Source of the DNA: Ochrobactrum sp. CM-21-5
GTDB taxonomy: Bacteria; Pseudomonadota; Alphaproteobacteria; Rhizobiales; Rhizobiaceae
DNA: 64,000 bases
Assembly: GCF_014253075.1 (NCBI RefSeq)
Contig: NZ_JACLZJ010000004.1
Coordinates: 62,001-126,000, forward strand
Reading direction: 5' to 3'
The notes below the pieces were generated by a model. That model saw only the letters and a list, made by a program, of their open reading frames with translations. It was not told the origin of the DNA and ran no database searches. Below are positions 1-64,000 of the stretch, one piece after another. The position numbers were made by a program, and so were the translations under genes. Within the stretch, counting starts at the first letter, position 1. Each line of letters opens with the position of its first letter.

Positions 1-492
1 CGCGAAGCCGCACCAGATAAATTCCATGAACCTGCACTAAATGATACTTTTGACTACATAGCAGCTCACACTCCAGGGGGAGCGTTGGCTGCTCAGCCTC
101 CCGGTGGCCTAACGCGCTGGATGGCGCTTCCATGGCATGGCGATACGGCGCGTTGCAGAGCGGGCTATGATGCCGATTATGGACAGTACACGCCGGCATA
201 TTGGCCAGCGCGAGTGCCAAATCATGTCTTAACTCAGGAAAGCTATGGCGAAGTGATGAATCGCTTTGGTGACGAAAAGTCTCGACAAGAGGCTTTCAAC
301 ACGCGTGAAAATTGGTGGCGGCATTTATCAGCTAATCCAGACAGCCGCGACCGCGCCGACGAAGAGGAGCAAACCCAGTACATGATAAATAACTATGACA
401 GAATGGGTATTATTCTCCGTACGGACGGGCCCGAAAAATTGTCCGGGGTGCCCGAGGAGCTCTATGTGGAATATTCCAACGTACAAAAATGA
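1..492 (+). CDS. LodA-like CTQ quinoprotein amino-acid oxidase, C-terminal part (5' end outside window)
   Basis: The frame is open from the first base, so only the last 163 residues are present. They contain a GGL-RWM-LPW stretch, a D-TAR-C motif (Cys codon 154-156), then YWPARVPN and a TRENWW stretch. In LodA of Marinomonas mediterranea a Cys (516), a Trp (581) and an Asp four residues before the Cys build the cysteine tryptophylquinone cofactor. The D-x3-C spacing is kept here, and the partner Trp is probably in the TRENWW stretch (inference). Family members oxidise free amino acids (lysine epsilon-oxidase LodA, glycine oxidase GoxA) and release H2O2; LodA is the antimicrobial marinocine. 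The stop overlaps the next start as ATGA, so the gene is coupled to its maturation factor. Substrate specificity cannot be told from this fragment. Confidence 0.8.
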   Translation, partial: REAAPDKFHEPALNDTFDYIAAHTPGGALAAQPPGGLTRWMALPWHGDTARCRAGYDADYGQYTPAYWPARVPNHVLTQESYGEVMNRFGDEKSRQEAFNTRENWWRHLSANPDSRDRADEEEQTQYMINNYDRMGIILRTDGPEKLSGVPEELYVEYSNVQK

Positions 493-1547
493 TATACGAC
501 TGTATTGTAATCGGAGGAGGCGCCGCGGGATCTGCGGCAGCCTTTACTCTTGCGAAAGCAGATTTTCGCGTATTATTGATCGATAGGATTGCCAAAAAAA
601 CATCATACAAGATCGGGGAGAGTTTATCCGGCCAAGGGATTCAGTTGCTGAAAAAAAGCGGCCTTATCGAGCAAGTAAAATCCAACACTTACCTCGAAAA
701 CCCTGGCGATTTATCTTCGTGGGGAACGGACGATTTAATACTAAAGGATTTTATTTTTAGTGCATATGGAAGCGGTTGGCACCTTGATCGGGTTGCCTTT
801 GATAAGTGCCTTCAGGAAGCTGCGCAAATAGCTGGAGCAAAATTGTTCAATGGGCATGTTCGAAAGGTATCGAGGATCAAGCATTTGCATTGGGTCGTTC
901 ATCTCGCGGATATGTCTTTTCAAGCACGATGGTTGATTGATGCCGGCGGTCGTCATGGAGCTGTATCTAGAAGCTTGGGAATAAAGCGCATAAGAGACAA
1001 GCCTTTGATTGCAGTGCACAGCTGGGGTCAAAACCGTTCCAGCGAACCGCGTACACTCGTGGAAGCTGTTTCAGCGGGGTGGTGGTATACTGCTCAACTG
1101 CCCAATAATCGGCGGGTAGTTGCCATGCATACTACGCCAGAGCATGCAAGATCTCTTTTACAAGACCCGCGAGCTTTCAAGAAAGAGATGGCGAATACAA
1201 TACACTTAAAACGGTATTGCAGCTTCAATGACTCGTGGGAGCGCCCGCGTGGCGTGGATGCCAGCGGATCGATGCTTGCAGCGACAGGAGGGGAGGATTG
1301 GATGGCAATTGGTGATGCTGCAATGACGTTTGACCCCTTGTCATCCCATGGCATTCTGAATGCTTTAGCCCACGGGATATTTGGAGCTGAAGCGATTATG
1401 AAGGCTCTGGGTGGATCATATTCCGAGTACGAGTCCCTTACCAAGAAAATGCTTACAAAAAGGCAGAATTATATAAATGATATGTCTTTTATTTACTCAA
1501 CTGAACGGAGATGGAAGAGTGATTTTTGGAAAAGAAAAATAAACTAA
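489..1547 (+). CDS. lodB: LodB-like FAD-dependent maturation enzyme for the CTQ oxidase
   Basis: This 352-residue flavoprotein begins with a Rossmann dinucleotide motif (VIGGGAAGSAAA, residues about 7-18) and has a second FAD motif, GDAAMTFDPLSSHG, near residue 275, as in the tryptophan-halogenase/geranylgeranyl-reductase-like group. LodB proteins are flavoproteins needed to form the cysteine tryptophylquinone of their cognate LodA or GoxA. The ATGA overlap with the upstream oxidase fragment and a length close to known LodB proteins support that role. Codon usage is AT-richer than in the core genes further right, which fits acquired DNA. Without the neighbour it would only be called a generic FAD-dependent oxidoreductase. 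Confidence 0.8.
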   Translation: MIYDCIVIGGGAAGSAAAFTLAKADFRVLLIDRIAKKTSYKIGESLSGQGIQLLKKSGLIEQVKSNTYLENPGDLSSWGTDDLILKDFIFSAYGSGWHLDRVAFDKCLQEAAQIAGAKLFNGHVRKVSRIKHLHWVVHLADMSFQARWLIDAGGRHGAVSRSLGIKRIRDKPLIAVHSWGQNRSSEPRTLVEAVSAGWWYTAQLPNNRRVVAMHTTPEHARSLLQDPRAFKKEMANTIHLKRYCSFNDSWERPRGVDASGSMLAATGGEDWMAIGDAAMTFDPLSSHGILNALAHGIFGAEAIMKALGGSYSEYESLTKKMLTKRQNYINDMSFIYSTERRWKSDFWKRKIN

Positions 1548-1646
1548 TAAAAGTAATATTGAAGAAAAATGTTGAATGATGATGTTGGGCGTGATCGGGG
1601 TCATTGCTCCCCGTTAGATTTCACGGCGCCCGAAATCATCCATAAT

Positions 1647-1817
1647 TGTAGCGACGCACAATAAAGACTGCTTCGACGCGCAATCATCGGGCATTTCCGA
1701 CGCAATTTAAGTGAGATTATCGGAGCCTTCCGGCGCACATTATGTGAGACTGAACGCACGCTATGTGAGACGAACGCGCAATGATGCACTTCTGACGCAA
1801 ATTATTTGAGACGGATC
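1647..1817. repeat. Left terminal inverted repeat with reiterated ~20-bp units
   Basis: This stretch is the inverted counterpart of 9663-9832. It holds about seven units of the type GACGCAAATTATTTGAGACG, with variants such as GACGCAATTTAAGTGAGATT and GGCGCACATTATGTGAGACT. Arrays of short repeats inside long ends are typical transposase binding sites of Tn552/Tn402-like elements. It touches the 3' end of the broken ATPase gene. Confidence 0.8.
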
Positions 1818-2615
1818 ATGTCGGCAATCCGGCCGCCCGCATTTCGTCGAGAAGCTCCTGCGACCGATCGGGTTCCAACTCGCCGCGCAGAAGTTGCCGT
1901 ATTTCTGCCGGTCTGGCCTCGAACTAGTCAGCGAGACTGGCGATATCATAACCGTAACGGGTTAATTGCGGCTCCAGATCGTCGATCTGCCGCGAAAGAC
2001 TGGCCTCGACAATATTGACGTCAATTGGTTTTGCTCCGGCCTCAAATCCGGCTTCGAAAGCCCGCACCAGATACTGACCAATCTGCAGCGGGTTTTCAGT
2101 TTTGCAGCCAGCAAAGTTGCGGCCTCGTCGGTGATCACCATGTCAGGCTCGGTCCCTTCATTCAGCGTGGCTCGTAACACCCAGTCGATATAGTCGCGCT
2201 GGCGGTCTCTGAGCCCGCCGAATTCGAACACGGTCGTGCGGTCACCGATTACCTCCATCTTCGGGCGACGCAGATCGCGCTCCCGTTTTTCGGATTGTTT
2301 TGGGATCGTCACCGTCTTTTCCGTCGACAGGTCATAGAAAAGCGCTGACAGAAGCAGAGGCACAGTGATTTTGGCCTTGTCGATGGCTAATGACCGGGAA
2401 ACAATCACTTTCTTTTCGCGTTCAAGCTCGGCTCGCAACCGTCGCGACAAAACGGTTTTTCCCGAACCGATGATTGCCGTCAGCACGATCAGCCGTCCGC
2501 TCGCAATCGCTGCGCGGATATCGCGGCTCACCTGGATATGGTGTTCGGTCTCGTAGAAACCGGCATCGATGGGTGGCCTGGCAAGGTTGTAATATTGCAT
2601 GACCTCGGTGAGCAT
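1816..2615 (-). pseudogene. TniB/ExeA-like AAA ATPase of the transposon, broken
   Basis: The intact N-terminal part has a Walker A motif (IIGSGKT, about residue 50) and a Walker B-like VITDEAA. It resembles the ATPase subunit that works with Tni/Tn552 DDE transposases in target choice. After LAAKLKT the frame shifts: one missing base near 2090 would restore a run reading PLQIGQYLVRAFEAGFE. That restored frame is cut again by an in-frame TAG at 1924-1926, where a CAG codon would give an uninterrupted product. The ancestral protein would have ended at the TGA at 1816-1818, at about 265 residues. The start overlaps the transposase stop (TGATG). Two independent lesions make a functional product unlikely. 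Confidence 0.8.
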
Positions 2616-4262
2616 CAGTTCATAGCTTCTCTTCGTCCAGGTGGAAAGCGATCCCTGACGGCCGTCAGAATTTCGGCCCGCACCAGAGTTCGCGCGAGCA
2701 ATGCGTCGATGAAAGCCCTGTCATCGTCGGACAATTTGGCCAGCGGCAATCGCACTTCACTGGGAGTGGCACGCCGGGCCGCCAGAGCATTGACAAAGGC
2801 GATCTCATGAAACGGATCAGGCCCTGGAAAGGGCGTGTCGGCACAGGAGAGGAAGGCCGGCTCATAATCACACCGTCTTCGCCCGTGACGGCTGCACGCG
2901 GCAACATAAGCTTGTCGGCCAACAGCGCAATTTTGTCAGCCCGGTCTTCCCGGCGGGATTTCTGGTGTTTTCGGTAACGATGCAGCGGGATTGGGCCACC
3001 GACGGGCTGGTACGGTCCATATCGCTCCTCGCCGGATTCCACCCAAAGCTCCTGATCGAACAATCCCCACCAAACAACAACCGTTTCGCCAGCCAGTTCC
3101 GGGTCGACCTCATAGGTCACGCCAGCGACGGTCAGGCGGCAGTCGATACCGACCTGACGGCGTTCAGGCTCGCGTGCAAAGACACAATAGCGCTCCCAAC
3201 TGCACATTTGGCGGATGCCCTCGGCAGGAAGATGGGTGAACCAGTCATCCAGTCTCGAATGCGGTTCGCTGCGGTGATCACCGGCATTGTAGGTTGTGAT
3301 AAAACGCGCAAGCCAAAGATTGACCTCCGCTTCCGTCTCCGGTTCGTGGAAATGATACAAGGTTTCGTGGGCTTCCTTGACCGTTCGAAAGGGCCGCTCG
3401 ACCTTGCCTTTGGAGCGCGCCGTCGTACGCATGCCGTCCGACTCGGCTGGCATATGCGCAATGACTTCCACACCGAGACTGTCCATAACACGCTTGAACA
3501 CCGCTGATTTGGCGATGGGGCCGTTGTCGAGATAAAGCGTGGTCGGAATCCCCTGAAACGGTTGCATTTCATCGGGCTTGGCCGACATGGCGTTGAACAG
3601 GAATTTGAGAGCTGCTTCGGCATCTTCGCCTTAGACGCAGCGATATTCCTGATAGGCGACACCGCTGCGATCATCCACTACGGAAAACAGCATCAATGTC
3701 GGCGCACCATGCCGGTCCGGATCAATCCATGACGGGGTCTTCAGCTGTTTCAGATCGGACGCTCATATCGAAATGCCAGATTGCATTCGAATACTTCGCC
3801 TGGTAGCGCACAGTCGGCGGCTCGCGAACCATCCGGCCATGATCATAGCCTAGGCGATGAAGATGGCGGTTTACGGTTGATGCCGTGAGGCGTCCAGGCT
3901 CAAGTCTGACAAAACCCTCCGGGGTCTCGACGCTGTGCTTTTCCAGAAGTTCAAGAATCCGATTGGTCGAAAGGTGCCGCCCCTTCCTGTTGGTCGTGCG
4001 CAGTTTCATGGCGGCGACAATCGCGCATAAACGTTCGAGCTCGTCGGTTGCCATGACGCGTGCGATGCCTCGGTCTGAACGAGTCACATCTTTCGGTCGT
4101 CGATCCGGGCGGAGCAGGCGATAGAGCATAGCGCGACTGACTGCATAAAGTTGTGCAGTCGAGTCCATGAGAAGCTTGCGCTCTGGATGGCGTGCCGGAA
4201 GGGCGGCCAGCCGACGGCGCAGAGTAGCCAGCACTTCGCTCGGAACAGCCCCCCCTTGGCAT
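2615..4262 (-). pseudogene. TniA/Tn552-like DDE transposase, broken
   Basis: Pieced together, the reading frames give a protein of about 550 residues: an N-terminal helix-turn-helix region, an rve-type integrase core (IWHFDMS, LYLDNGP, then a SKGKVERPF stretch supplying the DDE acidic residues) and a Mu-type C-terminal domain. At least four lesions are visible. A seven-base C/G run near 4250 puts the ATG overlapping the resolvase stop out of frame; there is a frameshift near 3760, a TAA at 3631-3633 after EYRCV, and another frameshift near 2770. The rebuilt C-terminus ends at the TGA overlapping the ATPase start. The size fits TniA. The gene is dead, so the element would need a transposase supplied in trans. 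Confidence 0.8.
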
Positions 4263-4849
4263 CAGATCTCCCCCGACCCTGGCGGAGCAACGATCTCCAA
4301 ACGAAGATATTGGTAGAGCGTCTCCCGGCTGATGCCGAGTTCTCGTGCGATCTTTGCTTTTTGCTCGCCTGCTGCAATCCGCTGTTTGACCGCGTTGATC
4401 TGCTCTATGCTGAGGGAGCGCTTGCGTCCCCGGTAGGCTCCGCGTCGTTTGGCAAGTGCAATACCCTCGCGCTGTCGTTCCCGCAGCAGGGATCGCTCGA
4501 ATTCCGCAAAAGCCCCCATCACCGACAGCATCAGATGCGCCATGGGGGTATCTTCTCCGGTAAAGGTCAGACCCTCCTTGACAAATTCCACGCGGATCGC
4601 ACGTCCAGTCAGGTTCTGAACAATACGCCTCAGGTCATCCAGATTGCGGGCCAGTCGGTCCATGCTATGGACAACAACCGTGTCTCCCTCACGGGCATAG
4701 GACAAAAGCGCATCCAGTTCCGGCCGCCGGACATCCTTGCCCGAGGCTTTATCGACAAATGTGCGCGTGACATGCATCCCTTCCAGCTGCCGGTCGGGAT
4801 TTTGTTCGAAGCTGCTGACGCGAATATAACCGATGCGTTGACCATTCAT
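4262..4849 (-). CDS. Serine resolvase (TniR/Tn3-type)
   Basis: This 195-residue protein is a complete small serine recombinase. It starts IGYIRVSS with the nucleophile Ser near residue 12, has MDRLARN and EFERSLLRERQREG further on, and ends in a helix-turn-helix (KIARELGISRETLYQYL). Such enzymes resolve cointegrates made by replicative transposition at a res site next to their gene. It is the only intact gene of the transposition module. Its stop overlaps the original start of the transposase (TGATG). The putative res site lies immediately upstream. Confidence 0.9.
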   Translation of the reverse strand: MNGQRIGYIRVSSFEQNPDRQLEGMHVTRTFVDKASGKDVRRPELDALLSYAREGDTVVVHSMDRLARNLDDLRRIVQNLTGRAIRVEFVKEGLTFTGEDTPMAHLMLSVMGAFAEFERSLLRERQREGIALAKRRGAYRGRKRSLSIEQINAVKQRIAAGEQKAKIARELGISRETLYQYLRLEIVAPPGSGEI

Positions 4850-5165
4850 GGGATCCTCCGGCCATAACTGTCAGGAAGAACTCTATGACACGGATACAAA
4901 ACTGTCAAACAATTGGAAGAAGGAATCTATTCTGACGGAAATTCATCCATCCGCCTGACGTGGCGATAGGGTATACGCCAGATGGACGCCATAGTGATCA
5001 ATGATGCACTCCTGAGAGGATGGTGCTTAACAACTCAACGCTTTAAAGGCTGCGCACGTCATATCTGTAACCATCGGGACGATCACACTACAAATTGCCA
5101 TTTTGCAGGTAATTTATGCCTGCTAATGTTTGTATGTTTTAATAATTTCATATGGAGAGAGATAT
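4850..5165. promoter_or_regulatory. Intergenic region with putative res subsites and the upstream region of the microcin gene
   Basis: The first part, about 4865-4940, holds TGTC-N14-GACA at 4869-4890 and a second TGTC...CTGACG pair at 4903-4937. These resemble subsites I and II of Tn3/Tn552-type res regions directly upstream of a resolvase gene (inference). The remainder to 5165 is AT-rich and has no convincing gene. It ends in a strong ribosome-binding site, GGAGAGAG at 5154-5161, four bases before the microcin ATG. Confidence 0.45.
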
Positions 5166-5573
5166 ATGCGCATTTTGACATTGGAAGAGATGGTTGCAGT
5201 TTCGGGCGGGGGACGTTTGGATTCCGCAGATCATGATGGTTCAAGTAATAGATCTGGCTCTTCAAGTGGTAAGTCAGGCGGCGGTAATCGTACTTCGGAC
5301 GGCCATGCCCAAAATAGCGGATGGGGCGCTCGAGCAGGTGGTATAGTTGGAGGGCTAGTAGGCTCACTAGCAGGAGGCGCACTTGCTCCGAGCGTTGCTG
5401 TAGCGAAGACAGTGGCCGGTGGAGTGGGAAAGTTCGCGGGCAGTGTGATTGGAAACACCGTCGAGAAGGGATATGTAGCTGGAGCTAATGCTGCTATAGA
5501 TAAAGCGCTGCATGATGCTCAAAACGCCCGAGGACAGGCTGCAGCTAGGGGACGGTGGGGCGGCCATAATTAA
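5166..5573 (+). CDS. Class II microcin-type precursor with double-glycine leader
   Basis: This is a 135-residue precursor. The leader MRILTLEEMVAVSGG (residues 1-15) has the hydrophobic spacing and GG end cut by C39-peptidase exporters, and it closely follows the colicin V leader pattern (known family fact). The core of about 120 residues starts with a Ser/Gly/Asn-rich polar stretch. It is followed near residues 55-100 by a Gly/Ala/Val region with repeated GxxxG spacing (GGIVGGLVGSLAGG and onward), as in pore-forming class II microcins and bacteriocins, and ends in a basic tail. I chose the ATG at 5166 over an upstream start at 5130 because it follows GGAGAGAG and puts the leader at the N-terminus. 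A 12-bp hairpin and a small membrane-protein gene follow, then adaptor and exporter. Antibacterial activity is inferred. Confidence 0.8.
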   Translation: MRILTLEEMVAVSGGGRLDSADHDGSSNRSGSSSGKSGGGNRTSDGHAQNSGWGARAGGIVGGLVGSLAGGALAPSVAVAKTVAGGVGKFAGSVIGNTVEKGYVAGANAAIDKALHDAQNARGQAAARGRWGGHN

Positions 5574-5582
5574 TCTAAGTCT

Positions 5583-5618
5583 CATGACCTGAAGTCCAAT
5601 TGAGTGCTTCAGGTCATG
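5583..5618 (+). terminator. Perfect 12-bp hairpin after the microcin gene
   Basis: CATGACCTGAAG (5583-5594) pairs perfectly with CTTCAGGTCATG (5607-5618) across a 12-base loop. No long U-run follows, so it may be a partial terminator or an mRNA-stabilising hairpin that sets the ratio of precursor to downstream products. Confidence 0.55.
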
Positions 5619-5722
5619 ATGCACACTTTAGCTTGGTTAAATATCGCACGGCAGATAGAACTATACAATGTGGTGAATGACGCCAGCGGGTTCATTGATA
5701 GTCAAACAAGGACATAATAATT

Positions 5723-5956
5723 ATGCTCTCCGCTTTTAAAAACTACATTGATTTTATGCTGGATTATAAAAATAACTTTAATAATGACTGGAAGGAGTAT
5801 TTAAGATTTTTCATTGGCTTCGCCATAGCAACCATTGTAGTCGATCTTATCTTGGAATTGAATTGGGGAGTGGGGGCTATTGTTTTTGTAAGCATATTGT
5901 TATTATTTGATTTTATATGGGTAAATATACTTTTTGTATTGAGCAGAAAGAAATAA
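5723..5956 (+). CDS. Small two-helix membrane protein, candidate microcin immunity protein
   Basis: This 77-residue protein has no family I recognise. A polar, Asn/Lys-rich N-terminus of about 27 residues is followed by two hydrophobic segments (about 29-45 and 49-73) and a short basic tail, RKK. The start follows an AAGGA ribosome-binding site. Class II microcin and bacteriocin immunity genes are typically small, membrane-embedded and directly next to the toxin gene, which is the position here between precursor and exporter. The very AT-rich composition, unlike the exporter genes, is also typical. Immunity is an inference from context; it could instead be an accessory export or toxin-modifying factor. 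Confidence 0.6.
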   Translation: MLSAFKNYIDFMLDYKNNFNNDWKEYLRFFIGFAIATIVVDLILELNWGVGAIVFVSILLLFDFIWVNILFVLSRKK

Positions 5957-6177
5957 TTGTAGTGTATTTGATTTTTATTATGGGGCGAGGACATTTATTG
6001 GGGTATCGCCGCTATCGCCGAATCTAAGCAGTGTACCGCGGTGCAACTGATTTTATAGGCGGCAGCTTATAGCCTGTTACGTCAAAAATGAATGTATTGA
6101 TGATTGTGAAGTGCTGAGAAGCTTTCACTTGAAGCGACGGCTGACGTTTGAAATCTTATTGCAAAAGTCCATACTTT

Positions 6178-7476
6178 ATGAATCAAAGCACCACCCCTCT
6201 ATTTCGCAAAGAAGCCATTGCTGCGCAGCGCGATGCATGGCTCGGTAGGCCGTGTTTAATTCAGCCGATTTCGGTTCAGCTTGCCACTGTGATTGGGGTA
6301 ACGGTGGTTTCGCTTTTCGTGGCTGTCCTAATTTTTGGCGAATACACCCGTCGGGTTCGGGTTCATGGTGCTGTCGTTCCCAGCGCAGGTGTTCTTCATG
6401 TCTTTGCGCCGCAAACGGGACGATTGTTGCAGGCGTTTGCGCCCGATGCTGCTGCGACCGTCGCAGCGGGCGATCCGCTATTTCTGCTCGGGACCGATAC
6501 GACGACCAATCTCGGCGAGACGGAGAGCGTTGTCAAAGACCAGTTGCAGAGCCGTATTGACGAGATTGCGGAAGCGATCAGGCAACGGATAAAATTGGAT
6601 GGAGTGGAAAAACGGGCACTGGCTGAGCGCAGGGGCGCGGTGAAACGCGAGATCGAGCGTGTCGATGCGCAGATTGCCCAGACTGATGTATACATCGCCG
6701 TGCTTCAGCCGCGCGCTGAAAAGTATCGCCAGCTCGTCGACAAAGGTATTATCCTTGAGCGCAGTTTCGAGGTTGCCGAACAAAGTTATATGCAAAACAG
6801 GCAGGAACTTGAAAGTCTGCGTCGGCAGCGGGTTCAGCTGGAAGGTACGGCAGCCGAAATTCGGTCCAGGCTGGACGGATTTGACTCGTCTGCCGCTATC
6901 GCGCTCGGCGAGCTGCGTCAGCGGATTGCCACGCTGAAAGAACAGCTGGCGCAGGCAGAAGCGCGCCGGGCCATCGTTGTTGCTGCACCCGCCAATGGAA
7001 CGGTTGCAGCCGTGCTTGCCCATTCCGGTCAACTGGTTGCTACAGGCACTCCTCTCATATCACTCCTGCCAACTGGCGAGAAAATGGAAATCCACCTGCT
7101 GGCTGACAGCAAGGCCATCGGCTTCATTCGGGAAGGCGCACACGTGCTGTTGCGCTACACAGCCTTTCCCTATCAGAAGTTCGGCCAGTATGGCGGCAGG
7201 GTCACAAAGGTCTCTCATGTCACCTTGAGGCCGACCGAAACGGACGCTGATGCTTTGGCGGCGCAACCACAACCCTCGCAGGCACAGTACCGCATTACCG
7301 TCCAGCCTGACCAACCGAACGTTATGGCCTATGGAATAGCCGAGCCCTTAAGAGCAGGTATGGGGGTGGAAGCCGATCTGCTGCTCGACACCAGACCGCT
7401 TTATCAATGGCTGTTGGAGCCGCTTTACAGCCTGCGGGGACGAGTTATCGAGAAGACCGGTGAAAACCCTAAATGA
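6178..7476 (+). CDS. HlyD/CvaA-family membrane fusion protein (microcin exporter adaptor)
   Basis: This 432-residue periplasmic adaptor starts MNQSTTPLFRKEA and has one transmembrane helix at about residues 36-57. A lipoyl/beta-barrel half, a long coiled-coil region (about 120-260, rich in Glu, Arg and Gln) and a returning lipoyl half with PANGTV follow. The layout and length match CvaA, which links an inner-membrane C39 ABC exporter to TolC. A longer start at 6148 is possible, but it has no better ribosome-binding site and lengthens the cytosolic tail. Its stop overlaps the ABC gene by four bases (ATGA). No TolC-type gene is in the window, so a host outer-membrane channel is presumably used. 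Confidence 0.88.
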   Translation: MNQSTTPLFRKEAIAAQRDAWLGRPCLIQPISVQLATVIGVTVVSLFVAVLIFGEYTRRVRVHGAVVPSAGVLHVFAPQTGRLLQAFAPDAAATVAAGDPLFLLGTDTTTNLGETESVVKDQLQSRIDEIAEAIRQRIKLDGVEKRALAERRGAVKREIERVDAQIAQTDVYIAVLQPRAEKYRQLVDKGIILERSFEVAEQSYMQNRQELESLRRQRVQLEGTAAEIRSRLDGFDSSAAIALGELRQRIATLKEQLAQAEARRAIVVAAPANGTVAAVLAHSGQLVATGTPLISLLPTGEKMEIHLLADSKAIGFIREGAHVLLRYTAFPYQKFGQYGGRVTKVSHVTLRPTETDADALAAQPQPSQAQYRITVQPDQPNVMAYGIAEPLRAGMGVEADLLLDTRPLYQWLLEPLYSLRGRVIEKTGENPK

Positions 7477-9566
7477 AGAACGGTCTGAATTTTTCCCTGT
7501 CGCTAAAGCGCAAATTACCGGTCATCCTCCAAACCGAAGTTGCGGAGTGTGGACTTGCCTGTCTTGCAATGGTCGCAGGCTATTACGGTCACGAGATGGA
7601 TCTCAACACGTTGCGGCGGCGATTTGCAGTGTCGCTGAAAGGATTGTCGCTTCTCGATCTCTCCCGGATCGCGAGCGGACTGTTCCTTGCAACCCGACCA
7701 GTGCGAATTGAGCTTGATGATCTTCCCAGGCTCCAGACGCCCTGCATTCTTCATTGGGAACTGCGTCATTATGTGGTCCTGGAAAAGGTCACAGCGAAGG
7801 GGGCTTATATTCATGACCCGGCCTACGGCAGACGCCTGGTGCCGCTGAAAGAGCTGTCCGATTGTTTTACGGGCGTAGCGCTTGAGCTGTGGCCAGCCGA
7901 AGGGTTTGAGCGCAAGACTGAAAAAGAGCGGATACGGCTGACCGATCTGTTCCGGCGCATCACCGGATTGAAACGTGCCCTGTTCCAGATATTTGCCTTG
8001 TCGCTGTGTCTGGAAGCGATTGCGCTTCTTTCGCCAATCGGTTCGCAAATTATTTTCGACGAAGTCATCGTGGCATCCGACCGCGACCTGTTGACCCTTG
8101 TTGCGATTGGCCTTGCTGTTCTTGTTCTCCTGCAGCTTGTGTTTGGACTGGCACGAACTTGGGCGGTGCTGATCATGGGAACGAACCTGAATCTTCAATG
8201 GACAACGGCGCTTTTTGATCATCTGTTGCGCCTGCCGCTTTCCTGGTTCGAGAAGCGTCATGTCGGCGACGTGGTTTCGCGTTTTGGTTCGCTGGGGCGC
8301 ATTCAGTCGGCGCTGACCACCGATATGGTGAGCGCCGTTCTCGATGGCATCATGACCATCGGGGCCTTTGTCATGATGATGCTTTACGGCGGCTGGCTGA
8401 CAGCAGTCGCTCTCGTTGCGCTTCTGCTGCATCTGGCGCTTCGCGTTGTGGCTTATCAACCATATCGCGCCGCCAATGAAGCGGCGATCATCCAGGGCGC
8501 GAAAGAGGATTCCCATTTCATAGAAACGATCCGGGGTATCGCGAGCATCAAAACAATGGATCTGCATGACCGCCGCCGCGGTGCGTGGCTCACTTTGCTG
8601 GTCAATGCAATCAATGCGGACCTCCGGATCAAGAAGCTCGATATGCTGTTTGGCGTCATAGGCACGTTTCTTGCAACCGCCGATGGCATCATCATGCTGA
8701 TCCTTGGCACACGCTCGGTGATGGACGGTGCCATGACGGTGGGGATGCTGATTGCCTTTCTTGCTTATAAGGACCAGCTTGTCGGTCGTCTTGGGGCTTT
8801 GATCGATCTGGCAATCAGTTTGAAGATGCTCACACTCCACACCGAACGCATCGCGGATATAGCGCTGACACCACCGGAAGCCGCACCTCGACAGTCAGTA
8901 GCAGCGTTGATGCAGATAGAACCCAGCGAGCATTCTCTGCCGTTAACCGTCCAAGATGTGCATTACAGCTATGGAGAGGGGCTACCGAAGGTTCTCAATG
9001 GTATCAGCCTTACGATCGAACCGGGCGAATGTGTCGCCATCACCGGTCCGTCGGGTTGTGGGAAAACCACGCTACTCAAAATCATGGCTGGTCTGATCAC
9101 GCCGAGCGATGGCAAAGTTCTGTTCGGTGAGACGGAAATCAGCCAGATGGGACTTGTGATTTATCGCAGGCACATCGCCACTGTGCTACAGGATGATCAG
9201 CTGTTCGCTGGCACGATTGCTGAAAACATCTCCTGTTTTGATCCGCATGCTGATCAGGCATGGGTCGAGGAATGTGCCCGGATGGTCGCCATGCGCGACG
9301 AAATCATGGCCATGCCGATGCGAAACGATTCCCTTATCGGCGATATGGGAAGTTCCCTGTCTGGCGGACAAAAGCAGCGCCTGTTTCTGGCGCGCGCCCT
9401 TTATCGGCGGCCGTCGATCCTGTTCCTGGATGAAGCGACGAGCGCACTGGATGAAGCCAACGAACAGCGCATCAATGCAGCCGTGTCTTCGCTGAATATC
9501 AGTCGCATACTGGTTGCACATCGCCCTTCGACAATCGCGCAAGCCTCGCGGCGGATAGAACTATAA
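7473..9566 (+). CDS. C39-peptidase ABC exporter, CvaB-like (cuts double-glycine leaders)
   Basis: This 697-residue protein is a complete peptidase-containing ABC transporter. The N-terminal C39 domain has QTEVAECGLAC with catalytic Cys26, a His near 99 (LRHYVVL) and an Asp near 115 (HDPAYG). A six-helix membrane domain spans about residues 155-430. The ATPase domain has Walker A GPSGCGKTT near 525, signature LSGGQ near 628 and Walker B ILFLDEA. Such proteins remove the leader after Gly-Gly and export the core peptide in one step. It should process the precursor at 5166 and, given the near-identical leader, also the one at 11135-11536. The sequence is GC-rich and intact, in contrast to the decayed transposase genes. 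Confidence 0.92.
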   Translation: MKNGLNFSLSLKRKLPVILQTEVAECGLACLAMVAGYYGHEMDLNTLRRRFAVSLKGLSLLDLSRIASGLFLATRPVRIELDDLPRLQTPCILHWELRHYVVLEKVTAKGAYIHDPAYGRRLVPLKELSDCFTGVALELWPAEGFERKTEKERIRLTDLFRRITGLKRALFQIFALSLCLEAIALLSPIGSQIIFDEVIVASDRDLLTLVAIGLAVLVLLQLVFGLARTWAVLIMGTNLNLQWTTALFDHLLRLPLSWFEKRHVGDVVSRFGSLGRIQSALTTDMVSAVLDGIMTIGAFVMMMLYGGWLTAVALVALLLHLALRVVAYQPYRAANEAAIIQGAKEDSHFIETIRGIASIKTMDLHDRRRGAWLTLLVNAINADLRIKKLDMLFGVIGTFLATADGIIMLILGTRSVMDGAMTVGMLIAFLAYKDQLVGRLGALIDLAISLKMLTLHTERIADIALTPPEAAPRQSVAALMQIEPSEHSLPLTVQDVHYSYGEGLPKVLNGISLTIEPGECVAITGPSGCGKTTLLKIMAGLITPSDGKVLFGETEISQMGLVIYRRHIATVLQDDQLFAGTIAENISCFDPHADQAWVEECARMVAMRDEIMAMPMRNDSLIGDMGSSLSGGQKQRLFLARALYRRPSILFLDEATSALDEANEQRINAAVSSLNISRILVAHRPSTIAQASRRIEL

Positions 9567-9854
9567 GCGCATATTATGGGTAAAGCGGAGTTCGAGGTGA
9601 GTATAATTCGACCGGATCGCTTTTCGCGTACCGCGATCGAAAAACGCGGCCGTCACAGACCTATCCGTCTCAAATAATTTGCATCAGAAGCGCATCACTG
9701 TGCGTATGTCTCACATATCGTGCGTTCAGTCTCAGATAATTTGCGCCGGAAGGTTCCGATAATCTCACTTAATTTGCGTCGGAAATGCCCGATGATTGCG
9801 CGTCGGCGCTGTTATCATTGTGCGCCGCGACAGCTACACATAGGAGATGCTCAC
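9567..9854. repeat. Intergenic region containing the right terminal inverted repeat (9663-9832)
   Basis: About 95 bases after the exporter stop show nothing I can name. From 9663 to 9832 the sequence is the inverted copy of 1647-1817, with the same series of ~20-bp units and an outer end reading GCGACA on the plus strand. The outer border near 9832 is set by comparison with the left end and may be off by a few bases. Confidence 0.75.
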
Positions 9855-10174
9855 ATGACGCCCAATGAAGCTGCCAAGCGCGCAGGCAAGTCCAGACGCT
9901 CTATTATGCGGGCGATTGAGGCGCATGACATCAAGGCGTGGCGGAATAACCGCAATCAGTGGCATAGACGAAGAATCCCTTGCGCAATGGGCGCACAGTG
10001 CGCAGCCCATGCGCGCTGCCCCCCCCCGCGCCCACTCAGGATATATCCGCTGAAGTCGCTGTTCTGCGCGAATTGCTGGAAACAATGCGCACAGCCAACG
10101 ATGATCTGCGCGCAGAGCGTGATCGCTGGCATGCATTGGCGATCCGCCCTTGGTGGAAGCGCCTGGCGGGATAA
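9855..10174 (+). pseudogene. Small excisionase-like HTH DNA-binding protein, frameshifted
   Basis: The frame opens MTPNEAAKRAGKSRRSI, a short helix-turn-helix of excisionase/MerR type. After NRNQWH it continues in another frame (IDEESLAQWAHSAQP) and, past a run of nine C at 10019-10027, in a third frame that reads a coiled-coil-like stretch (EVAVLRELLETM...RAERDRWHALA) and ends RPWWKRLAG. Rebuilt, it is a roughly 105-residue protein of the kind I associate with alphaproteobacterial plasmids and islands (recollection, not certain). The exact function is unknown. The C-run could be a sequencing error or a slippery tract, but the other shift near 9965 is not in a homopolymer. Confidence 0.6.
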
Positions 10175-10198
10175 GCTCTAGAAAGACGATGATTACGA

Positions 10199-11113
10199 TT
10201 AGCACTTGTGCTTAAAAAGCTCTTCGTAATCAGGGCTGTTCTGGATACCCCGAGAGGATTGTTCTATATCCTTATAATGTAACTGTATGTATTTCAGGTA
10301 TGATTCTAACGTACCGTTTAATATTGATGGATCTTTAGCGTAAACGACTTTCATCAACATAATATCATACAGGCACATATTGGGGACATTCAGTTTAAAT
10401 CGATCCGCCAATTGTCTCGGCGAAAGACTGTCGGTATCCCTTTTCGATCCGGGCAATTCTCGTTCTTCAATAATTGATATAGGTCTTATGTCTACAGTTT
10501 TGTCTGGAGCGAGAAGTAATATTTGAAATAATTCTTGCTGAATTACATTACGCGAAATATCAATTTCAATATTTTTTCGAACATTTATTGATTCGTTTAT
10601 CGCGGCGTATGCTCGAGGTTCTTTTCCTTTATTATATAAAATTTGTGCAAACCCTAAATTGTCATACTTAATATTAAATTCATTAATTCCACTTCTCTTT
10701 AATATAAATGACAAGTCACCTACTATCGTTGATAGAGAATTTTTTTCACCACGATGAATGAAAACATATAAGAATGTATCATCTGCACAATCATCAGGAT
10801 TGGATACGAAATAAAGTTTCGGATTCACCCATGTTTCATTTCGTACTAGATCAAAGAAAATAGATATCCACTTTTTTGTTCTTTCAAGTTCATAACCATA
10901 TACGCAAACTGAAAATTCTGATGAAACTCTATTTATTATATATTTATCATCTTGTCCGGATGCCAGAGTTTCTCTAAAAAATGATGCAAACTTAGAATCT
11001 TCTCTGTCATTTATATTTAGAATAATCAAAAAAAATGTAATTATAATGAATGTAACCGCCACAACAGCGGTCACATGTTTTTTCTTCAATATTGTTGATT
11101 TAGCGTACTTCAC
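10199..11113 (-). CDS. Membrane-anchored protein of unknown function, possibly DUF2927-like
   Basis: This 304-residue, strongly AT-rich gene encodes a protein with one N-terminal transmembrane helix (about residues 13-32) after a basic start, so the rest should lie in the periplasm. The central and C-terminal parts (VIQQELFQILLLAPD, then CLYDIMLMKVVY) recall DUF2927 proteins, whose EELTQ-LGL-ND and LLR-LYD motifs sit at similar spacing; this match is from memory and tentative. It starts 21 bases after the second double-glycine peptide gene on the same strand, so the two are probably cotranscribed. An immunity, maturation or anchoring role for that peptide is possible but unproven. Confidence 0.6.
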   Translation of the reverse strand: MKYAKSTILKKKHVTAVVAVTFIIITFFLIILNINDREDSKFASFFRETLASGQDDKYIINRVSSEFSVCVYGYELERTKKWISIFFDLVRNETWVNPKLYFVSNPDDCADDTFLYVFIHRGEKNSLSTIVGDLSFILKRSGINEFNIKYDNLGFAQILYNKGKEPRAYAAINESINVRKNIEIDISRNVIQQELFQILLLAPDKTVDIRPISIIEERELPGSKRDTDSLSPRQLADRFKLNVPNMCLYDIMLMKVVYAKDPSILNGTLESYLKYIQLHYKDIEQSSRGIQNSPDYEELFKHKC

Positions 11114-11134
11114 CAGATTGCTTGCTTCGTATTA

Positions 11135-11536
11135 CTAGCCACCGCCACGACCGCCACTATCACCGCCGCCACGCTCTCGTCCGCCCATATTCCCGCCACC
11201 CCTACCCCCACGGCCGGCGTAAGGATCATGACATGAACCGCAATTAAGCTTACCACTTACGGAAGGCCCACCGGCTCCAAAGCTCACCCCTATTTCAGAA
11301 GAAATCTGTCCTGTAATATGACCAAACGTGCTCGCCCAGCTGTCCTTCGTACCATCACGGTTGCGCTTATCTGCCCGGTTCACTCTGTCCCCATCTGAAC
11401 CAGGGCCATTAGTCGCGCCACCACGTGAACCCGTGGACCCACGTCCTCCACCATAGTTTGCATCGCTTCTACCGGGTGAATCCAGCCCGCCGCCGCCAGA
11501 CACAGCCATCATTTCCTCAAGCGTCAATTCACGCAT
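11135..11536 (-). CDS. Second double-glycine-leader secreted peptide, Gly-rich
   Basis: This 133-residue precursor has the leader MRELTLEEMMAVSGG, differing from the transposon-borne leader at only a few positions. The first core residues (G-x-LDS) are also shared. Upstream, GGGAGAGA precedes the ATG with spacing like that of the other gene. The core of about 118 residues is rich in Gly, Arg, Asp and Ser, with a low-complexity C-terminal tail of GGRGGG and RGGG units. It carries one CGSCH motif (about residues 98-102), which could form a disulfide, bind metal or, less likely without a Sec signal, take haem. It lies outside the transposon and has no exporter of its own nearby, so the exporter at 6178-9566 is the obvious candidate. 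Activity is unknown. Confidence 0.75.
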   Translation of the reverse strand: MRELTLEEMMAVSGGGGLDSPGRSDANYGGGRGSTGSRGGATNGPGSDGDRVNRADKRNRDGTKDSWASTFGHITGQISSEIGVSFGAGGPSVSGKLNCGSCHDPYAGRGGRGGGNMGGRERGGGDSGGRGGG

Positions 11537-11921
11537 ATTTCTCTCCCAATATGATTAAGCACCCCGGAAGTGTAACAACCATATAATTTCTAAAACATCC
11601 TATTTTAGTGGCCCCAATTTCCCCCATAGCGGCCCGCGTCATTCAATCGCGCTGTCGTCATAAGGCGGCGAGCAGTGATTACCGATACGCGATCCATGCC
11701 GCGGCGCGCTTCGTTATGTGCTCTGTGCACCTAACTGATCGCCATTGTCCGTGCAAGCAGGGACACTTTGCCCCTCTCCACGCTGTAGAAATTATTAGAC
11801 TTTAGTATAATATGATTAATTTACTCTTGTTAAAATCGTTTTCTGGAATGCATAATATTCTCACATTATATGATGCATAGATAAGTCATTTTCTGTCAGG
11901 TGCACACGAAAGGCTTTTATA
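11537..11921 (+). promoter_or_regulatory. Intergenic region with promoter and dyad operator of the siderophore operon
   Basis: No credible gene is seen; a 65-codon frame at 11608 lacks support. Before sbnA there is a -35-like TTGTTA (11827-11832) and a -10-like CATAAT (11851-11856) with 18-base spacing. An inverted repeat ATGCATAATAT (11848-11858) / ATATGATGCAT (11868-11878), 10 of 11 positions matching, overlaps the -10. Just upstream, 11813-11827 reads TGA-N9-TCT, one base from the RirA iron box TGA-N9-TCA. Iron-responsive control is plausible but inferred. Confidence 0.5.
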
Positions 11922-12929
11922 ATGCGTATTTCAGAATTAATAGGAAGTACACCTTTAGTAGAGATAAGACTACCGTTCTCTGAGGGTAGATTCAATATTT
12001 ATTCAAAACTTGAAATGTTTAATCTTGGTGGCAGTATTAAAGACAGGCCAGCCTATTATATGATAAATAATGCGAGAAAAAATGGATTAGTAAAAGAAAA
12101 TACTCATCTTGTGGAGAGCTCGTCTGGAAATCTGGCTGTTGCAATGGCAATGATCGCGCGACAGATGAACCTCCGTTTTACTGCGATCGTCGACCCCAAT
12201 ATCACTTTGACCAATAGGCGTTTAATCGAAGTGTACGGTGCCGAAGTAGACCTCGTTGAGCAAAAAGACGGGGAAGGCGGTTATCTCCACACACGCATCA
12301 GGCGTGTGCAGACACTTCTTCAAACCATACCGAATTCTGTCTGGCTCAACCAATATGCGAACCCTGATAATCCGGCTTCACATTATTATGGCATAGGCTC
12401 AGAAATCGTTCGCGAAATGCCAACAGAACCTACTCACGCTTTCATCGGAGTCAGTACGTGCGGTACTATAATGGGGATTTCGCGACGACTGAAGGAAACC
12501 TGGCCAAATATAAAAATAGTTGCTGTAGATATAGTAGGTTCAGTTATTTTCGGCCCGTCATCCGATACGCGGCGAATACCCGGTATAGGCGCTAGCAGAA
12601 TTCCCGAGCAATTGGATAGGCGTTGGGTGGATGAAGTCGTTTACGTTAACGATTATGAATCCGTTCAGGGGTGTCGCCTTCTCGTGCAGCATGAGGGCTT
12701 GCTTGCCGGTGGCTCGGCAGGTTCTGTGGTTGCCGCAATCAAAAAATTCTCTTCCAGACTGTCCAAGGGGGCGACAGTCATTACGGTATTTCCAGACCGC
12801 GGAGAGAGGTATCTTGATACCGTATACAATAAGGACTGGCTTCCACCATCCGAGTGTATTCCGTGTCCTTCCGAGTGTTCACATCTTCAGATTAATAGCC
12901 CAGAAAACGCTTTCAAAGCGGCCGTGTAA
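11922..12929 (+). CDS. sbnA: SbnA-like N-(2-amino-2-carboxyethyl)-L-glutamate synthase
   Basis: This 335-residue fold-type II PLP enzyme belongs to the cysteine synthase family. The PLP lysine is Lys40 in GGSIKDRPA, and ESSSGNL binds the substrate carboxylate. In the staphyloferrin B pathway SbnA joins O-phospho-L-serine and L-glutamate to N-(2-amino-2-carboxyethyl)-L-glutamate, the first step to L-2,3-diaminopropionate. A C-terminal extension with two Cys pairs (ECIPCPSEC) is present. Gene order with a downstream SbnB-like dehydrogenase supports this over a plain cysteine synthase. It is the first gene of the operon, directly downstream of the promoter/dyad region. Confidence 0.88.
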   Translation: MRISELIGSTPLVEIRLPFSEGRFNIYSKLEMFNLGGSIKDRPAYYMINNARKNGLVKENTHLVESSSGNLAVAMAMIARQMNLRFTAIVDPNITLTNRRLIEVYGAEVDLVEQKDGEGGYLHTRIRRVQTLLQTIPNSVWLNQYANPDNPASHYYGIGSEIVREMPTEPTHAFIGVSTCGTIMGISRRLKETWPNIKIVAVDIVGSVIFGPSSDTRRIPGIGASRIPEQLDRRWVDEVVYVNDYESVQGCRLLVQHEGLLAGGSAGSVVAAIKKFSSRLSKGATVITVFPDRGERYLDTVYNKDWLPPSECIPCPSECSHLQINSPENAFKAAV

Positions 12930-12969
12930 AGGCTGATAACGCTCTAAACGTCCTTAAAAGGCTAAGTCG

Positions 12970-14013
12970 ATGAATATGATTGAAGCTGTGCGTGCGCGCA
13001 TGGACGTGCCATTGCGTCTTCGTTTTCTGTCGCGGAACGATGTCGCGTCTGTGGGTGGTAATTCTTCTGCGCTTTACATGCAGGCTGTTGAAGACGGCTT
13101 TCGTCTGCACGCTCAACACGATTACGCGCAACCTTTGAAACCTTATCTCCGAAATCCAAACTCCAGTCATATAGCCGACCGAATTATTGCGATGCCAGCC
13201 TGGATTGGTGGGAGTGACCCCATTGCCGGCCTCAAGTGGATCGGCTCAAAGCATGATAATCCTTCAGCTCGATCTCTGGAGCGCGCAAGTGCTGTCATTG
13301 TTCTGAACGATAACGAGACCCATTTTCCGATCGCCATCATGGAAGCCGCACGAATAAGCGCGCTACGCACAGCGGCGGTGACAGGTGTCGCTGCCCGTCA
13401 TCTGGCAAAAAAAGACTTCACCGAAGCCACTGTCATTGGCTGCGGTCCCATCGGGCGGGCACAAGTTCAGATGTTTGGCGAGCAGTTTCCGTCGCTTAAA
13501 CGAATTCATCTATTCGACAAGCAGGCAGCGGCAATTGAGTTTTTGCGCCGTTGGATAGAAGAAAACCATGCAGCGATAGAAGTCGTGCGACATGAGAATG
13601 CACGATCTGCCGTTGAACAAGGTGATGTGGTTGTTACTGCAACGGTGACGGACCAGCCTTATATTTCCTTCGACTGGCTCAAGACCGGAGCTTTTCTTTC
13701 AAATATCTCCATCATGGATGTGAAAAAGGAAGTTTTTCTGCGTGCCGATAAAGTAGTTGTCGACGATTGGGACCAATGCAATCGTGAAAAAAAGATCATC
13801 AATCAGCTAGTGGAAGAGGGTACTTTCTCACGTGAAAAGCTCCATGCAGAAATCGGTGAGATTGTTAGCGGTGCCAAGCCGGGCCGTGAAAACAACCGAG
13901 AAATAATCTTGCTCAATCCCATGGGGATGGCCATTGATGACATTGTATGCGCAAGAGCGATCCTTCGGGCGGCAGAGAAGAACGCCGTCGGTACATTAGT
14001 GGATCTTTTCTGA
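12970..14013 (+). CDS. sbnB: SbnB-like N-(2-amino-2-carboxyethyl)-L-glutamate dehydrogenase
   Basis: This 347-residue protein is of the ornithine cyclodeaminase/mu-crystallin family, with an NAD-binding motif VIGCGPIGRAQ near residue 156. SbnB oxidatively cleaves the SbnA product to L-2,3-diaminopropionate plus 2-oxoglutarate, and both become building blocks of staphyloferrin B. The pairing sbnA-sbnB followed by NIS synthetases makes this role much more likely than ornithine cyclodeaminase. Its TGA overlaps the start of the next gene (TGATG), so the two are translationally coupled. Confidence 0.88.
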   Translation: MNMIEAVRARMDVPLRLRFLSRNDVASVGGNSSALYMQAVEDGFRLHAQHDYAQPLKPYLRNPNSSHIADRIIAMPAWIGGSDPIAGLKWIGSKHDNPSARSLERASAVIVLNDNETHFPIAIMEAARISALRTAAVTGVAARHLAKKDFTEATVIGCGPIGRAQVQMFGEQFPSLKRIHLFDKQAAAIEFLRRWIEENHAAIEVVRHENARSAVEQGDVVVTATVTDQPYISFDWLKTGAFLSNISIMDVKKEVFLRADKVVVDDWDQCNREKKIINQLVEEGTFSREKLHAEIGEIVSGAKPGRENNREIILLNPMGMAIDDIVCARAILRAAEKNAVGTLVDLF

Positions 14014-15776
14014 TGAATCAGATTCAGCCGATCCATACACAAACCCCTGATGATGGTTTTATTTTTGATGATCTCCTGGATGCCGTATGGACAGAAGATC
14101 TAGGAGAGTTTCGCACAAAGGTTCTTGCTGCGGCCAACGGGCGGCGGGCGGTCGTCACCGTCAGCAAGGCTGAGCTGACGATCTCTCTTTCGAGGGAGAC
14201 TTGGCGAGATGAAGATCGGCCATGTTCGGTTAATTATGCCGATACTGGCATGCCCGTTCATTCGTCGGAGTTTCTTTGGCTGGTACTCACCAGTTTGCCT
14301 GATCTGGATTTGTATATACTGGACAGATCCATGAAACAATTGGCGGATGCGTTGAGAAATCAGCTGCTTTTTGACGGGCTTGCTTCCAGAATTGAACATG
14401 CTACGCAAGCAATGGGATCGATTGGAAATGCTCTTCTATGGGAGCAATTGACGGCTTGGAAAGACCGTCCCTTCCATCCTTATTCGCGCTCGCGCGGGAA
14501 TTGGACTAAGCACGACGTTAAACGTTATGGAGCCGAGGAAGGCGCTCTTTTTGCCTTAAGATGGTGCGCAATTGATGCCTCGCATGTCCTTCCGTCTCCG
14601 AAAGCACGGCAGGTCGGCCCCGCACCATCCATCCTCAGCGACACACAACTGACCATACTCAATGAAGAGATGGTGAGCCGGAGTATTGCAGCTTCTCATA
14701 TAGCGCTTCCCGTACACCCCTGGCATGCCGACCATGTCTTGAAGCACAAATTTGCAAATGAGCTAGACGACAAGAAAATAATTGTCCTAGATTTTCAGGG
14801 GCCGTTGGTGGCGGCAACGTCCTCATTACGGACAGTAGTGTCACCTGCGACACCTTCGCGTCATATTAAATTACCCTTGGGCGTGGAGACGCTGGGCGTG
14901 CGGCGGCTTCTTAGTGCGCAATCACTGCACAACGGCTTGAAAGGGGCTGAAGTGCTTTCGGCGGCTTTAAAGCTCCGACCCTCTCTAGGTCGTGTTGCGC
15001 AAATTGCAGATGAAACACAATTCTGGACTTTCACAGAGAGTTCCAAGGATATTTTGGCAGAACGCACGGCGTATCTGGGATGTGTCATTCGCGATATTCC
15101 CATAAGTGACAATAGCAGTCTCATGCCTCTTGCTGCTTTTGCAGTATCTACGAAAGATCAAATCCCTTTCGCTTTCAGGGCAATATTGGATTGTCATCCT
15201 GAGCTGATGCTCGAGGATGTTTTATGGGACCTTTTTGATTTATTGACCGGATTTGCGATTGAGGCGCTCGGTTGCGGTTTTATACCGGAAATGCACGGTC
15301 AAAACGTTTTGGTCGAACTAACGAATGGACGGCCGACCGGAATTATCTTGCGTGATCATGATACGGTCAGGTGTCTGCCCGCCGTTCTTGCTGAAAACTG
15401 TCTTCCCGTTCCTGATTATATCATCAAGGATCCAAAGAGAGCCACCATGCTCTTATCCAGGTGCGAGGATCTCTTCGCTTACGGGCAAACCCTTCTTTTC
15501 GATGTAGCATTTCGCGCTATCTGCCGCGCGTTGGAAAAAGCAGGCGCCATAGACATGATTAACACCCGGCAAAAACTCAGGCGGCTGACACAAAGGCATA
15601 TTTCGGATCGGCAGATGCCAACAATGTTGCGCAAGAACATGAGAGCGGCTTTCCTCGAACAGCAGCAATGGCCATTCAAAGAGATATTGCGGCCGCTTCT
15701 GAATACCGGGCAACTTGGTCTGGGTATGCCCAGCAGATTAGGTAACGCAACCAATCCACTGCGACAGAAGATGTGA
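14013..15776 (+). CDS. sbnC: NIS siderophore synthetase, SbnC-like
   Basis: This 587-residue IucA/IucC-family ATP-dependent condensing enzyme starts at the ATG overlapping the sbnB stop; an upstream in-frame start at 13947 would lie inside sbnB and is rejected. Family motifs are present: LPVHPWHADH near 235 and MHGQNVLVEL near 430. The usual GHPxHPxxKxRxG ATP-site motif reads DRPFHPYSRSRGNW here, so it is divergent. In staphyloferrin B assembly SbnC makes the last condensation, with 2-oxoglutarate. The assignment rests on gene order (A-B-C) and length (584 residues in S. aureus). Which synthetase does which step cannot be proved from sequence alone. Confidence 0.8.
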   Translation: MNQIQPIHTQTPDDGFIFDDLLDAVWTEDLGEFRTKVLAAANGRRAVVTVSKAELTISLSRETWRDEDRPCSVNYADTGMPVHSSEFLWLVLTSLPDLDLYILDRSMKQLADALRNQLLFDGLASRIEHATQAMGSIGNALLWEQLTAWKDRPFHPYSRSRGNWTKHDVKRYGAEEGALFALRWCAIDASHVLPSPKARQVGPAPSILSDTQLTILNEEMVSRSIAASHIALPVHPWHADHVLKHKFANELDDKKIIVLDFQGPLVAATSSLRTVVSPATPSRHIKLPLGVETLGVRRLLSAQSLHNGLKGAEVLSAALKLRPSLGRVAQIADETQFWTFTESSKDILAERTAYLGCVIRDIPISDNSSLMPLAAFAVSTKDQIPFAFRAILDCHPELMLEDVLWDLFDLLTGFAIEALGCGFIPEMHGQNVLVELTNGRPTGIILRDHDTVRCLPAVLAENCLPVPDYIIKDPKRATMLLSRCEDLFAYGQTLLFDVAFRAICRALEKAGAIDMINTRQKLRRLTQRHISDRQMPTMLRKNMRAAFLEQQQWPFKEILRPLLNTGQLGLGMPSRLGNATNPLRQKM

Positions 15777-15933
15777 AACCGTGGCCGTTGGTTTTTCTGA
15801 TGGAATTCAGTGCAGTGACCACCTCCTTGAAGAATAGGGGCGTTGTTGTCTGATAGTGACGGTGCGATGGTGGCGGCTTTGCGCTCGTCCGGTCTGGCGT
15901 GGTCCCTTTTCCTTTTACCGAAGGATGATTTTC
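15777..15933. other. 157-bp gap at the position of the missing exporter gene sbnD
   Basis: Every other junction of this operon is tight or overlapping. Here 157 bases separate sbnC and sbnE, exactly where S. aureus has the exporter gene sbnD. No major-facilitator remnant can be read in any frame. The stretch contains only short frames and an AAGGA ribosome-binding site just before sbnE. It could be a deletion scar or hold an internal promoter. Confidence 0.5.
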
Positions 15934-17652
15934 ATGATGCCGGATAATTCCACAAAAGCGCTGATTGACCGATACGAATGCGATCGCCTGCTTAATACAT
16001 GGCTGCGTGAGTTCCATTCCGCTTCACTCAAAAAAATGCACGGAAAAGACGGTGTCGATATTGCGGTCGGCGACGCCACCCTCACCGCGCGTTTTCGACG
16101 ATATTCTCCGAGTGGATTTCACAGGTTTGAATATCCTGCCGTTATTCAAGGCCCGACATATCGAAAGACGGTCGAAAGCGTGGTTGAACTCGCAGAAATT
16201 CTGTTCCGTGATCGAAACGATGTTCTTCCAGAGATGCGGATCGATGTTATCAAACGCATTCGGGAATCGTCCACGTCAAGCATCGAGCATGCGCTTGCCC
16301 GGATTGAACAAAATCCCGAACTTGATGCAATCGCGATAGAGCAATCACTCTGGTTCGGGCATCCTTTCCATCCGCTTGCAAAGAGCATAGGAGGTTTCAG
16401 CACAGAAGAAACGAATGCTTATGCTCCGGAACGGAGCGCAAGGTTTCCGCTCCACTGGTTTATCGTTCACCCTTCACTTGTCGCTGATTATAGTCTCAGC
16501 TCGGCTATCTCCAGTGATATACAGAACCGTCTTCTGGATGCATCTTATCTCACCGCAGGCGATGTGGGCGACTATTCCTTGTTTCCCTGCCATCCCTGGC
16601 AAGCTTTACGGCTGCGCTCGAACAGCCGACTGGCACCATTTATCCACTCAGGGCAAATACAATTCAAGGGACCGGAAGGCGCACTAGCCATCCCCACATC
16701 ATCCGTACGCACGGTCTGGTTTCCAGAACAACAGCTTTTTGTGAAACTTCCGCTGGAAGCCCGGATAACCAACTTCTCCCGCGTAAATACACCGGAACAG
16801 ATTGCGCGTAGTATTGCCGGGACAAAAGCCTTAAGAATCGCTGGGAAAACGATATACCAGCTCGGTATCGGCGTTCTTGATGAACCGGTCGGGAAAATTA
16901 TCCGCTCCACAAAGGATGACGGCGATCATGAACATTTCGCACAAACCGGCTATCTTCTGAGAAACGGTGAATTCGATGGAAACGCACGTCCCTTTGTGGT
17001 GGCAGGATTGCTGGAAACCAATCCGCGCACGGGGCAAGCCAATCTGGCGGACCTGTGCAAAGGTCGCCTAAGCGATCAGAATGCTACCGAAGAATGGCTG
17101 GTCGCTTATATCTCAGTCGTTCTTTATCCGCTTATCCAATTATATGCGCGCGCAGGTATCGTGATCGAAGCGCATACCCAAAATAGCCTGATCCAGTTCC
17201 AGGATGATTTGCCCGCTAAGCTTTTTGTACGGGATATTGAGGGCATTGCGGTTCATAGGGAAACCTTTCTACGAACAATCACACAGCATGCAGATGGTTT
17301 GGATCCAGCGCTGTTTTACGATCGTGAGACAGTATGGCGGCGGTTTTTATATTATGTAGTCGTGAACCATTTTGCGCAGGTCATCGCAACATTGGCTGAG
17401 ATATCCAAAGTTGGAGAAGTACAGCTTTGGGCGCTGGCAAGACATGCATTAGGAAGATATTCCGGCAACTCCAGTATTAAGACACTTCTCACATGCGATA
17501 CGCTCCCGGCAAAAGCAAATTTGTCGAGTTGCCTTGGCGGTTTCTCAGAGAAACCCAGCTACGTCTCCATTCCCAATCCCTTTAATAATCAGAGCGCTTT
17601 TCAAGAAATTCATAGAGCCGTTTGTCGGAGTTCGACCGAGGTGAAAGCATGA
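15934..17652 (+). CDS. sbnE: NIS siderophore synthetase, SbnE-like
   Basis: This 572-residue IucA/IucC-family enzyme has the ATP-site motif GHPFHPLAKSIGGF near residue 134, FPCHPWQALR near 215 and EAHTQNSLIQF near 411. I chose the ATG at 15934 because AAGGA lies nine bases upstream; a longer frame from 15856 has no good ribosome-binding site. In the staphyloferrin B model SbnE first couples L-2,3-diaminopropionate to citrate. The assignment follows from gene order, with sbnD absent before it. The 3' end overlaps the next gene by ATGA. Confidence 0.8.
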   Translation: MMPDNSTKALIDRYECDRLLNTWLREFHSASLKKMHGKDGVDIAVGDATLTARFRRYSPSGFHRFEYPAVIQGPTYRKTVESVVELAEILFRDRNDVLPEMRIDVIKRIRESSTSSIEHALARIEQNPELDAIAIEQSLWFGHPFHPLAKSIGGFSTEETNAYAPERSARFPLHWFIVHPSLVADYSLSSAISSDIQNRLLDASYLTAGDVGDYSLFPCHPWQALRLRSNSRLAPFIHSGQIQFKGPEGALAIPTSSVRTVWFPEQQLFVKLPLEARITNFSRVNTPEQIARSIAGTKALRIAGKTIYQLGIGVLDEPVGKIIRSTKDDGDHEHFAQTGYLLRNGEFDGNARPFVVAGLLETNPRTGQANLADLCKGRLSDQNATEEWLVAYISVVLYPLIQLYARAGIVIEAHTQNSLIQFQDDLPAKLFVRDIEGIAVHRETFLRTITQHADGLDPALFYDRETVWRRFLYYVVVNHFAQVIATLAEISKVGEVQLWALARHALGRYSGNSSIKTLLTCDTLPAKANLSSCLGGFSEKPSYVSIPNPFNNQSAFQEIHRAVCRSSTEVKA

Positions 17653-19436
17653 CAATTCAAAGCTCTTTGAAGACCAACACGGTTCGTGACGAATACAGAC
17701 TGACGCGTTCTCTGATCCTTGCGGGGCAACGAGTCATTGCGCAAATGCTTGGTGCTTTTTTAACGGAAGGTCTTCTGCCGGATAAATCGATCATTTCCAA
17801 ACCGCGTGAACAGGAAGCGGGGAAGGTCAAGTATCGTTGCTCAGCTTCATCCGTTCTCTACATCGCGGAGGCAAAAAGAACCATCGCCTATGACCGGTGG
17901 CTGATCAAGGAGGGAAGCCTATGGAGGCAGGCGAAGCAGATCAAGGAGCGTTGTCATAATCCACTTCAGATGTTGGAAGATCTGCTGCCGGATATTGTGG
18001 GTGACGACATCATCCGTCACCGCTTTATGGAAGAAATAGCCCGTACCTTCATCAATCATGCCGAGACATTGGCGGCGGAAAAAGACACGAACGGCAAGTT
18101 TCATGCATTACCCTACGATCAGATCGAGGCTCGTCTGACCGATGGCCATCATTATCATCCGTGCTTCAAATCAAGGATAGGCTTTTCCGCCAGCGATAAC
18201 CGCGCTTATGGACCCGAATTTGCCAAGCAAATAAAGCCTGTCTGGCTAGCCGTACATGAAAGCATCGCCCAAAGCGCGTCCATTGCGCTGCCGAATGCTC
18301 AGGACCAGATGCTGCTGGCGCAATCAGGTATTTCTTTGCCTGAGGATAGTTACCATCTGCTGCCCGTTCATCCATGGCAATGGCGTATGCACATCGAGGC
18401 TGCGACGATATTCGAGCGTGCTGCGGGAAGGATCGTGGTTTTAGGGGAAGCGGCTCATGACTATCTTGCACAACAGTCCATAAGAACGCTTGCAGACCAG
18501 ACTTGTCTTGAAGGCCCCTCTCTCAAACTCGCTTTATCCATCCGTAATACATCAACGGCGAGAACGCTCGCCACCCATACGGTTTTGAATGCGCCCGTCA
18601 TCAGTTCATGGCTCGACCACGTTAACAGGAGCGATGTCTTTATGAGCGAGAGCGGCACTATCATGCTGTGTGAGCAGATGGGAACCGCTGTCATCCTGCC
18701 ACAGTGGCAGGATTCGACGAAGAAATATAAAGGTGCAATGGCAGCTATATGGCGAGAGTCGATCCATCGGCATTTGCGTCCGGGTGAAAAAGCTGTGCCA
18801 TTCTCAATGCTGACCCATCTGGATCCAGCGAGGCAGCCCGCCATTAAGTATTGGCTTCAAAGTTACGGAACTGAAAAGTGGATCCGGCAATTATTTATTG
18901 TTGCTGCGCTTCCGGTTGTACATCTTTTGCTTAAACTGGGGGTTGCCCTGGAAAGTCACCAGCAGAATATGGTTCTCGTCCATGAAAATGGCTGGCCAAA
19001 ACGTATCGCACTTAAAGATTTTCACGACGGGGTGCGCTTCATCCCCGATCTCCTGAAAACAGATGCTCCTCTCCTGACTGAGACGCCAGTTGAGCATGCC
19101 AGGGTGAATCCGAATTCTTATGTCGTAGCCAGCGATCCAGCGGATGTCCGGGATTTCATGTTTGACGCTCTGTTTGGCGTCAATTTAAGCGAACTGGCTT
19201 TTTTTCTGGATCAACATTTCCAGTTTGGGGAACGCACTTTCTGGCGCGTTGCTGGCACGGTGATTCAACAACACCTTCAGAGCGATAGCGATCTGATACA
19301 CAGGGCTGAGAAATTCAGACTTCTGGACGATTTTATCGAGGCGGAACCGCTTGCGAGACGTCGCCTGCAAAATGGGCGTGTTCCTAATCGTCGTGTTGTT
19401 AATCCCCTAGTTCATTTAGGAGAAATCCGATGCTGA
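17649..19436 (+). CDS. sbnF: NIS siderophore synthetase, SbnF-like
   Basis: This 595-residue third IucA/IucC-family enzyme carries GHHYHPCFKSRIGFS near residue 167, LPVHPWQWRM near 240 and ESHQQNMVLV followed by LKDFHDG, the pattern of IucC-type synthetases. SbnF condenses the decarboxylated citryl intermediate with a second diaminopropionate in the staphyloferrin B route. Its length matches S. aureus SbnF (592). GAGGTGA precedes the ATG, which overlaps the sbnE stop. The product ends seven bases into sbnG. Confidence 0.82.
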   Translation: MTIQSSLKTNTVRDEYRLTRSLILAGQRVIAQMLGAFLTEGLLPDKSIISKPREQEAGKVKYRCSASSVLYIAEAKRTIAYDRWLIKEGSLWRQAKQIKERCHNPLQMLEDLLPDIVGDDIIRHRFMEEIARTFINHAETLAAEKDTNGKFHALPYDQIEARLTDGHHYHPCFKSRIGFSASDNRAYGPEFAKQIKPVWLAVHESIAQSASIALPNAQDQMLLAQSGISLPEDSYHLLPVHPWQWRMHIEAATIFERAAGRIVVLGEAAHDYLAQQSIRTLADQTCLEGPSLKLALSIRNTSTARTLATHTVLNAPVISSWLDHVNRSDVFMSESGTIMLCEQMGTAVILPQWQDSTKKYKGAMAAIWRESIHRHLRPGEKAVPFSMLTHLDPARQPAIKYWLQSYGTEKWIRQLFIVAALPVVHLLLKLGVALESHQQNMVLVHENGWPKRIALKDFHDGVRFIPDLLKTDAPLLTETPVEHARVNPNSYVVASDPADVRDFMFDALFGVNLSELAFFLDQHFQFGERTFWRVAGTVIQQHLQSDSDLIHRAEKFRLLDDFIEAEPLARRRLQNGRVPNRRVVNPLVHLGEIRC

Positions 19437-20236
19437 AGTCTAGTGGGCGCCTGAGACTTCGGGCTTTACTCAATGACGGTGTCCCGGCTGGAGGGCTATT
19501 TCAATCCATTGCAGCACCCGAGATCATTGACATTGCTGCTGCCTCCGGTTTTGACTTTGTGCTCATCGATTTGGAACACACACTTATTGACGGGCAGAAA
19601 CTGGAGCACTTGATTGCCGTTGCCGATCGGGCCGGATTAAGCGTACTGGTGCGAGTTCCCGATAGCCGGTCAGAGAAAATTCTTCAGGTTCTGGATGCGG
19701 GCGCTGCCGGTATCGTCATACCACGGTGTTCAGGCTCTAGGGATGCCATGGACGCTGTATCCCGTGCTCGCTACGCGCCATTGGGATCGCGCGGTCTGAA
19801 TGCCGGGCGTTTGGGGCGATTTGGCGATTGTGATCTTGTGAAGCTGATTGGTCAGCTCAACAGGGAAACTCTGCTTGTTGTCATGATAGAGGACCGTGAA
19901 GGCCTTTCCTCAGTCGGGGAGATTTCACGAGTGAACGGAGTCGATGGTCTGCTACTGGGAGCCGCCGATTTTTCGCAAGCAATCGGTCAGCCTTGGAAAA
20001 CTTCGTCGCCAGCCGTGTTTGAGGCAGAGGAAAGGCTTGCGGAAGCCGCACTGTCAGCGGGCAAGTATTTTTTCGCAATTCCGCGATGCGGCGATGATGT
20101 GAAACGGCAACTTGCTTTGGGCGCACAGGGGATCATTTCCGCTAATGATCGCGGACTGCTTCGCCATGCGCTGAGTGAAAAGAACGAAGCATGGCGCACA
20201 GAAATGCTTGTCTCCGGACATGATTGTAGAGGTTGA
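19430..20236 (+). CDS. sbnG: SbnG-like siderophore citrate synthase (HpcH/HpaI aldolase family)
   Basis: This 268-residue TIM-barrel protein of the HpcH/HpaI class II aldolase family has FVLIDLEHT, MIEDREG and GLLLGAADF as likely metal and substrate site segments. SbnG makes citrate from oxaloacetate and acetyl-CoA to feed staphyloferrin B synthesis independently of the TCA-cycle enzyme. Its place between sbnF and sbnH is the same as in S. aureus, where SbnG has 259 residues. Read alone it would be annotated as an HpaI-type aldolase. AGGAGA precedes the start, which overlaps the sbnF stop by seven bases. Confidence 0.85.
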   Translation: MLKSSGRLRLRALLNDGVPAGGLFQSIAAPEIIDIAAASGFDFVLIDLEHTLIDGQKLEHLIAVADRAGLSVLVRVPDSRSEKILQVLDAGAAGIVIPRCSGSRDAMDAVSRARYAPLGSRGLNAGRLGRFGDCDLVKLIGQLNRETLLVVMIEDREGLSSVGEISRVNGVDGLLLGAADFSQAIGQPWKTSSPAVFEAEERLAEAALSAGKYFFAIPRCGDDVKRQLALGAQGIISANDRGLLRHALSEKNEAWRTEMLVSGHDCRG

Positions 20237-20239
20237 AAA

Positions 20240-21466
20240 ATGACTGTTTTCGATCCGTCCCTTTCCCTCATCGGTTCACTTGTCGATCCCGATCTGCCGG
20301 TATGTGCCTATATCCATGATCTTGATGGATTAAAGCGTCACGCTCAGGCGCTGGTTTCCGCATTGCCCAAAGGGAGTGATTTTTTTTATGCGATCAAGGC
20401 CAATAATGACCCGGCTATTTTGTCCACTCTGGCACCAATCGTTGCAGGGTTCGAGGTCGCCTCTGCAGGGGAAGTCCGCAAAGTAAGACAAGCGACGGGT
20501 CCGCACACCCGGATCATTATGGGCGGCCCTGCTCGTACTGAATCCGACTTCAAGACCGCCTTGGATCTTGGAGTTGAGCGCGTACATATCGAAAGCATGC
20601 ATTTGCTGAACCTGGCGAATGCTGTCGCAAAGTGCACAGGGAAAACCCTTCCTGTTCTGGTGCGTATCAACATGGCTGGACCCGTACCTGGAGCGACGAT
20701 AACCATGGGAGGGCAACCAACCCAGTTTGGAATTGAGGAAGCAGACGTTGGTAAGGCACTCGATCTTGTCAAGTTGTGCAGTCATCTGCGTTTCGATGGC
20801 TTTCACTTGCATACGATATCCAACACTCTTGATGCGGAGGCGCATGCAGTCTTTTGCGAAGCTGCACTTTTGAAAGCAGACCAATGGGCTACAGATGCGG
20901 GATTGTCGCTAAAAATCATCAATCTCGGTGGCGGCTGGGGGGTTGATTATACGAATCTTAATCGACAGTTTGATGTTGCCCATTTGAGCGCCCGGCTTTC
21001 CGGGAAAATTGCTCCTCAAGGGCCCGTTATCCAGTTTGAATGCGGACGTATCTTGGTCGCCTATTGTGCGGTCTATGCGACAGAAGTCGTTGATCTGAAG
21101 AAGAACCACGGGCAGTATTATGCTCTGTTGCGTGGCGGCTCCCATCATTTTCGTTTGCCTTCGGCCTGGCAGCATCGTCACCCGCATAAAATTCTCCGTC
21201 GCAACCAATGGCCGTGGCGGTGGGCGCGACCGACTGTAGAAAATCAATCGGTAAATTTCACGGGTGAACTTTGTACACCAAAAGACGTGCTGCTGCGCAA
21301 TGAAGTCGTGAAGTCGTTAGCGGTGGGGGACATTCTTTGCTTCCTGGCTGCGGGTGCCTATGGCTGGGATATCTCGCACCATGATTTTCTCAGTAATGCG
21401 CATCCTGAGCGTTTTTTCCTCACCGCCGATAACATGATGTCAGGTACGGAAAGGTTAACTGCTTGA
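20240..21466 (+). CDS. sbnH: SbnH-like PLP-dependent decarboxylase
   Basis: This 408-residue fold-type III decarboxylase of the LysA/Orn-DAP family has the PLP lysine at Lys53 (FFYAIKANN), a Gly-rich phosphate-binding stretch NLGGGWG near 228 and GAYGWD near the C-terminus. SbnH decarboxylates the citryl-diaminopropionate intermediate to give the ethylenediamine part of staphyloferrin B. Size (400 in S. aureus) and position between sbnG and sbnI agree. It is followed by sbnI through a TTGA overlap. Confidence 0.87.
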   Translation: MTVFDPSLSLIGSLVDPDLPVCAYIHDLDGLKRHAQALVSALPKGSDFFYAIKANNDPAILSTLAPIVAGFEVASAGEVRKVRQATGPHTRIIMGGPARTESDFKTALDLGVERVHIESMHLLNLANAVAKCTGKTLPVLVRINMAGPVPGATITMGGQPTQFGIEEADVGKALDLVKLCSHLRFDGFHLHTISNTLDAEAHAVFCEAALLKADQWATDAGLSLKIINLGGGWGVDYTNLNRQFDVAHLSARLSGKIAPQGPVIQFECGRILVAYCAVYATEVVDLKKNHGQYYALLRGGSHHFRLPSAWQHRHPHKILRRNQWPWRWARPTVENQSVNFTGELCTPKDVLLRNEVVKSLAVGDILCFLAAGAYGWDISHHDFLSNAHPERFFLTADNMMSGTERLTA

Positions 21467-21858
21467 GTACCGTACAACAGCGCCTTCTATCGCCTGACAG
21501 CCTCATGCCTCACGAAGAAATCGTTCCGAAAAGGGTGCTGGAGGTTATGGAGCTGATTATCAGTGAGCAAAACTGGACCCAGCCCATATGCATTGAGCGC
21601 AATACGCATTGCATTATGGACGGGCACCATCGGTATGCGGCAGCGCTGCGGTTTGGTTTGTTATGCGTTCCGGTGGTGGAATTCGGCTATGATGAAGTTT
21701 TGCTTGGAAGCTGGCGCACAGGAGTAAGCTTTGATCCCGTCAGGGTCATCGAAAGGGCACTGAACAGACGTCTTTTGCCACACAAATCGACGAGACACGT
21801 GTTTCCGCCAGTTCATTGTTTCTCGGTGCCGCTGCCCCGTTTGCTCATTCCCGCTTGA
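21463..21858 (+). CDS. sbnI: Short SbnI-like ParB-fold protein (putative free-serine kinase)
   Basis: This 131-residue protein has a ParB/Srx-type core: LMPHEEIVPKRV, then PICIERNTHCIMDGHHR with the DGHHR motif near residue 52. S. aureus SbnI (254 residues) and archaeal SerK phosphorylate free serine with ATP, supplying O-phosphoserine to SbnA; SbnI also senses haem. This copy keeps the N-terminal half but lacks the C-terminal domain, so kinase activity may be kept and haem regulation lost (inference). The start is a TTG overlapping the sbnH stop. Its last 14 bases overlap the convergent fhuB-like gene. Confidence 0.75.
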   Translation: MSTVQQRLLSPDSLMPHEEIVPKRVLEVMELIISEQNWTQPICIERNTHCIMDGHHRYAAALRFGLLCVPVVEFGYDEVLLGSWRTGVSFDPVRVIERALNRRLLPHKSTRHVFPPVHCFSVPLPRLLIPA

Positions 21859-23857
21859 GAATGAATAATATGAATGGGGCTCCCAGAATAGCAGTCATCA
21901 GGCCCACGGGGATTTCAAGAGGTGCCAGCACTGTCCGCCCGAGGCAATCTGCCAGAACCATGAGGCTTGCACCTATAATCATTGTAGGAAACAGCAGCTC
22001 ACGATAGCGCCCCGAAAAAATGCGTTTTGCTGCGTGAGGCGCCATAAGGCCGATAAATGATACCGGTCCTAGAACGGACGCCACGAAGCTTGCACACGTT
22101 GCGCCAAGCAGTAAATGCCCCCATTCAGCTTCCCGCATGCTCAACCCCAGGCTCGAGGCTTTGGGTCGGCCCATTGCTATAATATCCGTCACTGAAAGCA
22201 GGGCGTAGGACAGCGGGCCACATATAAACAAGATGACGGCGAGATAGATCACATCCATGGATTTTATGCCATAAATCGATCCCGCCAGCCATGTAGCTGC
22301 CTGACTTGCCTGAAAACCTCCACCTATGACGAGTGCGGTCGCACCGGCTGAGGCAATGGCCGCCAGTCCCAACCCCATCAAGGCCAGCGCTGAAGGCGCG
22401 AGATGGTGGCGCAATCCCAAAAGTCCGACAAATGTTGCTGCAGACAGCCCGCCCATGACGGCAGCGGTCTGAATGCCTGCAATGCCCAGTTGCGGAAAGA
22501 TCAGTATGACCAGAACAGCGGAAAAGCCTGAAGTCTGCGTGACGCCGATGAGCTCGGGGCTTGCCAGTGGATTACGAATGACACCTTGCAGGAGAAGTCC
22601 GGATAGGCCGAGAAGACAACCGCTTATCGCGGCACCCAGAATACGAACAAGTCGTAGTTCCAGAATGTGACGCGTACCATCGGGCGCAGTCTGGTTAAGG
22701 GCAGTCCAAAGCTCATGGGGCCCGACAAAACGATTGCCGCTTGCAAGCGCAACGATACATATGATGAACAACAAGATGAAGAGCAATGCCAAGGCTGACA
22801 CTTTTCGAAAGCCCCGTTCGTTCTGACGCCGGGTTTCTTTTTGTGTCACGGAATAAGTATCTCGTGCGTGACGCCAGGCGAGCAGGATCAGAAATGGCGC
22901 GCCGACGATGGCAAGTGGCACCCCGACCGGTAATTCGACCGATGTCGCGGACATTTGCAGGACGATGATATCCGCCCCCAGCGTCAGCATAATCCCCGCA
23001 ACGATAGAGAGCGGGATCAGAAGAATATGCCGGGATACTCCCATCATACGCATGATATTGGGCGCAACGAGCCCGACAAAGACGACAGGACCGGCCAATG
23101 TAACGGCTACAGCCGATACCCATACACCTATGATGAGGGCCGCGCCCCTTATCAGGACGAGATTCTGTCCCAGCATCCGGGCGGTATCGTCTCCCAGCGC
23201 CAGGATATCGAAATGCCGTGACAATAGCAGCATCAGACCGAACGATGGCAGGAAACCGGCCAGCGCACTGAGCGGCGCATACCAGCTGCTTTGTACCAGG
23301 CTGCCACCGCCCCATAGATGCAGGTTTGCTCCCCTTGTTTCATCCATCAGCGCCAATGCCGACGCCAGCGCTCCGGCCATCAATGATATGGCCATACCGG
23401 ATAAAGCGATGCGGACCGGCTCGGCTCGGGAGCCTTTCGACACCATCCAGGTCACACAACCTGCTGCAAGGCCTCCAGTCGTCGCCGTCATGACAGGCGG
23501 TATCACAGTCGCAACGATGGGAACTGTCGCGGTAACTGCCACGCACAACTGCGCACCCGCGGTAACGCCCAGAATGCCGGGGGAGGCCAGAGGATTGCGC
23601 GTCGCTGCCTGAAAAACCGCTCCCGCTGCAGCAAGGCATGCGCCCGCGACGATTGCCGCCAGTGTCCGGGGCAGCCGAAAATAATGCAGAAGCATTTCGG
23701 TCGCATTGTCAGCCGCCGGGAAAGCGATACTGCGGAGAATGATTGCCGGATTTAGCGTAATCCCAAGCGCTGTGTGCCAGTATAGTAAAAGCACCATGCC
23801 GAGAACGCACACGACCGGCGCAACGATGCGCACATTACGGGTTTTCTCAGCAATCAT
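21845..23857 (-). CDS. fhuB: FhuB-like ferric siderophore ABC permease, fused double length
   Basis: This 670-residue permease consists of two FecCD-type halves in tandem (about 1-335 and 340-670), each with ten or so hydrophobic segments and the conserved GAxFQ..TRNPLASPGILGV / GLLLQGVIRNPLASPELIGV signature. The E. coli FhuB is built the same way (660 residues). It passes a ferric hydroxamate or carboxylate siderophore across the inner membrane with FhuD and FhuC. The ATG at 23857 overlaps the fhuD stop (ATGA); a longer frame to 23974 lies inside fhuD and is rejected. Convergence with the siderophore synthesis operon suggests it imports that siderophore. Confidence 0.88.
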   Translation of the reverse strand: MIAEKTRNVRIVAPVVCVLGMVLLLYWHTALGITLNPAIILRSIAFPAADNATEMLLHYFRLPRTLAAIVAGACLAAAGAVFQAATRNPLASPGILGVTAGAQLCVAVTATVPIVATVIPPVMTATTGGLAAGCVTWMVSKGSRAEPVRIALSGMAISLMAGALASALALMDETRGANLHLWGGGSLVQSSWYAPLSALAGFLPSFGLMLLLSRHFDILALGDDTARMLGQNLVLIRGAALIIGVWVSAVAVTLAGPVVFVGLVAPNIMRMMGVSRHILLIPLSIVAGIMLTLGADIIVLQMSATSVELPVGVPLAIVGAPFLILLAWRHARDTYSVTQKETRRQNERGFRKVSALALLFILLFIICIVALASGNRFVGPHELWTALNQTAPDGTRHILELRLVRILGAAISGCLLGLSGLLLQGVIRNPLASPELIGVTQTSGFSAVLVILIFPQLGIAGIQTAAVMGGLSAATFVGLLGLRHHLAPSALALMGLGLAAIASAGATALVIGGGFQASQAATWLAGSIYGIKSMDVIYLAVILFICGPLSYALLSVTDIIAMGRPKASSLGLSMREAEWGHLLLGATCASFVASVLGPVSFIGLMAPHAAKRIFSGRYRELLFPTMIIGASLMVLADCLGRTVLAPLEIPVGLMTAILGAPFILFILKRE

Positions 23858-24759
23858 AATGCTTCTGTAATATGCTTGCCGAAAGCTTGAGCCGCTGGAA
23901 TTCCACCGAACGGCCAGACTATATGATCGAAGATATGCAGATTGCCAGACGGGACAAACGGAAAGCTTTGCCACAGCGGATTGTGAGACAGTCTGGTGTA
24001 ACTGTTATCGGTTCCTATCGCGACGCCGATAAATGTCACGTCTCCCACTGTCAGCAATTTCTCTGGCCCCACTGTCGAAAAGCCAAAGCCCTCTGATGGA
24101 CCGTTCCAGCCGTTGCGCAATCCCATTTCCTCAAGAATACGAACAGGGAGGGATTGGCCTGTAAACAGGCGTATACTGTTTACGCCGGAAGGAAACTGAG
24201 CAAACACAAAAGGCCGTTGCTTCTGCTTGGCGGTAAGTGCCTGCTTTTGTCGAGAGAGAAACTGCGCAAAATCGACTTGAGCGGCCTGCGCTTCTTTCAG
24301 ACGATTGAGCCTGCTGCCCATATCATCAAGTTCATCAAGCATCAGCTTGAGTTGGTCCGTATCTTCCGTACCGGTATTGGTATATTTATAGAGAACGGTT
24401 TCTGCGATCTGCGACAGTCGCTCTTTGATGCGATCATGACGAAAGTGAACACCCAGTATGATATCCGGTTTCGCCTGGATGATCGCTTCCAGCGACGGCT
24501 CCTGACGGCGTCCCATATCGATTGTGGCTGCTAAGGCTGCTCCTGCTGCTTCCAGTGATGCCTGCTTTTTATATTCCTCAAGATCGGCAATACCTGCCGG
24601 CATTATACCAAGGCTACGGGCGTGGTCGGCATAACGCCATTCCAAAGCGACAATTCTTGGTTGCGTTTTCTGTGCAGCCGCTTTGGACAAACCAAGAAAG
24701 CTGGCGCCCACCACAAGTGGCAATCCGCTGAGAAAATATCGACGTGTTAGTCCTGCCAT
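23854..24759 (-). CDS. fhuD: FhuD-like periplasmic siderophore-binding protein
   Basis: This 301-residue class III binding protein starts with a twin-arginine-type signal (LTRRYFLSG, hydrophobic stretch, AAAQ) and has the alpha/beta layout of FhuD: a VALEWRYADH start, KPDIILG near 100 and a long central helix region. It should capture the ferric siderophore in the periplasm and deliver it to the FhuB-like permease. It is coupled to fhuB by ATGA and follows the ATPase gene by 24 bases. The ligand is inferred from context to be the staphyloferrin B-like product; FhuD proteins usually bind hydroxamates, so this is open. Confidence 0.83.
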   Translation of the reverse strand: MAGLTRRYFLSGLPLVVGASFLGLSKAAAQKTQPRIVALEWRYADHARSLGIMPAGIADLEEYKKQASLEAAGAALAATIDMGRRQEPSLEAIIQAKPDIILGVHFRHDRIKERLSQIAETVLYKYTNTGTEDTDQLKLMLDELDDMGSRLNRLKEAQAAQVDFAQFLSRQKQALTAKQKQRPFVFAQFPSGVNSIRLFTGQSLPVRILEEMGLRNGWNGPSEGFGFSTVGPEKLLTVGDVTFIGVAIGTDNSYTRLSHNPLWQSFPFVPSGNLHIFDHIVWPFGGIPAAQAFGKHITEAL

Positions 24760-24783
24760 AGTGGATATATCCGAAAATTCATC

Positions 24784-25608
24784 TTACTGTCGCCGTGAGG
24801 GAATAAGGATCGGCATATTATCATCCGGATGTTTTAGCCGAAGCATTTCCACCTTGAACACATCCTTTATGAGATCAGACGTCAGAACGGCTTCCGGTGT
24901 TCCCGTCGCAACGCACCGGCCATTTGATATTACAATCACGTCGTCACTATAGGCTGCTGCTTCGTTCAGATCGTGTAAAATCCAGCAGATTGTCAGGCTC
25001 CGCTCGGTTTGAAGCTTGCGGATAAGTTCCAGGATTTCGATCTGATAGTGTATATCCAGATATGTCGTGGGTTCATCCAGCATCAGAATGTCTGTTTCCT
25101 GCGCTAGCGCCATTGCAATAAGCGCGCGCTGGCGCTCCCCGCCCGATAAGGCACCAACCGTGCGGTGCGACAAATCCAGAAGCGAAGTGGTCGTCAGGGC
25201 TGCTTCGACAATGGAATGATCCTTGTCGGTCATTGACCGCCAAAGGGGTCTGTGAGGATGGCGTCCACAGCCTACAAGTTCTCGCACCGTCAGGGCAGAT
25301 GGCACCTGCATATCCTGCGGCAGAAAAGCAACCTGCCGGGCAAAGGCGCGGTTGTTCATCCGAGCAACATCTTCGCCGAACAACCGGACATGACCGGAAG
25401 TCGGCTTTTCCAGACGCATGAGTAACCGCATCAAGGTGCTTTTGCCCGAACCATTCGGCCCCAGTAACGCAGTTATGCGATTATGCCTGATCTCGCAGGT
25501 TATTTCGTCCAGTATCGTGCGGTCATTGCTGGCGAAGGAGAGTTTTTCTCCAGCCAGTGCAATATCGCAAGGCAGAGCCAATAGGTCTTCGTCTTCATCC
25601 ATTACCAA
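24784..25608 (-). CDS. fhuC: FhuC-like siderophore ABC transporter ATPase
   Basis: This 274-residue ATPase has Walker A GPNGSGKST near residue 52, signature LSGGERQ and Walker B DILMLDEPTTYLD, typical of FepC/FhuC proteins. It powers the FhuB-like permease. Its 5' end overlaps the 3' end of the TonB-receptor gene by seven bases, so the whole uptake set is one operon. Cytoplasmic, bound to the membrane permease. Confidence 0.88.
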   Translation of the reverse strand: MVMDEDEDLLALPCDIALAGEKLSFASNDRTILDEITCEIRHNRITALLGPNGSGKSTLMRLLMRLEKPTSGHVRLFGEDVARMNNRAFARQVAFLPQDMQVPSALTVRELVGCGRHPHRPLWRSMTDKDHSIVEAALTTTSLLDLSHRTVGALSGGERQRALIAMALAQETDILMLDEPTTYLDIHYQIEILELIRKLQTERSLTICWILHDLNEAAAYSDDVIVISNGRCVATGTPEAVLTSDLIKDVFKVEMLRLKHPDDNMPILIPSRRQ

Positions 25609-27749
25609 TTGGTCTCGTAAGCAATCTTGAACGTGGTGCCGGGCGACTTGATATGGCTGGTATTGTTCGAGTTCCGCAGCAGCTGGCTATAGACGTTGTA
25701 GTAATCCGCATTAAACAGGTTCTCGACGCCCAACTGCAATTTGCCTTTTCCGATCTTGAACTCGGTTGAAAGGTTGAAGACCATAAAGTCATCGACTTCA
25801 CGTCCGCCAAAAGCGACTCCGTCCTTGAATGCATCGTCACGCGATCCGCTATAGACGCCGTCCAGACGCAGGTTCCACCAGTCATAAGGGCTATACTCGA
25901 CATAGCCCGTCACTTTGACCGGGGGAATGCGAAAGCCGTCCAGGGCTATGGTCTGGCCTGTGCTTGTCGTTCTTTCACCTTCCGTATAAGTGAATGATCC
26001 GCCCGCCGCCCATTTTTTGTTGAAAACATAGCGGCCCGCAAGCTCGACACCTTTGATTTCTTCCGGATCACGATTCTGAACAAGAATGAAGTTCTCTGTT
26101 CGGAGCGCCCCCAGGTCGGACTTGCTCAAGAAGATGGCGGCACTACCGGTGAAGTCGCCCAGCGCGGCTCGAATGCCGAACTCATAGTTATCGTAGCTCA
26201 ATGGCTTGATGTTACTGCCATTGAGATTAAATCCTTTGGGAGCCTGACGAAGCTGAATACCAACGTCCGAGAGGTCATAGGACTGCGAAAAATCGGCAAA
26301 AACACTGACGCCGTCGATGAACTCGTAATTTGCGCCAATATTATAAAGGGCGGTCGAGAAATCAAGAGTGCCGCCATCGATCGGATCGCCGATAATAGTC
26401 CTGTAAGGATCAACCGACAGTTTTGCCCATTGCTGGCGAGCGCCGCCGCGAATGGTCAGACGTTCCGTTGGCTTGACTTCCAACTGCGCAAAGACTGAAT
26501 ATTGATCGAGATCGAATGGCGGCGTCCATATGATATTAGCGGTTTTTGTGAATACACGGCCATTACTACTATCGAAATCGGGTCCGTCAAAAAGATCGGC
26601 AGGGCCGACTGAGCTTTCAAGCTGGGCATCCGTTCCCCACATCAGATTGATGGGAAGATTATCGCTCAGCGGAATGGGCGTATTAAACACCAGACTGCCG
26701 CCATAGACGTTACTTTCAAAATATGACTGGATGATCGCAGCGCGGTTTTTGATGTTGCGCGCATCCGCGGGATAAAAGCGTGACTCAGCCCGGCGGGCAA
26801 AGACCTGGGCGTCAAGCGTGCCGCCAAGAAAATCTTCGTGCTTGTAATCAAGAGTACCCTGGATGTTTAAAAGGCTGCCCTGCTCATTCAGAGAAAGGCC
26901 GTCGATGGCTCGTGCCGGAACTGAACCGGCGGGCAGTTTGGCAACGCTCACATCAGCCGCATAATCGCTGTCCTGCTTGATGCGGTTGACGATGATGGAT
27001 GCACCGATGCTCTGATCGTCAAAATGATGGCGGACACGCCCGAATAGGCTACCGGAAAATGTGTCGAACAGATCGCCCTGGCTGGGTTCCGGCGCAACAC
27101 GGCTGCCGTCCGCATCGAACGAGCCACGATTGACCGTTCCCGACAACGAAAACGCATAATCTGTATCGTTAAAGCTGCCTTGGCCGGATTGCGAAATGCG
27201 TGCCTTTAATCCCTCACTTCCAAAATTCGTAAGGCTGTTACCCATTTCCATACGCGTCTTGAAGCGCGCTTCTCCACCACCCTGCAAGGTCGTGATGTAG
27301 ATAATGCCGCCTGTGGCGCCATTGCCATAAAGGGCAGAGCCGCCGTGTACGACTTCGATCCTCTCGATTGCGGAAATATCCACGTTGAAAAGGTCGCGGG
27401 ATGTATCACGATTGAGTTTTTGCGGTACACCATCGATAACCACCAGGGCGCTGCGACCGCGCAAGCCTTGACCATACGTCGTAAAGGCTCCCGTGGAAAG
27501 CGCAAGCCCCGGAACAGCCTTGCCCAGCAAATCGGTCAGGTCGCGGGACGTGCTCTCCAGTTTCTCGATTTCATTGCGTTCGAGAACGGTTACGTTACGT
27601 GTCGTGCTTTCAGGGGAAGACGCCAGACGGTCGGCCTTGATCGTGACTGTATCAAGAACGATCCCCTCTTGCGCGTCGGCGCCTGATGATAGGCTGAATA
27701 AGGCTATCGCTGAAGTCGCCAGCAGTCGGTGAGAAGGCTTCAATAGCAT
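25602..27749 (-). CDS. TonB-dependent ferric siderophore receptor
   Basis: This 715-residue outer-membrane receptor has a signal peptide ending ADAQ near residue 27, a TonB box-like IVLDTVTIKA, a plug domain with NVTVLERNEIEKL and RGRSALVVIDG, and a beta-barrel closing in an aromatic C-terminus (ETNW). It lies upstream of fhuC-D-B and opposite the staphyloferrin B-like genes, so it most likely takes up that siderophore. It resembles the FecA/IutA-type group in general form; I cannot assign an exact ligand. Only 39 bases separate it from the upstream nitroreductase gene, and no separate promoter was recognised there. Confidence 0.87.
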   Translation of the reverse strand: MLLKPSHRLLATSAIALFSLSSGADAQEGIVLDTVTIKADRLASSPESTTRNVTVLERNEIEKLESTSRDLTDLLGKAVPGLALSTGAFTTYGQGLRGRSALVVIDGVPQKLNRDTSRDLFNVDISAIERIEVVHGGSALYGNGATGGIIYITTLQGGGEARFKTRMEMGNSLTNFGSEGLKARISQSGQGSFNDTDYAFSLSGTVNRGSFDADGSRVAPEPSQGDLFDTFSGSLFGRVRHHFDDQSIGASIIVNRIKQDSDYAADVSVAKLPAGSVPARAIDGLSLNEQGSLLNIQGTLDYKHEDFLGGTLDAQVFARRAESRFYPADARNIKNRAAIIQSYFESNVYGGSLVFNTPIPLSDNLPINLMWGTDAQLESSVGPADLFDGPDFDSSNGRVFTKTANIIWTPPFDLDQYSVFAQLEVKPTERLTIRGGARQQWAKLSVDPYRTIIGDPIDGGTLDFSTALYNIGANYEFIDGVSVFADFSQSYDLSDVGIQLRQAPKGFNLNGSNIKPLSYDNYEFGIRAALGDFTGSAAIFLSKSDLGALRTENFILVQNRDPEEIKGVELAGRYVFNKKWAAGGSFTYTEGERTTSTGQTIALDGFRIPPVKVTGYVEYSPYDWWNLRLDGVYSGSRDDAFKDGVAFGGREVDDFMVFNLSTEFKIGKGKLQLGVENLFNADYYNVYSQLLRNSNNTSHIKSPGTTFKIAYETNW

Positions 27750-27788
27750 TGTTAATCCTATAAAATATCGCTTTTCATTGTATTTTGT

Positions 27789-28391
27789 TTACGAACGCCA
27801 ATTGCTTACAAGCGAGTTGATATCCGGTCTTGCGCGTTCGGCAGGGCGCTTGATGGCTGTTCCGACGGGAAACAGGCCAATCAGCCGTTCATTGTCTTCC
27901 AGTTGGAAAATTTCAGCGCCCGCATTTGACAGGCAAGGCCAGCCGGTTAGCCAGATGGACGCGTAACCGCTGGCGTGAACCGCATGCAAAAAAGAGGTCG
28001 CAACAGCGCCTGCCGACAACAATTGATCGAGTTCGGGAAAATCATCTGTCCGGGTATGACGCCAAATCAGAAATACGATCAGTGGCGGGCCGACCATCCA
28101 CTTTGTCAAACGTGACCGCATGGCTTTGATGAGGGCAGGGTCTTCTTCTTCACGTTTATGATGATCAAGGAAGGCTTGTAACAGTTCTTCAGTCTGCTCG
28201 CCCTGAACCAGCACAAATCGCCAGGGAATGAGCATTCCATGGTCAGGAACCCTGGAGGCTACATTGAGAATACCCATCAATTCATGGTGGTCCGGTGCTG
28301 GCTGCGACAGCAGCGCGGGCGGAACGGAGCGGCGAGTACGCATAGAAACCAACGCCATGTTATTCTCGGCACAGGAGACTGTTTTAGACAT
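27789..28391 (-). CDS. Nitroreductase-family FMN protein at the head of the siderophore uptake operon
   Basis: The product of about 200 residues is of the nitroreductase fold: RTRRSVP near the start, a VASRVPDHGMLIPWRFV segment for FMN binding and GYASIWLTG near residue 160, as in the YdjA-like branch. Several starts are possible (28439, 28394, 28391 or the inner MALVSM); I used MSKTV at 28391, where the upstream TTGACA promoter fits. No substrate can be read from sequence. Its position before a TonB receptor and Fhu genes suggests a role linked to iron, for example reducing the ferric siderophore or a flavin (speculative). Confidence 0.75.
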   Translation of the reverse strand: MSKTVSCAENNMALVSMRTRRSVPPALLSQPAPDHHELMGILNVASRVPDHGMLIPWRFVLVQGEQTEELLQAFLDHHKREEEDPALIKAMRSRLTKWMVGPPLIVFLIWRHTRTDDFPELDQLLSAGAVATSFLHAVHASGYASIWLTGWPCLSNAGAEIFQLEDNERLIGLFPVGTAIKRPAERARPDINSLVSNWRS

Positions 28392-28830
28392 CATCGACCG
28401 CTTAATGAATTGTTGATTATTTTCTGAAAGACGCCACATCTAGGCCACAATTCAACAGGTTGTCAATTAACATGAGTAAATTAGTCCGCTTAAAATAGAC
28501 TAATCTAATCGTTCGGTCCAACCCAACAAATGTACCAAAATCGTCACGGGATCTAATCAGGAGTTTGACGGTTTGAGCTCATTCTTTTTGAGCTAATTGA
28601 GAAGATTGCCGAGCGTTGTCTTGCAGCGTTAGGCCATGAATATTCTGGTTGGTCCGCTGGCAAGCCGCACGTAGATCCGGATAGGCCGGATAACAGCGAT
28701 GGAAAGGAAGTTCCACGCCGGTTCCAAAAGATTCATATTGCCGGCCTGCATCAGGAAAATGCTGCCCATGCTGGGGGTCTGCATCGACAGAAAGTCTGGA
28801 ACGGAATCCTTTTGCTGACCATTTCGCTCT
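28392..28830 (-). promoter_or_regulatory. Intergenic region with putative iron-regulated promoter
   Basis: On the minus strand a TTGACA -35 followed after 18 bases by TAGATG lies before the nitroreductase gene. Adjacent to it, plus-strand 28473-28487 reads TGA-N9-TCC, one base off the RirA box TGA-N9-TCA. The rest, to the bioZ stop, shows only an imperfect 6-bp hairpin at 28576-28594 and no gene I can support. Confidence 0.4.
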
Positions 28831-29823
28831 CTAGCCGTTACCACCTCCCCAAAGAACAGCACCGGCAAGCATGCCTGCTCCGGCGGCAGCAAAAAGCAGC
28901 CGTTCGCCTGGCTGGACGGGGCTGGATGCCGCGGTGATCGAAAGGGAGAGTGGAATGGTCGCCGCAGAGGAATTGCCGAAGTCGCGGATTGACTTAGCGG
29001 CAATGGAAACGGAAATGCCCAGTTTGTCGCAGACCGTGTCTATTATTCGACCATTTGCTTGATGTGGAAAGAATCTGCTGATGGTATCCGGGGTCATCCT
29101 TGCCCGCGAGAGGGCTTGTCTGCTGGACTCAGTCATCAGGCGCACGGCCTGGGTAAAGACGGTCTTTCCGTCGCGCATTGTCATTCTTGTTTCAGATATG
29201 GGCGTGCCTGACTGAAAGGGGCGCATGCAGCCGCCTGTTGGAATAGATATGAGATCATAGTTTCTGCCGTCAGATATTAAATGAGTTCCCAGCAGACCAT
29301 TATGCGGGTCATCTGATGGCGTCAGTACAACTGCACCCGCAGCATCGGCGAAGAGAACTGCCGTATTGCGCTCGTCCATATTGATGCGGCGGCTGAGAAT
29401 ATTGGCTGCCACCACGAGTACAGGTCTGTTGAAATTTTTTACAAAGCCGTCTGCCAACACGAGCGCATAAAGAAACCCGGAACAGGCACCAGCCAGATCA
29501 ATCGCTCCGCTGTTGTGTAAATCGAGCCGATGCGCGAGCAGGGGCGCGGAGGGCGGCAACAGGTGATCGGGAGTAGATGTTGCCAGAATTGTCAGGGCAA
29601 CCGAGCCGCGCGCCAGCCGCGCATTGTCGAGGGCCATTGTTCCTGCGCATGCGGCCATGCCGGTCAATGTTTCATTGACCGCCGCCCAACGTCGTTCCCT
29701 GATGCCGGTGCGCTTTTCGATCCATCCTGGCTCGAGATCAAGACGGGCTTCCAGTTCGTGGTTTGTCACTCGCCTCTCCGGTACATAATGACCGAAGCCC
29801 GTCATTTGGCTGGAAATTCTCAT
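28831..29823 (-). CDS. bioZ: BioZ, KAS III-like pimelate-forming enzyme
   Basis: This 330-residue thiolase-fold protein of the FabH family has the catalytic Cys114 ([11 protein letters not shown]), a His in FPHQANGRI near 250 and an Asn in [11 protein letters not shown] near 280. In Brucella, Agrobacterium and relatives, BioZ condenses glutaryl-CoA with malonyl-ACP to start the pimeloyl moiety of biotin, replacing BioC/BioH. Its place as the last gene of a bioBFDA operon identifies it as BioZ rather than housekeeping FabH. The start overlaps the bioA stop (TAATG). Confidence 0.92.
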
Positions 29824-31097
29824 TACTGCACCGTCCGAACCATATCAGCCGCCTCGTTTATGGCGTCATAGGCCAGATCGAGATCGGCAGACGTCGCACA
29901 ATAGGGCGGCATCAGATAAATCACGTTGCCCAGTGGGCGCAAAAGCACTCCTTTGCTGCGAAAGAAAGCCTTCATTTTCGGTCCGACATCCGACAGATAG
30001 CCTGGCCGGTTAACGACAAGATCGAAAGCTGCAATGGTGCCTTGCTGCCGCACGTTCATGAAACGGGGGTCGTTCTGAAACGAAGCGAGTCGTTCGCGGT
30101 GTTGACGGGCTAAAGCGCTGATCCGCTCTGTCACAGGTTCAGTCTGCCACACCTGTAAATTTGCCAATGCGGCAGCACAGGCAATCGGATTGGCCGTATA
30201 GGAACTCGAATGAAAAAATGTCTGCCTGCGGTCTGTCGAGAAATGCGAATCGAAGACGTCATTGGTGCATAGCGTCGCTGCCAATGGTAGCGCCCCTCCG
30301 GTCATTCCCTTTGAAAGACACATGATGTCCGGTGTGATCGAAGCCTGTTCGCAAGCGAAGATTGTTTCCGTGCGCCCCCAGCCTGTCATGACTTCATCGG
30401 CAATGAGCAGCGTTCCATAATGTTGTGTGATGCGTCTGAATTCGGCAAGCAGATGCGCGGGATAGATTTTCATGCCGCCTGCTCCGAGAACCAGAGGTTC
30501 GATCAGCAGGGCTGCGACATTGCCGCGGCGGCAAAAAGTTTCGAGGGCATCGAGCGTTTCCTGTTCGCGGCTTGCGGACGGAAAAGGAATCGTGTCGACC
30601 TGATACAGAAGTGGTCCATAAGCAGCATTGAAAACGCCGCGTTCCCCTGCAGACATGGTGCCGATTGTATCACCGTGATAGCTGTGTTCCATCACGATAA
30701 TGCGCGACTTAGGTGTATTCCGGTTGTAAAAAAAGCCAAACGCCATTTTGATTGCGACCTCCACCGAAGTGGACCCGCTGTCGGAATAGAAGACATGGCT
30801 GAGACCGGGCGGCGCCAAGCGGATTAATCCCTCGGCCAGATTTTCTGCCGGCTCATGAGTAAATTCAGCAAATATGATCTGGTCGAAACTTTCCAGAGCG
30901 TCTCGAATTGCGTTCATGATGAGCGGGTGCCGATGACCATGTGTAATCACCCACCATGACGAAATGGCATCCAGTACCGATTTGCCGGTTTGGTCCCACA
31001 GATAGGCGCCATCGGTCCGGACGATCTTTTTGAACGCGGGTTCGACGGCATGCTGGGTAAAAGGATGCCAGACCGGAGACGGAGAGCGATGGGTCAT
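29823..31097 (-). CDS. bioA: Adenosylmethionine-8-amino-7-oxononanoate aminotransferase
   Basis: This 424-residue fold-type I PLP aminotransferase starts WHPFTQ. It has SWWVITHGH, the cofactor Asp in [14 protein letters not shown] near 245 and the PLP Lys in CLSKGMTGG near 274. It transfers an amino group from S-adenosylmethionine to KAPA, giving DAPA, the third step of biotin ring assembly. It overlaps bioD by four bases and bioZ by one, inside a compact operon. Length matches the family (about 430). Confidence 0.95.
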
Positions 31098-31762
31098 TTT
31101 TCTGTCTCGCTAAACGCAGCTGAAACAGTTTCATCTTGCCGGAACTGATCAAGGTCGAAATGTTCGCGAAAGGCTTGCCGTAAAGTGCCCACCGTCAAGT
31201 TGGCAAGGTACGGCAGACGGCCCAGTTTCGGGACACCACCCAGCTCCGGGATGATTTGCTCAGTGTCGGCATGCGCGTCGCCGATGAAGGCAATACCGTG
31301 GACCGGAATGTTCCGGCGCTTCAGGGCCTCCAGTGACAGCAAAGTATGATTGATGGTACCCAGCCCAGTCCTTGCGCACAGAATGACAGGATGCCGCCAG
31401 CGCGCAAAAATATCGGCAAACGTCGCACGACGTGTCAGTGGCACCAGCAGACCGCCAGCGCCTTCAATGATGAGCGGAGAACTGATCTGAGGTACCGTCA
31501 GCCTATCGAGATCGATTTCAATGCCGTCGATTTGTGCAGAAAGATGTGGTGAGACGGGCGTGTTGAGGCGCCACGTTTCGGGAATAATACGTTGTCGGGA
31601 AAGCCCGCCAAGGCTCATGACTGTTTCGCTGTCCGTAATTTCGTCCAGTCCCGACTGAACCGGTTTCCAGTAGAATGCTCCTAAAGCATCAGCCAAGGCT
31701 GCGGAGAATACGGTCTTGCCAATACCTGTGTCGGTGCCGGTAACAACGAAACGCGACATCAT
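31094..31762 (-). CDS. bioD: Dethiobiotin synthetase
   Basis: This 222-residue P-loop enzyme has the Walker [10 protein letters not shown] at residues 7-15, YWKPVQSG and [12 protein letters not shown], all BioD hallmarks. It forms the ureido ring of dethiobiotin from DAPA, CO2 and ATP. Four-base overlaps on both sides (bioF upstream, bioA downstream) show translational coupling. Confidence 0.95.
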
Positions 31763-32904
31763 GGCATTTTCTCCTTCAAGGCTTTCGCAAGGCAGTCGAA
31801 CATACGGGCAATCGTTTCTTCATCGACATTCAGAGTGATGGTGATGCGAAGTCGTGCGGTTCCGGCGGGCACAGTGGGCGGTCGAATGGCACGGATATCG
31901 AACCCTTCGCCCTGCATCAGACCGGCTATGTGCAGCGTCCGCCCCACGTCGCCGATGATGAGGGGCAATATCTGGGTTCCACTGCCTTCGTAGCCCGTGC
32001 ATTCCCTGAACCGGGTATTGGCGAAGGCAATGAGCTTGTGAAGGACTTGCCGACGATGTTCGCCTGTCCTCAAAAGCCCCAGAGCTTGCCGGGTGACTTC
32101 TGCTTGCAAAGGTGATGGTGCGGTGGAATAGATGAAAGGGCGGGCCTTGTTCACAAGAAAAGCGCGCAGAACAGGCGCAGCTCCGACAAGCGCTCCGGCG
32201 CTGCCCATCGCTTTACCGCAGGTATGAAGTGTGATGACGTTATCGCGGCCTTCCAGTCCGGCGCCAAGACCTCGTCCACCGACGCCATGCACGCCAGTCG
32301 CATGGGCTTCGTCGATCAGAAGAAAGCCTTCGTAACGGTCTGCAATTTCGATGAGTTCAGATAGCGGTGCACAATCGCCATCCATGGAATAGAGGCTTTC
32401 CACCACAAGCCATGGTGTTCCTTTGCCGCCTTTCTCGCGCCATGACCGGATGATGTGCTCGAAGGCTCCGGCATCGTTATGCGGTGCTGACTGCGCTTCA
32501 GCTTTTCCACTGCGGATTCCATCGTGTACGCTCGCATGGATGAGAGCATCGTGGACGACCAGGTCCCGGCGCTGTGGCAAGGTTGTGAAGACGGCCAGAT
32601 TAGCCACGTAGCCGCTACTAAAATACAGCATCGACGGGGAGCCGAAAAAGGTGGCCGCTTCAGTCTCCAGCCGCTCATGCTCGGGATGATTGCCCCGCAG
32701 AAGCCGCGAGCCGCCAGAACCAGAGGACACCCCGTTTTTCAGCGAGGTAATCATTACCGTGCGGAGTGTCGGCGACGATGCGAGGCCGAGATAGTCGTTC
32801 GAGCTGAAATCAGGTCCTGCGTTCGTTCGTAGGCTACGCAGATATCCGCGTCGCTTCAGCCGTCGCAAACCAGCTTCGTAACGTATCAATTGAGCGGAAG
32901 TCAT
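31759..32904 (-). CDS. bioF: 8-amino-7-oxononanoate synthase
   Basis: This 381-residue PLP enzyme of the alpha-oxoamine synthase family has [10 protein letters not shown] near the start, [13 protein letters not shown] near 195 and the PLP Lys in [13 protein letters not shown] near 230. BioF condenses pimeloyl-ACP (or -CoA) with alanine to KAPA. It starts four bases inside bioB and ends four bases inside bioD. Confidence 0.95.
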
Positions 32905-33902
32905 TCATTCTCATCCATCGTGTCCGCAACCAGGCCCAGCCTGCGCATCAGGCTTCTATCGCGGTCATCTCCGGGGTTCGCCGCCGTCAGCAGTGTGTCG
33001 CCGATGAAAATGGAATTTGCGCCGGCAAGAAAGCAGAGTGTCTGCATTTCGTCGCTCATGGAAGCGCGTCCAGCCGTGAGGCGTACATAAGATTGCGGCA
33101 TCATCAGACGCGCAAGCGCGATGATCCGCACGAATTCGATCGGATCGACCGGCGATGCCTCTGCAAGTCGCGAGCCAGGCATCGGAATCAGCATGTTAAT
33201 AGGTACGCTTTCTGGGGGTGTTGGCAGGTTTGCCAGCGTTATCAGCATGTCTATTCTATCGTCTTCGCTTTCACCGAGACCAAGAATGCCGCCGCTACAC
33301 ACCTTGATTCCGGCTTTGCGCACATGAGCGAGTGTTTCCAGCCGCTCATCAAAACTGCGCGTGGTTATGACCTGCGGATAGAAGCGTTCCGACGTATCGA
33401 TATTATGATTGTAATAGTCGAGGCCAGCCTCTGCAAAGGTTTGGGCCTGCTCCCATGATAGCATGCCAAGTGTCATGCAGGTCTCCAGCCCCAGCGATTT
33501 CACTTGCCTGACCATTTCTACGATGTTCTGTTCATCACGCGGTTTGGGACTGCGCCAGGCCGCCCCCATGCAGTAGCGCGTTGCGCCGCTTTCCTTCGCT
33601 TTTTGTGCTTCGCGGACCACAATATCGAGGCTCATGAGCTTTGAGGCCTTCACACCCGATTCATGGTGAGCCGACTGGCTGCAATAACTGCAGTCTTCGG
33701 GACAGCCGCCGGTTTTGATACTGAGGAGTTTGCTAAGTTGTACCCGGTTTGGATCGAAGTGAACTCGATGGATCTGCTGGGCTTGGAAAATCAAATCGCT
33801 GAAAGGCAGGTCATAGAGTTTGCGAGCGGATTCCAGCGTCCAGCTGCTGTCGTGTATGGCCGCGGCAATGTCATCACGGATTAGAACGGTTTTTTGTTGC
33901 AT
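32901..33902 (-). CDS. bioB: Biotin synthase (radical SAM)
   Basis: This 333-residue radical-SAM enzyme has the CxxxCxxC cluster motif at Cys67, Cys71 and Cys74 ([12 protein letters not shown]), YNHNIDT near 165 and the AGRASM arginine that helps bind the [2Fe-2S] cluster. It inserts sulfur into dethiobiotin, the final step of the pathway. As first gene of bioBFDAZ it starts 13 bases downstream of a BioR-type box, so expression should be repressed by BioR when biotin is plentiful. Confidence 0.96.
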
Positions 33903-33914
33903 GGATAATCCATT

Positions 33915-33996
33915 TTATAGATAAATTCCGAAGGAATCACTTAAATATAGATTATTATGGATAAATGAATCAATCAATTTGATATTTTATAGATAA
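33915..33996 (-). promoter_or_regulatory. Two BioR operator boxes upstream of bioB
   Basis: The palindromic box TTATAGATAA occurs perfectly at 33915-33924 and again at 33987-33996. It matches the BioR consensus TTATMKATAA known from Agrobacterium and Brucella. A third, poorer copy, TTATGGATAA, lies at 33955-33964. The bioR gene itself is not in this window. Confidence 0.85.
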
Positions 33997-34150
33997 AAAA
34001 TAAAACGCAGACTGGTAAGGGTTCCGACGTGCAGTCTGGTCCGCCAGAGGCGATTTATGAAGCGCTCGCACTCGGACGGGTTTCGGATGTGGACCTCGAC
34101 CAGGTGTGTGATGTGCTGCTTGGCGGATCGGCAAGAGCGTCTCGGGGCGG

Positions 34151-34366
34151 GCCTCGGAGGCTGAACGTTTGCTAGGCGGTGAGGATTTCGCTTTTATGCT
34201 TCAGCAAAGGTCGGGCGCCTATATGCTGCTTGGGGCAGGAGACAGGATCACTCCGCACAATCCGGGACACGACTTCAATGACGAGATCATTCCTTTCGGA
34301 TGCAGCTGGTGGGTCGAGCTTGTTGAAAGCCGGCTCCCTCTGCAGAATGGCAGTGCAGTCGTCTGA
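34151..34366 (+). pseudogene. C-terminal remnant of an M20-family amidohydrolase
   Basis: The frame reads SEAERLLGGEDFAFMLQ, then LLGAGDRITPHNPGHDFND and SWWVELVE, which is the conserved C-terminal end of M20 aminoacylase/hippurate hydrolase-type enzymes (GAEDFAF, HNP-YDFND). No catalytic N-terminal part is present in any frame upstream, so this is a fragment. Another short coding-like stretch just before it (34030-34140, LALGRVSDVDLDQ) could not be identified. Confidence 0.65.
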
Positions 34367-34697
34367 ATGGTGATCTGCGCCAAGGCGCCCGGCTCCTTTT
34401 CTAAAGTCTGCGGTAGAGGGTGTTCGAGCCAAAAGTTTGTAGCACCACACTGACAAATCAGTTCATCGGACGGATTTCTGATTCTGCTTCATTGCGCGGG
34501 ATGATGCGACAAAACAAAGCCTTGGTATGCTTCCAATGATCCCGGTTAAACGGGAACTGCTGAGAGTGTGGCAGGGCTGCTCGAAAGTGACCTCTTTCTT
34601 CCTAGCTTGAAAATTAATTATGATAGTTCATTGATGATAGAAGATTTATGCTTATAAATTAGAGTCTGACGGATTTGGCAAAATGAAGGGGAACCCC
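34367..34697 (+). promoter_or_regulatory. Intergenic region before the peptide-type ABC operon
   Basis: No gene is supported here. The last 100 bases are AT-rich and include a small dyad ATTTAT-GCTT-ATAAAT at 34644-34659, which could be a binding site for the FCD-type regulator encoded at the end of this operon (speculative). Confidence 0.3.
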
Positions 34698-36260
34698 ATG
34701 AAAAGGTTATTCCGTGCCGTCTTGACTGCTATGGCGCTGTTAATTGTCGGACCTACAACAGCGGTGTTGGCACAAACGCCGCCGAACGCGTTGATTGTCG
34801 GGCAGATCGCGGAGCCGCAATCGCTCGACCCGCATACAGTCACGGCCACCAATGATTTCCGCATCCTCGTCAACATTTATGACGGGCTCGTTCGTTACAA
34901 GGACGGAACGCTGGAAGTGGAGCCGGCTCTGGCCGAAAGCTGGACGATCTCGGATGACGGCAAAACCTATACGTTCAAGCTGCGGCAGGGCATCAAGTTT
35001 CATGACGGTTCGGACTTCAGTGCCGAAGCGGTCAAATTCAACTTTGACCGGATGCTGAAGGAAGATCATCCTTTCTATAATACCGGGCCGTTTCCGCTTT
35101 CTTTCAACTTCTCGTCCATCAATGCCGTCAATGTGATCGATGATCAGACGGTCGAATTCAAACTGAAAGAGCCTTTTGCTCCGTTTCTGTCCAATCTTGC
35201 CTATCCGACCGGCCTGATTGTTTCGCCCGAAGCGGTCAAAAAACACGGCAAGGAATTTGGTCGTCATCCGTCGGGAACGGGTCCGTTCAAGTTTGCCGAA
35301 TGGCAATCCGGACAACGCGTCGTGGTGGAGCGTAATCCGGATTATTGGGGTGGCGCGCCAGCGCTGGACGCCGTCGTGTTCCGTCCGATCACGGATGCCA
35401 ATACCCGCGTCGCGGAGATGATGGCGGGCGGGCTGGATGTCATGGTCGAAGTTCCGCCGGACAATCTCGCGACATTCAAGCAGGACGCGAACTTCGCGGT
35501 TGCGGAACAGGCGGGACCACATGTCTGGTTCACGATCCTGAATGCGAAAAGCGGTCCTTTCGCGGATAAAAAGGTGCGTCAGGCAGCCAATTACGCCGTC
35601 AACAAGCAGGCCCTTGTGGATAACGTTTTGCAGGGGTCCGCAACTGTTGCCGCAGGTCCGATCCCGCCTGCGTTCAATTGGGTCGAAGACAAGACAGAAC
35701 CCTATCCATATGATCCGGAGAAAGCCAAGGCGCTCCTCGTCGAAGCAGGTGTCAGCGACCCCGAAGTCACGTTCTATGTAACGGAAGGCGGTTCAGGCAT
35801 GCTCGACCCCATCACGATGGGCGCGGCCATCCAGGCCGATCTTCAGGCCGTCGGTTTCAAGGTCAAGATAGAGACCTATGAATGGAATACGTTCCTCGGC
35901 AGAGTCAATCCGGGACTGGAAGGCAAGGCGGATATGGCCGAGATGGCGTGGATGACCAACGATCCCGATACCGTGCCCTATCTGACGCTGCGTACCGATG
36001 CACTGCCTGACAAGGGCGGTTTCAATTCCGGTTACTACTCCAATCCAAAAGTTGATGAACTTCTGGAGAAGGCGCGCTCATCGACCGATCAGGCGGAACG
36101 CGGAAAACTTTATGGCGAAATACAGAGCATCGTCCATGACGATGCGCCATGGCTTTTCGTGGCGAACTGGAAGCAGAACGCCGTCACTACTGCCGCCGTC
36201 AAGGGGTTCAAGCTGCAGCCCTCCTTTCTGCTGCATTTGAAAGATGTAACCAAGGAATAA
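34698..36260 (+). CDS. Family 5 (peptide/nickel-type) ABC substrate-binding protein
   Basis: This 520-residue periplasmic protein has a Sec signal (MKRLFRAVLTAMALL...VLAQ). The SBP family 5 features include EPQSLDPHTVT, GTGPFKFAEWQSGQ near 190 and YPYDPEKAKALL near 340. I used the second ATG at 34698, where GAAGGGGA precedes it and the signal peptide starts cleanly; 34683 is also possible. Family members bind di/oligopeptides, nickel chelates, glutathione or opines, and this one cannot be assigned. It is the first gene of an operon with two permease parts and two ATPase parts. Confidence 0.88.
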   Translation: MKRLFRAVLTAMALLIVGPTTAVLAQTPPNALIVGQIAEPQSLDPHTVTATNDFRILVNIYDGLVRYKDGTLEVEPALAESWTISDDGKTYTFKLRQGIKFHDGSDFSAEAVKFNFDRMLKEDHPFYNTGPFPLSFNFSSINAVNVIDDQTVEFKLKEPFAPFLSNLAYPTGLIVSPEAVKKHGKEFGRHPSGTGPFKFAEWQSGQRVVVERNPDYWGGAPALDAVVFRPITDANTRVAEMMAGGLDVMVEVPPDNLATFKQDANFAVAEQAGPHVWFTILNAKSGPFADKKVRQAANYAVNKQALVDNVLQGSATVAAGPIPPAFNWVEDKTEPYPYDPEKAKALLVEAGVSDPEVTFYVTEGGSGMLDPITMGAAIQADLQAVGFKVKIETYEWNTFLGRVNPGLEGKADMAEMAWMTNDPDTVPYLTLRTDALPDKGGFNSGYYSNPKVDELLEKARSSTDQAERGKLYGEIQSIVHDDAPWLFVANWKQNAVTTAAVKGFKLQPSFLLHLKDVTKE

Positions 36261-36275
36261 GCGAGGAGGGCTTTC

Positions 36276-37223
36276 ATGCCAGCCTATATCCTCAAGCGAC
36301 TGGTCGCTGTCGTTCCGGTGTTGTTGGGACTTTCAATCATCGTTTTTCTTGTCATGGCGATGATTCCGGGCGATACGGCTACAGCGCTACTGGGCTCTTA
36401 TGCGACACCGGAAAATGTCGAGCGGATCAACCGTGATCTCGGCCTCGACAAGCCGCTTGTGCAGCAATACTTCATCTGGATGGGAAATCTCCTGCACGGC
36501 GATTTGGGGCGCTCCTTCGTGCTCAACCGTCCAGTACTGGATGAAGTTCTTGAACGTTTCCAGGCGACACTCGTGCTCGCTGGCGTAGCGTTGGTGCTAT
36601 GCTCCGTCTTCGGGTTGCTCGCGGGCATTGTTTCGGCGGTGCGCCAGTTCGGATGGGCGGACAGGATGATTACTTTTATTGTACTCGCCGGAATTTCTAT
36701 CCCTTCCTTCTGGCTGGGACTTCTGCTGATCTATCTTTTTGCCGTCCAATGGCGCGTTCTGCCAGCGTCTGGCATGTATGCCGTCTATGGCGGCGGCGAC
36801 CTGAAAGATCTGCTCTGGCATTTGATCCTCCCTGCCTCGACGCTTGCCGTGGTGGCGGCCGGCGTCATTGCACGCCTGACCCGTAGCGCAATGCTGGAGG
36901 TGCTGCGTCAGGACTATATCCGTACCGCGCGGGCCAAAGGCCTCAATGAGGGCCGCGTAATTTACGGCCATGCTTTTCGGGCGGCGCTCGTCAACGTCAT
37001 TCCTGTCATCGGCATTCAGGCGGGTTTCGTGCTTGGTGGCGCCGTTTATATCGAAACCGTATTTCAATGGCCCGGTATCGGGGCCATGCTGGTGAAGGCT
37101 ATTTCCACGCGCGATATTTTGCTGGTGCAAGGCGGCGTTCTTGTCGTGGCTGCCAGCTACGTCATCTTCAATCTGCTGGCTGATGTCATCCAGACCACGC
37201 TCGATCCGAGGATACGGACATGA
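36276..37223 (+). CDS. DppB-like ABC permease
   Basis: This 315-residue inner-membrane permease starts MPAYILKRLVAVVPVLLGLS and has six predicted helices and the EAA loop LRQDYIRTARAKGLNE near 215, typical of DppB/OppB. With the DppC-like half of the next gene it should form the translocation pore. It lies 15 bases after the binding-protein gene and overlaps the next gene by four bases. Confidence 0.9.
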   Translation: MPAYILKRLVAVVPVLLGLSIIVFLVMAMIPGDTATALLGSYATPENVERINRDLGLDKPLVQQYFIWMGNLLHGDLGRSFVLNRPVLDEVLERFQATLVLAGVALVLCSVFGLLAGIVSAVRQFGWADRMITFIVLAGISIPSFWLGLLLIYLFAVQWRVLPASGMYAVYGGGDLKDLLWHLILPASTLAVVAAGVIARLTRSAMLEVLRQDYIRTARAKGLNEGRVIYGHAFRAALVNVIPVIGIQAGFVLGGAVYIETVFQWPGIGAMLVKAISTRDILLVQGGVLVVAASYVIFNLLADVIQTTLDPRIRT

Positions 37224-39019
37224 GCGCGTTCCCAGTAGTTTCGGCGGCGCCTACCGCTGTCCGCATGTCGTCGTGGCGTCTTCTGATGAGCAATCGCCTT
37301 GCGGCTTTCGGTTTTTTCCTGCTTGTTCTGATCTGTCTCGTCATTCTGCTGGCCCCCGTTCTTCCGTTGCCCGATCCCGATGCCATATCTCCGGTCATGC
37401 GATTGAAGCCCGTATTCAGCGAAGGACATTTTCTTGGAACGGATCAGCTCGGGCGCGATATTCTCAGCCGAATTATCTGGGGCACGCGGGTTTCGGTGGC
37501 GGTGGGCTTTGCAGCAACGCTGATCGCAGCCGTCGTTGGCTCGGCCATCGGTCTGGTGGCTGGCTATGCAGGCGGGCGCACTGACAATCTGATGATGCGT
37601 GGCATCGATATGCTGATGGCGTTTCCATACATCTTGTTGGCGCTCGCTATCGTGGCCGTGCTTGGACCAGGCCTGATGAACGCGCTTTATGCGATTGCGG
37701 TGGTCAACATTCCGTTCTTTGCGCGCAATGTCCGCGGCGTTACGCTTGGGCTCGCACATCGTGAGTTCATCGACGCGGCGCGGCTTTCGGGAAAAGGCCC
37801 GGTTTCGATCCTTTTGAGCGAAGTGCTGCCCAATGTGCTGCCGGTTATCGTCATTACCATGTCGACGACGGCGGGTTGGATGATCCTCGAAACCGCGGGT
37901 CTTAGTTTTCTTGGTCTTGGCGCACAGCCGCCGCAGGCCGATCTGGGCTCCATGCTGGGTGAGGGACGGGCGCAACTATTCAATGCTCCTCACGTTTCCA
38001 TCATCCCGGGATTGATGATCTTCCTGCTCGTGATCAGTCTCAATGTGTTGGGGGACGGGGTGCGCGATGTTCTAGATCCGCGATTGCGTTCGGGTGCACT
38101 CGCCCGACCGGGTGCTGTGACCGATATTGCGAAAAACCGCTCATTACCTGACACGAATGAGGAAGGAAAAGCCCTTTCAATTGCCGGGCTGGAAACCGGC
38201 TTTGTCAATAGTGGATGCTTTATGCCCGCAGTACGCAACGTCTCGCTGGAGCTAGAGCGCGGTGAATGCCTCGGCCTTATCGGGGAAAGCGGGTCGGGCA
38301 AAAGCGTGACCGCGCTGTCGGTCATGGGCCTTGTTGCCTCACCGCCCGGGCTTATACGCAACGGTGCGATTCATCTGGACGGCAAGGATGTTCTTTCCAT
38401 GCCGGAAACCGAGTTGATCGCAGCGCGGGGGGCAAGGGTCGCCTATGTGTTTCAGGATCCGCTCACGACCCTACATCCGATGTATCCGGTCGGACGGCAG
38501 GTGGAGGAGGCTATTGCAGCGCATCGGCGCGTGGGAGGCAGCGAACGACGGGAACAGGCAGTTGCCCTTCTCGATAAAGTTGGTATTCTTGATGCCGCGG
38601 AACGTGCCCGCCATTATCCGCACCAGCTTTCGGGCGGTCAGCGTCAGCGTGTGGGTATTGCCATGGCTCTGGCCAATGATCCCGATATTATCATTGCGGA
38701 TGAACCGACCACGGCGCTCGATGTCACCGTTCAGGCGCGAATCCTTGAGTTGCTGCGTAACCTTCAGCGCGAGCGCGGCATGGCTCTTCTATTCATCACA
38801 CATGACTTCGGCGTGATTTCGGAAATCTGCGACCGTGTTGCGGTGATGAAAGACGGCGAGATTGTCGAAACGGGTACGACATCGGAAGTTCTTTCCAATC
38901 CGCAGCACAATTATACGAAAAGATTGATCGCCTGTGTTCCCGAACTGGGGCAGGGAGCTGACTTCCTGAGCCGCGTGGCGAGTTTATTCGAACGCGAGAA
39001 CAGAAAGGCGGCAGGATGA
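37220..39019 (+). CDS. Fused DppC-like permease and DppD-like ATPase
   Basis: This 599-residue protein joins two usually separate subunits. Residues 1-295 are a DppC-type permease (six helices, EAA loop REFIDAARLSGKGP, ending DVLDPRLRSG). From about 314 on there is an ATPase with Walker A GESGSGKS near 354, a LSGGQRQRVGIAMAL signature near 473 and IIADEPTTALD. The linker of about 20 residues is short and the frame is continuous, so this is a true fusion, not an annotation artefact. It ends with a four-base overlap into the second ATPase gene. Transporter function is expected to be as for unfused systems. Confidence 0.9.
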   Translation: MSAFPVVSAAPTAVRMSSWRLLMSNRLAAFGFFLLVLICLVILLAPVLPLPDPDAISPVMRLKPVFSEGHFLGTDQLGRDILSRIIWGTRVSVAVGFAATLIAAVVGSAIGLVAGYAGGRTDNLMMRGIDMLMAFPYILLALAIVAVLGPGLMNALYAIAVVNIPFFARNVRGVTLGLAHREFIDAARLSGKGPVSILLSEVLPNVLPVIVITMSTTAGWMILETAGLSFLGLGAQPPQADLGSMLGEGRAQLFNAPHVSIIPGLMIFLLVISLNVLGDGVRDVLDPRLRSGALARPGAVTDIAKNRSLPDTNEEGKALSIAGLETGFVNSGCFMPAVRNVSLELERGECLGLIGESGSGKSVTALSVMGLVASPPGLIRNGAIHLDGKDVLSMPETELIAARGARVAYVFQDPLTTLHPMYPVGRQVEEAIAAHRRVGGSERREQAVALLDKVGILDAAERARHYPHQLSGGQRQRVGIAMALANDPDIIIADEPTTALDVTVQARILELLRNLQRERGMALLFITHDFGVISEICDRVAVMKDGEIVETGTTSEVLSNPQHNYTKRLIACVPELGQGADFLSRVASLFERENRKAAG

Positions 39020-39813
39020 GCGAAATCGCGATCAGCGCACGCGACCTCACCAAAACTTTTGGCGGCGGACGAACTCTTTTCGGTCGGGAACGCCACATGG
39101 TCGAGGCTGTCAAAGGCGTTTCGTTCGATCTTCGGCGTGGAGAGACGCTGGCAATCGTCGGCGAAAGCGGTTCCGGCAAAACCACGCTTGCAAGAATGCT
39201 TGTGGGGCTTATCGAGCCGACACGCGGCAAGATGACAATTGCAGGTCTCGATGCGCGGGAGCTGCAAAATTCGGGTGCGCAGGCTTTCGGCAAGATAATC
39301 CAGTATGTGTTTCAAGACCCTGTCGCTTCGCTCAATCCTAGAAAGACGATCCGGCAGATATTGGAAACACCGCTCAAGCTTCTGGGCGGTCTCGATTCCG
39401 CGCAGCGCCGTCAGCGCATAGCGCAATTACTCGATGCCGTGCAGATGCCGAAAGATACGCTAGAACGCTATCCGCATGAGTTTTCGGGCGGACAGGCACA
39501 ACGTATTGCCATTGCGCGCACGCTGGCCGCAGAGGCGGAGATCGTTGTGCTCGACGAACCGGTGAGCGCACTTGATGTCTCCGTTCAGGCGCAGGTTCTT
39601 CTGCTTCTGGATCAACTGAAAAAGGAGTTCGGTCTCTCGTACCTTTTCATCAGTCACGATCTGGCGGTGGTCGAAGCTATCTCCGACCGGGTCGCCGTGA
39701 TGTATTTCGGGGAAATCGTTGAAGAAGCCACTGCAAGTGATCTTTTTGCCAAGCCGGAACACGCTTATACACGTCAACTCGTGAAAAGCGCGCCGCGCAT
39801 CAAAAGAGAGTAA
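39016..39813 (+). CDS. DppF-like ABC ATPase
   Basis: This 265-residue ATPase has Walker A GESGSGKTT near residue 50, signature FSGGQAQRIAIARTL near 155 and Walker B EIVVLDEPVSALD, as in DppF/OppF. It pairs with the ATPase half of the preceding fusion. The C-terminus is slightly shorter than many DppF proteins, which carry a cysteine cluster there; none is seen here. Confidence 0.9.
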   Translation: MSEIAISARDLTKTFGGGRTLFGRERHMVEAVKGVSFDLRRGETLAIVGESGSGKTTLARMLVGLIEPTRGKMTIAGLDARELQNSGAQAFGKIIQYVFQDPVASLNPRKTIRQILETPLKLLGGLDSAQRRQRIAQLLDAVQMPKDTLERYPHEFSGGQAQRIAIARTLAAEAEIVVLDEPVSALDVSVQAQVLLLLDQLKKEFGLSYLFISHDLAVVEAISDRVAVMYFGEIVEEATASDLFAKPEHAYTRQLVKSAPRIKRE

Positions 39814-39819
39814 CAGAGT

Positions 39820-40599
39820 ATGGTCAGAATGGGCCGGAATTCCGATCACGAACCGCAACCGCGCGTGACGACGGTCAAGGCCCGGCGGCGCCCCGACGAG
39901 ATTGCCGACCGCATCAAGGATGTCATTCGTTCCGACGCTTTAAAGCCGGGAGATCGGTTGCCGCAGGAAAAAGAGCTGATCGATCATTTCAAAGCTGCCA
40001 AGGGCACTGTGCGTGAGGCGATGAAGGCGCTGGAGACGCAGGGGCTGATCTTCACGCGCAGCGGTCCCGGCGGCGGAGCTTTTGTGGCGGAGCCTTCCGC
40101 GCAGCATGCCATGGAAATGCTCGGGAGTTATTTCTTTTTCCAACAGCCTAAACTCGAAGAAATCTATGTCATACGCAAACGTCTGGAGCCGGAAGTCGGG
40201 GTCCTTTTATGTGGAAGGCTGACCAGCGACGATATTGCCCGGCTGGAAAACACCATGCGGATTTATGATCGTCCGCCCGTCAACCTTGACGATCAGTATC
40301 ATCAGCGTGTGACGGAGCTGGAGTTCCATTCCCTGCTGGCACAACTATGCCCGGACCGATTGCTGGGTTTCATCTGTGGACTGACGCATAATCTTTTGCG
40401 GAACCTGCCCGTTGCTCGCGAGATTTACGCCGATCCATCGCCTGCCTCGCGTGAAGAGGGACTGGTCTTTCAGCACCGGCTCTTGACGGCTCTAATCGAG
40501 AACCGGAGTGAAGATGCGCGCCGGATCGCGCACGAGCATATGGTTTGCGCCGAAAAATATATGCTTTCCAAGACGAAAGCGCTCGGAAACTTCGCGTAG
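39820..40599 (+). CDS. GntR-family regulator, FadR/FCD type
   Basis: This 259-residue regulator has an N-terminal winged helix (IADRIKDVIRSDALKPGDRLPQEKELIDHF, about 27-56, then GTVREAMKALETQGLI) and an all-helical FCD effector domain with the metal-binding-type residues spread over 125-240. It begins six bases after the ABC operon and probably controls it in response to the transported compound. It is not BioR by position or similarity as far as I can judge. Confidence 0.85.
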   Translation: MVRMGRNSDHEPQPRVTTVKARRRPDEIADRIKDVIRSDALKPGDRLPQEKELIDHFKAAKGTVREAMKALETQGLIFTRSGPGGGAFVAEPSAQHAMEMLGSYFFFQQPKLEEIYVIRKRLEPEVGVLLCGRLTSDDIARLENTMRIYDRPPVNLDDQYHQRVTELEFHSLLAQLCPDRLLGFICGLTHNLLRNLPVAREIYADPSPASREEGLVFQHRLLTALIENRSEDARRIAHEHMVCAEKYMLSKTKALGNFA

Positions 40600-40614
40600 C
40601 GGAAAACGGTAAAA

Positions 40615-40631
40615 TTCGGAAGCATTCCGAA
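40615..40631 (+). terminator. Short hairpin after the regulator gene
   Basis: TTCGGAA and TTCCGAA form a perfect 7-bp stem with a GCA loop 16 bases after the regulator stop. There is no U-run, so termination is uncertain. Confidence 0.35.
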
Positions 40632-40800
40632 CCGGCAACTGAACGGCGGAGGAGCAATCAAGATTTCCGCCTCGCACCAGGCGGCATCTTGTTGAGATTG
40701 TCATTATCAGCAACAACGCCAGCAGGGGCAGCAGTGCCCTTATCGGACAAAATATGTCAGGGTAATTTCGCGCTATATATTCTCGGAGAGTGGAGTCAGA

Positions 40801-41853
40801 ATGCGTCACAGTAAAAAGAAGGCGACAATTTACGATCTTTCTGTTCTGTCGGGAAGCTCGCCTTCGACTGTCAGCGCTGTGCTGAATGGCACGTGGCGCA
40901 AACGCAGGATCAGCCAAGTCACGGCGGAAGCTATTCTGAAACTTGCCGAACTGCACGAATACACCGCGAACCGGCAGGCGCAAGGGCTGCGCCAATCACG
41001 CTCCGGGCTGGTGGGCCTTTTGCTTCCATTGCATGACAACCGCTTCTTCTCGTCCATGGCACAGACTTTCGAGGCTCACGTACGCCGACGCGGTCTTTGC
41101 CCCGTTGTGGTCAGCGCAAGTCGTGATCCGGAGGAGGAGCGCGAAACGGCGGAAACCCTGATTTCTTACGCAATCGATGAGCTTTTCATCTGCGGCGCGA
41201 CGGACCCCGACAGTCTGCATGAGCTGTGCGAGAAGGCCGCGCTACCGCATGTGAACATCGATCTGCCTGGCTCCCGAGGACCGTCGGTGACGACCGACAA
41301 TTTCGCCGGCGGTGTGATGCTGACGAAAGCGATCATCGATTATTTCGGCGACGGGCAGTTGCAAGCCGAAGATCTTTGTCTCTTTGGAGGACGAAACGAT
41401 GAATCGTCCCGTGAAAGAATTCGTGCATTTCATCATGTAAAACAGACCGAACTCGGCTCCGATCCAGAAGGGTGCGTATTCCGCACCGGCTATTCTCCGC
41501 TGAACACCAAGCGGGCGCTCAACGAATATCGCGAGCGTCACGGTCTCCTGCCGCGTGGCCTGTTCGTCAATTCTTCGATCAATCTCGAAGGGTTGCTGCG
41601 CTATATGGCCGAGCATGCGGACGAGTCATTGAAAGACTTGGTGGTTGGTTGCTATGACTACGATCCCTTCGCTTCATTCCTTCCGTTTCCGGTCATATCC
41701 ATTTTGCAGGACGTGGAAGCGATGATCGCCAAGGCGTTCGAGCTCATGGAGCGGAGGGTAACAGAACCGGAACTCCATCTCGTCATGCCGAAATTGATCG
41801 CACCGCGATCCGCAATACCGGGGCCGCTCGATGCCCTCAAGGATATCAAATAA
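40801..41853 (+). CDS. LacI-family transcriptional regulator
   Basis: This 350-residue regulator has the N-terminal LacI helix-turn-helix (ATIYDLSVLSGSSPSTVSAVLNG, residues 8-30) with the hinge helix near 50-60 (ANRQAQGLRQSRSG). A periplasmic-binding-protein-like sensor domain runs to the end. It precedes the sugar ABC/SDR/kinase operon on the same strand, and a perfect 28-bp palindrome lies between them. It most likely represses that operon until its sugar or polyol inducer is present. Confidence 0.9.
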   Translation: MRHSKKKATIYDLSVLSGSSPSTVSAVLNGTWRKRRISQVTAEAILKLAELHEYTANRQAQGLRQSRSGLVGLLLPLHDNRFFSSMAQTFEAHVRRRGLCPVVVSASRDPEEERETAETLISYAIDELFICGATDPDSLHELCEKAALPHVNIDLPGSRGPSVTTDNFAGGVMLTKAIIDYFGDGQLQAEDLCLFGGRNDESSRERIRAFHHVKQTELGSDPEGCVFRTGYSPLNTKRALNEYRERHGLLPRGLFVNSSINLEGLLRYMAEHADESLKDLVVGCYDYDPFASFLPFPVISILQDVEAMIAKAFELMERRVTEPELHLVMPKLIAPRSAIPGPLDALKDIK

Positions 41854-41893
41854 ATAGCGGTTTCGAGGCCTGTTCTGTTGCGTTAGAAGGCAT

Positions 41894-41919
41894 TCCGAAA
41901 AGCTGAAATGATTTTCGGA
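41894..41919 (+). terminator. Hairpin after the LacI-type gene
   Basis: TCCGAAAA (41894-41901) and TTTTCGGA (41912-41919) form a perfect 8-bp stem with a 10-base loop, 41 bases after the regulator stop. It could separate regulator transcription from the operon downstream. Confidence 0.45.
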
Positions 41920-42002
41920 TGAGATGTGCGTCAAAACAAATGATTACAGTGCCGTTCTGTTCAATCAGATCGCCTGTTGAGCCGGGCAGGCTTTGAAACG
42001 TG

Positions 42003-42059
42003 TTGACAGCGTTTTGTCGTTAGAGCAGTATAGCTTTGCACAATCGATTGTGCAAAGCT
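42003..42059 (+). promoter_or_regulatory. Promoter with perfect 28-bp LacI-type operator
   Basis: TTGACA (42003-42008) is a consensus -35, with a -10-like GTATAG around 42028-42033. From 42032 to 42059 the sequence is a perfect palindrome whose core is TTGCACAATCGATTGTGCAA, with a central CG as in LacI-family operators. The site overlaps the expected start of transcription and leaves a leader of about 200 bases before the binding-protein gene. The rest of the 414-bp region (41854-42267) shows no gene. Confidence 0.75.
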
Positions 42060-42267
42060 GCAAACGGTTAGTTCAGCCCGATGTAGATGGTTTCGCCTAT
42101 GGGAGATGGCGGCACAGACAAATGGAGGCATCGTAATTGTTGAATTGCTGGAACGGCTCTTCTCGTGAGAGGCTGTTTCTTTCACCATTATCGAATGCGG
42201 AGACTTACCGGCGGAACTCCCGGACCGAATGTAGAAACAGAACCGGACGATCATCAGGAGGAGAGTC

Positions 42268-43320
42268 ATGAAGGCATTGAAGTTAACGGGCACGCTTGCG
42301 GGCGTGCTGATGATAGCCGCCACTTCGGCACAGGCCGAGGTCAAGGATGCAGTGATCGGTTTTTTGATGCCGGACCAGGCGTCAACGCGTTATGAGGAAC
42401 GCGACTATCCAGGTTTCGCCGCGGAGATGAAGAAGCTCTGCGAGAGTTGCAAGGTGCTTTATCTCAATGCTGATGGCGATGCAACCAAGCAGCAGCAGCA
42501 GTTCAATTCGGTGATTTCGCAGGGCGCGAAGGTCATCGTCCTGGATGCTGTGGACACGGCGGCAGCAGCTTCGCTGGTCAAGCTTGCCCAGTCGCAGGAC
42601 ATCAAGGTTATTGCCTATGATCGCCCGATTCCCGACGCCGTTTCGGATTTTTATGTGTCGTTCGATAATGAAGCGATTGGAAAATCGATTGCAGAATCGC
42701 TGGTCAAGCACTTGAAGGACAAGAATGTGCCGACCGACAAGGGCGGAGTATTGCAGATCAACGGCTCGCCGACCGATGCCGCGGCCGGTCTCATCAAGAA
42801 CGGCATCCATGCCGGTCTGAAGGATAGCGGCTATAAGACGCTGGCCGAGTACGACACGCCGGAATGGGCTCCGAGCAAGGCGCAGCAGTGGGCTAGTGGC
42901 CAGGTCACGCGGTTCAACGATCAGATTGTTGGTGTTGTTGCGGCAAATGACGGCACCGCAGGTGGTGCCATCGCTGCCTTGAAGGCAGCTGGTGTCGATC
43001 CGCTGCCGCCGGTAACGGGCAATGATGCGACCATTGCCGCCCTTCAGCTCATCATATCCGGCGATCAGTACAACACGATCAATAAACCGTCGGAAATCGT
43101 TGCTTCGGAAGCAGCACGCGTTGCCGCCCAGCTTCTGAATGGTGAAACGCCGAAAGCTGAGGCTACTCTTTATAACACACCGTCGAAGCTGTTCGTTCCG
43201 GCTGTGGTGACAGCTGAAAATCTGAAGGCTGAAATTATCGACAAGGGCATTGTTCCGGCGGAAACGCTGTGCGTCGATCGTTATGCCGAGGGCTGCAAGG
43301 CGCTGGGCATCACCAAGTAG
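42268..43320 (+). CDS. Sugar/polyol ABC transporter periplasmic binding protein
   Basis: This 350-residue protein has a Sec signal ending SAQA near 24 and a type I periplasmic-binding fold of the RbsB/XylF kind: VIGFLMPDQASTRYEERD, then VIAYDRPI near 128 and VAANDGTAGGAI near 227. It should bind a pentose, hexose or pentitol. A GGAGGAGAG ribosome-binding site precedes the ATG. It heads the operon below the LacI-type operator; a hairpin after it may raise its expression over the membrane parts. Confidence 0.9.
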   Translation: MKALKLTGTLAGVLMIAATSAQAEVKDAVIGFLMPDQASTRYEERDYPGFAAEMKKLCESCKVLYLNADGDATKQQQQFNSVISQGAKVIVLDAVDTAAAASLVKLAQSQDIKVIAYDRPIPDAVSDFYVSFDNEAIGKSIAESLVKHLKDKNVPTDKGGVLQINGSPTDAAAGLIKNGIHAGLKDSGYKTLAEYDTPEWAPSKAQQWASGQVTRFNDQIVGVVAANDGTAGGAIAALKAAGVDPLPPVTGNDATIAALQLIISGDQYNTINKPSEIVASEAARVAAQLLNGETPKAEATLYNTPSKLFVPAVVTAENLKAEIIDKGIVPAETLCVDRYAEGCKALGITK

Positions 43321-43332
43321 AAGCCGAAATAG

Positions 43333-43362
43333 GAGCGCCCGGCCGGTTTTTCGGTCGGGCTC
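43333..43362 (+). terminator. Intercistronic hairpin after the binding-protein gene
   Basis: CCCGGCCG (43338-43345) pairs with CGGTCGGG (43352-43359) around a GTTTTT loop, extended outward by GAGC/GCTC with one bulge. Such hairpins behind binding-protein genes usually act as partial terminators or protect upstream mRNA from decay. Confidence 0.6.
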
Positions 43363-43409
43363 TTCATCATCGAGGCGCGCATAGCGGTGCGCCGGTGGAA
43401 AGTGAAATC

Positions 43410-44249
43410 ATGTCCCAAGTCAATCATGCAGCCGCGACAGCGCGGCAGCCGGTACTGCATCTCAGCGGTATTTCCAAGAACTTCGGCGCTGTTTCAGCCC
43501 TGACCGATATCGATCTGGAGGTCTATCCGGGTGAGGTGGTGGCTCTCGTCGGCGACAATGGCGCGGGCAAGTCCACGCTCATCAAGACGCTTGCCGGCGT
43601 TCACCAGCCAACCTCCGGTACAATTGAGTTCGACGGCGAGAAGGTAGTGCTTTCATCGCCGGGCGTTGCGCTCGATCTCGGCATTGCGACGGTCTTTCAG
43701 GATCTGGCGCTGTGCGAGAATCTCGACGTGGTAGCCAATATTTTCCTTGGCCGGGAAATGAGTCCTTACCGCCTCGACGAAGTGTCGATGGAAATCAAGG
43801 CATGGAAGCTTCTGAACGAGCTTTCTGCGCGCATTCCCAGTGTGCGTGAACCGGTTGCTTCGCTTTCGGGCGGTCAGCGTCAGACTGTTGCCATTTCGCG
43901 CTCGCTGCTTCTCGAGCCAAAGCTCATCATGCTCGACGAGCCGACCGCAGCTCTCGGCGTGGCGCAGACAGCGGAAGTGCTCGATCTGATCGAGCGTGTA
44001 CGTGATCGCGGCCTCGGCGTGCTTATGATCAGCCATAATATGGAGGACGTGCGCGCTGTCGCAGACCGCATCGTAGTGCTTCGTCTCGGACGCAACAACG
44101 GTGTTTTCTATCCGGATTCCTCGAACGAGGAACTGGTTTCCGCCATTACCGGTGCCACCAGCAATTCTGTTTCCCGCCGCGCTGAACGGCGTCAGGCACA
44201 ACACGATGCCGATCACAACCGGGCCGATCACAACCAGGGAGAAGCCTGA
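43410..44249 (+). CDS. Sugar ABC transporter ATPase, single-domain
   Basis: This 279-residue ATPase of the carbohydrate CUT2 type has Walker A GDNGAGKST, signature LSGGQRQTVAISR and Walker B LIMLDEPTAALG. It has one nucleotide-binding domain, like rhizobial FrcA, instead of the tandem form of RbsA/XylG. I used the ATG at 43410; an extension to 43269 would overlap the binding-protein gene. Its stop overlaps the permease start (TGATG). Confidence 0.9.
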   Translation: MSQVNHAAATARQPVLHLSGISKNFGAVSALTDIDLEVYPGEVVALVGDNGAGKSTLIKTLAGVHQPTSGTIEFDGEKVVLSSPGVALDLGIATVFQDLALCENLDVVANIFLGREMSPYRLDEVSMEIKAWKLLNELSARIPSVREPVASLSGGQRQTVAISRSLLLEPKLIMLDEPTAALGVAQTAEVLDLIERVRDRGLGVLMISHNMEDVRAVADRIVVLRLGRNNGVFYPDSSNEELVSAITGATSNSVSRRAERRQAQHDADHNRADHNQGEA

Positions 44250-45493
44250 TGAACAACACGACAGGAAATGCCCCGCTCGATCGGCAGGATACGCGGCTGC
44301 GCCACGAGGAAGGTGTTTCGGGTGCCTTGCGAGCATTTTTTGACCGGGTCCGTTCCGGCGATCTCGGTTCGTTGCCGGTCATTGTCGGCCTCGTGATTAT
44401 CTGGACCGTATTCCAGACGCTCAACCCGGTCTTCCTTTCCAGCAACAATCTTGTGAATCTGCTGTTCGATTGCTCGACCATAGGCGTCATCTCGCTCGGA
44501 GTTGTCTGTGTGCTGATGCTGGGCGAAATCGACCTGTCGGTCGGCTCGGTCAGTGGTCTGGCTTCCGCTGTCGTCGGTGTACTTTGGGTGAATAATGGCT
44601 GGCCGGTTGCCTTTGCTATTCTCGCAGCTCTTTGCACCGGCGCGCTTATCGGTCTGCTCTATGCGTTTCTCTATAACCGTTTCAGCATGCCGAGCTTCGT
44701 TTCGACCCTTGCCGGTCTTCTGGCCGCACTCGGTCTTCAGCTTTATCTCCTCGGCAATACCGGCTCGATCAATCTGCCTTACGGTTCCTGGCTGGTCAGC
44801 TTCGGCCAGCTTCTGGTAATGCCGCGACCGCTTTCCTACGCGCTGGCTCTGATTGCCGGCCTTGCCATCTTCGCTACCGGCTTCCGCTCCGCGCAGCGTC
44901 GCCGCGCGGCCGGGCTTTCTGTGCCTTCGACGGTCGGTATCGCGCTCAAGGCCATCGTCATCACGCTCATTGTCGGCGGCGCGGTGTTCTATCTCAACCA
45001 ATCCCGTGGTGTGCCTTGGATGTTCGGCTTGTTCGTGGCGCTGGTCATTGCAATGAACTATGCGCTTACCCGCACCAAATGGGGTCGCTCCATGCAAGCG
45101 GTCGGCGGTAATCGCGAGGCGGCACGTCGCGCCGGTATCAATGTCAATTTCATCTATGTGTCGGCCTTTATGACCTGCTCCACGCTGGCTGCAGCAGGCG
45201 GCATCATGGCTGCGGCGCGTCTCGCATCGTCCAGTCAGCAGGCAGGTACGGGCGACGTCAATCTTAATGCCATTGCGGCAGCGGTTATCGGCGGCACAAG
45301 CCTGTTCGGCGGTCGCGGAAGCGCCTGGTCGGCTCTGCTCGGCATCATCGTCATTCAGTCGATTGCCAGCGGCCTGACGCTGCTCGATCTGTCGTCGTCG
45401 CTTCGTTATATGATCACCGGTGCCGTGCTCGCCATCGCTGTCATCGTCGATTCTCTCGCCCGCCGCTCGCGCCAGTCGCACGGCCGCGCCTAA
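44249..45493 (+). CDS. XylH/RbsC-like sugar ABC permease
   Basis: This 414-residue membrane protein of the CUT2 permease family has about ten to twelve hydrophobic segments and the conserved GEIDLSVGSVSGL near 92 and GRSMQAVGGNREAARRAGI near 280. It is long, resembling XylH (393) more than RbsC (321). It forms the pore for the substrate bound by the upstream periplasmic protein. Confidence 0.9.
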   Translation: MNNTTGNAPLDRQDTRLRHEEGVSGALRAFFDRVRSGDLGSLPVIVGLVIIWTVFQTLNPVFLSSNNLVNLLFDCSTIGVISLGVVCVLMLGEIDLSVGSVSGLASAVVGVLWVNNGWPVAFAILAALCTGALIGLLYAFLYNRFSMPSFVSTLAGLLAALGLQLYLLGNTGSINLPYGSWLVSFGQLLVMPRPLSYALALIAGLAIFATGFRSAQRRRAAGLSVPSTVGIALKAIVITLIVGGAVFYLNQSRGVPWMFGLFVALVIAMNYALTRTKWGRSMQAVGGNREAARRAGINVNFIYVSAFMTCSTLAAAGGIMAAARLASSSQQAGTGDVNLNAIAAAVIGGTSLFGGRGSAWSALLGIIVIQSIASGLTLLDLSSSLRYMITGAVLAIAVIVDSLARRSRQSHGRA

Positions 45494-45511
45494 ATTTCAA
45501 AGGAATGAAAA

Positions 45512-46240
45512 ATGGCTCAGGATCTTAATGGAAAAGTTGCAGCGGTAACGGGCGCCGCATCGGGCATCGGCTTCGAATGTGCGAAACACATGGCTGAGGC
45601 TGGCGTGACGGTGTTTCTCGTTGACCGAGACGAAAAGGCGCTGAAGGAAAAATGCGCCGAGCTTGGCGACAAGGCAAAGCCGCTGGTCATCGATCTGCTC
45701 AACCCGGCTTCGGTTGTGACCATGATGCCGCAGATTCTCGAACAGGCCGGCCAGCTCGATATCTTCCACGCCAATGCTGGCGCCTATATCGGCGGTCCGT
45801 TGTGGGAAGGCGATCCCGATGCTTGGGATCGCATGCTGAACCTCAACATCAATGCGGCTTTCCGCACCATCCATGCGGTTCTGCCGCATATGATGGAGCG
45901 CAAGACCGGCGACATCATCATGACCAGCTCCGTTGCGGGTGTGGTGCCGGTGATCTGGGAGCCGATCTATACGGCGTCCAAACATGCCGTGCAGGCGTTC
46001 GTGCATACGGTTCGCCGCCAGGTGGCACCGCACGGCATCCGCGTTGGTGGAGTTCTGCCGGGACCGGTTGTCACCGCGCTCATCAGCGACTGGCCTAAGG
46101 CCAAACTCGATGAAGCGCTTGCCGCCGGCAGCCTAATGGAACCGAAGGAAGTGGCGGAATCGGTAATGTTCATGCTGACACGTCCGCGCAATATCACAAT
46201 CCGTGATTTGGTCATTCTGCCGCAAAGCCTTGATCTTTGA
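45512..46240 (+). CDS. Short-chain dehydrogenase, probably polyol (ribitol-type) dehydrogenase
   Basis: This 242-residue classical SDR has the cofactor motif TGAASGIG near residue 14, NAGAY near 89 and the catalytic Ser, Tyr and Lys in MTSSVAGV and YTASK near 140-157. Its place between a sugar transporter and a pentulose kinase suggests oxidation of a pentitol such as ribitol to D-ribulose (inference; it resembles ribitol 2-dehydrogenases in length and context). Asp in FLVDRD after beta-2 favours NAD over NADP. Confidence 0.85.
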
Positions 46241-46262
46241 TTGAAGACAAACCTTCTCAAGA

Positions 46263-47879
46263 ATGGGTAAGATGATGACCCACTATTTTCTGGGTGTGGA
46301 CGTCGGCACCGGCAGTGCCCGGGCCGGTCTGTTCGACACCAAGGGTACTATGCTTGCTTCGGCCAAACGCGATATCACGATTTGGCGGGAAACCGGCAGC
46401 ATCGTCGAACAGTCAAGCAGAAATATCTGGCGGGCGGTTTGCGAAAGTGTGCGCGAAGCGGTTACGATGGCAGGTGTCGAACCAGCTGCGATTGCGGGTA
46501 TCGGTTATGATGCCACCTGTTCGCTGGTTGTGCTGGGGAAGGGGGGCACTCCGCTTCCCGTTGGCCCTTCCGGCGATCCCGAGCGCAATATCATGGTATG
46601 GATGGATCACCGCGCGGTTGGCCAGGCCGAACGGATCAATGCGACCAAGGCAAAGGTACTGGATTATGTCGGCGGCACTATTTCGCCGGAAATGGAAACG
46701 CCGAAACTGTTGTGGCTGAAGGAAAACAAGCCGGAGATATTTGCGGCCGCATGGCAGTTTTTCGATCTGACGGATTTCCTCACCTGGAAATCCTGTGGCA
46801 GCCTTGCGCGTTCAGCCTGTACCGTCACCTGTAAATGGACCTATCTCAGCCATGAAAAGCGTTGGGACGATGCATATTTCCGGGAAATCGGCCTTGGTGA
46901 ACTTGCGGATGAAGGTTTCGTCCGCATCGGTACCGATGTGCGTACAGGTGGCGAAAAGCTCGGGGTTTTGAGCGAAGCGGCGGCGGCTGAACTCGGTCTC
47001 ATGCCGGGCATTGCGGTTGCCGCAGGTCTGATTGACGCGCATGCGGGCGGTATTGGCACGGTCGGCGCGCGCGGCGAGGAAGGTACTATTCTTTCCCGTA
47101 TGGCTTATGTGTTCGGCACATCCGCCTGCACCATGACTACGACTGAACAGCCGGTTTTCGTTGATGGCGTCTGGGGACCGTACCATTCTGCCATGGTGCC
47201 GGGGCTCTGGCTCAATGAGGGTGGGCAGTCGGCAGCCGGTGCGGCTATTGATCACCTGATCCATATGCATCCTTTTGCGGTCGAAGCGGAGAAAAGGGCT
47301 GCTGAAAAAGGTCAGGGCCTTGCCGACAGCCTCGCCATCGCGGTTGAGGTGAGAGGCGGGGCGGAAAAGATTGCGGAAATCGTCGGCGACATACATGTCG
47401 TGCCGGAATTTCTCGGCAACCGTGCGCCATTTGCGGATCCCGATACCCGCGCGGTTATCGCCGGGTTGGATCTCGACGCGGGCGCAGACAGCCTGATGGC
47501 GCTTTATCTCGCCGGTCTTTGCGGGCTCGGCTATGGCGCACGCCAGATTGTGGAGGCGCAAAAAGCCAAGGGCATTGTGATCGACACTATCGTGGTGAGT
47601 GGTGGCGCGGGACGTTCGCCGCTGGTGCGGCAAGTTCTGGCAGATACGACGGGTCTTGTCGTGGCCGCTTCGGCATCGCCGGAGCCGGTTCTGCTTGGCT
47701 CTGCCATGCTAGGTGCAGTCGCGGCAGGCACTTTTCCAGACCTTGCCACTGCCATGGAAGCGATGTCGGAGCTGGGTGACGTTGAAAAGCCCGATGCAGA
47801 GCGGGCCCCGTGGCATGCCCACCGGTTCGAGGCATTCTGCCTGCTGCAGGCGACGGCGCGGAAAATCCGCAATATCTGA
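46263..47879 (+). CDS. FGGY-family pentulose kinase, probable D-ribulokinase
   Basis: This 538-residue kinase starts FLGVDVGTGSARAGLFD (phosphate-binding) and has YDATCS near 83, WMDHRA near 118, an AAGLIDAHAGG catalytic-Asp region near 260 and SGGAGRSPLVRQ near 445. It fits the D-ribulokinase subgroup of FGGY kinases (YDR109C/FGGY-type), which phosphorylate D-ribulose. With the SDR this gives pentitol to ribulose to ribulose 5-phosphate. The start could also be ATG 46272 or 46275; 46263 follows an AAGA sequence. Confidence 0.87.
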   Translation: MGKMMTHYFLGVDVGTGSARAGLFDTKGTMLASAKRDITIWRETGSIVEQSSRNIWRAVCESVREAVTMAGVEPAAIAGIGYDATCSLVVLGKGGTPLPVGPSGDPERNIMVWMDHRAVGQAERINATKAKVLDYVGGTISPEMETPKLLWLKENKPEIFAAAWQFFDLTDFLTWKSCGSLARSACTVTCKWTYLSHEKRWDDAYFREIGLGELADEGFVRIGTDVRTGGEKLGVLSEAAAAELGLMPGIAVAAGLIDAHAGGIGTVGARGEEGTILSRMAYVFGTSACTMTTTEQPVFVDGVWGPYHSAMVPGLWLNEGGQSAAGAAIDHLIHMHPFAVEAEKRAAEKGQGLADSLAIAVEVRGGAEKIAEIVGDIHVVPEFLGNRAPFADPDTRAVIAGLDLDAGADSLMALYLAGLCGLGYGARQIVEAQKAKGIVIDTIVVSGGAGRSPLVRQVLADTTGLVVAASASPEPVLLGSAMLGAVAAGTFPDLATAMEAMSELGDVEKPDAERAPWHAHRFEAFCLLQATARKIRNI

Positions 47880-47885
47880 CTGATC

Positions 47886-47916
47886 GGAGCGGTTCCTGTG
47901 TTGAGAGAACCGCTCC
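47886..47916 (+). terminator. Terminator hairpin of the polyol operon
   Basis: GGAGCGGTTC and GAACCGCTCC form a perfect 10-bp stem with an 11-base loop, seven bases after the kinase stop. The U-run is weak. Further on, GCTGT-TATAAT-ACAGC at 47934-47949 is a near-palindrome around a -10-like TATAAT and may be the promoter/operator of the following tct genes; the remaining bases to 48115 show no gene. Confidence 0.7.
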
Positions 47917-48115
47917 AAAGAGTTTCATATTATGCTGTTATAATACAGCTATTTTCATTCCCACTATAGCATTGGCAATCAAGAGCAATGCATCTACATT
48001 GTTCCATGGGAACAGCGCTGAATACAGCAAATCAAACGCGCCAGAGAAGCGCGATCACGGAGATTCTGCGCATTCCGAGCTTGTGCTCGTTACAACATAG
48101 TCTGGGAGGACAACC

Positions 48116-49099
48116 ATGATGAAGTCATTCGCCATACTGGCGACCGCTACGGCCATGACCTTATCGCTATCGGCTTTCACTGCTGCGGCGCAAACATATC
48201 CCGAGCGTACCATAACCATCGTCGTTCCATTCTCTGCGGGCGGCCCGACCGATACCGTAACCCGGCTGGTCGCCGAAGCGATGTCGAAGGATCTTGGCCA
48301 GCAGATCGTTGTCGAAAATGTTGGCGGTGCGGGAGGGACGCTTGGTGCGGGGCGGGTTGCTTCTGCCGATGCGGATGGCTACACACTGCTGCTTCACCAT
48401 ATCGGTATGGCGACCAGCGCTACTCTTTACCGCAAGCTTGCCTATGACACGCTGAATGGTTTCGAATATGTCGGGCTTGTCACGGAAGTGCCGATGACCA
48501 TCGTGGCCCGCAAGGATCTCGAGCCTACGGACCTTAAAGGCCTGGTGGACTATGCCAAAGCCAACAAGGACACGGTCACTGTGGCCAATGCCGGTATCGG
48601 TGCGGCGTCGCACCTATGCGGCATGCTGTTCATGAGCGCCATTGATACACCGCTTGTGACAGTGCCGTACAAAGGTACGGGGCCTGCCATGACGGACCTG
48701 CTGGGCGGACAGGTTGACATCATGTGCGATCAGACGACCAACACCACCAAACAGATTCATGCAGGCACGATCAAGGCCTATGCCGTCACGTCGCCTGAAC
48801 GGCTCGACGTCTTGAAGGACCTGCCAACGACCAAGGAGGCGGGGCTGGGCGGAATGGAAGTCGGCATCTGGCACGGTATTTATGCACCCAAGGATACGCC
48901 GAGCGAAATCACCGAACGCCTGTCGAAATCTTTGCAGGTGGCATTGAAAGATCAGAACGTCGTGGCCCGTTTTGCAGAGCTGGGCACCAAACCTTCGTCT
49001 GAAGCCGATGCGACACCTGCGGCGCTGAAAGCGAAGCTCGAGACTGAAGTTGCCCGCTGGAAACCGATCATCGAAGCAGCCGGCCAGTACGCCGACTGA
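48116..49099 (+). CDS. TctC/Bug-family tripartite tricarboxylate binding protein
   Basis: This 327-residue periplasmic protein has a signal peptide ending AAAQ near 25 and the Bug-family start YPERTITIVVPFSAGGPTDTVTR. ENVGGAGGTLGAGRVA and MTDLLGGQVDIMCDQ follow, all typical of TctC. It binds a carboxylate (citrate-like or other) and delivers it to the TctAB permease. It is first in the order C-B-A. The ligand cannot be told from sequence. Confidence 0.9.
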   Translation: MMKSFAILATATAMTLSLSAFTAAAQTYPERTITIVVPFSAGGPTDTVTRLVAEAMSKDLGQQIVVENVGGAGGTLGAGRVASADADGYTLLLHHIGMATSATLYRKLAYDTLNGFEYVGLVTEVPMTIVARKDLEPTDLKGLVDYAKANKDTVTVANAGIGAASHLCGMLFMSAIDTPLVTVPYKGTGPAMTDLLGGQVDIMCDQTTNTTKQIHAGTIKAYAVTSPERLDVLKDLPTTKEAGLGGMEVGIWHGIYAPKDTPSEITERLSKSLQVALKDQNVVARFAELGTKPSSEADATPAALKAKLETEVARWKPIIEAAGQYAD

Positions 49100-49218
49100 T
49101 CCCACGCATGCCGCTGACGGACGGGCTGAGCGAGCCGCCAGCCCGTTCTTTCTTTCTGTGAGGGAAGAAGCTGGCGACGTTTTGCTTCAACAGGCCAACT
49201 GCGAAGGTGCTCCGTTTC

Positions 49219-49707
49219 ATGACACAGCCTGCAAACAAGCCGTTCACGGGCAAGTTTTCAATCGATCCGACAAATGGCACCTGCGGCCTGCTTCTGGTTG
49301 CAACAGGTGCATTTTTTGCCTTTCAATCGTTCCAGCTTGAGCTGGGTACATCGCTGCGCATGGGGCCTGGCTATTTTCCACTGGTGCTGTCTATCGTCTT
49401 GATGCTTCTGGGGCTTGTCATCCTCATACAGGCCGCGCGCGTATCGGGCGAAGCTGTAGGGCCAATCGCATGGCGTGGTATGGCGTTCATCCTGCCTGCG
49501 CCGATTTTCTTCGGGCTGACGATACGCGGCCTTGGCTTCGTGCCGACATTGTTTCTAACTTGCTTCATCGCATCTTTTGCATCGATGCGCATGAAACTGG
49601 TCTCCGCGCTTCTTCTTTCCGCAGCGATCACATTGTTTTCGGTCGCGGTCTTCAGTTACGGGCTGAATCTGCCTTTCAGGCGCTTTGGTCCGTGGTGGCC
49701 ATTCTAA
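49219..49707 (+). CDS. TctB-like small membrane subunit
   Basis: This 162-residue protein has four hydrophobic segments and the TctB hallmark GTSLRMGPGYFPLVLS near 45. It is the small membrane subunit of the tripartite tricarboxylate transporter. I chose the ATG at 49219, 13 bases after GAAGG; a GTG at 49207 is also in frame. It ends 12 bases before tctA. Confidence 0.87.
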   Translation: MTQPANKPFTGKFSIDPTNGTCGLLLVATGAFFAFQSFQLELGTSLRMGPGYFPLVLSIVLMLLGLVILIQAARVSGEAVGPIAWRGMAFILPAPIFFGLTIRGLGFVPTLFLTCFIASFASMRMKLVSALLLSAAITLFSVAVFSYGLNLPFRRFGPWWPF

Positions 49708-49719
49708 GGGGCGGAAACG

Positions 49720-51228
49720 ATGGAACTTTTCAACAATCTCGCTCTCGGCTTCTCGACAGCCTCCTCGCTCGCCAATCTTGGCTTTTGCTTGGTCGGTGTG
49801 CTTCTGGGAACCTTGATCGGCGTACTTCCGGGTATCGGAGCGACGGCGACTATAGCAATGCTGTTGCCGATCACTTTCCAGATCGGCGATCCTGTGTCCG
49901 CGCTCATCATGCTCGCCGGCATCTATTACGGCGCACAATATGGCGGATCGACAACGGCAATTCTTATCAACATGCCAGGTGAATCCTCATCGGCTGTTAC
50001 CGCCATCGATGGATATCAGATGGCGCGGCGCGGCCGCGCTGGTGCCGCGCTTGCCATCGCTGCAATCGGATCGTTCTTCGCGGGAACGGTTTCGACTTTT
50101 CTGGTCGCCATTTTCGCGCCGCCGCTTACCGAGATTGCACTGAAATTTGGGTCCGCCGAGTATTTTTCGCTCATGGTTGTGGGGTTGGTTTCTTCGGTGG
50201 CGCTGGCCCATGGTTCCATCGTCAAGGCGCTGGCCATGGTGGTCCTCGGCCTGCTTCTCGGCCTTGTCGGCACCGATATTTATACAGGAACACCGCGATT
50301 CACTCTGGGAATTCGCGAGTATGCGGATGGACTCAATTTCGTTGCCGTTGCGGTGGGCGTTTTTGGCATTGCGGAAATCCTGCGCAATCTGGAAAATGAA
50401 AAGACCCGCGAAGTGCTCATGGCCAAGGTGACCGGCTTGATGCCGACCCGCGATGATTTCAAGCGCATGGCTGCTCCCATCGTAAGGGGGACGGTGATTG
50501 GCTCTGCACTTGGCATCCTCCCCGGAGGCGGCGCGATTCTTGCGTCGTTTGCTTCCTACACGGTGGAAAAGCGTGTTTCAAATAAACCGGAAGAATTCGG
50601 ACGAGGCGCCATAGCCGGTGTCGCCGGGCCGGAATCGGCGAACAATGCCGGGGCGCAGACGTCTTTTATTCCTATGCTGACGCTCGGTATTCCGGCCAAT
50701 CCGGTCATGGCTTTGATGATCGGCGCAATGATTATTCAAGGGATCGTGCCCGGGCCAAACGTGGCTGTGGAGCAGCCAGCGCTTTTCTGGGGGATTATTG
50801 CGTCCATGTGGATCGGGAACCTGATGCTGATCATCCTCAATCTGCCACTCATAGGCCTTTGGGTGAAATTGCTGACAGTTCCCTATTATCTGCTGTTTCC
50901 CATTATCATGACGTTCTGCGCCATCGGGGTTTATAGCGTCAACTCGAACATCTACGATCTGTTCGCCGTCGCCTTTTTTGGCTTCATCGGCTACCTGCTC
51001 GTCAAGCTGCGGTGTGAACCTGCTCCACTTCTGCTCGGCTTTGTGCTCGGTCCATTGCTCGAAGAACATTTGCGCCGAGCTATGATCCTTTCACGCGGCG
51101 ATGCGATGACTTTCCTGAACCGACCTATCAGTGCAATCCTGTTAGCAATTGCTGTCGCGGTGCTGGTGATCGTTTTGCTCCCCTCGGTGAGAAAGAAGCG
51201 CGACGAAGTTTTTGTCGAGGAAACATAG
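49720..51228 (+). CDS. TctA-like large membrane subunit
   Basis: This 502-residue protein has about twelve hydrophobic segments and the two TctA signatures: [17 protein letters not shown] near 30 with [20 protein letters not shown] near 70, and a repeat-like [16 protein letters not shown] near 265. It is the main permease of the tripartite tricarboxylate transporter and works with the preceding TctB and TctC. A GGGGCGG stretch precedes the start. Confidence 0.92.
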
Positions 51229-51282
51229 GCTAACTGACGATAGCGATGTGCTTGTGGAGGCGTTGGGCTGTGCGACGGAAGT

Positions 51283-52503
51283 TCAAGGTTGCACGCGGCA
51301 CAGCCGCCATATGACGGGTGTTGCCATCAACGCGATCGTGCCAGTCCCGAGGAAGAATAGGCTGTAGCCGAAATATTCGGCTGCGTAGCCCGCTACCACA
51401 CCGCCCGCCATGCTAACCAGCGCATCCATGCATTGGAACAACGTAAAATCCACGCCTGCCTGCCGTGGGTCCGACCATCGCATGAACTGAGCATAAAGTG
51501 CCACGAAGCCAAGTGCGACGACTCCGGAAGAACTGACGATCGCCATGGCGATCAGGGTTCCATTTGCGGGTTTTTGTCCTGTTGCGTGAAAGGCAAAGAA
51601 CAGAAAACACAACGCTTGCAGGAAGAGTGCCGTGATCAATATCCTGCGCACGCCGAACGCCCTCACCAAGCCGCCGCCGACAAGCGCTGCCGCCAGCCCC
51701 ATGAACATACTGCCCGCACCGTTGAGAAGTCCCACTGTCGTCAGGTTCAGCCCGGCATCAATGAGAAAGGGACCGAGCATCGCAAGGCCGGCCTTTTGCG
51801 CGACGACGTACACGGCTGCTGCCGCAAGACCCCGCCTTATATCCGGTCGACGCAGGGCCGAAACCAGGGAGGGAACATGCGAGCGCGTTTCAACCGTGTC
51901 ACGCTTACGCGAGAAAAGAGCGAAAGGCAGGCCTAGAACTACCAGAATGCCCGCCATCGTCCAGACCGCCACGCGCCAGTCAAACCGGCCAACAAGAACC
52001 AGAAACAGGCCCGCGCCAATGGCTGACCCCAGATAGGCACCTCCCACTTGCGCCGCATTCCCCCAGCCGTAGTTTTCTTCAGAGAGATTTTGCACCGCGT
52101 AACCGTCGCAGGCGATATCCATGGTGGCCGTGGCAATGGCCACGATCATGAGGATGCCGAGCAGCGGATAGACTTGTGACGGACTTACAATGCCAATCGC
52201 TAAAAGGCCAAGGACGGAGATGAGGCCGCCGCCCAGAATGATTGTTGCGGTGCGGGTTGCGCCTGATTTCGGCAGGCGAAAACGCTCAACTGCCGGCGCC
52301 CAGAGAAATTTGAGCGCCCATGGCAGAATAATCAGCGAAACCAGCCCTATCCGGTCGAGCGGTACACCGCTTTCGCGCATGATGGCGGGCAGCCCGGACC
52401 AAGTGATGCCGCCAATGACGCTCTGCGCGACATAAAGCCCGCCGATTGTCACGAATATGCCAATCGGCGAAGGGGAGCTGGTTCGATGACCCATGGCTGT
52501 CAT
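51283..52503 (-). CDS. RhtX/FptX-like siderophore permease (major facilitator)
   Basis: This 406-residue protein has twelve hydrophobic segments of the AmpG/RhtX branch of the major facilitator superfamily ([26 protein letters not shown] near the start, KFLWAPAVE near 65). RhtX and FptX bring a ferric siderophore across the inner membrane as a single protein, without an ABC system. The ATG at 52503 shares one base with the stop of the TonB-receptor gene (TGATG); a longer frame to 52572 lies within that gene. The coupling to a siderophore receptor supports the role. Confidence 0.83.
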
Positions 52504-54611
52504 CAGAAGCGGTAGCGCAGGCTGCCGAAGATCTGGCGGCCTTCCTGCTGATAGCAATAGCCCGCCGTGCAAACCGGATCGCGATTGTCGAAAATATTCT
52601 TCGCGTTGACTTGCAGGAGAACGCCATCGAGCTTCGGATTGCGGTATCCGAAATCATAGGACACCGCCGCATCGACCATGACGCGCGCGTCGTTCTTGAA
52701 GCTATTCTGGTCGTCTCCGTAGCTGGAGCTGACGTAGCGAACGCCGGAGCCAAGTCCCAGACCGGCCAGTGCGCCGTTTTCGATCCTGTAGTTGCCCCAC
52801 AGCGAGAACACATCGTTGGGTGTGCCTGAAAGCTCGTTGCCGTTGGTGCCTTCCGCGCCTTCCTCGATCTTTACGCGCAGATGCGTATAAGACGCGATGA
52901 TGCCGATACCGTTATCGAGCGTGGCATTTGCCTCCACTTCGAAGCCGCGCGAATTGAGGTCGAGCTGACGCTGCTTGTTGATGCCGGAGGCAGCGTCGAG
53001 CACGATGCCGTCTTTCTGGTCGATATCGAAAAGGGCCGCGCTGATGACCGCATTATAACCCGGAATTTCGTATTTGACGCCGATTTCCTTCTGGCGGCCG
53101 ATCGTCGGGTCGGCCACACGTTTGTCATCGCCCATGACATCGTCATAGACAAAGCCGATATTGGGCGAAAACGATGTCGAATAGTTCACATAGGGAATGA
53201 TGCCCCATTCGGTCCTGTAGGCAAGGCCGACACGACCGGAAAAGGCGCTGTCCTTCTGCTTGGTCTGGATGAATGCAGTGTCGGTCGTGGTGCTGTCCAC
53301 CCAGTCATAACGGCCGCTGCCGAACAGGGTGAAATTATCCCATTCCACCTGATCGTGAGCATAGACACCCAACTGGTTCATCTTCTGGCCGCCGTTAAAC
53401 GGCACTGACTGGGAACGTATATCCTCGATGGAGATATAAGACAGGCCGCTATAGGCGTCATAATCGGATCGCGCATAGTCGATGCCGACGATAGCCTTGT
53501 GAACAAGAGGACCGGTTTCGAAATCGAACTGCGCCATCGTATCGACGACGAAGTTCTTCATCTTCTCCGTGTAGTGGCCCCAATAGCGCTCAAGCGGCTT
53601 ATCGAGCCCAATCGAATAATGACCGCTATATTCCAGGTCCGCGTCCACATGGCTGTAGCGCAGATTCTGGCGCAGGGTCAGGAAATCGTTGAAGCGATGT
53701 TCGAACTCATAGCCGATGCGACCCTGTTTCTGAACAAAATCATTATAGGCTGGATCGCCTTCGTAAAGGTTCGACACTTCGCCGTAAGACGGATTGTAGA
53801 AAGCTGCCGTACCACCTGTCACCGAGCGCGAAAATTCGCTGAGCACGGTAAATTTGGTATCTTCGTCAGGCTTGAGGGTGAAGGCGGGTGCGATGTAATA
53901 TTTGTCATCGCGATAGGCTGGAAGCTCAGTATCACTGACGCGACCAAGCCCGGTGAAGCGATAGAGTATGGTCTTCTCGTCATTAGCCGGACCGGAAATA
54001 TCAACGGCCGCCTGATAGCGATTATGATTGCCGAAAAGCAATTCGGCTTCACGGAAATTCTCTTCCTTCGGTCGCTTGGTGACGATATTCACAATGCCGC
54101 CGGGGCCGCTGACACCGTAAAGCGACGAGGCAGGCCCTTTGAGGATCGTGATGCCCTCGATGCCATAGGGTTCGGTCTTCAGCCAGGCCGAAGGGCCGTT
54201 GATGATGCGAAGCCCATCCCGGAACATGCCATTGTAATACGCCGGGAAGCCGCGCAGATAAAAGGCGTCATAACGTGTGTCAAAGCCGTAATTATTCGGA
54301 TTGGAACTTGCCGTGTAGCTGAGGGCGTCGTTGAGCGTGTTTGGCTTCTGGTCTTCCATCTGGTCCTGCGTGACGACCGAAATGGCTTGAGGTATTTTGA
54401 TGAGGTCCGTATCGACCTTGGTACCGATGCGGTCTTTCTTGGCGACATATCCGTCCTGTATAAGGATCTCGTTGCTTTCGGACTGGATCGTCACCGTGTC
54501 CAGAACCAGAGGCTGGGTCGTATCCTGTGCGGCAGCCACGGCGGTGGAGGCGAGTAGGGCAGGGCAGGCAAGCGCAAAATGCAGCCGACTGCGGCGCAAC
54601 GTGATAGGCAT
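52503..54611 (-). CDS. TonB-dependent siderophore receptor (ferrichrome/hydroxamate type)
   Basis: This 702-residue outer-membrane receptor has a signal peptide ending AAAQ near 28, a TonB box-like LVLDTVTIQ and a plug with [24 protein letters not shown] and [13 protein letters not shown]. The barrel ends in YRF. These are features of the TIGR01783-type siderophore receptors such as FhuA, FoxA and FhuE. Two Cys near the C-terminus ([11 protein letters not shown]) may form a loop disulfide. It is transcribed with the RhtX-like permease behind an iron box. The ligand is unknown, possibly a xenosiderophore. Confidence 0.9.
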
Positions 54612-54695
54612 ACTGGTCCCTCAAAATCAGCTTACGCAGCGAGAGCCCCCGTTCCCAACGACGTATAATTGGAGTAAGATACTCCACTATAAAAA

Positions 54696-54710
54696 TGAGT
54701 AAAAATGTCA
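54696..54710 (-). promoter_or_regulatory. RirA-type iron-responsive box
   Basis: The sequence TGA-GTAAAAATG-TCA is an exact TGA-N9-TCA iron-responsive operator as described for RirA in rhizobia. On the minus strand it overlaps a TTGACA -35 for the receptor/permease pair. The 216-bp region 54612-54827 otherwise shows no gene. Confidence 0.6.
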
Positions 54711-54827
54711 ACTATTATTCGGATTGAATTAAGTAGCTTCTAAATCATGAATTCAGCATAGCGATTTTTCTGCAACAGGTACGTTTGAGGAGCGTATCTG
54801 CTGTGGATCCTGATTCGGTCAAATTGC

Positions 54828-55763
54828 CTACTGTTGATCGGCTATCGTCCGGTGGCGGCTTATCCATGCAGTGCCGATATCGCCGTGCAGGAAGCCATTG
54901 GAAAAAGGAATAGCGGGATAGATTTCCCGCAACCGTGCGGAGCCGTCTTCTGGAGTGAGCTTTTCCCGAAGTACCTCATCATGAATATGGGCCACGGCAA
55001 CCATATCGCAATCTTGTGGAGATAGCCGAAAGCGGCTGACGCCCGCCGCCTGCAATTCAGGCAGATCTTCAATCAGTGTCTGGCAGGTATGCGAGAGCGT
55101 TTGTACACCGTTCAGTGCCAGAAAAGGCTGGCTGTCCAGAGTTTTGACCGGCAGGCCGTCCGGTTCCTCACCGCATACGAATTGGCAATTGTCCTTGATA
55201 TGTCCCTTGGAGCGCGCATGGGCGCAACGCGCTGAGATGGCCAGCGGCACGCGCCCGAAGGTAAAGATCTCGAATGCGACCTCCGGCGCAGCCCCGACAA
55301 TCTCGCGGATCGAGGAAAGAGGCAGTTCCGGTGGCAGACAGATGGACTGCGCGCCGCGCTGGGCCAACACTTTGGCGGTCGCTCCATTGTAGACATTTAC
55401 CAGAGGACCGACCGCGTGCGGCTTGCCGGACAGAAGCCCCAAGGCAGAAAGGTCGTTGGCTTCTACGGGCAGCTTGGCCGTCTCTACGCACTGGTGCACA
55501 TGCTTTGCTTCGCGTTCAAGCATCACAAGCGCAAGCGAACCGAGGCTTACGGACTTTCCGGCCCGCTGCAGCCGTTCGATTGCCGCCTCTATATAGGGAT
55601 CGATGAAATGGAATCGTTTGGAGCAAACGATCTCGCCGATTGTGACATGGTTCACCGGCGCTTCGTCGGCGATACGGAAATAGAAATCCCGCCATTTTGG
55701 CCCATCCCAGAGAAAGAAAACGGGGCCCATCCTCAAGCTGGCAATTGGTTTCACATCTGACAT
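54828..55763 (-). CDS. ubiV: UbiV, O2-independent ubiquinone hydroxylation protein (U32 family)
   Basis: This 311-residue U32-family protein has a Cys in IVCSKRF near 47 and the triplet C-x12-C-x3-C (RCAHARSKGHIKDNCQFVC), whose spacing equals that of the [4Fe-4S] ligands Cys180/193/197 of E. coli UbiV. UbiV and UbiU form a complex that hydroxylates the ubiquinone ring without oxygen, probably using prephenate as oxygen donor. It follows ubiU by two bases. Older annotation would call it a peptidase; no protease role is expected. Confidence 0.92.
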   Translation of the reverse strand: MSDVKPIASLRMGPVFFLWDGPKWRDFYFRIADEAPVNHVTIGEIVCSKRFHFIDPYIEAAIERLQRAGKSVSLGSLALVMLEREAKHVHQCVETAKLPVEANDLSALGLLSGKPHAVGPLVNVYNGATAKVLAQRGAQSICLPPELPLSSIREIVGAAPEVAFEIFTFGRVPLAISARCAHARSKGHIKDNCQFVCGEEPDGLPVKTLDSQPFLALNGVQTLSHTCQTLIEDLPELQAAGVSRFRLSPQDCDMVAVAHIHDEVLREKLTPEDGSARLREIYPAIPFSNGFLHGDIGTAWISRHRTIADQQ

Positions 55764-55765
55764 GA

Positions 55766-56743
55766 TTATCTCCAGCGTTTTTCGTAGGCGCCCGATGTGG
55801 TCTGTTGTCCTTCGCTAAGATCGCGAAGGCGTGACAGAAGTACGGCCCTTTTTTCCGGTCCGGCCGCAAGGGTCTGGCGTAGTGTCGAGACAACCTCTGC
55901 GACATAGGCTTTACCGCGCTGGCGACCCTCGATCTTGAGCGCCGAAACACCTGCAGATCGCAGCTCATCAATATGATCCATCACATCCAGCGACACCGGG
56001 TCTTCGAATGCGTAACCCTGCTTGTCGCCGATGTTCAAACGACCCTTGCACAAAGTGGGATAACCGGCGGCTTCGCCAGCTGGAAAACGGTTGATCGTAT
56101 AGTCGCCAAGTTCTGAAACCAGCTCGGCACCATCCTGCCGGTAACGTACGTGGCTGGCTGGCGAACACACGCCGTTCATGTTCGGCGATTTGCCGGTGGC
56201 ATAGGAAGAAAGCGAACAGCGCCCCTCGGCCATCACGCAAAGCCCTCCGAAAACGAAGACCTCCATTTCGCACGCAATCTTGCGTCCGAGCCTGGCGATA
56301 TCGGCAATGGTGAGCACACGCGGCAGCACCACGCGTTTGGCCCTGAAGGCGTCGATCAGAAAACCGATCGCCTCGGCATTGGAGGCCGAAGCCTGTACTG
56401 AAACATGGAGGCGCTGCTTGGGATGACGCTCGGCCGTATAGGCCATTAGCCCGAGATCGGCGAGGATTACCGCATCGGCGCCGAATGTTGCAGCGTCGTC
56501 GACAGCCTTGTACCAGATGTACTCGTCTCCTGCCCGCATGAAGGTATTTATGGCAACGAAGACTTGCGTTTTGCGCGCATGGGCAAAACCGATAGCGTCG
56601 CGCAACTCCTCGCGACTGAAATTCAGTCCTGGAAAGTTGCGCGCATTGGTCTCGTCACGAAAGCCGCAATAGACGGCATCCGCGCCCGCCTGCACGGCTT
56701 CACGCAGTGCCGACGGCGTACCGGCTGGACAAATCAGTTCCAT
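55766..56743 (-). CDS. ubiU: UbiU, O2-independent ubiquinone hydroxylation protein (U32 family)
   Basis: This 325-residue U32-family protein starts ELICPAGTPSALREAVQAGADAVYCG and carries a Cys series (FGGLCVMAEGRCSLSS, then GVCSPASHVRY and LCKGRLN) matching the four [4Fe-4S] ligands of UbiU. It works as a heterodimer with UbiV in anaerobic ubiquinone synthesis. It overlaps ubiT by 10 bases and lies two bases before ubiV, so the three genes form one unit in the order T-U-V. Confidence 0.93.
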   Translation of the reverse strand: MELICPAGTPSALREAVQAGADAVYCGFRDETNARNFPGLNFSREELRDAIGFAHARKTQVFVAINTFMRAGDEYIWYKAVDDAATFGADAVILADLGLMAYTAERHPKQRLHVSVQASASNAEAIGFLIDAFRAKRVVLPRVLTIADIARLGRKIACEMEVFVFGGLCVMAEGRCSLSSYATGKSPNMNGVCSPASHVRYRQDGAELVSELGDYTINRFPAGEAAGYPTLCKGRLNIGDKQGYAFEDPVSLDVMDHIDELRSAGVSALKIEGRQRGKAYVAEVVSTLRQTLAAGPEKRAVLLSRLRDLSEGQQTTSGAYEKRWR

Positions 56744-57243
56744 GTCTCAGCCTTCCTGCCAAGAGCTTTTTCGCGCACATAGTTCGCGATACCGCGCACA
56801 ACAGGGGCAAGTGGCCCGGCACTGCGACCTAGATCGGCGGGCAGATCGACATTGCAGTCGTCCAGCGCATTGCGCAGCGCCAGCATGGCTTCCATATCGC
56901 CGGTCACGGTGATGTCGCGGGAGAAAAACAATGCATCGCCGTCGAGCTTGCCTTCCAGAAGCGCGAGCAGCATGACAAGCGGGCCTTCGATTGCTGCGTC
57001 CGCTTCAAGAGCTGCTTCGGTGCGGAGCACGGAAATGCGCGGGCTTCTGGGCTCCACCAGAAAGGCGAAAGGCAGGTCTGAAGGGCGGAAGCCAAAACGC
57101 TTGTTCACATGTTCGCCGAGTCGCTCGAACAGTCCGGGATGGGCGCGGATCACCTGATGGAAGATGCGCGATATGAGTGGGTTGAGGAGAAATGGCGGCA
57201 CCAGTCGGGCGGGTGTTACCATAGCTTGCGGGATATTCATCAT
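56734..57243 (-). CDS. ubiT: UbiT, SCP2-type lipid carrier for anaerobic ubiquinone synthesis
   Basis: This 169-residue protein has an SCP2 domain covering about residues 40-150 (FAFLVEPRSPRISV, GDALFFSRDITVTGDMEAML). UbiT binds prenylated ubiquinone intermediates and is needed, with UbiU and UbiV, for oxygen-independent ubiquinone synthesis. Its start faces ubiD across a short divergent region with an FNR-type box. Length and motif order match the known UbiT (174 residues in E. coli). Confidence 0.88.
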   Translation of the reverse strand: MMNIPQAMVTPARLVPPFLLNPLISRIFHQVIRAHPGLFERLGEHVNKRFGFRPSDLPFAFLVEPRSPRISVLRTEAALEADAAIEGPLVMLLALLEGKLDGDALFFSRDITVTGDMEAMLALRNALDDCNVDLPADLGRSAGPLAPVVRGIANYVREKALGRKAETWN

Positions 57244-57309
57244 AGTTGGCTCCAGATCGGGCTGGGATACGCTTTTTCCGAGAACTATGCGATCCGACAG
57301 TGTTTGAGT

Positions 57310-57323
57310 TTGATCCAGATCAA
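57310..57323. promoter_or_regulatory. FNR/FixK-type box between ubiT and ubiD
   Basis: TTGATCCAGATCAA is a perfect match to the FNR/FixK consensus TTGAT-N4-ATCAA. It lies 66 bases before the ubiT start and 34 before the ubiD start, so it could activate one or both sides when oxygen is low. Confidence 0.82.
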
Positions 57324-57357
57324 GGACGGCGGAAGAATTGCGTATTCAAGATAGATC

Positions 57358-58872
57358 ATGAAAAGTGGTTCTTGTTTGCCAACTCACTATGATTGCCTGC
57401 AAAGCTTCATGACGGAGCTTGAAAAGCGGGGCGACCTCGTCCGCATCATGCGTCCTGTGTCACTCGTGCATGAAATTACGGAAATTCACCGCCGTGTTCT
57501 GGAGGCGGACGGCCCGGCGCTCTTGTTCCAAAATCCCGTTGACGCCAATGGCCATTTGCATGCTATGCCGCTTCTCGCCAATCTTTTCGGTTCTCAGCGT
57601 CGCATTGCCTGGGGCCTCGGCCGCAGCCTGGAAGAGTTGCCGCTTCTCGCTCAGATGCTGGCTGAACTGCGCGCGCCGACGCCGCCCCGTTCGGCAGGTG
57701 AAATCTGGGAAAAGCTACCCATTGCCAAGGCCGCGCTCCACATGCGCCCGCGCCGGATCAGCCGTGCGCCGATCCATCACAATGTGTTTGAAGGGCAGGC
57801 TGTCAATCTTGACGCACTACCGATCCAGTGGTGCTGGCCGGGAGAACCGGCGCCGCTCATCACCTGGCCGCTGGTCATAACGCGTGCGCCGGACGATCCG
57901 TCCGACATCAATGTCGGCATTTATCGCATGCAGAAGCTTGGATCAGACCGGCTCATCATGCGCTGGCTGGCGCAACGTGGCGGCGCGCGCCATCACCGCA
58001 TGTGGCAGCAGCGCGGTGAGGATATGCCGGTGGCGGTCGTCATCGGTGCGGACCCAGCGACCATATTGGCGGCTGTCATGCCATTGCCGGAAGGTATGAG
58101 CGAACTTGCTTTTTCCGGTCTCCTTGGCGGGCGCAGACTACCGGTCACGCAGGCGCGTACCGTACCGCTGGCGGTGCCCGCCAATGCCGAGATCGTTCTG
58201 GAGGGGCGTGTGTCGAGCTTTGAAACTGCACTGGAAGGTCCTTACGGCGACCACACCGGCTATTACAACAGCGTGGAGGAATTTCCGGTCATGCAGGTGA
58301 CGGCGATCACCATGCGCAAAACCCCGGTCTATCTCTCCACCTATACCGGGCGTCCGCCCGATGAACCGTCGCGGCTCGGTGAAGTGATGAACCAGCTTTT
58401 CGTGCCGGTCGTCCGCAAGCAGTTTCCCGAAATTGCCGATCTGTGGCTACCGCCAGCGGCCTGTTCCTATCGCGCCATGGTGGTTTCCATCGACAAGCGC
58501 TATCCGGGACAGGCGCGGCGGGTGATGATGGGGCTTTGGTCCATGCTGCCGCAGTTCAGCTATACAAAGCTCATCATCGCGGTCGATCCCGACATAGACG
58601 TGCGCAACTGGGATGATGTCATGTGGGCGCTTTCGACCCGCTTCGATGCGAGCCGCGACGTGGTGACGATTCCGGGCACACCGGTGGATTATCTTGATTT
58701 CGCTTCGCCGCGTTCTGGCCTCGGAGGGAAGCTTGGCCTCGATGCCACCAACAAGATCGACCCTGAAACCGACCGCGAATGGGGCACGGTTCTGGCGATG
58801 AATGAAGAGACCATCGCGCGGGTGGACGCGATTTGGGACGACCTTGGCCTCGACAGGAAAAAACAGACATGA
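57358..58872 (+). CDS. ubiD: UbiD-family prenylated-FMN decarboxylase
   Basis: This 504-residue UbiD-family decarboxylase has the prFMN-binding segment SDINVGIYRMQ near 182, the HRMWQQ stretch near 220 and the catalytic acidic residues in FETALEGPYGDHTGYY near 285. It removes the carboxyl group from octaprenyl (here decaprenyl) 4-hydroxybenzoate in ubiquinone synthesis. The length is close to E. coli UbiD (497). Its stop overlaps ubiX (ATGA), the gene for the cofactor-making enzyme. A second, housekeeping copy may exist elsewhere in the genome; the FNR box suggests this set serves anaerobic growth. Confidence 0.92.
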   Translation: MKSGSCLPTHYDCLQSFMTELEKRGDLVRIMRPVSLVHEITEIHRRVLEADGPALLFQNPVDANGHLHAMPLLANLFGSQRRIAWGLGRSLEELPLLAQMLAELRAPTPPRSAGEIWEKLPIAKAALHMRPRRISRAPIHHNVFEGQAVNLDALPIQWCWPGEPAPLITWPLVITRAPDDPSDINVGIYRMQKLGSDRLIMRWLAQRGGARHHRMWQQRGEDMPVAVVIGADPATILAAVMPLPEGMSELAFSGLLGGRRLPVTQARTVPLAVPANAEIVLEGRVSSFETALEGPYGDHTGYYNSVEEFPVMQVTAITMRKTPVYLSTYTGRPPDEPSRLGEVMNQLFVPVVRKQFPEIADLWLPPAACSYRAMVVSIDKRYPGQARRVMMGLWSMLPQFSYTKLIIAVDPDIDVRNWDDVMWALSTRFDASRDVVTIPGTPVDYLDFASPRSGLGGKLGLDATNKIDPETDREWGTVLAMNEETIARVDAIWDDLGLDRKKQT

Positions 58873-59459
58873 AACGGATCGTTATCGGCGTCTCGGGCGC
58901 TTCGGGTGCCCTGATCCCCCTGAAACTGCTTGAACGGCTGGCGAAGACGGAGAATGTCGAAACTCATCTCGTCATTTCGGACGCCGCGCAGCAGACCTTG
59001 CGCCACGAACTTGGGCCGAATGGCTATTCGCTTCTGCACCGGCTGGCGAAACGCAGTTATGCGGTCGAGGATGTCGGGGCGGCGATTGCCAGCGGGTCCG
59101 TGCCGACGGCGGGTATGATCGTAGCGCCCTGTTCGATGCGCACGCTTGCGGCGATTGCGACCGGCTATAGCGACAGCCTGCTGACACGCGCTGCCGACGT
59201 GCATCTGAAGGAACGGCGAAAACTGGTGCTCATTGCCCGGGAAACGCCGCTTCATCGGGTGCATTTGCGCAATATGTGCACCGTTACGGAGATGGGGGCC
59301 ATCGTCATGCCGCCAGTGCCAGCATTCTACCTCCAACCGGAAACGGTCGAAGATGTGGCAAGTCAGGTCGCGGCCCGCGCTATCGATCTCATCGGTGTCG
59401 GCGTGCCGCAGGCGCAAAGCTGGAACCCGGAAGAAAAACCCCGCCGGAAGGCGGGATGA
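58869..59459 (+). CDS. ubiX: UbiX, flavin prenyltransferase
   Basis: This 196-residue flavoprotein has VIGVSGASGALIPLKLLE at the N-terminus, LVISDAA and MIVAPCSMRTLAAIATGYSDSLL near 85-105, the hallmark of UbiX/Pad1. It makes prenylated FMN for the preceding UbiD. I used the ATG at 58869 overlapping the ubiD stop; a longer frame from 58833 is inside ubiD. The last codons (EEKPRRKAG) run through the terminator of the opposing nar operon. Confidence 0.93.
   Translation: MKRIVIGVSGASGALIPLKLLERLAKTENVETHLVISDAAQQTLRHELGPNGYSLLHRLAKRSYAVEDVGAAIASGSVPTAGMIVAPCSMRTLAAIATGYSDSLLTRAADVHLKERRKLVLIARETPLHRVHLRNMCTVTEMGAIVMPPVPAFYLQPETVEDVASQVAARAIDLIGVGVPQAQSWNPEEKPRRKAG
59434..59455 (-). terminator. 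Rho-independent terminator of the nar-ppiC-DUF2478 operon
   Basis: Read on the minus strand, CCCGCC-TTCC-GGCGGG is a perfect 6-bp stem with a tetraloop followed by G and five T. It lies 16 bases after the DUF2478 stop and inside the 3' coding end of ubiX on the other strand. Confidence 0.8.
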
Positions 59460-59470
59460 CCGGCGCTTTA

Positions 59471-60010
59471 TCAGACGGCTTCCTGGAAATGCCTTGGGGC
59501 AGTCACAGCGTCAAACCAGTCCATGACACTTTGACTGTCCGGCGACAACAGTGTGCCGCAATCGGCGGCGAATTCCCGCCAGCCATCGGCATAGGTTTCG
59601 CGCACCACAGTCAGGACCGGAATCTGGCGGGCATAGGCTGTCTCGATGAGGGATCGAAAGCCATGCCCCTCGGTTTCGCCTTTGCCGAAGCGATTGAGGA
59701 TGAGCATATCCGCGCCCGCTTCCAGCTCTGCGCGAAGAGTACCCGCAATATCGGCAAGTGCGGCAGGATCAAGCCTGCAACCCTGCGAGCCGGAACCGAG
59801 CGGCTGCGAGATGATCTGGGTGGTGCCTGTGCCGATATGCTCGATCTCAATATCGCGGCAGCATTCGTCCATCTCCGTGTCGCGGTGCTGGACATAGCCC
59901 GCCACCCGCAGCCGGGCCTCCTTCGCGCGCTTGGCGATATCCGTCAGAAAACGGTCCACGGGCTGGTCCTTGGGCGCGAGGATCGCCGCCAGTACAGGCT
60001 GGGTCGTCAT
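59471..60010 (-). CDS. DUF2478 protein
   Basis: This 179-residue protein has the DUF2478 features: LAAILAPK at the start, CCRDIEIEH near 52, LGSGSQGCRLDP, and DMLILNRFGKGETEGHG near 107. Members are often found beside molybdenum transport or molybdoenzyme genes and have an NTPase-like fold; their role is unknown. The start at 60010 overlaps the PpiC stop by four bases; longer frames extend into that gene. Its place at the end of a molybdoenzyme (nitrate reductase) operon suggests a link to molybdenum cofactor supply (inference). Confidence 0.8.
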   Translation of the reverse strand: MTTQPVLAAILAPKDQPVDRFLTDIAKRAKEARLRVAGYVQHRDTEMDECCRDIEIEHIGTGTTQIISQPLGSGSQGCRLDPAALADIAGTLRAELEAGADMLILNRFGKGETEGHGFRSLIETAYARQIPVLTVVRETYADGWREFAADCGTLLSPDSQSVMDWFDAVTAPRHFQEAV

Positions 60011-60912
60011 GGTGTCGCTCCATCGCCCGAGAGAAGATCGATGCCGGTAATATCGGCGTCGGCGGCGAGGATGGCGATATACTGCGACACGGCCTTCGAC
60101 CATGTGGAAGCCTCCAGCCAAGCTGCGATTCTTTCCGATACGTAGTCGAACGGAAGTTCCTCTCCTTCAATGCGCCGGTCGAGCCGTATGACATGAAAAC
60201 CGAAACGACTTTCAATTGGTGCAGGAGTGATCTCGCCGGGCGTCAGCCGTTCGAGTGCCCGTTCGAATTCCGGCACCGTGCTGCCGCGTGTGAGCTGGCC
60301 AAGATTGCCGCCCTGCGCACTTGACGGGCAGGATGAATATTCCCGCGCGGCAGAAGCGAATGTGGCAGGTTCTACAATCACCGATGTGGCCAGATGTGTG
60401 GCCGTCAAGCGCGCCTTGTCGCGGGCTTGCTCGTCCGCCGGATCTGCGGCAATCAGGATATGGCTCGCTTCCAGAACAGGCGCGCTGGTGAAGCGCTGGC
60501 GGTTCTTCTCGTAGAAACGCAAAGCTTCGTCTTGGGTGGCGGAGGGCACGGTCACCTCTCGTTCGATCACCATGCGCACGAGCGCGTCTTCATCGGTTTC
60601 GGCGCGGCCTTCGGCGTCCTTTTCGCACGCAGGCTCAATGCCGAGTTCTTTTGCGCGTTGCAGAAGAAGTTCGCGCACCGCAAGCGCCCGCGCGGCGGCA
60701 AGCAATGCTTCACCGGGGTTTTCCGAAGGATGATTTTGCGCTTCGGTCAAGATGTCGGTTTCGTCGATCGAGACGCCATTGACCGAAACCGCATCGAAAA
60801 CCGGGCGCGGTTTCGGCGGCACGCGTGTGTCCGGTTCCTGATAGGTGGTGTAACCTGTCTGGTGTGTGTGCTTTTCATCGGTTGGCTGTTTGCGGTCGAA
60901 AAGTGTAACCAT
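60007..60912 (-). CDS. PpiC/NifM-type parvulin peptidyl-prolyl isomerase of the nar operon
   Basis: This 301-residue protein has an N-terminal helical region and a parvulin domain at about 145-245: EASHILIAADPADEQARDKA, then QGGNLGQLTRGSTVPEFERAL and ESRFGFHVIRLDRR. No signal peptide is seen, so it should act in the cytoplasm, like NifM. It is placed just after narI, as in several alphaproteobacterial nar operons, and may help fold or assemble the nitrate reductase. Confidence 0.87.
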   Translation of the reverse strand: MVTLFDRKQPTDEKHTHQTGYTTYQEPDTRVPPKPRPVFDAVSVNGVSIDETDILTEAQNHPSENPGEALLAAARALAVRELLLQRAKELGIEPACEKDAEGRAETDEDALVRMVIEREVTVPSATQDEALRFYEKNRQRFTSAPVLEASHILIAADPADEQARDKARLTATHLATSVIVEPATFASAAREYSSCPSSAQGGNLGQLTRGSTVPEFERALERLTPGEITPAPIESRFGFHVIRLDRRIEGEELPFDYVSERIAAWLEASTWSKAVSQYIAILAADADITGIDLLSGDGATP

Positions 60913-60917
60913 GGACG

Positions 60918-61640
60918 TTACTCCGCAGGGATGCGCATATGCGACGGCGCGGCGGTATGGTTGCGCTCGCGTACGACCTGATAACCCGGCCGCCAGATAT
61001 AACGCACCGGTGCACTGAGCATGTGTACGAGACGCGTAAACGGGAACAGGAGGAAGATCGTCAGTCCGAGGAAGATGTGCATCTTGAACACGATAGACGC
61101 ATCGGTGATGTAGCTCGAAGCTGCCGGATTGAAGGTGAAGATTCCCTGAGCCCAGTTCATGAATTTCACCATTTCTCCGCCGTCAATATGCTGGAGCGAG
61201 AGCGGTATCGAACCCAGTCCGAGCAGAAGCTGTATCCACAGAAGGATGATGATGAGTGTGTCCGACGGGCGTGAGGAAGCACGCACACGCGGGTCGAACA
61301 GGCGGCGATGCACGAGCATGCTGGCGCCGATGATCGCCATTACACCGGCAATGCCACCGGCGACCACAGCGAGGATCTGTTTTGCTTCATGGCTGACGCC
61401 CAGCGTGTCGAAAATCCAGATTGGGGTCAGCAGGCCGACAAGGTGCCCCGCGAAAATGAACAATACGCCGACGTGGAACAGAACCGAGCCCCACATGAGT
61501 TGCCTGCGCCGCAAAAGCTGGCTGGAGCCGGAGCGCCATGTATAGGGTTCGCGGTCGTAACGAAATATCGATCCCAAGGCGAGGACACTGAGTGCGATGT
61601 AGGGGTATATGCCGAACAGAAACGTATGGAGGTAAGCCAT
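60918..61640 (-). CDS. narI: Respiratory nitrate reductase gamma subunit
   Basis: This 240-residue membrane protein with five hydrophobic segments has a haem-binding His in VLFHVGVLFIFAGHLVGL near 50-67 and a second pair near the C-terminus (FTRLVHMLSAPVRYIWRP). It is the di-haem cytochrome b that oxidises quinol and passes electrons to NarH. I used the ATG at 61640 (MAYLHTFLFG); a longer frame to 61748 runs into narJ. Length fits NarI (225 in E. coli). Confidence 0.95.
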   Translation of the reverse strand: MAYLHTFLFGIYPYIALSVLALGSIFRYDREPYTWRSGSSQLLRRRQLMWGSVLFHVGVLFIFAGHLVGLLTPIWIFDTLGVSHEAKQILAVVAGGIAGVMAIIGASMLVHRRLFDPRVRASSRPSDTLIIILLWIQLLLGLGSIPLSLQHIDGGEMVKFMNWAQGIFTFNPAASSYITDASIVFKMHIFLGLTIFLLFPFTRLVHMLSAPVRYIWRPGYQVVRERNHTAAPSHMRIPAE

Positions 61641-61650
61641 TTTCCGTCTC

Positions 61651-62364
61651 CTATATTTGTGTTGGCGTTGACGGCGCGCCGGGCTTGCGGTGCGCGGCGC
61701 GCATCTGCATACGCAGCCGGTCCGGCCCGCAGGAGTTTTCGCCTGCATTGCCGCCGAAGGTTACGGCTTCTTCTTCCCATATGCGGTCGAGCGCCGCGAG
61801 GTCGTCCGGATCATCTTCTTCTTGCCGAAGCAATTCTCCGACGAGCTTCTGATTCGGCTTCGCATTGGCCACATGCAGCAGTGCGGCAAAAGCATTGGCA
61901 TAAACCGAGCGGCGTTTGCGCAGCCGCTCGCCAATTGCCGCCGTGATATGACCTGTCTGGGTGAGGAGGTCGTGAATTTCTTCCGGCGTCCGAGTCGAAA
62001 GAAACTCGAGAAACAACGGCAGATAGTCCGGCAGCTCCTTGGTATCGACCACGAAGCCGTTGTCATCATACATCTTCATCAGATCGACCATGGCCTGCCC
62101 GCGATCACGGCTTTCACCATGGACATGTTCGAAGAGATGCAGTGACAGCGAGCGCGTGCGGTCGAAGAGATGCACATAGCGTTCCTGCGCGTCATAGAGA
62201 TCGCAATCGCATATGTATTCGATCAGGCTGTCGAGAAGCCTGCGCACGCCAGGAGACAGATTTGTCTCTTGATCCAGCGCTGCTTTCAGTTCTACTTGCC
62301 CCGCCTGCAGGTCCGGCGTGGGGTATGAAAGCAGCAGCGAAACGATTTTCAGGGTTTTGTTCAT
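61651..62364 (-). CDS. narJ: Nitrate reductase assembly chaperone NarJ
   Basis: This 237-residue all-helical protein of the NarJ/TorD family starts KTLKIVSLLLSYP and has LFEHVHGESRDRGQAMVDL near 80, the conserved NarJ stretch, and LPDYLPLFLEFLS near 110. NarJ helps insert the molybdenum cofactor into NarG and is not part of the final enzyme. It overlaps narH by four bases. Confidence 0.95.
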   Translation of the reverse strand: MNKTLKIVSLLLSYPTPDLQAGQVELKAALDQETNLSPGVRRLLDSLIEYICDCDLYDAQERYVHLFDRTRSLSLHLFEHVHGESRDRGQAMVDLMKMYDDNGFVVDTKELPDYLPLFLEFLSTRTPEEIHDLLTQTGHITAAIGERLRKRRSVYANAFAALLHVANAKPNQKLVGELLRQEEDDPDDLAALDRIWEEEAVTFGGNAGENSCGPDRLRMQMRAAHRKPGAPSTPTQI

Positions 62365-63902
62365 TGCACCTGCTCCTTAAAAATGTCGGTTGGGGTCTGA
62401 ACCACTTTCTGGCGCTTGGAGCCAAAGAGATCTTCAGACGATGAACCGCCAGAACAGCCATTGCCAAAGGTGAAACCGCAGGAGCCGCGCACGTCATAGG
62501 CGTCCTCGGTGATTTCGCGATGCGTAGTCGGGATCACGAAGCGGTCTTCGTAATTGGCGATCGCCATGATGTGGTACATTTCCTCGATCATCGCGCTGCT
62601 CATGCCGACGCGGTCGGCAATCGCCTCGTCGATAACACCATCGACGGTCTTGGCGCGCATATAGGCACGCATGGCGAGCATGCGTTCCAGCGCCGAGATG
62701 ACCGGCTCTTCCTTGCCTGCCGTCAGAAGATTGGCAAGGTAGCGGACCGGGATGCGCATGGAGCGGACATCCGGTAGCGGACCATCCATGCCGAGCTTGC
62801 CTGCAGCGGCAGCCGACTGGAGTGGCGAGAGCGGCGGTACGTACCAGACCATCGGCAGAGTGCGATATTCAGGATGAAGCGGGAAGGCGATCTTCCAGTC
62901 CATCGCCATCTTGTAGACCGGCGAATGCTTGGCAGATTCCAGCCAGGCTTCCGGCACACCGTCCTTACGCGCCTGTTCGATCACGGCAGGATCGTTCGGA
63001 TCGAGGAAGATGTTGAGCTGTTCCTGATAGAGATCCTGTTCATTGGCCGTGGAAGCGGCCTCCGAAATACGGTCGGCATCATAGAGCATCACACCCAGAT
63101 AACGGATGCGGCCCACGCAGGTTTCCGAACATACAGTCGGCTGGCCTGCTTCAATGCGCGGATAGCAGAAGATGCACTTCTCGGACTTGCCCGAACTCCA
63201 GTTGTAATAAATCTTCTTGTAGGGGCAGCCGGAGACGCACATGCGCCAGCCTCGGCACTTTTCCTGATCGATCAGGACAATGCCGTCATCCTCGCGCTTG
63301 TAGATCGCCCCTGACGGGCAGGCTGCAACGCAGGTCGGATTGAGGCAGTGCTCACACAGGCGCGGCAGATACATCATGAAGGTGTTTTCGAACTGGCCGT
63401 AGATTTCCTTCTCCACGCCTTCGAAATTGTAATCCTTCGAACGCTTGGCGAATTCACCGCCGAGAATTTCTTCCCAGTTCGGACCCCATTCGATCTTTTC
63501 CATCCGCTCGCCGGAAATCAGCGAGCGCGGACGGGCGGTCGGCATGGTCTTGCTTTCGCCTGCCGTCTGGAGATGGCCGTAATCGAAGTCGAACGGCTCG
63601 TAATAGTCATCGATTTCCGGCAGGTCCGGATTAGCGAAGATCTTCGCGAGGATGCGCCATTTCGCACCCATCTTCGGCTCGATCTTGCCATTCTTCTTGC
63701 GGACCCAGCCGCCGTTCCACTTCTTCTGGTTTTCCCATTCCTTGGGAAAACCGATGCCGGGCTTGGTCTCGACATTGTTGAACCAGGCATATTCCACGCC
63801 TTCACGGTTGGTCCAGACGTTCTTGCACGTCACGGAGCAGGTGTGGCAGCCGATGCACTTGTCGAGATTGAGCACCATTCCAATTTGGGCGCGGATTTTC
63901 AT
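62361..63902 (-). CDS. narH: Respiratory nitrate reductase beta subunit
   Basis: This 513-residue iron-sulfur protein has four cysteine groups: CIGCHTCSVTC near 16, CEHCLNPTCVAACP near 184, CRGWRMCVSGCP near 217 (Trp replacing a Cys, as expected for the [3Fe-4S] cluster) and CIFCYPRIEAGQPTVCSETC near 244. It carries electrons from NarI to NarG. Four-base overlaps join it to narG and narJ. Length matches E. coli NarH (512). Confidence 0.97.
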   Translation of the reverse strand: MKIRAQIGMVLNLDKCIGCHTCSVTCKNVWTNREGVEYAWFNNVETKPGIGFPKEWENQKKWNGGWVRKKNGKIEPKMGAKWRILAKIFANPDLPEIDDYYEPFDFDYGHLQTAGESKTMPTARPRSLISGERMEKIEWGPNWEEILGGEFAKRSKDYNFEGVEKEIYGQFENTFMMYLPRLCEHCLNPTCVAACPSGAIYKREDDGIVLIDQEKCRGWRMCVSGCPYKKIYYNWSSGKSEKCIFCYPRIEAGQPTVCSETCVGRIRYLGVMLYDADRISEAASTANEQDLYQEQLNIFLDPNDPAVIEQARKDGVPEAWLESAKHSPVYKMAMDWKIAFPLHPEYRTLPMVWYVPPLSPLQSAAAAGKLGMDGPLPDVRSMRIPVRYLANLLTAGKEEPVISALERMLAMRAYMRAKTVDGVIDEAIADRVGMSSAMIEEMYHIMAIANYEDRFVIPTTHREITEDAYDVRGSCGFTFGNGCSGGSSSEDLFGSKRQKVVQTPTDIFKEQVQ

Positions 63903-64000
63903 TCTGCTGCCTCCTTCGCTGCGGAGCTCTGGTTGCCTTCTTCAAGCGGACCTTCCATCCAGTCCACTTTCTCAAGCTTGCGCACGACCACGAACTCGTC
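63899..64000 (-). CDS. narG: Respiratory nitrate reductase alpha subunit, C-terminal 33 residues
   Basis: Only the 3' end lies in the window, reading DEFVVVRKLEKVDWMEG and ending KEAAE. The stop overlaps the narH start (ATGA), the usual narG-narH junction, and the Val/Lys-rich ending fits NarG. The molybdopterin-binding body of the protein is outside the window. Confidence 0.85.
   Translation of the reverse strand, partial: DEFVVVRKLEKVDWMEGPLEEGNQSSAAKEAAE

What the first reader, a model, noticed from the sequence alone, without database searches (positions are those of the whole stretch)
5166..9566. Transposon-borne class II microcin system in an alphaproteobacterium
A ColV-like double-glycine precursor with a GxxxG-rich core, a small membrane protein, a CvaA-like adaptor and a CvaB-like C39 exporter sit in one direction between the res region and the right end of a Tni-type element. 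Characterised class II microcins are nearly all from Enterobacteriaceae, so a mobile version in the Brucella/Ochrobactrum group would be new to me. Precursor and membrane-protein genes are AT-rich while the exporter is not, as often seen in bacteriocin islands.
Basis: partly seen in the sequence, partly recalled or inferred. Interest (0 to 1): 0.88.

Follow-up and report, generated by a model that had tools for sequence, protein, structure and literature searches.

The report
Mobile bacteriocin system with swappable cassettes
A damaged jumping element carries a small secreted toxin-like protein, its likely protective partner and their export pump, and relatives suggest that toxin and partner are exchanged together as interchangeable cassettes; the general kind of system is already known from other bacteria.

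Summary
The observation largely holds. A 135-aa double-glycine precursor (5166-5573), a 77-aa two-TM protein (5723-5956), an HlyD-type adaptor and an intact C39 exporter lie inside 170-nt inverted repeats (1647-1816/9663-9832) of a resolvase-transposase-ATPase element whose transposase is broken. The precursor is not AT-rich; only the partner genes are.

Twelve open precursor frames from six genomes share the leader type, and five share a GDSxGRG tail, around variable cores. Cores and neighbouring partners covary overall (Mantel r 0.80, 1/20000; weaker when scores are capped), though only 3 of 9 similar-core pairs have similar partners. A same-genus genome holds three cassettes away from its (broken) exporter. 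The 304-aa partner exceeds the 51-216 aa reported for class II microcin immunity proteins and has no Pfam or PHROGs match.

Precedents lower novelty: Caulobacter Cdz and Cdz-like systems, and Acinetobacter Mcc17978 on a Tn7-like transposon with a siderophore locus. I call it a new variant of a known kind (class II microcin/Cdz-type bacteriocin). Killing, export and immunity are inferred, not shown.

The parts
5166..5573 (+). Precursor A, 135 aa: 15-aa double-glycine leader, Ser/Gly linker, glycine-zipper core; mature 120 aa, 11.4 kDa
5723..5956 (+). 77-aa protein with two TM-like segments; candidate immunity protein of A (AT-rich, GC 0.303)
   Evidence: position between precursor and adaptor as in G267 and as mcaB in Mcc17978
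6178..7476 (+). HlyD-type membrane fusion protein (upstream TTG start at 6148 also possible)
   Evidence: HlyD_3; type_I_hlyD, below its cut-off
7473..9566 (+). C39 peptidase ABC exporter, 697 aa; Cys/His/Asp motifs, Walker A, signature and Walker B present
   Evidence: nearest solved chain an ABC-type bacteriocin transporter, 4ry2, E 2.3e-85
11135..11536 (-). Precursor B, 133 aa, leader MRELTLEEMMAVSGG, Gly-rich core with one CxxC, tail RERGGGDSGGRGGG; outside the element
10199..11113 (-). 304-aa protein, one N-terminal TM-like segment and a large soluble part; candidate immunity or accessory protein of B (GC 0.327)
   Evidence: no Pfam match at E <= 1, three NCBIfam matches far below cut-off, no PHROGs match
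1647..1816 (+). Left terminal inverted repeat, 170 nt, with internal 18-nt repeats
9663..9832 (-). Right terminal inverted repeat, 89% complementary to the left one; no 5-bp target duplication seen
4262..4849 (-). Serine resolvase (tniR-like)
2665..4234 (-). DDE transposase gene, broken: reads in pieces in different frames
   Evidence: piece 2668-3588 matched to annotated plasmid transposases, one open gene in relatives
1962..2615 (-). AAA-type ATPase (tniB-like), 217 aa, shorter than the 323 aa of two intact relatives
   Evidence: only weak, sub-cut-off Pfam AAA matches

Best explanation
This is a bacteriocin production system of the class II microcin/Cdz kind. Each precursor carries a double-glycine leader that the C39 domain of the exporter recognises and cuts while the core is pumped out through the adaptor and a host TolC-like channel (by homology). 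The glycine-zipper core of A most likely inserts into the inner membrane of competitors, and the adjacent 77-aa membrane protein protects the producer (inferred). Across relatives the export genes stay similar while cores and neighbouring partners change, often together, so the locus is a changeable weapon: constant leader type and often constant tail, variable core plus cognate immunity. Cassette B, outside the element, would be exported in trans by the same pump, the only canonical C39 exporter found in this genome; its larger, probably periplasm-facing partner suggests a different target or protection mode. The export-plus-A unit is boxed by the ends of a tni-type element that has since lost an intact transposase.
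For: Leader and exporter. Two C39 matches in the whole genome, of which the second lacks the Cys motif by eye. OEP/TolC family present in the genome. Same gene order precursor, TM protein, adaptor, exporter in G267, with small ORFs between; exporter followed by three precursors, one of them apparently broken, each with a membrane protein downstream, in Pseudochrobactrum L003. Core/partner covariation over 12 open precursors: Mantel r 0.80, 1 of 20000 permutations; scores capped at 10, r 0.48, 26 of 20000; capped and without the three B-type pairs, r 0.53, 113 of 20000. Matching pairs: L003_1 with G267d, L003_3 with G267a, B with G267b. The 304-aa partner is found in 2 of 35 genus genomes, the same two that hold precursors. 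The G267c cassette sits beside an adaptor remnant.
Against: No activity, export or immunity is shown. Of 9 core pairs with z above 5, only 3 have partners with z above 5 (the pairs named above); A resembles L003_1 (z 10.6) yet their partners do not match (z -0.3), and the same holds for A, L003_1 and G267d with G783, B with G672a and G206 with G672b; conversely G267c has a B-type partner (z 25.7 and 23.8) with a core of z only 2.4 and 3.7. Gly-rich composition may inflate core scores, untrimmed heads may too, and the permutations do not correct for kinship. The genes next to G672a (PAP2) and G672b (Sel1) look like ordinary genes. Mature mass 11.4 kDa exceeds the microcin limit. Precursor-profile matches occur in only 7 of 394 family genomes, two of them not inspected. 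In G267 the exporter is broken while cassettes persist, which could mean retained immunity only, or an assembly error.
Confidence: 0.75

Rival explanations
1. A Cdz-type contact-dependent system (not exclusive of the main reading): the glycine-zipper cores stay on the producer surface as aggregates and kill on contact rather than diffusing.
For: Precursor A meets the four sequence criteria given for Cdz-like toxins: length 60-151, G[GAS] leader, uninterrupted glycine zipper, polar or charged C-terminus. Caulobacter is also an alphaproteobacterium; such loci are described as often transposase-flanked.
Against: B and G267b have 0 uninterrupted zippers, G267c none at all. The leader resembles that of microcin V, which diffuses (recalled). 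Surface retention cannot be seen from sequence.
Confidence: 0.35
2. A class IIb-like microcin whose Gly/Ser tail receives a siderophore or docks on a siderophore receptor, linked to the siderophore cluster beginning at 11922.
For: GDSxGRG tail in 5 of 12 precursors; a seven-gene siderophore biosynthesis run starts 385 nt from precursor B, divergently; Mcc17978 shares its transposon with a siderophore locus and is iron-regulated.
Against: A lacks the tail; the tail of B has one Ser; no modifying genes seen next to the cluster; no HlyC-type match in the genome, but that control rang in no genome and so shows nothing; no iron-box excess; no siderophore genes noticed beside L003 or G267a when reading their ORF lists.
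Confidence: 0.08
3. The cores are not toxins but secreted surface, adhesive or signalling proteins, and the small membrane proteins are accessory.
For: Gly-rich cores are aggregation-prone in principle; I know of no assay of them; 6 of 9 similar-core pairs have unlike neighbours.
Against: Overall core-partner covariation suits toxin-immunity pairs better than a conserved adhesin or pheromone; no receptor kinase or adhesin genes noticed beside the cluster in the window, L003 or G267.
Confidence: 0.12
4. A decaying remnant: the element is dead and the genes are no longer used.
For: Transposase and ATPase broken or shortened; a related precursor apparently broken in L003; exporter broken in G267.
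Against: Both precursors, both partners, adaptor and exporter are open in this genome.
Confidence: 0.12

Closest known systems
Mcc17978 (mcaABCD) of Acinetobacter baumannii on Tn7-like Tn6552 (PMC10333792, passages read)
   Same: Order precursor, immunity gene, HlyD, C39 exporter; transposon-borne; siderophore locus on the same element; outside Enterobacteriaceae
   Different: Cupin-like immunity protein, leader ending GA, siderophore genes inside the element; here the siderophore genes lie outside the repeats, the element is broken, and a second cassette sits outside it
CdzABCDI of Caulobacter crescentus and Cdz-like systems (PMC5380434, abstract and sections 5, 13, 17, 18, 32 read)
   Same: Alphaproteobacterial type I exporter, small glycine-zipper proteins, small TM immunity protein, horizontal transfer, variable toxins beside more similar exporters
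   Different: CdzC/D are 86 and 84 aa and both are needed; here 133-135-aa precursors with a constant tail in some, one partner of 304 aa, and B without an uninterrupted zipper. CdzC/D sequences were not compared here
Microcin V (ColV) and class IIa microcins (PMC10233263, passages)
   Same: 15-18-aa double-glycine leader, C39 exporter, adaptor, TolC, adjacent immunity protein of 51-216 aa (77 aa for A)
   Different: Mature 11.4 kDa rather than about 5-10; no Cys in A; the 304-aa partner of B lies above the reported immunity size range
Plasmid-borne recombinase-transposase-AAA ATPase elements, e.g. NZ_MT039220.1 and NZ_CP155004.1
   Same: Same three genes in the same order; transposase piece 66-72% identical in the 12 of 755 records listed
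   Different: Open genes there, other cargo; broken here, with the bacteriocin genes as cargo

Membership tests
Class II microcin | N-terminal double-glycine leader of 15-18 aa | tested here: met
   MRILTLEEMVAVSGG and MRELTLEEMMAVSGG, 15 aa
Class II microcin | Mature size up to about 10 kDa | tested here: inconclusive
Class II microcin | C39 exporter with Cys/His/Asp triad, plus MFP and TolC | tested here: met
   Motifs ECG, HYVV and HDP in the C39 domain (by motif, not by alignment to CvaB); MFP; OEP family in genome
Class II microcin | Adjacent immunity protein, typically small and membrane-bound | tested here: inconclusive
   77 aa, two TM-like segments; protection itself untested
Class II microcin | Antibacterial activity | not testable with these tools
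   No assay possible
Class IIb (siderophore) microcin | Gly/Ser-rich C-terminus and modification genes | tested here: inconclusive
   A lacks the tail; B has a Gly-rich tail with one Ser; HlyC-family search negative but its control rang in no genome
Cdz-like toxin | 60-151 aa, G[GAS] leader, uninterrupted glycine zipper, polar or charged C-terminus | tested here: met
   Precursor A only; B has no uninterrupted zipper, so B does not meet it
Cdz-like toxin | Contact-dependent killing from surface aggregates | not testable with these tools
   Needs competition assays
tni-type transposon | Resolvase, transposase and AAA ATPase genes between terminal inverted repeats | tested here: met
tni-type transposon | Intact transposase and target-site duplication | tested here: not met
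   Transposase reads in pieces; no matching 5-bp flanks at the ends as drawn

The most novel reading that the evidence does not exclude
A polymorphic bacteriocin repertoire in the Brucella/Ochrobactrum group in which constant leader and tail modules frame interchangeable core-immunity cassettes that are scattered away from one shared exporter, including a type whose protector is a large periplasm-facing protein of an undescribed family, implying a periplasmic target rather than the inner membrane.
Probability: 0.3. Interest if true: 0.65.

Novelty: new variant of a known kind. Interest (0 to 1): 0.45.

Why it matters
Validated class II microcins come mostly from E. coli, and immunity proteins cannot yet be located by conserved sequence features (PMC9746304 abstract and passages, PMC10233263 passages). 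This family gives matched core-partner pairs across genera, so cognate immunity may become predictable by covariation, and it offers a 304-aa candidate beyond the 250-aa cut-off used in one mining pipeline, a gap its authors point out themselves.

Tried and rejected
Siderophore-conjugated microcin: no modifying genes seen nearby, HlyC search uninformative (control silent), no Irr/Fur-box excess (2 matches against 1.34 expected; 4 against 2.40; both box patterns recalled). Sequence search of the PDB with the precursor profile gave nothing at E <= 1, and with the 304-aa profile eight chance-level matches, seven VapC and one GAPDH, best E 0.17. Precursors A and B and the 304-aa protein found no match in 72,556 plasmid records, nor did the DNA of the whole element; the 304-aa profile confirmed no relative among 320 candidate stretches in viral contigs. 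16S identification failed. PADLOC gave one weak match (E 0.022) and PHROGs none. My first leader DNA pattern was too strict and missed precursor B. Precursor-profile hits in G659 and G747 were not inspected. L003 precursor 2 was dropped from the 12 because its frame looks broken. Two of the 12 (G267c, G783) were flagged with a stop inside the profile match; I counted their shorter open frames. The heads of G206, G267c, G672b and G783 were not trimmed by my pattern before the covariation test. More distant precursors (for example Acinetobacter, Moraxella and Pelagibacterium loci) were not put into that test.
Full report
What is there. The window is G000:C23:62001-126000 of a 4.28-Mb, 28-contig genome. 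Between 170-nt inverted repeats at 1647-1816 and 9663-9832 lie, on the minus strand, a resolvase, a transposase in pieces and an AAA-type ATPase, and on the plus strand precursor A, a 77-aa membrane protein, an adaptor and a C39 exporter. Two relatives with the same three mobility genes on named plasmids have a single 1.65-1.67-kb transposase gene and a 972-bp ATPase gene; here both are broken or shortened, so the element was probably mobile once. I found no 5-bp duplication at its ends.

At 11135-11536 on the minus strand, 1.3 kb beyond the right repeat, is a second precursor with leader MRELTLEEMMAVSGG, followed by a 304-aa protein with one N-terminal TM-like segment. These two are the only matches of the leader pattern in the window; 100 shuffles gave none. 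The exporter is one of two C39 matches in the genome; the other (C10) is a longer frame that lacks the ECG cysteine motif on inspection. If B is exported, it is most simply through this pump.

Relatives. In 35 genomes of the genus (own included), 4 have the exporter at E <= 1e-100, of which only G267 is close (88 and 79% in two pieces; G016 52%, G271 42%); 2 have precursors by profile and the same 2 have the 304-aa protein. In 394 family genomes, 7 have precursor-profile matches, five of which I inspected; in 247, 12 have the exporter. In 397 order genomes the 304-aa profile finds the own genome and one weak match, to a 323-aa protein with no precursor noticed near it. Pseudochrobactrum L003 (exporter 76% identical) has three precursors in a row, one with an apparently broken frame, each followed by a membrane protein, beside genes I read as kbl and tdh, and I saw no such element there. 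G267 (same genus) has precursor, 76-aa TM protein, adaptor and a broken exporter at another site, and three further cassettes elsewhere: two with 304-aa-type partners (59% and about 22% identical) and one with a 56-aa hydrophobic protein. One of these sits next to an adaptor remnant, which suggests that the 304-aa gene takes the place normally held by the small immunity gene. G267 has only four contigs and may be a long-read assembly with indel errors, so its break is stated with caution. In a tree of 73 exporters the window groups with L003 and then G206 (support 100 each).

Covariation. For 12 open precursors (two in this window, four in G267, two in L003, one each in G206 and G783, two in G672) I compared cores, after trimming leader and, where my pattern matched, head and tail, with the downstream neighbour I took as partner. 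Overall, similar cores go with similar partners: Mantel r 0.80, 1 of 20000 permutations; with scores capped at 10, r 0.48, 26 of 20000; capped and without the three B-type pairs, r 0.53, 113 of 20000. The signal rests on three strong pairs (B/G267b, G267a/L003_3, L003_1/G267d). Against it, 6 of the 9 core pairs with z above 5 have unlike partners, A/L003_1 among them, and both G267c comparisons show like partners with weakly alike cores. The permutations do not correct for kinship.

Modules. At DNA level the 5' ends are alike within L003 (L003_1 and L003_3, 88% over 75 nt) and among the dispersed G267 cassettes (b and d, 87% over 86 nt; c and d, 91% over 44 nt), but A and B do not align with each other, and G267a is only 72% like G267d. 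The exporter-linked precursors A, G267a and those of L003 begin MRIL; B, G267b and G267d begin MREL, G267c MRVL. Two of the three matching core pairs align across genomes at DNA level (B/G267b, 73% over 266 nt; G267a/L003_3, 75% over 53 nt), and tails align between different core types (for example G267a/G267d, 83% over 42 nt; B/L003_1, 95% over 21 nt), which fits module exchange. The GDSxGRG tail is in 5 of 12.

Mechanism. Shown from sequence: leader, exporter motifs, adaptor, TM-like segments by hydropathy, covariation. From established knowledge of the family: leader cleavage by the C39 domain during export through adaptor and TolC (PMC10233263 passages). Inferred: membrane insertion of the zipper cores, immunity by the partners, export of B in trans. 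Two pairs of microcins that share an export system are known (PMC9746304 passages). The 304-aa protein faces the periplasm if its N-terminal segment anchors it, and the distant 297-aa relative looks secreted by its N-terminus (by eye); a periplasmic target for B is therefore possible but unproven.

Comparison and novelty. Papers: PMC5380434 (abstract, sections 5, 13, 17, 18, 32), PMC9746304 (abstract and passages), PMC10233263, PMC13174018, PMC10333792, PMC12546727 and PMC11630599 (passages and abstract openings in listings), PMC11494933 (abstract and outline). Cdz-like systems are described as widespread in proteobacteria, often flanked by transposases, with toxins more variable than secretion systems; Mcc17978 is a validated transposon-borne class II microcin with the same gene order. 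Searches for microcin or bacteriocin with Ochrobactrum (6 of 6 papers listed), Brucella (11 of 11), Brucellaceae or Pseudochrobactrum (20 of 150) and Rhizobiales (12 of 13) listed no paper on such a system in this group, judged from titles and abstract openings; most subscription journals are not held. So the kind is known; the family, its dispersed cassettes and the oversized partner are the part for which I found no report.

Noticed in passing
window 11922-21466: Siderophore biosynthesis run: PALP, ornithine cyclodeaminase, three IucA/IucC synthetases, HpcH/HpaI aldolase and a PLP decarboxylase, a staphyloferrin-B-like set (name recalled), followed on the other strand by FecCD and, further on, a TonB receptor.
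   Followed up: partly
window 85-1547: C-terminal part of a GoxA/LodA-like CTQ amino-acid oxidase at the window's edge and a GoxB/LodB-like maturase directly left of the element; oxidases of this family make hydrogen peroxide and can be antimicrobial (PMC4417212, abstract opening seen). The rest of the oxidase gene upstream was not looked for.
   Followed up: no
window 5583-5618: Hairpin-like inverted repeat (12-nt arms) just after the stop of precursor A, before the 77-aa gene, which could set the ratio of precursor to partner mRNA (read by eye; not folded).
   Followed up: no
L147 and L148 (G672): Two more precursors with the same leader type on short contigs, one with a core like the broken L003 precursor 2; neighbours are PAP2 and Sel1 proteins.
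   Followed up: partly
L132 4551-5574 (G249): Two inverted stretches 78 and 81% alike to the element's left end, about 1 kb apart, enclosing a gene pair that I read as RelE-like toxin and antitoxin; possibly a small relative of the element.
   Followed up: partly
L134 (G000:C10): Second C39-type exporter of the genome, without the cysteine motif, beside a large ORF and an adaptor; looks like an RTX-type secretion locus.
   Followed up: partly
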